Below, in pieces: positions 1 to 30,470 of a DNA stretch of 30,470 bases (positions are counted from its first letter, which is position 1; each line of letters opens with the position of its first letter). The DNA is from a virus, in the IMG/VR virus record IMGVR_UViG_3300021960_000333, positions 1 to 30,470 of that record. The stretch is one strand, 5' to 3'. Below the pieces are notes generated by a model. It saw only the letters and a list, made by a program, of their open reading frames with translations, was not told where the DNA came from and searched no databases. A program made the position numbers and the translations under genes.

Positions 1-47
1 ATTCCACCATCCGCAATGGCAGTAAGTTTAATTCTTGTTAATGGCAT
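1..47 (-). CDS. Start of an unidentified, possibly fibre-like gene (3' end outside window)
   Basis: An ATG at 45-47 opens a frame that stays open to the window edge and reads MPLTRIKLTAIADGG. It overlaps the last 20 bases of the terminase small-subunit gene. The purine-rich stretches AAGGG and AGAG lie upstream of the ATG. The segment 'LTAIADGG' resembles the '..I.DGSIT..KL' modules of phage fibre proteins, such as the 'DGSITASKLS' in the fibre at 11485-12273. In T4 the next gene would be gp17, the large terminase. A competing ATG for such a gene lies at 8-10 in another frame and has no obvious ribosome site. With 15 residues visible the identity stays open. Confidence 0.4.
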   Translation of the reverse strand, partial: MPLTRIKLTAIADGG

Positions 48-459
48 TCTCTTTGTTTCCCTTCAGTAATTTTTGTAGGTCGGCAGTGCTTCCAACATAT
101 AGTGCATTTGTAACACTTCTTGGTCCAGTATTTGATTCTGATTTTACACTTTTCATTTTTTCTTGTAGAACCATCAATTTGTCTGTTACATCAGCAACAT
201 TTTTAATCAGATTTCCTGCAACTTCATATGCTCTTGGTTGGTCGGATTCTCTTGCAATATTTAGTATTCCTTCAATTGCATCCTGTCCACGTTCTACCAA
301 TGTATAAAGATTCTCTCTCTGATATTTATAATCATTATTTATGTCTTCTTCATTTATTTTTGTTTTGGGAACAGATGGTGGAGTGACAACAGCTGTTGCA
401 GTTTCTACAACATCAGCAATTCCAAGAACTTCATCAAGAGTATCCAGTGTTTTATTCAT
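28..459 (-). CDS. gp16: Terminase small subunit, T4 gp16-like
   Basis: This is the DNA-recognition and regulatory subunit of the packaging motor, which works with the large terminase (gp17) at the portal. The central block, with NDYKYQREN, LVERGQDAIEGIL and ESDQPRAYEVAGNLIKN, followed by a helical DVTDKLMVLQEKMK stretch, matches the T4-like gp16 core in pattern and position. The tail is basic and polar. Three in-frame ATGs exist at 537, 492 and 459. I chose 459 (143 residues) because AGGT sits five bases upstream and the start overlaps the gp15 stop by 8 bases, the usual coupled arrangement. The 537 start would overlap gp15 by 86 bases and has no ribosome site. T4 gp16 is about 164 residues, so either length is plausible. 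The position after gp15 agrees with T4 order. Confidence 0.85.
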   Translation of the reverse strand: MNKTLDTLDEVLGIADVVETATAVVTPPSVPKTKINEEDINNDYKYQRENLYTLVERGQDAIEGILNIARESDQPRAYEVAGNLIKNVADVTDKLMVLQEKMKSVKSESNTGPRSVTNALYVGSTADLQKLLKGNKENAINKN

Positions 460-1255
460 CTTGACCTGTTGTTGGGTTGTAGGTTTTTGCATCTTCAAAA
501 TACGATGTTGTTTCGTTAAATCCAAAATCATCATCAAACGATGCGGTTACCGGATCAGGTGTAGCAGAATATCTTTGTTCTCTGGCCACTGCAACATCTG
601 GTGTACTTGTGTATTGGTCCACCTGAACAGATTTAATAACTTTCTGAGAATAAACAGGACCATAAAGAAAGTATTTTGCAGTAAATGAAAGAGTGTAAAT
701 GATTGCTTTTCTTATTGCAAATTCACCTTCATAATTATCTTCATAACCAATACTATTCAATACAATAGGAACATCACGAATAATATCCAATTCAGGTCTT
801 TCATTCAAAGTAATAGCATATTCTGGTTGAAAGAAAGGTAAAATTTGTTCTACAATTTGTAATGCATCATCAGAATTTTTTGCCATCACATATAATTCAA
901 AGTTTAAATTATATGGAACTGGCATGTATGAAGATGCTAATTGTTCAGAAGATTGTGTACTTGCTGTTTTCTTGACTTTAATTGCACGATTTAGTTTTCT
1001 TGTTGAATCATATTCTAATCCTGTGATTTCAAATCCAATTCTAGGAAGAGTGATTGCAACTTGTTTTTGTAGTTTAGGGTCTTCAGTAATACGAACAAGC
1101 CATTTTTGTTTAGGTCCATACGCCAAAGGAACTTTAAGTGTCTGACTAACTTGTCCTGATGAATTTCTTCTTACAAGATAAACATTGTTAAAAATACTAC
1201 CAAAAGCAACAACAATATCTCTTGAGGTTTGATGATAAAAATGCTCACCAATCAT
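452..1255 (-). CDS. gp15: Tail completion and sheath stabiliser protein, T4 gp15-like
   Basis: This protein forms the ring that caps the tail tube and sheath and joins the finished tail to the head. At 267 residues it is close to T4 gp15 (272). Family landmarks are visible. The start is MIGEHFYHQTSRDIVVAFGS. 'QVAITLPRIGFEITGLEYD' lies near residues 66-85, and 'YNLNFELYVMAKNSDDALQIVEQILPFFQP' near 115-145 parallels the T4 segment that ends VEQILPYFQP. A 'RRxxxxSLTF'-type stretch (RKAIIYTLSF) lies near residue 185. The ATG overlaps the gp14 stop as ATGA, with GGAG seven bases upstream, so translation is probably coupled. The tail after residue 200 is acidic and less conserved. Function is assigned by family likeness and by the gp13-14-15-16 order. 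Confidence 0.92.
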   Translation of the reverse strand: MIGEHFYHQTSRDIVVAFGSIFNNVYLVRRNSSGQVSQTLKVPLAYGPKQKWLVRITEDPKLQKQVAITLPRIGFEITGLEYDSTRKLNRAIKVKKTASTQSSEQLASSYMPVPYNLNFELYVMAKNSDDALQIVEQILPFFQPEYAITLNERPELDIIRDVPIVLNSIGYEDNYEGEFAIRKAIIYTLSFTAKYFLYGPVYSQKVIKSVQVDQYTSTPDVAVAREQRYSATPDPVTASFDDDFGFNETTSYFEDAKTYNPTTGQDE

Positions 1256-1998
1256 ATAACATCTCCAAATGGATTAGATTCTGTAAAATCAAGAATGTTA
1301 TCATTTAAGATTTCAAAATCTTGATTTTGTGAAGTTTTTTCTATTTCTGATAATTTATAATCTTCATTAATTATATAGTAAACATCAGAACCTGTGAGAG
1401 AATCTTCTAACACCAAAGAGCCAACTTCATTTTCCAGACTTATTTGATAAGTCTGCATACTCAATGAATAAGTATCTTCTATTAAATCTATTTCTTCTAT
1501 ATTAGTATTAAATTCTTCTGAACTGTATTCAAATGTTCTACATTTTAATTTGAAAATTGGTAAGTTGTGTAACTGATAAAATGGGTCATCATGGTCTACA
1601 AATCCAATTTCAAATATATATTTTGTTATTGGAAAATAAATTAAATCACCTTCGTTTGGTCTTGACTTTTCTACTAAATTTTGGTCTAGCGAAATAAATT
1701 GTTGCCATCTTCTTCTGGAAATTACAAAGGTAATTTCATTGCTAATGTCAAGTCCAAACTTGGTCATTAATTCTTTTTCACCATCAAATCCTTCAACATT
1801 TTCAACATACATTTCTATCATGTAAGCATCATTAAATGAAGAAAGAGGGTCTTCTCCAAAAATATCATCAAGATTTACAATCTTTCTTGGAAGATAAAAA
1901 ACATCCTGGCCGAACACTCTGAGTTGTTCAATAATCAAATCTTCATAAAGATTTTGTTCAGTTCTTGACCCTGTATCAAAATAAACAGAAGTTGGCAT
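1252..1998 (-). CDS. gp14: Neck protein, T4 gp14-like
   Basis: gp14 joins gp13 in the neck, sealing the filled head and providing the tail attachment site. The 248 residues compare with 256 in T4. The most telling region is near residues 30-100: 'VFGQDVFYLPRKIVNLDDIFGEDP' parallels the T4 segment with YYVPRE and IFGED. It is followed by an aromatic and acidic 'ENVEGFDGEKELMTKFGLDIS' stretch and 'EITFVISRRRW'. The carboxyl end is acidic. The start follows gp13 by two bases, at the junction AGGATAAAAATGCC, which carries both the gp13 stop and the ribosome site. The same 14 bases recur at the start of gp13. The gene ends in a 4-base overlap with gp15. Confidence 0.9.
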   Translation of the reverse strand: MPTSVYFDTGSRTEQNLYEDLIIEQLRVFGQDVFYLPRKIVNLDDIFGEDPLSSFNDAYMIEMYVENVEGFDGEKELMTKFGLDISNEITFVISRRRWQQFISLDQNLVEKSRPNEGDLIYFPITKYIFEIGFVDHDDPFYQLHNLPIFKLKCRTFEYSSEEFNTNIEEIDLIEDTYSLSMQTYQISLENEVGSLVLEDSLTGSDVYYIINEDYKLSEIEKTSQNQDFEILNDNILDFTESNPFGDVI

Positions 1999-2000
1999 TT

Positions 2001-2816
2001 TTATCCTATCATGATTTCAGGAGGTAATTCGTAGGCCAACTGAATTTGTTCTTCTAGTTTTAATAACTCTTCCTGTGCTTGTTGATAGATTGTTTCACCA
2101 TTCATGGTCACACCACCTAACATCTGAACACCATTGAACTTAATCAGATTGCTGCCCCATTGCATTTTGATTAGTTGTGTGGCATATCTTTTCAGATACA
2201 TGTCATTCCAAATATCTGGGAATGTAGCTGGGTCAAGTTTACGAATTGCTTCAATCACGATATATTCACCATCTAAAATATCATGCTGCCAATCCATGTC
2301 AATGTACAAACGATTCTGGTGTTGATTGTGTCGGATTGGTTTTTGACCAATTAGAATACTATCCAGCAAGTCAAGATGCTGCATAGTCATATCATAATGA
2401 ATAATGGAAGTTGAAGAGAAATCATACAAGTCATTCAATCTCAGCTGATACCGAACATCAAACATGTTGATGTTTCCTTTGTCACTAAAATTGAATACCT
2501 TGATAACTGAAAGAATGGAATCTGGAACAGGAATGTAATTTTTTTGTTCTTTCCAAGCAGCAGTAGTTGTACCATCTACATCAGTAACTGTTGCAAGTGT
2601 ATTGTCGGATCTTGCTCGGTCAATATCTGCTTGAGAAACTTGATATTTTAGATAAACTCTTTCGGCACCATCATAATGATACTGAGAAAAATACTGAAGA
2701 GCTTGGTCTATTCTGTCTTCAACTTGGTCTGGATCTACATTAATTTCAATAACAGGATGTCCTAATGACCTCAGGCAATATTTTCTAAATTCTTCTCTAG
2801 TTGAAGGTATCGGCAT
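2001..2816 (-). CDS. gp13: Neck protein, T4 gp13-like
   Basis: gp13 binds the portal after packaging and, with gp14, closes the head. The 271-residue product (T4 gp13 is about 309) opens with 'PSTREEFRKYCLRSLGHPVI' and then 'INVDPDQVEDRIDQALQYF', an amino-terminal signature shared by T4-like neck proteins. A 'YHYDGAERVYLKYQ' segment follows near residues 46-60. The centre, 'WKEQKNYIPVPDSILSVIKVF', and the 'YIDMDW' and 'EAIRKLDP' segments also fit the family. The carboxyl end is helical and ends in IMIG. The ribosome site AGGA is embedded in the stop region of the upstream mini-fibre gene, two bases away. The order gp13-gp14-gp15 supports the call. Confidence 0.9.
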   Translation of the reverse strand: MPIPSTREEFRKYCLRSLGHPVIEINVDPDQVEDRIDQALQYFSQYHYDGAERVYLKYQVSQADIDRARSDNTLATVTDVDGTTTAAWKEQKNYIPVPDSILSVIKVFNFSDKGNINMFDVRYQLRLNDLYDFSSTSIIHYDMTMQHLDLLDSILIGQKPIRHNQHQNRLYIDMDWQHDILDGEYIVIEAIRKLDPATFPDIWNDMYLKRYATQLIKMQWGSNLIKFNGVQMLGGVTMNGETIYQQAQEELLKLEEQIQLAYELPPEIMIG

Positions 2817-2818
2817 TT

Positions 2819-3040
2819 TTATCCTAATGCTATTGAAAAAGTAATTCCATTGTCTACTGAAGCATCACTAAGTTCTTGTACTGGAACATATTGTCCAATA
2901 ATAACTATATCATTATTAGTATTTTTTGTATATATAACACGGTCAGCAATATTTATTGCAAGTTCTCCTACCTCCAAATCATCGGAGGTAGGAACTGCAT
3001 TTGCTGTTTCAGTTCTTTTTGGTTTTATAATTGTTGGCAT
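2819..3040 (-). CDS. Mini fibre-like structural protein (73 aa)
   Basis: A short protein made of two fibre hallmarks with little between them. The front, 'KPKRTETANAVPTSDDLEVGELAINIADRVIYTKN', is a version of the amino-terminal module that opens many phage fibre proteins (KR-T...P...L..GELA). The same module starts the 795-residue fibre just upstream (QIKRTTTPNLP...LNLGELAYVYD). The end, GITFSIALG, matches the carboxyl tail of the fibre at 17248-18417 (AISVALG). The start ATG lies 22 bases after the upstream stop, behind AAGGTTGAG, and the stop codon overlaps the gp13 ribosome site. It may be a small virion decoration or fibre-attachment protein, or a fibre reduced to its two ends. Function is not known. 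Confidence 0.7.
   Translation of the reverse strand: MPTIIKPKRTETANAVPTSDDLEVGELAINIADRVIYTKNTNNDIVIIGQYVPVQELSDASVDNGITFSIALG
2950..2957 (-). promoter_or_regulatory. Weak candidate late promoter upstream of gp13
   Basis: The minus strand reads AATAAATA, one base from the T4-type late octamer TATAAATA and within the broader NATAAATA pattern. It lies inside the mini-fibre gene, about 134 bases before the gp13 start. AT-rich coding sequence produces such matches by chance, so this is only a possibility. Confidence 0.25.
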
Positions 3041-3062
3041 GATTAATACTCAACCTTAGTTT

Positions 3063-5450
3063 TTAAGCGTATGATCCACCATCAATTGTTGTTACAGCCA
3101 CTGCTCCGTTTGTGACTGTAAAATTATCAGAACTGAAAGAGGCAACACCTTTTGTTGTACTTGTGGCAATAACACCTGCCAAAACGCCAGTTGTATTATT
3201 GTAACTTAGTCCGGTAAATGGTGTCACACTCAATGCTGCTCTTGCAAGTGCATCTGTATAATAAATGTTTGTTGATCCTTGTGAAATATCATCACTATCT
3301 AGTGTAATAGAACCACCAAGTAATACCTCTGTTCCATTCACGGTGATAGAATCATTCACAAGTTTATCATTTGAAATTGAGCCAGCAAGCATTGCATTGG
3401 TAACACCCAATGCTTTAATTTGTAATGCATCTGATTGAATTTCAAGACCACCAGTATCCAATGCATTAACTTTTACGAATAATTCATTTCCTGTTTTGCC
3501 GATTGCTGCACCATCAATAATTTGACCAGCACCAGAAAATTGTGTATAGATAATATTGTCTGTACCTACAGTAGAAACAATGTTAGTTTGAACAAATCCA
3601 GCATCACCATTTTCACTACCACTTTGAATGAAGAAGAATTGTCCAGCAGTCAAATCAGCAGCACTTGTTGAATCAGTTGCTCTTGTAAGAAGAGACCCTG
3701 AACCACCTACTACATAAACACCATTTTCTGTTTGTGTTGTCTGGTCTTTAACAAGAATTCTATCTCCATCAGTAACAGTAACTCCATCAATAGTTGATAT
3801 TGCCGAACTTGGAGTAATTGTACCAGCCGCATTATCATAAGTACCAGCAATGTTTGCAACAGTAGCAGCAACTACGGATGCTTTTACTTGCAATCCTTGT
3901 GCAACAGAATCAACATATTGCTTGTTTGCAGCATCTAACAATGCCGTTGGGTCAGAAACATTTGTGATTTTGTGAGAGTTTACATCAACTGTTCCTGCAC
4001 CATTTGGATTCAATATCAAATTTTCATTTGTTCCACTTGTTGTAAGAACATTTGTACTGATGGTAACATTACCACTTGTAAGAGAAGTCAAACCAGAAAC
4101 TGATGTTACAGTTGTTCCCAATGCCAAAGCTGTTCCACCAAGAGTGACAGAATCATTTGCAAGTTTTGCATTTGTTACATTACCATCCAAAATCTTTGCT
4201 GTAGTAACTGCATCATTTGCAATATTTGTTGTTGCAACACCACTAGTTGCAATACTTACCACACCTTCAGTTGTAACAGAAAAATCACCAGAATCAAATG
4301 ATGCCACACCTTTGGTTGATGTTGAAGCAGTAACTCCAGAAATTGTCAATGTTCCTGCTGTGACTTCTGTAGTAATACCAGCACCAGTGCCTCCAACAAC
4401 ACTCAATGCAGAACCCAGACTTACATTTGTTGTTCCTGTTGTTCCACTGAAAGTTGTTGAAGAATTGGTCAGCTTTGCATTTTCAATTGAACCAGCAAGT
4501 TGTGCATTAGAAATTCCTGCTGCTTTGACAGTAACTTCACCACCTGTTGAAACTGCAAAATCAGCTGTTGCAAATGATGCCACACCTTTGGTTGATGTTG
4601 AAGCAGTAACTCCAGAAATGGTCAATGACCCTGCATTGTCATCATAAACAGATGCAAGTCCAGTATCAGCTTCTATAACAATCAAACCATCAACAGAATT
4701 GGCAACTATGTCTTCAATGTGTTCTTCTAAATTTGTCAATTTAAGAGAAACAGCACCACCAGCAGTGACAGTAAAATCATCAGAAGAAAATGATGCCACA
4801 CCAACAGTTGAAGCAGTTGCAATATCTCCAGAAACTGTCACAGTATTTGTTGCAGGATCAACCACAGTAGAAATACCTGAACTACCTGCATATGTCAAGG
4901 TGTCAGTCAAAAGGCTGATAGTATCTGTTCCTGAATCTCCTGCAATTCCAAGATTTGTTGCAACATCAGCAAATGTAGTTGTTCCAGTACCATTTGTTAC
5001 AATAACTTGTCCGGCAGAACCATCAACTAATGGTAGGTCATAAGAATTTTTAATTTTTACAGCTGCAGAAGGATTTAGATTCAGATTCGTGGTTGCTGTT
5101 AAATTCAATGCACCTGAAGCAGTTGTAACGGTGTTACCATCAATGTCAATATTATCAACTTTTATATTGTCAATCTTTTTGTTACCATCTACAAGAATAG
5201 CAGAATCAGCTGTCAACACACCTTTTGTGTGTTCCATCATGTCAGTATAATATTGACCACCAACTTTAATAGGAATGTCAGTAGAATTTGTTGGATTACC
5301 TATGTATAATCTTTTACCGTTTTGACCTGCTCCAGTAGACTGTGAAGATGTATCATAAACATAAGCAAGTTCACCCAAATTAAGATTACCATTATTTGCA
5401 GTAGGCAAATTTGGAGTTGTAGTCCGTTTTATTTGAATAAGAGTTGACAT
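3063..5450 (-). CDS. Large repeat-built tail fibre protein (795 aa)
   Basis: A beta-rich, Thr/Ser/Val/Ala/Gly-rich fibre. Residues 1-55 carry the amino-terminal attachment-type module (QIKRTTTPNLP, LNLGELAYVYD, KRLYIGNP). The shaft then repeats a unit built on 'ATSTKGVASFSSDDFTVTxGGxVS', seen at least four times including at the very end, alternating with 'GVTNAMLAGSISNDKLVNDSI'-type segments. A distinct central domain near residues 510-610 has 'DAANKQYVDSVAQGLQVKAS' followed by 'DGVTVTDGDRILVKDQTTQTENGVYVV', a module common in phage fibres and baseplate proteins. The last residues are TTIDGGSYA, similar to the GGTY end of the collagen-like neighbour. AAAAGGAAAAG precedes the ATG. It is probably a trimeric fibre or neck/tail appendage. 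Whether it recognises the host is not visible. Confidence 0.82.
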   Translation of the reverse strand: MSTLIQIKRTTTPNLPTANNGNLNLGELAYVYDTSSQSTGAGQNGKRLYIGNPTNSTDIPIKVGGQYYTDMMEHTKGVLTADSAILVDGNKKIDNIKVDNIDIDGNTVTTASGALNLTATTNLNLNPSAAVKIKNSYDLPLVDGSAGQVIVTNGTGTTTFADVATNLGIAGDSGTDTISLLTDTLTYAGSSGISTVVDPATNTVTVSGDIATASTVGVASFSSDDFTVTAGGAVSLKLTNLEEHIEDIVANSVDGLIVIEADTGLASVYDDNAGSLTISGVTASTSTKGVASFATADFAVSTGGEVTVKAAGISNAQLAGSIENAKLTNSSTTFSGTTGTTNVSLGSALSVVGGTGAGITTEVTAGTLTISGVTASTSTKGVASFDSGDFSVTTEGVVSIATSGVATTNIANDAVTTAKILDGNVTNAKLANDSVTLGGTALALGTTVTSVSGLTSLTSGNVTISTNVLTTSGTNENLILNPNGAGTVDVNSHKITNVSDPTALLDAANKQYVDSVAQGLQVKASVVAATVANIAGTYDNAAGTITPSSAISTIDGVTVTDGDRILVKDQTTQTENGVYVVGGSGSLLTRATDSTSAADLTAGQFFFIQSGSENGDAGFVQTNIVSTVGTDNIIYTQFSGAGQIIDGAAIGKTGNELFVKVNALDTGGLEIQSDALQIKALGVTNAMLAGSISNDKLVNDSITVNGTEVLLGGSITLDSDDISQGSTNIYYTDALARAALSVTPFTGLSYNNTTGVLAGVIATSTTKGVASFSSDNFTVTNGAVAVTTIDGGSYA
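4295..4343. repeat. Perfect 49-base direct repeat, copy 1
   Basis: Identical base for base to 4571-4619. The offset is 276 bases, exactly 92 codons, so both copies encode the same fibre-repeat residues (around GVTASTSTKGVASF) in frame. The flanks diverge at once, which suggests recent internal duplication or gene conversion in the fibre gene. Confidence 0.9.
4571..4619. repeat. Perfect 49-base direct repeat, copy 2
   Basis: Second copy of the repeat at 4295-4343, in the same reading frame of the 795-residue fibre gene. Confidence 0.9.
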
Positions 5451-5478
5451 TTCTTTTCCTTTTTGTTATTTGTAAACC

Positions 5479-6636
5479 TTAATAAGTTCCACCATTTAAT
5501 CTGAGTGTACCTGATAAAGTGTCTATATTTGTTGTTGCTATCCATTTTGTTGATAATTCTGAATATTGCAACAATGCACCATCCGCCAAACCTGATATAT
5601 CTATATCAGAAGTATTGTTTATTTGACCAGAAATATTGAAGTTTCCAGTGTCACCTTTTAAACCTTGTGGACCTGCTGGCCCAATATCCCCCTGTGGACC
5701 TTGAGCGCCTTGAGGTCCTGCATCACCTTGAATTCCCTGAATACCTTCTGGACCAATTGTTCCTTGCGGACCGGCAGGTCCCTGAATACCTTGTGGACCT
5801 TGTTCTCCCTGTGCACCAGCTGGACCAATTTCACCTTGTGCACCAGCTGGACCCTGAATTCCTTGAAGTCCCTGTGGCCCTGCTGGACCAGTTTCACCCT
5901 GTGGTCCAGTTGCACCAGCTGTGCCCTGCGGTCCAGTTGCACCTTGTATTCCTTGTGGTCCTGCCTCACCCTGAGGACCTTGTGAACCTTGTGGACCAGT
6001 TTCACCCTGTGAACCTTGAATTACTCCAACATCTACCCATTGATTAGTACTCCAGACATAACCATGTGTATCTGCTGTAACTATATACAAATCACCATCG
6101 GTTGCACCAACGGGTAAATCATTTATAGTTGCAACAGCACCTTTGAGTAGAACACTTGTACCATCTGCACCATCTGCACCCTGCGGACCTTGTGGTCCTT
6201 GAAGTCCCTGAATACCCTGTTGGCCTTGTTCGCCTTGTGAACCAGTTTCTCCCTGAATACCCTGTGGTCCCGTTGCACCCTGAGGACCAGTTGCACCAGC
6301 AGGACCAGAATCACCTTGCAGACCCTGTGGTCCTTGAAGTCCCTGGGCACCCTGTTGTCCTGGTTCACCTTGTGGACCTTGTGGGCCAGCATTTCCTTGT
6401 GGACCCTGAATACCTTGTTGTCCTGGTGCACCTTGAACACCCTGAGCACCTTGTGCTCCTCTGTCTCCCTTTGGTCCTTGAAGTCCCTGTGGTCCAGTTT
6501 CACCCTGTAAACCCTGTGGTCCAGTTGCTCCTGCTAATCCTTGAGTTCCTGCACTTCCTGATGGACCTTGTAGACCAGGAACTGTTACTCTTATAACTTC
6601 TACTTTATTAACACGGGGATTTGTTGTTATTGCCAT
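5479..6636 (-). CDS. Collagen-like fibre protein (385 aa)
   Basis: Two uninterrupted Gly-X-Y tracts are visible. Residues 21-161 hold 47 triplets and residues 208-333 hold 42. Between them, residues 162-207 form a globular island with the motif '[20 protein letters not shown]' and '[12 protein letters not shown]', common in phage collagen-like proteins. The amino end (1-20) and the 52-residue carboxyl end are not collagenous; the latter ends TLRLNGGTY. Glutamine dominates the Y position (GPQ, GLQ, GIQ) and lysine is rare. Such tracts form trimeric triple helices without hydroxyproline, so this is probably a stiff shaft of a tail or capsid fibre. The gene starts three bases after the upstream stop. 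Long open frames on the opposite strand here are a by-product of the GGN-rich repeat. Confidence 0.88.
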
Positions 6637-6639
6637 TTA

Positions 6640-6981
6640 TTAAGATGTCCTAGAAACGCTAGGTGATACAGTTGCTATTCCTTCTACTACTCTTGTAGAT
6701 AATCCATTTGGATTTGAAATTAAAACATCATAAACATATCTTCCATATTCCAATGCAGCGGTTTGTTCCGCAGTCAAAGAAATGGTTATATTTCCAGTGG
6801 TTCTATCATCATCAAATTCGGCTGTGAATGAAACAGCATTAACAGATTCATATGTTTTGCGGATTTGTGCAATGACTGTATAATTTGTTAAATCGGTTGC
6901 ATCTCCATTGGAATCACCAACAAATAAAATAGTTATGAAATCTGAACCTTGGTCAATAAAAATATTGGAAAGGGAAGCCAT
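6640..6981 (-). CDS. Small beta-sandwich structural protein (113 aa)
   Basis: The protein opens 'MASLSNIFIDQGSDFITILF' and continues 'DSNGDATDLTNYTVIAQIRK', then 'GNITISLTAEQTAALEYGRY' and 'VYDVLIS'. This pattern is shared by small proteins found next to fibre genes in marine T4-like phages. It resembles the Ig-like amino-terminal fold of some baseplate upper proteins (BppU type), though that comparison is mine. It is the first gene of its unit. Two overlapping late-promoter octamers lie at 7003-7016 and AAGGT is a well-placed ribosome site. The collagen-like gene follows three bases after its stop, so the two products may form one appendage. No enzymatic motif is seen. Confidence 0.7.
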   Translation of the reverse strand: MASLSNIFIDQGSDFITILFVGDSNGDATDLTNYTVIAQIRKTYESVNAVSFTAEFDDDRTTGNITISLTAEQTAALEYGRYVYDVLISNPNGLSTRVVEGIATVSPSVSRTS

Positions 6982-7002
6982 GAAGTTACCTTGTTTTCTT
7001 AA

Positions 7003-7016
7003 TATTTATATTTATA
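7003..7016 (-). promoter_or_regulatory. T4-type late promoter, two overlapping octamers
   Basis: The minus strand reads TATAAATATAAATA, which is two perfect TATAAATA late-promoter octamers sharing two bases (7009-7016 and 7003-7010). It lies 22 bases upstream of the ATG at 6981, in the only sizeable intergenic gap of this region, just after the hairpin that closes the previous unit. Confidence 0.75.
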
Positions 7017-7041
7017 AGGATTGTGTTCTGAGAAAGGAAGG

Positions 7042-7075
7042 AATTTGCTTCTGAAAATAATTCCAGAAGCAAATT
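7042..7075 (-). terminator. Perfect 12-bp inverted repeat after the SPRY adhesin gene
   Basis: The arms AATTTGCTTCTG (7042-7053) and CAGAAGCAAATT (7064-7075) pair perfectly around a 10-base loop, 10 bases beyond the stop of the 7086-8984 gene. On the minus strand the stem is followed by a pyrimidine tract (CCTTCCTTTC), not a pure T run; on the plus strand it is followed by TTATTTG. It is probably a terminator for the upstream unit, or an mRNA 3'-end stabiliser. Confidence 0.6.
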
Positions 7076-7085
7076 TTATTTGTGA

Positions 7086-8984
7086 TTAGCGTGCGTTTGC
7101 GTAGTTGAATGGTTGCTCTGCGAAGGCCATAAAGATAATCCCGTCACCATTTGCATTATGTTCAAGTTGAATTGAACGGAGTTTAAAACCATTACTTAAA
7201 AAATCTATGTATATGTCCGTTGCGGCAGTAGAAGCGTCACCACGATAGCCTTCATTGATACTTTTATTAGCGTACAAAACTTTATTCATGACGTTACTGG
7301 AATCCCTAGCATTATCAAACATAGCCCAAGATGCATAACTTGATGTGTAATTATAAACCTTACAAATCACAAACGCAGGACGGAATCCACAGTACACAAA
7401 CGGCCCATCCGTTGACCCGTTTCCGGTGTAACTGCCGAACTTGCTGTAGCCTTCAACCGAATGCCAGCAGTAGGCTATGTAATCTACTCCAGAACAATTT
7501 AGCCACGAATCAATTCCAATAGTAATATATGAAGGACCTACGCCTTTAAATACATTCGCTGAAGTCGCTGATGAGGCAGTATCATCTAATCTACTATATT
7601 CTAACCCGGTAGATACATGATTTACAAACCAACCAGATCCACTAGACATGTCAAATGAACCACCTGTACTTGTTGTGCCAGACCCCGATAACCCTTTAAT
7701 GATGACAAATTCAGGCGTTTTTGATAACCCGTGAGGCAGTGTAGAACTACTTGTAGGCGAAACTCCTTCATACTTCACAATACTAAACCCATTCTGCCGA
7801 TTTGCAGACACCTTGATTGGGGTGATGCTTGCGCCAGCAGCAGTTGCTAATGCAGCACAATCTTGGATTGAAGTATTGGCAGTGCCATCTTCATTGATGA
7901 TCTTGGCAGAGCCATCATTAGCACTTGCATAATCTTGATCTGGAGCGCCAGCCGCTTTCCAGCACCAAGCGACATAATTAATATTATTTTCATTAACCCC
8001 ACTTTGTTGTGAGGAACAGTTGAATCCATTATTAGTTATGTAAATATTATCATTATAATCCGCTTCTGGATTTGTTGTATCTGTATGTAAACGGTAATAA
8101 GAGTTTGCGTCTGAGTGGGGACGGAGCGAATCAATTAAAACATGACTATAGTTTATATTGCTTGCTTTAACCCAAATCATGTCAGGTGTAAATCCTAAAT
8201 CCTCAGAAACTCCGCCTGATTCATTCCCAGCATACGTCACCGCTTTAAAATAATCCTGCGGCACATCATCATCCACAGTTGGTGTCATTTCTGGCAGGTT
8301 CGCAGAACAAAGTGCTAGTGCGTCAGTTGGTGGTGGATAATAAAATAACCCTGCTGTTCCTGCAGCAATACCAGAAGGAGGAAAAGGCCCAGTTACGCCA
8401 TTGACAGTTGCTGGTGTGTTTTTATTTCCGCCAAAGGTGGGGTCTTGACCTGCATTAAAAGTTGTAGCTTGGTCATTATTATAATGCCCAATTCGGGGTG
8501 CTATAGTCCCACTTAATCCCGAAAATGCTTCTATGATGCTAGATAAATTTGAATAACTACTTGAATTACCGTTTACCCATGAACCGTTGAGTGAAAAGTA
8601 AATCTTTCCACTATCCAAATCAAAACAACATCCTAAAATATCGCCAGAAGAATGACTATTCCCATAATCTGTAAACGTGCCATTTCGTGATTTCTTACCA
8701 GTAGCATAATACCCATAAGCATTAGAGTTATTGCCAGCATCAAAAAGTTGAGCATGTGTGATTAAATCCAACTCAGCTACAGAAATATGTGATCCATTCG
8801 TAGATAAAACATGACACTCAAAATACCAAATGCCTGACGTAACAGCTATTGTGCTAATTGCAAAACTACTACTACCAGTAATTGATAAGGCTCCGTTTGA
8901 AATGGTTGCAGATGAATGTGCATAATTAACATTGCAAACTGCGAAATTATTCGTTGGACTGTCTGGTCTTTGTTTTATTGCCAT
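7086..8984 (-). CDS. SPRY-domain adhesin / tail fibre protein (632 aa)
   Basis: Residues about 35-180 look like a SPRY (B30.2-like) beta-sandwich: 'GIWYFECHVL' near 51-60, 'YGYYATGKKSR' near 90-100 and the diagnostic 'DILGCCFDLDSGKIYFSLNG' at 115-134. A Pro/Gly linker (FPPSG...FYYPPPTDALALCSANLP) leads to three related modules of the 'GFTPDMIWVK' type, near residues 264, 415 and 530, each followed by W- and D-containing strands. I associate these with adhesins of marine phages (possibly the family named DUF7483). The end is 'IIFMAFAEQPFNYANAR', a common ending for this class. It is likely a receptor-binding protein. It is the last gene of its unit and is followed by a hairpin. Base usage looks richer in G and C than in the neighbours (GCG, CGG, CGT codons), which hints at recent acquisition. 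Confidence 0.8.
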   Translation of the reverse strand: MAIKQRPDSPTNNFAVCNVNYAHSSATISNGALSITGSSSFAISTIAVTSGIWYFECHVLSTNGSHISVAELDLITHAQLFDAGNNSNAYGYYATGKKSRNGTFTDYGNSHSSGDILGCCFDLDSGKIYFSLNGSWVNGNSSSYSNLSSIIEAFSGLSGTIAPRIGHYNNDQATTFNAGQDPTFGGNKNTPATVNGVTGPFPPSGIAAGTAGLFYYPPPTDALALCSANLPEMTPTVDDDVPQDYFKAVTYAGNESGGVSEDLGFTPDMIWVKASNINYSHVLIDSLRPHSDANSYYRLHTDTTNPEADYNDNIYITNNGFNCSSQQSGVNENNINYVAWCWKAAGAPDQDYASANDGSAKIINEDGTANTSIQDCAALATAAGASITPIKVSANRQNGFSIVKYEGVSPTSSSTLPHGLSKTPEFVIIKGLSGSGTTSTGGSFDMSSGSGWFVNHVSTGLEYSRLDDTASSATSANVFKGVGPSYITIGIDSWLNCSGVDYIAYCWHSVEGYSKFGSYTGNGSTDGPFVYCGFRPAFVICKVYNYTSSYASWAMFDNARDSSNVMNKVLYANKSINEGYRGDASTAATDIYIDFLSNGFKLRSIQLEHNANGDGIIFMAFAEQPFNYANAR

Positions 8985-9006
8985 TTTTTTCTCTTTTTCC
9001 TATTTG

Positions 9007-11475
9007 TTATGCGCTTGGTGTCCAGTGATTGTTTCTACCGGACGAATCTTTTCCTAGACCATAGGTAGTTGAATTGTATACAAATGAAGGATCATCAAAC
9101 TTCAGATGAAAACCATTGTTACCATAATTATCTAAAGAAGTTCCTGTTGTGCCATAATCTTTTGGAGTCCAATATACATCAGTACCTTGAGTGGAGTATC
9201 GTCCAAAAGAAGAAGGTGTTAGTGCTTGCCCGTCAATGAAATAAATGTCTGCCGCATATCCTTGAAAATCATTTTGATAATTATCATTAGTATACGCAAA
9301 TAATGCGTGAGGATTTGCTGTATTTATTGTAGTATCCCCGCTGATTGTATTATAAGTTCCATAATCAGATTGTAATATTCTTGTTCCGTTTATATAAATT
9401 TTTACACGGTCTGTAGCTGTTGCATTATTAGTGTCGGTTGCTGCAACAATATGCATCCATGATGATGTATCTCTAAATACTTGGTTTGTAATAAACCAAA
9501 TCCAAGAACTTCCTGTAGGATTATATCCTAAAGTAAGAGTATCATCTGCATTAAATCTCATTAAGTTTCTAGGAGCAGATATTCCATCTGTTCTTGTTGA
9601 ACTGCTTAATCCTATGTTTTGCTGCACTCCATTCAATGTCTTTTTAATCCAAAAACTTAGAGTAAACGTGGTTCTGTTACTTGAACTAAAATCATTTTTA
9701 CTCAAATAACTACTCCCATCAAACATCGCAGAAGTTGCTATTTCTGTGGTATAAACAACGCCTGTTTGTAATACGTCCACTGTAATCGTGTAATCCTGTG
9801 AACTTGTATTTGTTGCATTATCAGTTGCAGTCACCGTAGCAGTAATGGTTCCACCAGCCGAAAAGAAATCAGAAGCAAGAGTGGGAGTGACAGAAATTAG
9901 TCCACTATTGTCAATTGAAAATCCAGAAACATCTGTTGTTCCATCACTTGGAGTAAATGTGGCTGAATAAGAAACAATAGATCCATCATCTGTTGCTACA
10001 GGAACCTGAGCAGACCATGAAGTGTCACGGTCATCAGAAGCAATTGTAATTGTTCCAGGAGTACCCATAGTAGGAGCAACTCCTGTAGTCAATAATGTTG
10101 TTCCAGTAGTTTGAGAAAGTTTGTAGGTATATCCACTTGTGAGAACAACTTCAACATCAATATTTGTTTGTGCAACTGTAAATGCTTGAGGAGTATCAAC
10201 CGTGATTGTATTATCATCTACAACGGTAACATTTGTTCCTGCATAAGAATTACCACCTGTGATAAAATTGACAGCTGAAAGAGTATCAGTTCCATTAAAT
10301 CCAAAACCTTTTACTGTAATAGTTGTTCCAGAACCACCATCATAATTAGTTGTTCCAACAGTTCCAATCCAGGCATCATTAACTCTGGTACTTCTTAATT
10401 CAATTGAATAAGTTCTTGGTTCTGATTTTGTTACTCCTGTTTCACCCTCCGCAGTTGCTGTGACAACAAAAGTATTGACAGTTGAGCCAGAATTTCCAAA
10501 AGATGCACTGAGAGTTCCTTCTACTGCACCTGATGTTGCATTAATACTTAATCCAGCAGGAAGGTTTCCATCATCAGCATAAGTGATTGTGTCTCCTGGA
10601 TCTGTTGATGTTGCTGGTACAGATGAAATAGTAAGAGAACTTAAATCAGAATCATCAGAATAAATGAATCCCAATCTTTCTGTTGTTACACTAAATGCAG
10701 GAGTTGGTAACCATTCAATTATATCTTCAACTGTGGTACTTACAAGAGGAATAGTAGGATTATCTAAAGAAGTTGGAAGTGTCACATAAACATCAAATGG
10801 ATCATTTGCAGCATCATCATCTAATCCAGCAGGAATATTAAAAGTGATTTCTGTTCTTGCTGCATTGAATTCAGAACCATTAACATTTGTTGTATAGTCA
10901 ATAGATAAACCACCAGATGCTTTGACAAATGAAATAATAGAACCAGGTCGGAGATTTCTGCCAGTCAATTTAACTGGGTCATTATCTGCCTGAAAATATG
11001 CAAGGTTGTCAGTTGTATTTACAAGAGATGTGACCACTGGATGTGATTCAACAAGAATCTTTCCTGTTCGGTTTGTTCCTTCTAGACTGTTGACTGCTTC
11101 GGTTGCAACCCAGCCATATGTGCTGGAATAAGTAAGTTGTGCACCACCTCTTTCAACATCAATATCCAATTCGTAAACATCACCATTAATATTCTCACCA
11201 TTTGGATTAATTGTGATTCTATTACTGTCAGCAGATCCTGCTGCATCAACAATTGAAACCACACTACCTGCTGTTGGAGATGCAGGAAGTGTAACACGAA
11301 TTGCACCACCAGAAGTATTTAAATAATAACCTTTATTATTTTCTGCGGTAAAATCACTTGTTTGTACTGCTGTTGTCCAGTCTGTGCCACCTGCACCTGG
11401 AGCAAGTTTATCAGCAGATATTTCTCCTGTTGTTCCAATAAGTTCTGCGACAATTTTTGAAAACGTAGTTGCCAT
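9007..11475 (-). CDS. Multidomain Ig/TIG/LamG-type adhesin (822 aa)
   Basis: The front 150 residues are a fibre-like beta domain (GGAIRVTLPASPTAGSVVSI, NRITINPNGENINGD). Next come bacterial-Ig-like modules. One, near residues 255-360, has 'LPAGLSINATSGAVEGTLSA', the putative-Ig (He_PIG) pattern. A TIG/IPT-like module near 370-450 has 'ITVKGFGFNGTD'. A further 'LISVTPTLASDFFSAGGTIT' module has the cadherin/Ig style. Residues about 578-800 form a concanavalin/LamG-like domain ('AMFDGSSYLSK', 'FTLSFWIKK', 'WMHIVAATDT', 'DRVKIYINGTRI', 'YFIDGQALTPSSFG'), and the end is GKDSSGRNNHWTPSA. These domains bind sugars or proteins in other adhesins, so a host-recognition role is likely. AAGGA precedes the ATG. 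It sits between a small three-repeat fibre and the SPRY adhesin. Confidence 0.8.
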   Translation of the reverse strand: MATTFSKIVAELIGTTGEISADKLAPGAGGTDWTTAVQTSDFTAENNKGYYLNTSGGAIRVTLPASPTAGSVVSIVDAAGSADSNRITINPNGENINGDVYELDIDVERGGAQLTYSSTYGWVATEAVNSLEGTNRTGKILVESHPVVTSLVNTTDNLAYFQADNDPVKLTGRNLRPGSIISFVKASGGLSIDYTTNVNGSEFNAARTEITFNIPAGLDDDAANDPFDVYVTLPTSLDNPTIPLVSTTVEDIIEWLPTPAFSVTTERLGFIYSDDSDLSSLTISSVPATSTDPGDTITYADDGNLPAGLSINATSGAVEGTLSASFGNSGSTVNTFVVTATAEGETGVTKSEPRTYSIELRSTRVNDAWIGTVGTTNYDGGSGTTITVKGFGFNGTDTLSAVNFITGGNSYAGTNVTVVDDNTITVDTPQAFTVAQTNIDVEVVLTSGYTYKLSQTTGTTLLTTGVAPTMGTPGTITIASDDRDTSWSAQVPVATDDGSIVSYSATFTPSDGTTDVSGFSIDNSGLISVTPTLASDFFSAGGTITATVTATDNATNTSSQDYTITVDVLQTGVVYTTEIATSAMFDGSSYLSKNDFSSSNRTTFTLSFWIKKTLNGVQQNIGLSSSTRTDGISAPRNLMRFNADDTLTLGYNPTGSSWIWFITNQVFRDTSSWMHIVAATDTNNATATDRVKIYINGTRILQSDYGTYNTISGDTTINTANPHALFAYTNDNYQNDFQGYAADIYFIDGQALTPSSFGRYSTQGTDVYWTPKDYGTTGTSLDNYGNNGFHLKFDDPSFVYNSTTYGLGKDSSGRNNHWTPSA

Positions 11476-11484
11476 TATTATTCC

Positions 11485-12273
11485 TTAAACTGGTAAGTAT
11501 CTTACCATTATATTAGACCCTGCCAATGTTGTAAAATTAAACTGAAGAGTAGTTCCTGTTACATAGTAATCATTTGTTGGTGCACTATCTCCAGGAATCA
11601 GACAAACACCATTATAGAATACCAAGATGGAATCAGAAGTATGTCCAGCAGCAATTGTGTAATTTGAATTGCCACCAGTAAATGTTGATGTGGTATATGA
11701 GAGTGAAAGTTTTGAGGCAGTAATACTTCCATCTTGTACAGTATCAATTACATTGTTTGATTCTGCAAGCTGAATGGCAGTAATCTTTGCAGCATTGGTA
11801 GGAATTGAACCTGCATTGAAGATTAGACTTTCACCAGATACCGTGTAATTATTTGATGAACCATAAATCTGATAAACACCATCAACAAACACAATCATAT
11901 TTGCACCATTTGCAACTGAAGGTGTTCTTGTCAGTGTATATGTTCCAGTGGAACCATCACCTCCGAATGAATCAATGTGTGGTGAAGAGAGAGCCTGAGT
12001 TGGAACAAGCAGTTGCCGTCCAAGATAGATAATCCAGATTCTACCATATAGGTCAGGAGGTTCTGAGAAATTGATGGTACTGCTTCCACTAGAAAAGGAA
12101 ACAGCATAAGAATATTCTGGTTCTTGAATAATACCATCAATAGAAACCAACAATTGAGTTGGAGTTGTGACAGTATAATCTAGATTGAATACTGTTGTGG
12201 AACCATCACCAGCAAATACTTGCCTTTGAAATATTCCGTATGCCGGAGATGCGCCAATGTAACTACTTTCCAT
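11485..12273 (-). CDS. Tail fibre protein with three beta repeats (262 aa)
   Basis: Three copies of one module are visible: residues about 18-85 ('GDGSTTVFNLDYTVTTPTQL', 'LVSIDGIIQEPEYSY'), about 103-170 ('GDGSTGTYTLTRTPSVANGA', 'MIVFVDGVYQIYGSSNNYTV') and about 185-262 ('GNSNYTIAAGHTSDSILVFY', 'NGVCLIPGDSAPTNDYYV'). The pattern of DGST, then 'VxVDGVxQ', then 'YxVxGxxLxF' is widespread in T4-like marine phage fibres. 'IDTVQDGSITASKLS' joins modules two and three. It is the first gene of its unit, with a late-promoter octamer at 12309-12316 and a weak GGAA ribosome site. It may anchor the two larger adhesins that follow, since it is co-transcribed and ends 9 bases before the next start. No enzymatic residues are seen. 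Confidence 0.8.
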   Translation of the reverse strand: MESSYIGASPAYGIFQRQVFAGDGSTTVFNLDYTVTTPTQLLVSIDGIIQEPEYSYAVSFSSGSSTINFSEPPDLYGRIWIIYLGRQLLVPTQALSSPHIDSFGGDGSTGTYTLTRTPSVANGANMIVFVDGVYQIYGSSNNYTVSGESLIFNAGSIPTNAAKITAIQLAESNNVIDTVQDGSITASKLSLSYTTSTFTGGNSNYTIAAGHTSDSILVFYNGVCLIPGDSAPTNDYYVTGTTLQFNFTTLAGSNIMVRYLPV

Positions 12274-12308
12274 TTACAGTTGTTCCATAATAGATTGTGT
12301 TCTTTTTA

Positions 12309-12316
12309 TATTTATT
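12309..12316 (-). promoter_or_regulatory. Late-type promoter for the adhesin unit 7086-12273
   Basis: The minus strand reads AATAAATA followed by TAAAAAG, a one-base variant of TATAAATA that fits the NATAAATA form reported for some T4-like cyanophages. It lies 36 bases upstream of the ATG at 12273 and overlaps the stop region of the previous gene. Confidence 0.55.
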
Positions 12317-12611
12317 GGTCTTTTTGTAGTTGATTTGATGTATATTCAAAATTTTCAGCAACTACCCAAGTCAAACCATTCTTAGAATATATTCCTGTGT
12401 ATTCTGTTTTTGGAAATGTGAATATTGTATCCACGATTTCTGGGTTCAATGCAAGAACTGTTCCCTTGTGTTCATCTGATGCATTGGTGAAATATTTTAG
12501 CCTTCCTTTTGGATAAGAAGACAAATCTAAAGGTTCAACTCTAGTAGAAACGGTGGTTGTGGAGGATGAGATTCCACCAGAGAGAACCTTGAGATTTGGT
12601 TTGTCACTCAC
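12312..12611 (-). CDS. Unknown small protein (99 aa), GTG start
   Basis: No family is recognised. The product is soluble-looking with no membrane segment. It has a Ser/Thr-rich amino end (SGGISSSTTTVSTRVEPLDL) and a compact middle with 'PKGRLKYFTNASDEHKGTVL' and 'YTGIYSKNGLTWVVAENFEY', which suggests a small beta domain with aromatic positions. It starts at GTG (12609-12611) inside the end of the upstream gene, an 8-base overlap, so its translation is probably coupled to that 135-residue protein. Being last in the adhesin-cassette unit, it may be an accessory virion or assembly protein. The frame is well supported by the packed arrangement; the function is not. Confidence 0.62.
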   Translation of the reverse strand: MSDKPNLKVLSGGISSSTTTVSTRVEPLDLSSYPKGRLKYFTNASDEHKGTVLALNPEIVDTIFTFPKTEYTGIYSKNGLTWVVAENFEYTSNQLQKDQ

Positions 12612-13011
12612 TCGGTATTAAATCCCAAGATGTTGTTTCTTCATTCCAGATATATGGTTCTCCATCGGTCGGATATGGTACTGGAGAATCCCAGAGACAT
12701 GTTTCTTCATTCAGTGTCCAGCTTGGGTATGGTTGTGGTGGAATGAAGGCATCTCTTGATTCATCATAGGTATATCCAAGACCAGCATAATTTTTTCTGA
12801 ATGCTTTGGATTGGTCAGCGGATGGTTCATTTGTTTCTGGGCTATAATGAATTCCACCTTTGGTGTTGTAACTTGTTCGTTTACAAGTTTGTCCTCTAAA
12901 TTGACCATACCACACTTCTGGCGTTTGTTCTTCTATTAATTTGGTTTCATCTATTCCAGTAATTACTTCTGTAACCACAAAGTTTGCATCTAAAAATGCG
13001 TAATGTGCCAT
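12604..13011 (-). CDS. Adhesin-partner protein B, 'KRTSYNTKGG' family (135 aa)
   Basis: The protein has a variable front (MAHYAFLDANFVVTEVITGI) and a strongly conserved body from about residue 45: 'CKRTSYNTKGGIHYSPET', 'QSKAFRKNYAGLGYTYDESR', 'DAFIPPQPYPSWTLNEETCL' and 'PYPTDGEPYIWNEETTSWDL'. Proteins of this pattern are frequent beside fibre genes of marine T4-like phages. I know no proven role. The repeated W..NEET / W..DEET motifs suggest small beta hairpins, and the location suggests a fibre-assembly chaperone or virion component. It is a paralogue of the 14043-14435 product, with about 250 bases of near-identical, gap-free DNA. GGAG lies 8 bases before the ATG. Confidence 0.78.
   Translation of the reverse strand: MAHYAFLDANFVVTEVITGIDETKLIEEQTPEVWYGQFRGQTCKRTSYNTKGGIHYSPETNEPSADQSKAFRKNYAGLGYTYDESRDAFIPPQPYPSWTLNEETCLWDSPVPYPTDGEPYIWNEETTSWDLIPSE
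12620..12870. repeat. 251-base direct repeat, copy B (duplicated partner gene)
   Basis: Aligns without gaps to 14056-14306, with most bases identical by eye (roughly 85 percent, not computed). It covers the conserved body of the 'KRTSYNTKGG' genes; the amino-terminal codons of the two genes do not align. Confidence 0.85.
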
Positions 13012-13054
13012 TTATTTAACTCCAAATTTAAAAAACATATAATGTATCATCTGA

Positions 13055-14032
13055 TTAACTCCAGCTCACGGTGCCAGTACCTTGTGTAATGGTGGTGACC
13101 TTATCGCTTCCTACGGTGGTAGTTGATATGGTTAATCCAGTTTGGCTGATTGTTAAACTTGCTGGGTATCTAAGAATGACTACACCATCACCACCATTGC
13201 CTCCATCTCCCCCAACAATTCCAGGTCCACCGCCACCACCGCCAGTATTAACTGCTCCATCCCAGCCGTTGGCTCCTGTCCCATTACCTCCGTCTCCTCC
13301 ACCACCTTTGTCTGCTGTTATAGAAGTTCCCCCACCAAGACCACTACCATTACCATTTCCTCCGCCGCCACCACCGCCAGCGTACTTAATGCCTGTTATT
13401 GTGCTTGCTTTAGAAACTCCACCATTACCACCAGAAGGAGTGCTACTAGCCGTTTGACCTGCTCCCCCAGCACCACCTCCACCAGAACTTGCCTGACGGT
13501 AAGTCCCACTAGCAATCGCACTTCCACCATCATACCCCTGTCTAGCCGAATCTATGTAAGATGACCCTACATATACACCCACACCTCCAATAGAACCCGT
13601 AGCTGATTTTGATCCACCACCTGACCCACCATTCAGCCCAGCATCACTGTTAATTGTTGCGTCTCCAGCACCACCTCCACCCCCATATGCTGTGCTAGTA
13701 GAAAAAATAGAGTCTTGGCCTTTAGTCCCAACAGCAGAGGCTGTATCCCCAGCGCCACCGCTACCTACAGTTACTGTATATAGTTCGTTTATTGTTAGAG
13801 TTGTGTTTAATATCTCTAAAAACCCTCCAGCACCACCCCCACCTCCTAAATTACCTCCACCACCACCTCCACCAGCTACTACAAGATAATCAGTATTAAA
13901 TTCCACTAATGGCCATATAGCATCTTTTCTTGCGCCATAAACTTCATTCAAACTCCACGTTCCGGATGCTGCATCTAGTGTTGGAACATTTTCAACTCCA
14001 ATTATTCCACCGTTTTGTCTCTTTCTTACCAT
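13055..14032 (-). CDS. Glycine-rich adhesin B (325 aa)
   Basis: A short basic front (MVRKRQNGGIIGVENVPTLD) precedes 'ASGTWSLNEVYGARKDAIWP', then 'TDYLVVAGGGGGGG' near residues 48-61. From there to about residue 290 the chain is a ladder of poly-glycine runs (GGGGGAG, GGSGGGS, GGGGGGNG, GGGGGGPG) separated by short variable loops. It closes with 'DGVVILRYPASLTI' and a 35-residue tail. This is the architecture of the glycine-rich-domain adhesins of phages, in which poly-Gly helices pack as a sandwich and loops contact the receptor (the gp38 adhesin of phage S16 is the structural precedent). A tip adhesin role is therefore inferred. It parallels the product of 14455-15465 and is followed by its own partner gene. 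AAGGATAAAAGA precedes the ATG. Confidence 0.82.
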   Translation of the reverse strand: MVRKRQNGGIIGVENVPTLDAASGTWSLNEVYGARKDAIWPLVEFNTDYLVVAGGGGGGGNLGGGGGAGGFLEILNTTLTINELYTVTVGSGGAGDTASAVGTKGQDSIFSTSTAYGGGGGAGDATINSDAGLNGGSGGGSKSATGSIGGVGVYVGSSYIDSARQGYDGGSAIASGTYRQASSGGGGAGGAGQTASSTPSGGNGGVSKASTITGIKYAGGGGGGGNGNGSGLGGGTSITADKGGGGDGGNGTGANGWDGAVNTGGGGGGPGIVGGDGGNGGDGVVILRYPASLTISQTGLTISTTTVGSDKVTTITQGTGTVSWS

Positions 14033-14042
14033 TCTTTTATCC

Positions 14043-14435
14043 TTACTGTGTTACTAAATCCCATGTTTGAGTTTCTTCATTCCAGATATATCTTTCTCCA
14101 TCAGTTGGATGTGGTACTGGAGAATTCCAGCGACAAGTTTCTTCATTCAGTGTCCAACTTGAATATGGTTGTGGTGGAATAAAGGCATCTCTTGATTCAT
14201 CATAAGTGTAGCCGATACCAGCATAATTTTTTCTGAATGCTTTGGATTGGTCTACAGATGGTTCTCTTGTTTCTGGATCATAATGTATTCCACCTTTGGT
14301 GTTGTAGGAAGTTCTCTTGTGAACTTGTCCTGTTTCCTTTTCCCATTCTACTTCACCATTCCAGTCATCTTCATGACCAGCAGTCTTCATATCAATTACA
14401 ATATTGTTTTCATCTAATACAGCGTAATATGCCAT
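14043..14435 (-). CDS. Adhesin-partner protein A, 'KRTSYNTKGG' family (130 aa)
   Basis: This is the second member of the partner family: 'HKRTSYNTKGGIHYDPET', 'QSKAFRKNYAGIGYTYDESR', 'DAFIPPQPYSSWTLNEETCR' and 'HPTDGERYIWNEETQTWDL'. The front (MAYYAVLDENNIVIDMKTAG) differs from that of copy B after a shared 'YAxLDxNxVV' start. It lies 10 bases upstream of adhesin B and 19 bases downstream of adhesin A, so each adhesin is followed by a partner. Its role is unknown; a dedicated chaperone or a structural partner of the preceding adhesin is plausible. No membrane segment or catalytic motif is visible. Confidence 0.78.
   Translation of the reverse strand: MAYYAVLDENNIVIDMKTAGHEDDWNGEVEWEKETGQVHKRTSYNTKGGIHYDPETREPSVDQSKAFRKNYAGIGYTYDESRDAFIPPQPYSSWTLNEETCRWNSPVPHPTDGERYIWNEETQTWDLVTQ
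14056..14306. repeat. 251-base direct repeat, copy A
   Basis: Partner of the repeat at 12620-12870, same length and register. The two copies are 1436 bases apart, the length of one adhesin-plus-partner cassette. Confidence 0.85.
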
Positions 14436-14454
14436 TTTTCAGTATCCTTTATTA

Positions 14455-15465
14455 TCAACCAAATGTGATTATTCCAGAACCAGCAGTGAATTTATATAGT
14501 CTATAATTTGATATTGTTGATGTATCTTCAACAATAGTGCCTGAACTTCCTCCATTTACCACATGACTACTATGTATTGAATTAATAGGAGGATAAGTGT
14601 CTGGATAGGAAATAATCACAATACCACTACCACCAGAACCTGATTGATCTATTCCACCTTGGTCTCCTGCCCCATCACCACCACCACCACTACCAGTATT
14701 AGCATCTCCGCTTCCTGCTGCACCTCCAGTGGAATAACTAAAATCTGCACCATCATTTGTATGTATATTACTAGAACCTCCAAGTCCTCCAGGTTGTCTG
14801 TATCCACCTCCACCTCCACCAGTAGCATATATAAGAGAAGTTCCTGTTATTGAATTAGTTCTACCATCACCGCCAACACCACCAGCTGTGTCAGCTGCAG
14901 CTGTAGAAGCACCAGCACCGCCAGCACCGCCACCGCCACCGCCAGACCAACCAGTACTACCACCATTACTTCCTTGAGTATTAACTGATGCTGGTGGTGC
15001 ACCTCTTTGATGTCCTGAACCACCAGAAGACCCAAATCCAGCACCTCCTGCAGCATCAGTTCCATCACAACCACCTCCACCACCTCCAAATGCAGTTAGT
15101 GAAGAAAGAATACTATCGCCACCCTTTCCACCCGTTGCTTGTTGAGAACTTGGACGTTCTTCTCCTCCCGATCCTACAGTTAAAGTATAATTGGTATTTG
15201 TAACCATAGTTAATGATGTAGAATTACTTTCACCACCCGCAGATGCTCTATAAGACAAATAACCTCCTGCACCTCCACCACCTCCAGATTGAGTTCCACC
15301 ACCTCCACCACCTCCAATCAAGAGATAATCAACGGGTATATCAATAAAAGATCCTGGCCATCTGCCACCTTTTCTTTCAATCGCAACATCATCAAGATTC
15401 CAGATACCAGAAGCACTTGAAAGTGATGCTACTTTTCTTTTTCCTAAAACTCCACCTCTTGGCAT
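14455..15465 (-). CDS. Glycine-rich adhesin A (336 aa)
   Basis: The layout is the same as in adhesin B. The basic front is MPRGGVLGKRKVASLSSASG, followed by 'IWNLDDVAIERKGGRWP', then 'VDYLLIGGGGGGG' near residues 46-58. Many Gly runs follow (GGGGGAGGY, GGGGGCDG, GGGGGGAGG, GGGGGGYRQPGG), divided by loops that differ completely from adhesin B. 'GSGIVIISYPDTYP' near residue 285 closes the ladder. A roughly 50-residue tail (GTIVEDTSTISNYRLYKFTA) ends in GIITFG. It is probably a receptor-binding tip protein of the glycine-rich adhesin type. It is first of the two tandem cassettes, with AGAGGATAACTAAA before the ATG. Opposite-strand frames in this gene are proline-rich or low-complexity shadows. 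Confidence 0.82.
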   Translation of the reverse strand: MPRGGVLGKRKVASLSSASGIWNLDDVAIERKGGRWPGSFIDIPVDYLLIGGGGGGGTQSGGGGGAGGYLSYRASAGGESNSTSLTMVTNTNYTLTVGSGGEERPSSQQATGGKGGDSILSSLTAFGGGGGGCDGTDAAGGAGFGSSGGSGHQRGAPPASVNTQGSNGGSTGWSGGGGGGAGGAGASTAAADTAGGVGGDGRTNSITGTSLIYATGGGGGGYRQPGGLGGSSNIHTNDGADFSYSTGGAAGSGDANTGSGGGGDGAGDQGGIDQSGSGGSGIVIISYPDTYPPINSIHSSHVVNGGSSGTIVEDTSTISNYRLYKFTAGSGIITFG

Positions 15466-15489
15466 TTTAGTTATCCTCTAAAAATGTTC

Positions 15490-15849
15490 TTATTGGTCGG
15501 TCAAATCTTCCCAAGAAGCAACTGCTTCAAGTCTGCTACTATCAGTCGCTGCTGAAACTTTCAAAGACCAACCTTCTTTCAAGTATACACTTTTACTAAT
15601 AATATCTAAAGTTGAATCAGCAGGAACAGTAATTGTTGAAGCAATATTCCAATCATTTGCGCCATCATTTACAATTACATTTACAGGTTCATCATTTGCT
15701 CCGTCAACATTAGAAACATAAAGAGCATTTACTTTTGCTACATGTCCAGTTGCAACTGCTGAAATCATCGTTACTCCTGCGGTTGTAACAGCTGCACCAG
15801 CAACTTCACCTTTGATTTCAGTAACACTTACTATATTTGGATTTGCCAT
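15490..15849 (-). CDS. Small beta-rich structural protein (119 aa)
   Basis: An all-beta-looking protein with 'GVTMISAVATGHVAKVNALY', 'SNVDGANDEPVNVIVNDGAN', 'STITVPADSTLDIISKSVYL' and 'KEGWSLKVSAATDSSRLEAV'. The order (a strand on location or spread, a variable loop, 'VPADSTL', 'I..KsvyL..G..L.V.a', a last strand) is the same as in the protein at 16865-17209, so the two are probably distant paralogues. It resembles small phage proteins lying among fibre genes whose role is unknown. AAAGGAAAATAG is a strong ribosome site. It may be a virion ring or decoration protein. Confidence 0.68.
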   Translation of the reverse strand: MANPNIVSVTEIKGEVAGAAVTTAGVTMISAVATGHVAKVNALYVSNVDGANDEPVNVIVNDGANDWNIASTITVPADSTLDIISKSVYLKEGWSLKVSAATDSSRLEAVASWEDLTDQ

Positions 15850-15872
15850 TTTTCTATTTTCCTTTTATAAAA

Positions 15873-16493
15873 TTATCCGCCAAAGACGATTGAGAATGCA
15901 ACTGCTTTTCCTGTTGCATATGATTGAGTTGAAACTGTTCCTGTTTCTGCTGGTAATGTCAAAGTCACATTTCCACTACTACTGAGATTAGCGTGATTAG
16001 CAGATTTTATTGCTACAAAATGAGAATTGTTTGATTCACAATACAATCTCACTTCACTTGTCTGTGTATTATCATTTTTAAAATCAACAACTCCTGTTCC
16101 ATTTGGTTGGAATGTAACATTTCCATTTGAAGCAGTAACGATAGAATTTCCATTTACATCAAGATTACCACCAAGTACAGGACTTGTATCTTCTTGTACA
16201 CTGACAATACCTGTATCGGTGTCATTCACAAATGAAAGATTTCCACTTCCATCTGTTCTTATAACTTGATTTGCTGTACCATCAGCAGTAGGAAGTGTAA
16301 ATGTAACATTGGATGAAACTGCACCTGATTGAAGAGTTGTGGAAAATGTATTTGCAGCATTGTTCAAAGCCAATGCACCTGCAACTGTGCTTCCATCACC
16401 TTTCATAGTAACAGTATCACCTGCTGCCAATTCTCCTAGACTGGTAACAACATTACCATTTTTGATTGCTTTTACTAATTCTACATTTGCCAT
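15873..16493 (-). CDS. Short tail-fibre-like protein (206 aa)
   Basis: The protein is built of standard fibre segments: 'NVTFTLPTADGTANQVIRTD' followed by 'GSGNLSFVNDTDTG' near residues 62-95, 'QEDTSPVLGGNLDVNGNSIV' near 100-120, 'NVTFQPNGTGVVDFKND' and 'NSHFVAIKSANHANLSSSGN' with 'VTLTLPAETGTVST' near 155-190. It ends KAVAFSIVFGG, a hydrophobic tail like that of two other proteins in this window. The amino end (MANVELVKAIKNGNVVTSLG) is typical for short marine phage fibres. It could be a fibre knob, a collar fibre, or a spare receptor-binding module. It follows a protein with an 'AQRSTIPVAEAGMFRFNTD' module, a frequent partner in such clusters. Confidence 0.75.
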   Translation of the reverse strand: MANVELVKAIKNGNVVTSLGELAAGDTVTMKGDGSTVAGALALNNAANTFSTTLQSGAVSSNVTFTLPTADGTANQVIRTDGSGNLSFVNDTDTGIVSVQEDTSPVLGGNLDVNGNSIVTASNGNVTFQPNGTGVVDFKNDNTQTSEVRLYCESNNSHFVAIKSANHANLSSSGNVTLTLPAETGTVSTQSYATGKAVAFSIVFGG

Positions 16494-16494
16494 T

Positions 16495-16863
16495 TTAGTT
16501 TACCTTATATTCTATTTCTGTTACTCCATCAGCAAGTAAGAAAGGAACTACACCTGCTTTCAAACATATGGGTGAAAAATTGCCATTTTCAAGATAGAAT
16601 GGCAATGCTGATAGATAGATTGTTTGTACTGTTGAATTTGCTAAAGTGAATGCGCCTTCAAATCCACCACCAATACTGCCCCATTCAGAACCATCATATC
16701 CTTCAAAAGAACTTTCATCTGTATTAAACCGAAACATTCCTGCTTCTGCAACTGGAATAGTAGACCTTTGTGCAGTTGTTCCGTTTGGTATTTTGACGTA
16801 TTGACCTTCAAATTCTAGATTATATGCTTGGTCAGTGACGTACGGATAACCTATGTATGACAT
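16495..16863 (-). CDS. Small fibre-associated protein (122 aa)
   Basis: The core is 'GTTAQRSTIPVAEAGMFRFN' followed by 'TDESSFEGYDGSEWGSIGGG' near residues 28-67. This is the well-known fibre module that appears at the ends of many phage and prophage fibre chains. Here it stands as an independent protein with a short front (MSYIGYPYVTDQAYNLEFEG) and a C-terminal hydrophobic region (TIYLSALPFYLENGNFSPIC). It follows the previous gene by one base and is followed by the short fibre gene after one base, so the three are surely co-translated. It probably belongs to the same appendage as its neighbours. No catalytic residues are seen. Confidence 0.7.
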   Translation of the reverse strand: MSYIGYPYVTDQAYNLEFEGQYVKIPNGTTAQRSTIPVAEAGMFRFNTDESSFEGYDGSEWGSIGGGFEGAFTLANSTVQTIYLSALPFYLENGNFSPICLKAGVVPFLLADGVTEIEYKVN

Positions 16864-16864
16864 T

Positions 16865-17209
16865 TTAGCTTACATCCTCTAGGATTGAGGCCACAACATC
16901 TACTGTTGCAGCAGTAGCATGAACTCTAATTTCATCATCTCCATTCAGAACAATTTTTTGTCCAGAAACTACTTTCATCGTAGATCCAGCAGGAATAGGA
17001 GCATCCTTGACAATATGATATGATGTTGTGGCAGATGTATCATACAAAAGAACTGATGCTGCAACAGCACTTGTTCCTGTGTTTGCCACATCCAATTCAA
17101 TCAGAATGGAATTTACAGCAGTACCATTATTTGATGTATAAATTGTAGTTGGTGAACCACTTGATGTACTAACACCACTTGCACCAGCATTTTTAAAATT
17201 ATTTGCCAT
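16865..17209 (-). CDS. Small beta-rich structural protein (114 aa)
   Basis: 'SSGSPTTIYTSNNGTAVNSI', 'LIELDVANTGTSAVAASVLL', 'IVKDAPIPAGSTMKVVSGQK' and 'IVLNGDDEIRVHATAATVDV' describe a compact beta-sandwich in which 'PIPAGSTM..V.GQKIVLN.GD.I.V' is the signature. Small proteins of this type are common in tailed phages near fibre genes. It shares its strand order with the 15490-15849 product. It is the first gene of a unit: a perfect late-promoter octamer lies at 17234-17241 and AAAGGAAAG is an excellent ribosome site. High expression is therefore likely, which would fit a virion protein present in many copies. Confidence 0.7.
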   Translation of the reverse strand: MANNFKNAGASGVSTSSGSPTTIYTSNNGTAVNSILIELDVANTGTSAVAASVLLYDTSATTSYHIVKDAPIPAGSTMKVVSGQKIVLNGDDEIRVHATAATVDVVASILEDVS

Positions 17210-17233
17210 TCTACTATCTTTCCTTTATAATTC

Positions 17234-17241
17234 TATTTATA
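17234..17241 (-). promoter_or_regulatory. T4-type late promoter, TATAAATA
   Basis: A perfect TATAAATA on the minus strand, 25 bases upstream of the ATG at 17209, in a 38-base gap that also holds the ribosome site AAAGGAAAG. It would drive the unit from 17209 down to about 12312. Confidence 0.72.
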
Positions 17242-17247
17242 AGACTT

Positions 17248-18417
17248 TTACCCCAGTGCAACAGAAATTGCGATAGAAAATCCTGTTGTTGCTAAAGATT
17301 CTCCGCCACTCACATTAACAGAACTAGCATTAATAGCACCAGTTGCATTAATATCACCACCAACATAAAGATTTTCAGCTATACCAGTTCCACCAGAAAC
17401 AATCAATGTACCAGTTGTTGTGCTTGTGGAACCAGTTGTTCCTTGCAAATAAGCAATATTTGATGCATACAAATCTTGTGCAGAAATGTCTCCAGTAACA
17501 GACAGTGTAGTCCCATCAAAAGTCAAATTTGTATTATCTTCTAATGCACCACTTGTACCAGCAAGAACAATTCTTCCAGAAGTCAAATTTTCAACAACAG
17601 CTGTAGCAAGAGTTGCTAATCCGTTTGTTTCTAATGTACCATTAATAAAAGTATTTCCAGAAGTAACATCAACAGTAAATTCTCCTGCGGAACCTATATT
17701 GAATGTAGTTCCATCAAAAGTAAAATTTGCATCTTCTTCTAGTTCACCATTCAGACCAGATAAAACAATATGATTATCAGTTAAATCTTGAACATTTAAA
17801 CTAGAAATTGTTCCTTGACCATCTACATCAAGAGTACCTTTGACTTGTGTGTTTCCAGAAGCTACATCAACAGTAAATTCTCCAGTTGATCCTATGTTTA
17901 GTGTAGTTCCATCAAAAGTAAAATTTATATCATCTTCCAATGCACCATCTACACCAGCAAGAACAATTCTGTCAGATGTAAGGTCAGAAACTTTTGCTGA
18001 TGCAAGAGTTGCTTCTGTTGTAACAAAAAGATTTCTCCAACCCTTTAATGAAGACCCTATATCATAAGTGTTAGTAGAATCAGGAATTAAATTACTATCC
18101 AATCCAGCAGTAATCGTGAGTGTATCTGAAGTTTGGTCACCAATGGTAATATTACCATCAAGTGTAAGGTCTCCATTAATATTTACATTTGATTGAAAGG
18201 TAACTTCACCAGTAAATTGGTGGGTTCCATCAAGAATGGAATTTATGTCTACAACTAATGCCTCTACAGCATTCTCTGCTGTAGTGTGTGTAGCAGAACC
18301 AGATGCAATACTGCCTGTGACACCTGCATTAAAATCACCTAAATCTACCGATAGACTATTATAGTCTACTCTCCATTCTTCAAATGTAGAACTTGCTGGT
18401 ATGTTATGAATTGCCAT
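17248..18417 (-). CDS. Repeat-built tail fibre protein (389 aa)
   Basis: The amino end has 'IPASSTFEEWRVDYNSLSVD' and 'LGDFN', a typical fibre start in marine T4-like phages. 'NINGDLTLDGNITIGDQTSD' then 'YDIGSSLKGWRNLFV' near residues 78-132 is a common fibre shaft module. Three tandem repeats with a 66-residue period start at residues 145, 211 and 277; each has 'LTxxxIVLxGxxGxLExxxN', then 'FTFDGTTLNIGSxGEFTVDV' and a 'GTLxxxG' strand. The third copy is cut short. A 'TGTLIVSGGTGIAENLYVGG' module follows. The chain ends FSIAISVALG, like the mini-fibre at 2819-3040. It starts inside the end of the coiled-coil gene (14-base overlap). It is probably a trimeric fibre. Confidence 0.82.
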   Translation of the reverse strand: MAIHNIPASSTFEEWRVDYNSLSVDLGDFNAGVTGSIASGSATHTTAENAVEALVVDINSILDGTHQFTGEVTFQSNVNINGDLTLDGNITIGDQTSDTLTITAGLDSNLIPDSTNTYDIGSSLKGWRNLFVTTEATLASAKVSDLTSDRIVLAGVDGALEDDINFTFDGTTLNIGSTGEFTVDVASGNTQVKGTLDVDGQGTISSLNVQDLTDNHIVLSGLNGELEEDANFTFDGTTFNIGSAGEFTVDVTSGNTFINGTLETNGLATLATAVVENLTSGRIVLAGTSGALEDNTNLTFDGTTLSVTGDISAQDLYASNIAYLQGTTGSTSTTTGTLIVSGGTGIAENLYVGGDINATGAINASSVNVSGGESLATTGFSIAISVALG

Positions 18418-18646
18418 TGTTTTTGCTTTCTACCATTTTTATTAAAAGTGAACGAATTTCTTTCATCTCATTCTTTAGAATATTTATATCTCTTATAGCA
18501 TCTCTAATATCATCATTTTTTCTTTTTTCAGCATTCGCTCTTTTCTTAGCTGATTCATAGGCTGAAAAATTTGTATTGATAATAGCGTTTGAATTTTTAT
18601 CTCTTTCTAAATCGGAATGTCCTTCCACCTTTACAAATGCGCCCAT
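18404..18646 (-). CDS. Small charged coiled-coil protein (80 aa)
   Basis: The front, 'GAFVKVEGHSDLERDKNSNA' followed by 'IINTNFSAYESAKKRANAEK', is a pattern I know from short conserved proteins of T4-like phages in the same baseplate-to-fibre position. Their function is not established. The back half (about 45-72) has heptad-like spacing of I, L and M ('IRDAIRDINILKNEMKEIRS') and should form a coiled coil, perhaps a trimer or dimer clasp for a fibre or baseplate part. It starts 15 bases after the giant DUF4815-type gene, behind AGGT, and overlaps the next fibre gene by 14 bases. Confidence 0.75.
   Translation of the reverse strand: MGAFVKVEGHSDLERDKNSNAIINTNFSAYESAKKRANAEKRKNDDIRDAIRDINILKNEMKEIRSLLIKMVESKNNGNS
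18481..18488 (-). promoter_or_regulatory. Candidate internal late promoter for the 389-residue fibre
   Basis: A perfect TATAAATA on the minus strand inside the coiled-coil gene, 64 bases upstream of the fibre start at 18417. The distance is reasonable for a late promoter, but the match lies in AT-rich coding sequence. Confidence 0.4.
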
Positions 18647-18660
18647 TTTAAATACCTATC

Positions 18661-21600
18661 TTATGTTGCCAATGCAATTGCTCTGAGGTCTTTGATTCTA
18701 GGAACTTCACAACTGTTTGTACCTTTCATTCTGATTTTAATAGAAAATGCAATAAATTCTTCAAGGTTATTTACAGTATATTCCCTCTCTAGAAAATCAT
18801 CATTTGTAGTAGAAGAATTGACAAAAGTATCAGGATCACCATTTGTATTAAAATATGTCCAACCAATTTCATCAAAATCACTTGCATCATCCGATCGGAG
18901 AGTTTTATACATAACCTCAATGTTAGAAGATGCCAATTGCACAGCCGATAGAATAACTCTAATCGCCAAAGCAGGAGTTTTTAGTTGAACTTTTTTAGTG
19001 ACATATACTGTTTCAAGACTATCACCCTCAGGATCATTTGCTGTTATATATTCTTCTGAAGGATAAATGTCAGCATCAGTTAAAACATTGTTCAATCTAT
19101 TTGTGACTGCAATTAATGTTTTTCTATCTGTATCAATTATTGGTGATAAATTATCAACAGTTGTTTCCATTGTGAAAATCAAATCTAATGATTTAGAACC
19201 ACTCAGTTCATTAACTTCATTCAATTCTGAACAAATCATTCTTGGATTAGTAAAATAATAATTTTCATTTATCGTAATTGATTTTGCATTAATAACAGCA
19301 TCTTTTAAGAATGGCACCTGACTACCATCTGGAGACGTTCCTGAAGTTGAAGCCATTTTCAATGAAATGGATGTTTCAGGATGTTCAATTACAGGGAAAA
19401 GTGTTTGTACTTGATCCATTAACGCATTTTCTGTTGCAGTAACAGAAGATCCACCACCTAATCCACTTGCGGTTGCGTTTGTTGCCACCGTAATTGTATA
19501 AGAATCTATTTCAATATTACTTATAGAGGAATGTGTGGCATTAATTTCAGTCAATGGAATACCATTTAAATTAACACCATCATCAGAAGTTACACCAGAA
19601 ATTTGTACATTATTTGATGTATGATACATATGATGATTTTGATGATAAATCTTTACAACATTGCTACCCGCAAAAGTTCTGATTGGATTTTCATCTAGTG
19701 TTTTCACAGGAAGATCATCATTATGAAATATAACATTAGCAGTTGCTGATGTATCAAATGATGCTCTATAAATTGTAAATTTCAAATCTTCAAAATCATA
19801 GGCTGACCAAGTTGAATTGTTTTGTGATTTGAAAAGTACACCAAGATAAGGCTGTTCAGAAACTAATCTTGTACCACTTACCTCTTGTTCACCCATTCTA
19901 GAAATCCAAACCAAATATTTGTCAGAATTGGTCAGTAATACAATACAATATTCAATACCTTCTTTTAGATATACAGGAGAATCAAAAGTAAATGTAGTAG
20001 CAACAGATGCATCTTGAGAAACAGATACTTGACTTGATTCTAATGTTGTTGAACCAAATGGTAAAACATTTAAAACAGGATATCCATTTATCATTTCTCT
20101 GATTTGACAGGTAACTGGAATATCATCATCTTTTTGTGAAAAGAATACATCTAATTTTGTGATGTATTCTCCACCATCAGTATTTACAGTGAAAGATTGA
20201 GCAATTGGATCTCTCCAAGCAATTGTTCTTTGTTGGACTGTCTGCCTGGTGCTATTTGTTGTCTGAGAAACATCTCTTACTTCTACCCTTGCATTTCTTG
20301 TTGCAATGATTGTTTCTTGAACAGTATTCAAAATACCAGTTGCAGAATATATGGCTTGAGCAAATGTTTCCACATTTGCTTCTCCATTATTTGCATCAGA
20401 TGTAAGTCTGAATAATCTTTCACCTGCTCTAAATTGTAAATTACCTCTTACATTTGGATCTGGAATTAAGAATGTACCTTGCAAAAATCCAGATGCTCCA
20501 GTGACCAATGCATCTCCAGCATTACCACCACTAGGAGTTACATGAGCAGAAATATTGGTTCTATCAAAGAAAGGATAAACTCTAGTTCGTGGTTTCATTC
20601 CTGTAACACTAAATGTTACATTTCTAGAACGAATAAACGGTATAATTGCTTGAGAAATAACTCTTTCACCCAAAGATTGTTCATCTATCTGTGCAACAAC
20701 GGAAGTTTGAATTCCTGACCTAGTGCTGACACCTCTTTCTGTTGTAACAGTTCTTTGTATGAGCTGTCTTCCACTCCATTGTGTATTATTTGTTCTGAGT
20801 ATTTGCCCACTCCATTGTGTCTGCCATGCATTCCATACAGTTCCAATAGCATTTCTGTTTTGAGCAAAAACAGTATCAAAATTACCTTCTCTGTTAATAA
20901 TTAAGTCTGGCAGAAGATTCACTTCAAACCATTCATCACCAGAAGGTGAAAGTTTACAAACTCCATTCCAAGAAAAATTCAAAACTGGATTTAGATTTTC
21001 AACCCTTGTAGCAAAAGGCTGTTGAACAGTGACCACATCTTCATAAGGAAGTGTAATTAAATCGCCAGTTTTTCTATAAAAATCATTTGACCTTTCTGCA
21101 TCAGTTGTATTTTCTTCTAAAAGAGAAATGCCTTTCATATAAAATTTAGGTCGTAATTCTCTATTTTCCATATCAATTGAAACATTATAATCTGGATGTA
21201 AAACATCACCAACAGAATGTCCGGTAAAGTTATCAACTAAAAATCCTGATTTGAATCTATTCAAACCATTCTCATCTATTATTTCAAATGATTGAGCATC
21301 TTTTTCTAATAAATTTAAAGCGGTATAATATTCAATATTTGATATTCTTGATTCAAGTTTACCCAAATCTGCCGCTGTATATTTCTTTTTAACTTCTTTA
21401 TTTGTGACAGCATCTTTTACATTCACCATAAAAGGAGCCACATTATTTTCTGCAAGTTTCAATCCTCCTTCTGCCATTTTTGGAGGAGCAGGATTTTCAG
21501 ATGGGGTTCCTTGAATAACTTTAAACTCACCAGTAGGAGTGATTGTGAATGAATCAATTCTGCCTAGATAATATTCAAAATCATATCCAAAATTTGAATT

Positions 21601-24600
21601 GTCTTTTGGAATGTTTATTACAGAAACACCATCTCCAAAAAATTTTCTATCTTGAAAATTAAATGACATTCCTGTTACTTTGTGAGCATCTTGATTTTGA
21701 ACTTGTACTGTTGGAGAAGAAAATGTGGAATCAGCTGCTCTAGGTCTAAAATCAACTGTATCTCTTAAATCATATTCACCAGTAGGTTCTCTCACTTCTG
21801 GATCTACTCTTGTAGCAGTGTATGTTGGAATATCTTTATAGTCAATAGTAGAATAAGAATCAACTGTGAAAAAATCTCCAGAACCAATATGTGAAAAATA
21901 ATCAAAAACAACCAACAATATACCTATTGGTTCTACAGAATCTGGTTTTCTAACAATTCTTCCAATATCATAATAATTATCTCTTTGTCCTGTATCAAGA
22001 ACATATCTGCTTGTAATATCTTTTGATCCAGCAGTAAATGTATCTAGAACTGCTGTTACTTGACTCTCTCCACCTTTAATTGTTTCACCTGAAGAAAATG
22101 AAATAGTATTAAGAGGAACAAAAGTTATAGTACCAGAAGGATTAATAATTCTACCTTTAGCACCTGATGTTTGTCCTGTGATTATTTCTCCTTTAACAAA
22201 AACACCTGTGTTGCTTGCCAACGTCCATTGAGGCAGAACTGGATTTGTACCAGCATCTTCTGAATCATAAATTGCATGTACTTTCAAAACATCAGCATAA
22301 CCTAAACTTATTTCTTTATGATGTGCAGAAGTTCCATATTCAGCCGCATGTGTAATTCCATCATTATCTACCAAAACCATAGTCATACGATTTCTGCTTT
22401 TAGTCTTTTCATTTACTATGGTTCTTGTAACAGTCGCTATTAATCTAACACTTGCACCGTTACCAAAAATAGCAGCAGAAGTAATTGACAAACTATTAGA
22501 ATTGTTTTGAACAGATACATCATTTAAATTTACAATTTGACCAGCAACACCTGATCCAGTTCCAGGTGACAATATTACCAAACTATAGTTAATATTATCT
22601 ACTGCATCAAATGTTTCATTTGATCCTACAGTAAATGCTAATTCACCAGCTGTACTGTTTGTTTGTCCTACAAAGGATCTTCTAATAGTAACTGTACTAT
22701 CAGAAACTCCACTATTGTTTTCTGTTTTAAGAGTTTTGATAGATTTTTTAAGAAGTTTTCTTAATAGAAGATTTTTATTTTGATCTACTAATTGAGACCT
22801 TTTTCTTGTAGCAGTTACTGATGTAACAGTATTGGAGAGAACGGTTGGAATAGTCAATTCTGTATCACTAACTACAGTGACAACTCTTTCTTCAAGAGCA
22901 CCTGAAGATCCGGATGGAAAAGAAACTACATCTCCTGTTCTCAATTCAGTAGAAAATATAGTTTGAAAACCATTAATAGTTGTTCCAGAATTGGTTACAA
23001 ATCCAGTAAGATTAAAAGAATTTTGAAAAACAACATCTGCTGTAAAATCAATTGTATTACCATTTGGCATATACACTTGTTTTACAGAACTAAAATCTGA
23101 AATATTAATAGATTGAATAGTTAAATCAGTAGCACCATCATCCAAAATTTCATCAGCTGTAGTTGCCGAAGTTGATTTGATAGTTTCACCAACAAGAAAA
23201 TTACCAGTTACTGTAGTAAGAACAACATTTGTTCCTGATGAATCACTTGTAACAAATCCTGTTGCTTTGGATGTTATACCAGTTATTTTTGCACCTTGAA
23301 CAATACCATTAGCGGGTGTACCATTCAAAATGAGTTTAGTAAACATTCGTATATCAAAAAGATATAACTTAAATGTGGCATCAGAATCAAAAACATTTGT
23401 ACCAGAAGGAATTATATTCTCAAATGCTCTTGATCTTGCATAGCCTATTTTTGTTCCATTAGATGCACCTGGAGTTGTATTTTGTGTATCATACAATTCT
23501 ATAACTCTATATGGCTCATCAATACTACCACTAATATAAGGAGATATTTCTGGTGCACTATAAACATTATTTACAACAACATAATTTCCAACTTCAATAG
23601 GAGTGATTGCTCCATTATAACTATCAGTTGATCTTGGTTTTCTTACATCAATAAATTTAGGAGCAATGGATTCTACTTCATATCCACGAACATAAGCCTT
23701 ACCTGGTGATACTTGAAATGTCAAAAAGTCTTCAGAAGCAACATTTCCACTTTCAGTAATATCTCCCTCTTGATATACACCATTATTAAATCCATCATTC
23801 AAACATTCTCTTATCTGTACATCAAATGGTTTAACAATAAAATCACCATTTTGTTCATAGGTTCTTCTTGCAAGAGTTTCTTCTAAAATAGAAAATTCTG
23901 TTGTTCTTGATTTCTCCTGTACAGCACCATTTTTTAATCGCAAAAGTTCTACAAAGTTTTCATCATTTTCATCTGACAATCCTAACTTTGCCAATGTCAA
24001 TGAGATTTTAAGACGGTGTGCACCTTTTGCATTTAAATTGGAAGATCCTTGTGCATTATCTAATAAAGTTGTATCTTCTTCAGGAGTTTCTAATGTTTCA
24101 GTAATAAGAAGACCAACACGATATGATGGTGTGTTTGTATATTTGTCAAGAATAATTCTTTGCTTTAAAACCTTTACAAAATGTCCTCTAATAAAATATA
24201 CACCTTCTTCAATATTTGCTGATGAACCTGTTGCAGTAGCATTAGATGTTATAAGTTGAGCAGAATCAATTCCTATTCCAAATCCACCAACAGACGCATT
24301 GGAAGAAATATTTTCACCATCAATAAATCTACTGGTAACATTATCAGTTCCAGATTCTTTGTATTTTACAAAAAGAGTAATTTCATCTGTTGTAGTGGCA
24401 GGTTCTACTGATATAACATCAGCCACTACTCCAGATGTTGTTCCTGTAATTTTTGTACCAACATATTCACTTATGTAATCTGATATATCATTATTAGAAA
24501 ATGTAGATTGAATCTTTACAGCATAATAATCAGTTGTAAAACCAAGAGCTCCTGGAATTACAACTGTTCCTTCTTTAAAAACAAATCTACCATGTCTTTC

Positions 24601-24744
24601 AATTTGATTTTGAAGAATAGTTTGTAGTTGTGTTAATTCTCTCGCTTGTACAGCATAACCTGGTCTAAACAACACCCGGTGAAAATTACTATCTTCAGAA
24701 AAATCATCATAATATGGATTAACATTTAAATTGGTATTTTCCAT
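18661..24744 (-). CDS. Giant DUF4815-type baseplate or tail structural protein (2027 aa)
   Basis: The amino end carries the DUF4815 signature: 'NPYYDDFSEDSNFHRVLFRP' at 9-28 and 'GYAVQARELTQLQTILQNQI' at 29-48, then 'RFVFKEGTVVIPGAL'. Further conserved parts are 'YDLRDTVDFRPRA' near residue 1000, 'GMKPRTRVYPFFDRTNISAH' near 1380, and 'WRDPIAQSFTVNTDGGEYIT' with 'KLDVFFSQKDDDIPV' near 1505-1540. The middle (about 480-900) has beta modules, including 'GEIITGQTSGAKGRI' near 856, that also occur in gp7 and gp8. The protein fills the place of T4 gp9/gp10 after gp8. Family members are virion proteins of T4-like cyanophages, and the exact role (baseplate rim or fibre attachment) is inferred. GGAAG lies 9 bases before the ATG. 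At 6.1 kb it is the largest gene here. Confidence 0.82.
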   Translation of the reverse strand: MENTNLNVNPYYDDFSEDSNFHRVLFRPGYAVQARELTQLQTILQNQIERHGRFVFKEGTVVIPGALGFTTDYYAVKIQSTFSNNDISDYISEYVGTKITGTTSGVVADVISVEPATTTDEITLFVKYKESGTDNVTSRFIDGENISSNASVGGFGIGIDSAQLITSNATATGSSANIEEGVYFIRGHFVKVLKQRIILDKYTNTPSYRVGLLITETLETPEEDTTLLDNAQGSSNLNAKGAHRLKISLTLAKLGLSDENDENFVELLRLKNGAVQEKSRTTEFSILEETLARRTYEQNGDFIVKPFDVQIRECLNDGFNNGVYQEGDITESGNVASEDFLTFQVSPGKAYVRGYEVESIAPKFIDVRKPRSTDSYNGAITPIEVGNYVVVNNVYSAPEISPYISGSIDEPYRVIELYDTQNTTPGASNGTKIGYARSRAFENIIPSGTNVFDSDATFKLYLFDIRMFTKLILNGTPANGIVQGAKITGITSKATGFVTSDSSGTNVVLTTVTGNFLVGETIKSTSATTADEILDDGATDLTIQSINISDFSSVKQVYMPNGNTIDFTADVVFQNSFNLTGFVTNSGTTINGFQTIFSTELRTGDVVSFPSGSSGALEERVVTVVSDTELTIPTVLSNTVTSVTATRKRSQLVDQNKNLLLRKLLKKSIKTLKTENNSGVSDSTVTIRRSFVGQTNSTAGELAFTVGSNETFDAVDNINYSLVILSPGTGSGVAGQIVNLNDVSVQNNSNSLSITSAAIFGNGASVRLIATVTRTIVNEKTKSRNRMTMVLVDNDGITHAAEYGTSAHHKEISLGYADVLKVHAIYDSEDAGTNPVLPQWTLASNTGVFVKGEIITGQTSGAKGRIINPSGTITFVPLNTISFSSGETIKGGESQVTAVLDTFTAGSKDITSRYVLDTGQRDNYYDIGRIVRKPDSVEPIGILLVVFDYFSHIGSGDFFTVDSYSTIDYKDIPTYTATRVDPEVREPTGEYDLRDTVDFRPRAADSTFSSPTVQVQNQDAHKVTGMSFNFQDRKFFGDGVSVINIPKDNSNFGYDFEYYLGRIDSFTITPTGEFKVIQGTPSENPAPPKMAEGGLKLAENNVAPFMVNVKDAVTNKEVKKKYTAADLGKLESRISNIEYYTALNLLEKDAQSFEIIDENGLNRFKSGFLVDNFTGHSVGDVLHPDYNVSIDMENRELRPKFYMKGISLLEENTTDAERSNDFYRKTGDLITLPYEDVVTVQQPFATRVENLNPVLNFSWNGVCKLSPSGDEWFEVNLLPDLIINREGNFDTVFAQNRNAIGTVWNAWQTQWSGQILRTNNTQWSGRQLIQRTVTTERGVSTRSGIQTSVVAQIDEQSLGERVISQAIIPFIRSRNVTFSVTGMKPRTRVYPFFDRTNISAHVTPSGGNAGDALVTGASGFLQGTFLIPDPNVRGNLQFRAGERLFRLTSDANNGEANVETFAQAIYSATGILNTVQETIIATRNARVEVRDVSQTTNSTRQTVQQRTIAWRDPIAQSFTVNTDGGEYITKLDVFFSQKDDDIPVTCQIREMINGYPVLNVLPFGSTTLESSQVSVSQDASVATTFTFDSPVYLKEGIEYCIVLLTNSDKYLVWISRMGEQEVSGTRLVSEQPYLGVLFKSQNNSTWSAYDFEDLKFTIYRASFDTSATANVIFHNDDLPVKTLDENPIRTFAGSNVVKIYHQNHHMYHTSNNVQISGVTSDDGVNLNGIPLTEINATHSSISNIEIDSYTITVATNATASGLGGGSSVTATENALMDQVQTLFPVIEHPETSISLKMASTSGTSPDGSQVPFLKDAVINAKSITINENYYFTNPRMICSELNEVNELSGSKSLDLIFTMETTVDNLSPIIDTDRKTLIAVTNRLNNVLTDADIYPSEEYITANDPEGDSLETVYVTKKVQLKTPALAIRVILSAVQLASSNIEVMYKTLRSDDASDFDEIGWTYFNTNGDPDTFVNSSTTNDDFLEREYTVNNLEEFIAFSIKIRMKGTNSCEVPRIKDLRAIALAT

Positions 24745-24763
24745 TTATTAATACTTCCAGTTC

Positions 24764-26230
24764 TCAGAATTCAACAATAATTTTAATATCTTCTGTCTGA
24801 TCCGCAGCTCTTGAAATGGGTCTGCGTTTTTCATTGTAAACAATTTTTCCACTATATGGTTCTAATTCAGGATTTGAATAACCATTCGTAAAATTTATAT
24901 TATTTCCATTAGTCAATGCAATGGCACCAGTAAGAGTTGATGGTGTTCCGTTTGCGCCTGATGCAGATCCTGAAATAATATCTGTTCCTGTAAATGCTAC
25001 ATAATTGCCACTTGTATTCAATCCATAGTCAGCATAATATTCTTGCAAATAATAAATGATATTATTGGTGGCATCCCAATCAACAATTCTACCAACCGCA
25101 CCAGTATTTGCTTGTGTAATTTTTTCATCAATAGAAAAATCAGTCAAAGGTGCAGCTGCAAGTTTTACGGCAAAAGATTGTCTTGCAGTAGCAGCCGTGG
25201 CCACTGCTGTTGTTCCATATTCATAAGGATCTACAACAATACCAACTTCTCTAAAATCATTTGCAACAGTAAAATCATCACCTTCTGCTTGCAATAATTT
25301 TGCATTCATCATTACATAATGTCCACCCATCTCTGCATAAACATTAGATCCATGACCACCATAAGGAGAAATGATTGGTGTGACTGAAGCGCCTGTTCCA
25401 GCACCAACTGATGCAACACTTGTTAGTCCTGTATCAGAATACACATCATTCAAATCAACAGAAGCATATGTATAACCTGTACCCTTGGCATAAATTTCTG
25501 TGAAATTTGTACTACCAAAGCTTTGAACTACACCACCTGTAATTACTATCTGAACAATTCCTCCTGAACCATCACCATCAATAGAAGAATAATAAGTGCC
25601 ATCATCATATCCAGAACCACCTTCTACACTTACAACTTCAATTGCACCGGAAATTGCAGCATTGGTTACAGTAGTATCTTCTTCAATAGGAATAAAATCA
25701 TTTGTCAAAAATTTGGTGATATATGATGCTGATGCAGTGTACATATATTTTAAATAATATCCACCCAAAAAGAATGGTGTAGTTTGTGTGGATGTTGGTT
25801 CTGCACCTGAATAATTTGATCCACCTGCATTATCAAGAACTTTGTAAACTTTATATTGTGAAGTCATGAAATAAAAATCTGACTCCCAAAGAGAAGAAGC
25901 TGATGAAGAAGCAAGATTTGATGGACTGATGTTGTGCTCATACATATCATATCTTGTATTATTTGACCAATTTTTTCTTGGTATAACATAAGCTACATCA
26001 GTAGATGAAATTAATTTTGACGCAAGCATTGCATCCCATGCTCTAAATTCATTTACAATATCATCATTTGGAACAGGAGGAGAATTATCATCACCACCAG
26101 TTGTTCCTGATGTATATGAAGAACTTTTACCAATAAACAAATAATAATTGTTAGAAGATGCTTCAGAAAATGATTCTAAAAATTGTTCCGCATTGTGAAG
26201 GCGAAACTTTTCAGTAATAATAGCAGCCAT
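24764..26230 (-). CDS. gp8: Baseplate wedge protein, T4 gp8-like
   Basis: gp8 is one of the wedge subunits that join gp6, gp7 and gp10 in the T4 baseplate. The family pattern is clear: 'RLHNAEQFLESFSEASSNNY' and 'YLFIGKSSSYT' at 10-40, 'VAYVIPRKNWSNNTRYDMYE' near 79-98, 'YFMTSQYKVYKVLDNAGGSN' near 117-137, and 'GYYLKYMYTASASYITKFLT' with 'NDFIPI' near 160-185. After residue 190 the protein has a 'GGSGYDDG' beta module and a 'KITQANTGAVGRIVD' module near 373, which explain why it is 488 residues and not about 334 as in T4. A late promoter and AAAGGG ribosome site lie just upstream. The order gp6-gp7-gp8 is as in T4. Confidence 0.85.
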   Translation of the reverse strand: MAAIITEKFRLHNAEQFLESFSEASSNNYYLFIGKSSSYTSGTTGGDDNSPPVPNDDIVNEFRAWDAMLASKLISSTDVAYVIPRKNWSNNTRYDMYEHNISPSNLASSSASSLWESDFYFMTSQYKVYKVLDNAGGSNYSGAEPTSTQTTPFFLGGYYLKYMYTASASYITKFLTNDFIPIEEDTTVTNAAISGAIEVVSVEGGSGYDDGTYYSSIDGDGSGGIVQIVITGGVVQSFGSTNFTEIYAKGTGYTYASVDLNDVYSDTGLTSVASVGAGTGASVTPIISPYGGHGSNVYAEMGGHYVMMNAKLLQAEGDDFTVANDFREVGIVVDPYEYGTTAVATAATARQSFAVKLAAAPLTDFSIDEKITQANTGAVGRIVDWDATNNIIYYLQEYYADYGLNTSGNYVAFTGTDIISGSASGANGTPSTLTGAIALTNGNNINFTNGYSNPELEPYSGKIVYNEKRRPISRAADQTEDIKIIVEF

Positions 26231-26253
26231 AATTTGTATTCCCTTTTAATTTA

Positions 26254-26261
26254 TATTTATA
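26254..26261 (-). promoter_or_regulatory. T4-type late promoter for gp8 and downstream genes
   Basis: The minus strand reads TATAAATA followed by TAAAT, in the 81-base gap between gp7 and gp8, 24 bases upstream of the gp8 ATG. A second, weaker octamer (CATAAATA) overlaps the gp7 stop at 26309-26316. Confidence 0.72.
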
Positions 26262-26285
26262 TCAAATGATGATAATTCAAATAGT

Positions 26286-26302
26286 AAAAGAACCATTCTT
26301 TT
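26286..26302 (-). terminator. Possible weak hairpin after gp7
   Basis: A 7-base inverted repeat (AAAAGAA, three-base loop, TTCTTTT) lies 9 bases after the gp7 stop and before the gp8 promoter. The stem is almost all A-T, and the right arm itself supplies the T-rich part. It may weaken read-through from gp7 into gp8, but could be chance in AT-rich DNA. Confidence 0.28.
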
Positions 26303-26311
26303 TTAGACTAT

Positions 26312-29300
26312 TTATGTAGTTACTATTTCAGCTCTTGGAGGAACATTCACTTTTACATTGAATGCTTCATCTGGAATACCTAGTTGTTCTGATTGTAGAT
26401 ATCCTCCAGAATCTTCCAAAACTATCTTATCATCATTTGTAAGTTTCAAGAAGAAATAATCCGAAACTGATTTAATGGTACGGTCTTTGAATTGGTAGAT
26501 TGAATACAATGTGACTTCATCAGCAGAAGCCGGAGATTCAACAAATGCATATTTTGGTAAGTTTGCAAGAGAAGAACCTTTCCACAATGCACCCGCATTA
26601 TCACTCAATTTCAATGTTGTACTTACTTGTACAATGGTATTAGCACCAACATTCAATCTAGTTGAATAATCAACTTCCACATTTAGAACATCAACAACAG
26701 TTGCTGTCTCATCAATGATGGTTTGAATAATAGTTGGACGTAGCCTTAATACAGTAGAGAAAGAAACATTACCAAAAACATTCCAATCATATGGTTTATA
26801 AACTCTAATTTCAGAAGGAGGCGGAATGTTTAGTTTTACTTTGAAAGCATTCTCAGGTGTTCCTAATTCTTCTGTCTGTAAAAATCCACCTGATGCTTCT
26901 TCTCCTATAAGATTAAAACCATCTTCTGTAATAATATTTTCAAGGCGGTCTTCTGTTATAAATTGATATGCATCAGTATAATCTTCTAGAAGAATCTTTC
27001 CGCCTTTATTACCTAAACCATCATCTAGTTTTAAAAAGAAATAATCGGATACAGCTTTGATTGTATATTGTTTAAATTGATTTATTGGAAATAAATCTTT
27101 GGTAATATTAGCAAAAAGAGCATCTGCTTCAGCAAGAGTATTTTGATTATAAGAAGTTGTAATTCTTCTTCCACCAGGATCAAAATAATCATATGCAACT
27201 TCATTTGTCAAAAGAGGTGGAACAGCAAATGCATATCGTATCAAATCACCCAAAGTAGAACCATTACGATGTGAACCTCTGTTAGTATTTAATCTTACAA
27301 ATGTCTCATTTGTCAAGGTTACATCACGTTCACCTGGTAATAAGTTATCTGGATCCTGTTTATCTGCATTTGAATTTTGAGATTTTACAGTATCAGTTTT
27401 TGTTCCAAGTCTTCTACCGAACACTCTAGAGAAGAACATTTCAAAATCAAGTAATGGAATACCATCAACAGCAGTTGATTGCATTACAGTTGGTCTGGCT
27501 AACAATAATGTAGAAAATGATACTTCTCCAAATACATTCCATCCAGCAGGATGAACTGCTTTTCTGTGACTGTATCTCCATTCATTGATTGACTGACCTA
27601 GTCTTGCAACATAGGAAAAATCTTGATAGTAATAACTATCTTGTAATCTCATTGCATCATTGGAAACTTTTCCTCTTTCATTCACAAAGTTTCCAACTGT
27701 AGTTCCTATTGTTCCAACAATAGATTCGGCAGTACCGGTACCATTAAAATGTACTTCAGCTTGACCTGCAATACCTTGTACTATATCACCCTTTTTAAAA
27801 TTACCAGAAGTATTTAATCTCAATAATCTTCTGGAAGCATCATAATTAGTTACTGTACCTGGGTGACTAACTAAATCATCTCCGGCAGAAAAAGATCCTG
27901 TTACATTCTTAACAATCAAATTTGTTATGAAACTAATAGGCGGAGAAGATGTATATTGTAAACCAAAATTAGTAATTGCTATACCTTGAGCATGACCAAT
28001 ACCAGGTTTTCTAGTAGAAAGTGCAAACAAATTTGCACCTGTTCCATTTGTTGGAGTAGGATTAGTTTCACTTACGTCAAGATCAAAATATACTGTAGGT
28101 AAAGAAGTATATCCATAACCACCATTAATTATTTTAATTCTTGTAATTTCTCCAACTTCATTATGCCATGAAATATCATCTACTGCTTCAGAAAAAGTAC
28201 CTGGCTCAATAATAATGGTGTCTAAATTTTCTTTTATTAAATATGAATCAGAATCTAAATTGGTTTCTAATTGTAAATAAAGATTATCTTCTGTAATAAT
28301 ATTATCTTCATCTTCTGTAACCATATGAAAAGGATCAGTAGCATCTTCTAATAAGAAAGAACCACCAACTACAGATACTTTTGCAACAGTACCAACACCT
28401 TCAGTGTTAGTGGTATCAAAACTTAACTTGTCTCCTATTTCATATCCACTACCACCACTTTCAATCATAATTTCATCAATAGATCCAGATCCTACAGAAT
28501 CTATTTTTGCAACAGCAGCATTATTTCCACCAGAACCAAATATTATTCTATCATCTACTTTATAATTAAATCCAGCATCAGTAATATTTGAACCAGTAAC
28601 AATACTTTGAACTTCTGCTCTAATTTGTATATCTAAAACACTATCAATACCATAAACAAAATCACCAACATTAAATGTACCATCAATACTATCAACATCT
28701 AAACTCAATTCAGCAATTAAGTTTGATCCTTCTCTAAACTTTACAACTGTAACAACAACCGCACTAGAAACAATTCTTTCAGCTGAATCTAGTGTGTAAA
28801 TTGTTTGACCAATTAAATTTGTAAAATTAGAATTTCCAAGTTCAACAACTCTTAAAATTTTATCCGTAGACCAAACACCATCTGAAGCACGAAGAATGTT
28901 ATCTCTTGGATATAAGATTGTCGCTTCTTCATCAAACAATATTCTAAAGAATAATTTATGCCCGTCAGTTGTTCCCTTTGCTGCATACAAATCTTTAATA
29001 TTTTTGACCAAATTTCTTCTTGATATTCCTGATGCCAAAGTACTTGGCAAAGAAGTCATAAAAGCATCACGAAACTTATCTAAAAAATTTGTTACTGTAT
29101 AATCAGCATCAACATAGTCTAAAAACTGTTGAATATTCTGAACGGGATTTGCTTGATAGGAAATGACAGCTGATTTAGCACCAGAGGTTTGTCCAACAAC
29201 TGTTTCTCCAGGAATAAACAATTGTTGAGCAGAAATAAAAATGCATGAATTGCGGTCAAAATCATCAACAAGAACTTTTGCTTGTGCACCAGATGTTTGA

Positions 29301-29563
29301 CCTACAATTGTCTCACCAATTTTAAATTTTATTGTAGATTCTTCAAGAACAATCTTTTCATCATTTTGATCCAAAACATAATTAAGAGTGTTTGTTTCAA
29401 TTTTAATGAAACTATTAACACCTTCAATAGTCAATTTTCCAGATTCTAGAAATTGATAATAATATTTTAAAAACTGTACAAATTGTACATGGTCATTTTG
29501 TATAAACTCAGGAAATTGAGTTTGTATTAATGATGAAATTTTATTTTGAATAGTAGAACTCAT
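26312..29563 (-). CDS. gp7: Baseplate wedge initiator, T4 gp7-like (1083 aa)
   Basis: Length (T4 gp7 is 1032) and location between gp6 and gp8 identify it. The front, 'IQTQFPEFIQNDHVQFVQFL' then 'KYYYQFLESGKL', is the usual start of this protein in marine T4-like phages. 'DFDRNSCIFISAQQL' is flanked by two 'GETxVGQTSGA' modules at 83-93 and 119-129. A helical stretch near 170-215 has 'RRNLVKNIKDLYAAKGTTDG' and 'HKLFFRILFDEEATILYPRD'. 'GGSGYEIGDKLSF' beta modules follow. The carboxyl third holds a tandem duplication: about 676-913 and 926-1083 share 'WNVFGxVSFST', 'SDYFFLKL' and 'GGFLQTEELGxPxxAFxVKx'. gp7 is the hub of wedge assembly in T4. It starts one base after the gp6 stop. Confidence 0.78.
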   Translation of the reverse strand: MSSTIQNKISSLIQTQFPEFIQNDHVQFVQFLKYYYQFLESGKLTIEGVNSFIKIETNTLNYVLDQNDEKIVLEESTIKFKIGETIVGQTSGAQAKVLVDDFDRNSCIFISAQQLFIPGETVVGQTSGAKSAVISYQANPVQNIQQFLDYVDADYTVTNFLDKFRDAFMTSLPSTLASGISRRNLVKNIKDLYAAKGTTDGHKLFFRILFDEEATILYPRDNILRASDGVWSTDKILRVVELGNSNFTNLIGQTIYTLDSAERIVSSAVVVTVVKFREGSNLIAELSLDVDSIDGTFNVGDFVYGIDSVLDIQIRAEVQSIVTGSNITDAGFNYKVDDRIIFGSGGNNAAVAKIDSVGSGSIDEIMIESGGSGYEIGDKLSFDTTNTEGVGTVAKVSVVGGSFLLEDATDPFHMVTEDEDNIITEDNLYLQLETNLDSDSYLIKENLDTIIIEPGTFSEAVDDISWHNEVGEITRIKIINGGYGYTSLPTVYFDLDVSETNPTPTNGTGANLFALSTRKPGIGHAQGIAITNFGLQYTSSPPISFITNLIVKNVTGSFSAGDDLVSHPGTVTNYDASRRLLRLNTSGNFKKGDIVQGIAGQAEVHFNGTGTAESIVGTIGTTVGNFVNERGKVSNDAMRLQDSYYYQDFSYVARLGQSINEWRYSHRKAVHPAGWNVFGEVSFSTLLLARPTVMQSTAVDGIPLLDFEMFFSRVFGRRLGTKTDTVKSQNSNADKQDPDNLLPGERDVTLTNETFVRLNTNRGSHRNGSTLGDLIRYAFAVPPLLTNEVAYDYFDPGGRRITTSYNQNTLAEADALFANITKDLFPINQFKQYTIKAVSDYFFLKLDDGLGNKGGKILLEDYTDAYQFITEDRLENIITEDGFNLIGEEASGGFLQTEELGTPENAFKVKLNIPPPSEIRVYKPYDWNVFGNVSFSTVLRLRPTIIQTIIDETATVVDVLNVEVDYSTRLNVGANTIVQVSTTLKLSDNAGALWKGSSLANLPKYAFVESPASADEVTLYSIYQFKDRTIKSVSDYFFLKLTNDDKIVLEDSGGYLQSEQLGIPDEAFNVKVNVPPRAEIVTT

Positions 29564-29564
29564 C

Positions 29565-30470
29565 TCAATACAATACTCCGGTAGTTATATAATCTGTACC
29601 TGCTATAGAATTTCCTGTATCAATTGTATCAACTTGACCTGTAACCAAAAGTTCATTAGCATCAATTTCTATTAGCTGATTTCTTAGTGGTGCAACATCA
29701 TAAGAATTTGGAATCATTGTAAAACTTATAGTACCATTTGTATTTGATGTAGATTCTATGTTCAAAGAAAATAAAATCAATTCTCCTGTTACATAATTAA
29801 TAGATCCAACCTGATTATCAATGTAAATTCTTTGTGAGCCTGAAACCAAATAATATAATCGTAAATTTCCTATTCCGTCATCATCAACATAAACTGTATT
29901 TGCATTACTTGCTATTCTAAAGCCAGAAGATTCTGTGATACCTCCAAATGTTGCATTATGTCCATCATGTGGATGATAAAGACGATTTGAAAATTTTAAA
30001 ATGTATTGTTGTGTAGAACTATTAATCAAAGGTGTAAAAGTTTTTCTCATCTTCACTCTCATTACATTTGAGAGAATAGAAGTATCCGAATTGTCAATTG
30101 TTCTAGAAAGTTTTGAATATCTGAAAACTCCATCAAATTTTTCCAGGTCAACATCACTATATCCATTAATAGTATTTCTTACAATAGTTTCTAAATCATC
30201 TTTTGTTTTTGTAGTTTTGCTAGAATTATATTTAAAAGTACAATTCACAAGCAAATATGTAATTTCAGGATTTAAAATAGAAACTCTGATAGATGCAATA
30301 TTGTATTTGTCTAATCCTCTGATGATTGTATTTTTCTGTGATTCTGTAAGATTAGTATTGTTTGGAGTTTTTATAGAAGCAAAAACTTCTCCATATCTTG
30401 GCGGATCATTATCTTCACCACCCCATACTTGAACAGATGTTGTGTTTGGATATATTCTGGGAATGATTAA
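29565..30470 (-). CDS. gp6: Baseplate wedge protein, T4 gp6-like (carboxyl part; 5' end outside window)
   Basis: The frame is open to the window edge, giving about 301 residues with no start inside; a TTG at 30252-30254 is only an internal codon. The first residues contain 'VQVWGGEDNDPPRYGEVFAS', the family hallmark of T4 gp6, followed by 'ESQKNTIIRGLDKYNIASIR'. 'DVDLEKFDGVFRYSKLSRTI' and 'SNVMRVKMRKTFTPLI' follow, then a beta end with 'FSNRLYHPHDGHNATFGGIT', 'LRLYYLVSGSQRIYIDNQVG' and 'APLRNQLIEIDANEL'. T4 gp6 (660 residues) forms the ring that holds the baseplate wedges together and undergoes rearrangement at infection. About half of the protein should lie beyond the window. It ends one base before gp7. 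Confidence 0.92.
   Translation of the reverse strand, partial: LIIPRIYPNTTSVQVWGGEDNDPPRYGEVFASIKTPNNTNLTESQKNTIIRGLDKYNIASIRVSILNPEITYLLVNCTFKYNSSKTTKTKDDLETIVRNTINGYSDVDLEKFDGVFRYSKLSRTIDNSDTSILSNVMRVKMRKTFTPLINSSTQQYILKFSNRLYHPHDGHNATFGGITESSGFRIASNANTVYVDDDGIGNLRLYYLVSGSQRIYIDNQVGSINYVTGELILFSLNIESTSNTNGTISFTMIPNSYDVAPLRNQLIEIDANELLVTGQVDTIDTGNSIAGTDYITTGVLY

Follow-up and report, generated by a model that had tools for sequence, protein, structure and literature searches.

Swapping of fiber tips is known in T4, and T4-type phages reportedly possess mobile promoter/stem-loop cassettes, which are said to have been described by Arbiol et al. in 2010 at the edge of a shuffled module and to carry early promoters. 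In pelagimyophages and cyanomyophages, the host recognition cluster (HRC) is the hypervariable region between VrlC and gp14, according to the consulted sections of PMC7029224. For the Melnitz isolates, the consulted part of PMC9004378 describes a tail region of altered genes (bp 99465 to 105981) and touches on fiber-tip swapping in T4; the two coordinates are gene borders in MZ577095.1, an entry that bears the name Melnitz-1 in GenBank and Melnitz-4 in that part of the paper. The same source gives the Melnitz variants identical host ranges on the OM43 panel tested; thus, no host change has been shown for them, which argues against a simple host-range role of the region, at least on that panel. 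SPRY lectin domains have been associated with phage tail fibers, e.g., in protein QDH50631.1 of Synechococcus phage S-B43 (consulted sections of PMC7824862). Both the type of region and the presence of SPRY domains in phage fiber proteins are therefore already known, from the sections of PMC7029224 and PMC7824862, respectively. Within the literature that we searched, no paper contained DUF7483 as a word, and none combined pelagiphage, tail fiber, and SPRY.

The window, i.e., the whole stretch of DNA analyzed here, is a virus record of 30,470 bases and represents a fragment. Its gene content fits a T4-like marine phage (head-tail adaptor, head closure, sheath stabilizer, baseplate wedge, small terminase), and the closest gp14 proteins in the phage collection are those of Methylophilales phages Melnitz (73%) and Pelagibacter phage HTVC008M (67.5%). 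The window contains a fiber-rich region that ends at gp14 and is non-syntenic between relatives, in agreement with this part of the definition of the HRC in the consulted sections of PMC7029224, and the gene under study, hereafter the tip gene, lies within the run of fiber genes before gp14. Those sections treat the island as a whole, whereas the subject here is a single slot, its promoter edge, and a codon anomaly. Elsewhere in the window, the gene at 18661–24744 matches phrog_358 (function unknown), and two glycine-rich genes within 12604–15465 are each followed by a related small phrog_7759 gene, an arrangement that resembles a duplicated tip-plus-helper pair. Megablast with window bases 1–25000 against phages returned a single 58-bp match, Rfam and ARAGORN found nothing, and six proteins had zero NCBIfam matches at E values up to 0.01.

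The tip gene occupies positions 7086–8984 on the minus strand and is an exact ORF of 632 amino acids; its SPRY + DUF7483 product is read as the distal part of a tail fiber. Both Pfam matches exceed their curated cut-offs: PF00622 (SPRY) with E = 2.4e-10 and 41 bits (cut-off 26.3), and PF24299 (DUF7483) with E = 2.8e-83 and 280.2 bits (cut-off 27), the latter matching best over residues 384–625 (7110–7835, minus strand). PHROG matches comprise phrog_19943 ("virion structural protein") and phrog_24898 ("tail fiber protein"). The AlphaFold2 model (mean pLDDT 71.6, pTM 0.68) predicts a SPRY beta-sandwich fold for residues from about 9 to 236 (8277–8960, minus strand); it matches the SPRY domain of DDX1 with Z 20.5 and rmsd 2.7 over 178 aligned residues and that of Ash2L with Z 19.7–19.9, spanning model residues 13/14–228/229. 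The Foldseek and VIA-align rows cover mostly model residues 9–236 and speak for the SPRY part, not for the DUF7483 part alone, and these lists exclude no family that is absent from them. The preliminary description had recognized a SPRY-type adhesin gene at this place, which is borne out by the exact ORF, the PF00622 match, the SPRY fold in the model, and the adhesin-type fiber character of the gene. The S-B43 protein QDH50631.1 is homologous to the tip protein (32% over 99%). In S-B43 and in Roseobacter phage CRP-406, the match lies within a longer single ORF, whereas the window has it in a gene apart from the Ig/LamG-type part, and the tips of both phages belong to other tree groups than that of the window. 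Among genome_contigs, 45 tip relatives are 28–37% identical in their best segment, with the exception of L275 (45%, residues 263–629). We rejected a host origin of the tip, because no whole-length genome_contigs relative, whether in a prophage or not, is closer than the best viral ones.

The preceding gene (9007–11475, minus strand) encodes an 822-aa Ig/LamG-type protein, likely the proximal part of the same fiber. It has a He_PIG match in Pfam; LamG is a label that we presume to apply, and no LamG Pfam match was found in this protein. In four relatives (L172, L175, L192, and L207), the Ig/LamG-type and SPRY-DUF7483 parts form a single ORF of 1055–1122 aa, and phrog_27411 and phrog_19943 each match portions of both genes in the window; thus, the pair is read as the inner and outer parts of one fiber. 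These fusions and the phrog_24898 match place the tip gene in one fiber polypeptide or fiber gene run. In the geometry that we infer, the 822-aa protein would be inner and the tip protein outer, and the tip gene probably encodes the outer end of a tail fiber in a T4-like ocean phage. When viral contigs were searched with the 822-aa protein, 15 pattern matches were returned, 0 of which were confirmed as relatives.

The gene that follows the tip gene, o113 (6640–6981, minus strand; phrog_1084 and phrog_3304, "L-shaped tail fiber protein assembly"), is the conserved first gene of the next unit. The preliminary description had taken the end of the preceding unit for a landing place where an insertion would disturb no downstream gene and had advised a search for relatives with the same flanks that lack the gene. 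Among 98 o113 loci, 13 are cut off at a contig edge upstream, leaving 85 testable loci. All 85 have a same-strand ORF of at least 80 aa that ends no more than 500 nt from o113 (an ORF not being proof of a gene), and none combines the same flanks with the lack of a gene. Slot contents are thus replaced rather than inserted into a free site, and the notion of a landing place gives way to that of a swap slot. The 66 slot proteins (63 of the 85 after removal of duplicates, that of the window, and two Melnitz rows) include DUF7483 in 11, S74 in 6, C1q in 5, glycine-rich sequence in 5, and F5/8 type C in 1.

Homology between related loci breaks at a narrow place. When 172 pairs of o113 loci with at least 85% DNA identity were compared (pairs that are not mutually independent), 126 lost homology 25–100 nt before o113, and 35 ran to the edge of the stretch; the break came at −300 to −100 in 10 pairs and farther out in 1. 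When longer stretches were compared, 95 of the 103 pairs that broke did so at −100 to −25, and two pairs continued to −1745; in a simple grouping by like downstream DNA, the loci formed 18 groups, which showed 33 changes upstream. At the control genes, no breaks were found in 286 pairs for gp15 and 426 pairs for gp13; these genes lie between conserved genes and therefore show only that the pile-up is not an alignment artifact. At gp14, itself the border of a variable region, 79 of 355 pairs break within 100 nt. The locus sets consisted of the best 80 of 83, 572, and 222 relatives. In the window itself, DNA identity to L095 is 40% at about 7198–7139 and 85–100% from 7138 through most of o113. 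The Melnitz phages have a variable tail region at the same position before the o113 homologue, although blastp finds no match between their slot proteins and the SPRY-DUF7483 protein. Between Melnitz-1 and Melnitz-3, identity is 99.8% to the left and 99.5% to the right of a variable stretch of 6.2 kb that includes like islands and has the slot gene as its end; the high identity on the right sets in within the final 5 nt of this gene and extends through o113. Members of this phage group have a swap slot before o113, bounded by a fixed promoter edge, and the late promoter downstream of the tip gene is supported as an exchange boundary.

This promoter consists of two overlapping T4-type late-promoter TATAAATA boxes on the minus strand, at 7003–7010 and 7009–7016, both exact, and the preliminary description was right in seeing a double late promoter here. 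The second of them is part of the extended promoter ACACAATCCTTATAAATA (7009–7026, minus strand), the downstream edge of the exchange slot. In the window as a whole, TATAAATA occurs mildly above chance (6 versus 2.9 expected, with 6 reached in 6 of 100 shuffles); it lies within 150 nt of o113 in all 68 distinct leaders, and the preceding AATCCT is conserved in at least 80% of them. IMG/VR contains 77 exact matches to the 18-base ACACAATCCTTATAAATA. In 58 of them o113 comes next; 12 and 6 precede two other gene starts, and one precedes none. As a marker of o113 alone it was rejected, since 19 of the 77 matches have no o113 after them, and we do not assume a T4-like identity for all 77 stretches. 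The slot gene of Melnitz-1 has its own exact TATAAATA box just upstream (L231, 12341); none is listed there for Melnitz-3 (L232). The next exact same-strand box upstream of the tip gene is found only at 17234–17241 (minus strand), where the unit closed by the tip gene may start; thus, the earlier view that the tip gene is the last in its unit is consistent with the sequence.

Between the stop codon of the tip gene and the promoter lies a perfect 12-bp hairpin, as described previously (7042–7075, minus strand; arms 7042–7053 and 7064–7075), terminator-like or possibly an mRNA 3' end. The stretch folds at −18.4 kcal/mol (z −6.7), and 0 of 200 shuffles fold as well. At the equivalent place, L095 and L096 have 15-bp hairpins (z −6.8 and −7.3, respectively), and the stem of L096 differs from that of the window on both sides, as judged by eye from the three sequences. 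Of 68 leaders, 15 have a perfect hairpin of at least 8 bp before the box, compared with 1.4 in base shuffles, and only three (window, L095, and L097) have one of at least 12 bp, so that the hairpin as part of every edge was rejected. What the edges have in common is thus the promoter; the hairpin is a frequent addition, which is strongest in the window's own lineage. Terminator-like sites within 5400–9200 show no excess over shuffles (3 versus 3.0). Like the cassettes reportedly described by Arbiol et al., the window has a stem-loop and a promoter at the edge; here, however, the boxes are those of late promoters, and the hairpin occurs in a minority of leaders.

The tip gene was also said to have unlike base usage, and this holds: its GC content is 0.403, compared to 0.370 in the preceding and 0.342 in the following gene. 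Overall GC is higher elsewhere in the window (0.485 in a collagen gene, 0.484 and 0.444 in the two glycine-rich genes), so this measure alone does not make the tip gene special. With amino acids fixed, its GC3s is 0.273 versus 0.139 expected (z +9.7, the top of 26 window genes), the runners-up being gly325 (z +5.1) and gp14 (z +4.3), and its whole codon usage is the most deviant among 12 genes tested (z +30). The two glycine-rich genes are unlike each other in GC3, with gly336 at z −2.4. Of the three codons named in the preliminary description, GCG (7/60 versus 28/653 in other genes, p 0.02) and CGT (5/12 versus 27/274, p 0.006) are raised, whereas CGG is not enriched (1/12 versus 5/274, p 0.23). 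Two others, GGC (16/61 versus 61/952) and ACG (8/46 versus 25/979), are raised more than these, and AGA is depleted (2/12 versus 210/274). The DUF7483 part (residues 236–632) has a stronger GC3s bias, at z +9.8, than the SPRY part, at z +3.2; the bias of the gene persists (z +7.9) after removal of residues 500–545, over which GC3s is 0.53. Codon usage of the 822-aa partner gene is normal (z −0.3); therefore, the step in GC3 is located at about the 22-nt gap that separates the two genes.

The anomaly is not a family trait. When 89 DUF7483 tips, including five relatives of the window's tip, were compared with their own contigs, 9 were above z 2 and 33 below −2, and we rejected raised GC3 as a property of the family. 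Of the nine raised tips, five (L096, L001, L084, L090, and L093; z +2.2 to +9.2) are related to that of the window in the tip tree, and the other four (L024, L041, L042, and L073) fall outside the group, so that the anomaly is not unique to it. The tips of L041 (7–1071, z +10.7) and L042 (10001–11563, z +9.1) are as raised in GC3 as that of the window; L042 also has a second tip, which is not raised (z −0.7). At the same site as in the window, tips are raised in L096 (z +8.6) and, in a partial sequence, L095 (z +9.2). After these two, the highest z is +3.9 among 48 slot genes and +5.4 among 334 control genes, and the GC3 deviation is similar in both sets (median 0.029 versus 0.023, p 0.27); the 48 are those of the 63 slot proteins' genes that were long enough and had enough other codons. 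Slot genes as base-composition outliers in general were rejected on this ground. Neither place nor family alone thus raises GC3. A donor with matching base composition was sought and none was found: all five tip-group relatives exceed their own background. High GC3 appears to belong to the tip group and not to the window alone, and it would most simply be upheld by a circulating tip pool of other composition; the data fit either tips re-imported from such a pool or GC3 kept up locally.

In a tree built from the best 75 of 111 distinct tips, the window and L096 are joined at 100/99; L001, L084, and L090 join them at 100/98 and L093 at 89/76. The grouping of the window, L096, and L001 is given at 94/74 for this tree and has 98/93 in a tree of 30 of these tips, which also served for the AU test; there, L084 is placed beside L148/L133, and L093 lies outside the group. 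Resolution of the deep branches is poor. When a tip clade lacking L001 was put to the AU test, the result was borderline (p 0.0455), the group having been named after the tree was seen. Alignments A1 and A2 omit L013, L018, L020, and L021, which have internal stops or no open frame, and also L042 and L052, without such a reason; A2 further omits L229 and L230. On the one hand, L096 has the same site and gene order as the window, and their sisterhood is what would be expected under vertical descent. On the other hand, L001 comes from a 144-kb record whose sole gp14 match is 29% identical; being of another lineage by gp14 and yet inside the tip group, it points to cross-lineage exchange. Either the L001 tip came across lineages, or the L001 and window tips both came from a third.

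Segments of the tip have unlike nearest relatives. The conserved "hub" (residues 505–545; 7350–7472, minus strand) has 78–90% amino acid identity to L001, L084, L090, and L093 and 55% to L096, whereas residues 425–504 are 74% identical to L096; for L001, L084, and L093 alone, amino acid identity of the hub is 80–90%, and hub DNA is 83–89% identical to these three. In L084 and L090, the related tip is located shortly before gp14. A second Ig-like + SPRY-like pair follows the small terminase in L082, L087, L093, and L096, and at least the Ig-like part does so in L083, L090, L092, L094, and L097; the window stops 27 bases past its small terminase gene, short of that position. Related tips thus occupy several places. 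The neck block (window 28–2816) is mosaic at single-gene scale: gp14 is 96–98% identical to 11 contigs, L081–L091, but in nine of these gp13 is 65–67% and gp15 80–82% identical to the window. In L088, all three are 97–99% identical to the window, and the small terminase is 98–99% identical in L082, L083, and L087. Because gp14 and gp13 disagree in this way, congruence of the tip tree with gp13/gp14, the yardstick proposed earlier, fails by itself.

The reading that we favor, and hold to be quite probable, is that the tip gene is a distal, receptor-facing fiber gene, the last of a late unit, in a swap slot with a promoter edge whose contents are replaced by exchange. The observations behind it are the domains, the SPRY fold of the model, the hairpin, the promoter boxes, the variable slot contents, the pile-up of breakpoints, and the unlike nearest relatives of different tip segments. 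The tip product would form the distal, receptor-facing part of the fiber, and the preceding Ig/LamG-type product the inner part; the tip may bind the receptor. The tip gene would close a late transcription unit ending in the hairpin, where transcription may terminate, and the next unit would begin at the strongly conserved late promoter before o113. Slot contents would be replaced by exchange between co-infecting phages, presumably through homologous recombination, in which the conserved promoter-o113 stretch would serve as homology arm on the downstream side and conserved fiber parts (heads, tip hub) as arms on the upstream side.

The edge itself could be an illusion, if the o113 leader were merely more conserved than a fast fiber gene. 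Fiber tips do evolve fast, the leader contains the promoter, and the slot proteins of Melnitz-1 and Melnitz-3 are still 52% alike over 271 residues. However, their outer parts are unlike, although the 99.5% identity of the two genomes on the o113 side reaches into the final 5 nt of the slot gene, and the slot is filled by unlike domain families; we consider an absence of any exchange edge very unlikely. The origin of the codon anomaly is a separate matter. A recent single import by the window's phage from a GC-richer phage, with codon usage not yet adapted, would account for the largest codon outlier of 26 genes, for the GC3 step over 22 nt to the Ig/LamG-type gene, and for the fact that the tip group also includes L001, from another lineage. 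A recently acquired gene would be unlike both its neighbors and its same-site orthologues, and the tip gene is unlike the former but like the tips of L096 and L095; the anomaly also recurs in L001, L084, L090, and L093, and gene order is the same in L096. Moreover, of 113 four-fold sites compared between the tips of the window and L096, only 43 agree (0.38 versus 0.28 by chance), which is near saturation, whereas the comparison with the partial tip of L093 shows no saturation (13 of 25 sites alike, versus 0.26 expected). With an anomaly common to L095 and L096 and such near-saturated sites, codon usage does not date a recent import: had the window's phage alone imported the gene recently, the anomaly in its relatives would be unexplained, and a single old import should have adapted by then. 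A recent single import is thus quite unlikely.

Another explanation, to which we give more weight, is fast vertical evolution of the tip, with GC3 held up by codon or RNA selection or by GC-biased repair in a recombination hotspot rather than by import. It would explain why the anomaly is common to the tips of the window's group despite near-saturated synonymous sites relative to L096, and it agrees with the lack of a donor in our search and with the sister relationship of the window and L096 at the same site. Against it stand the 89 tips, far more of which are lowered than raised, the slot genes, which are generally not raised, and the L001 tip, which comes from another lineage yet lies inside the group. 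We regard this explanation as somewhat unlikely, and a swap slot with repeatedly exchanged contents remains the preferred reading. From the earlier proposal of an acquired adhesin at a regulatory edge, the fiber gene, the anomaly, and the promoter as an exchange boundary are retained, whereas an acquired gene in a free spot is not.

A more far-reaching proposal, which we offer as speculation and consider unlikely as it stands, is that ACACAATCCTTATAAATA, preceded by the hairpin in the window's lineage, serves tips across T4-like marine phages as a docking edge that is fixed and reusable. Repeated re-import from other lineages, or GC-biased conversion at the hotspot, would let the tips circulating through it in the window's lineage keep a foreign composition past synonymous saturation. 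At the level of the observations, odd codon usage of a phage adhesin need not signify a fresh import, as diverged relatives at the same site have the same anomaly. The general claim that fiber regions are hypervariable also becomes testable, because exchange here stops at one late-promoter edge and can be counted.
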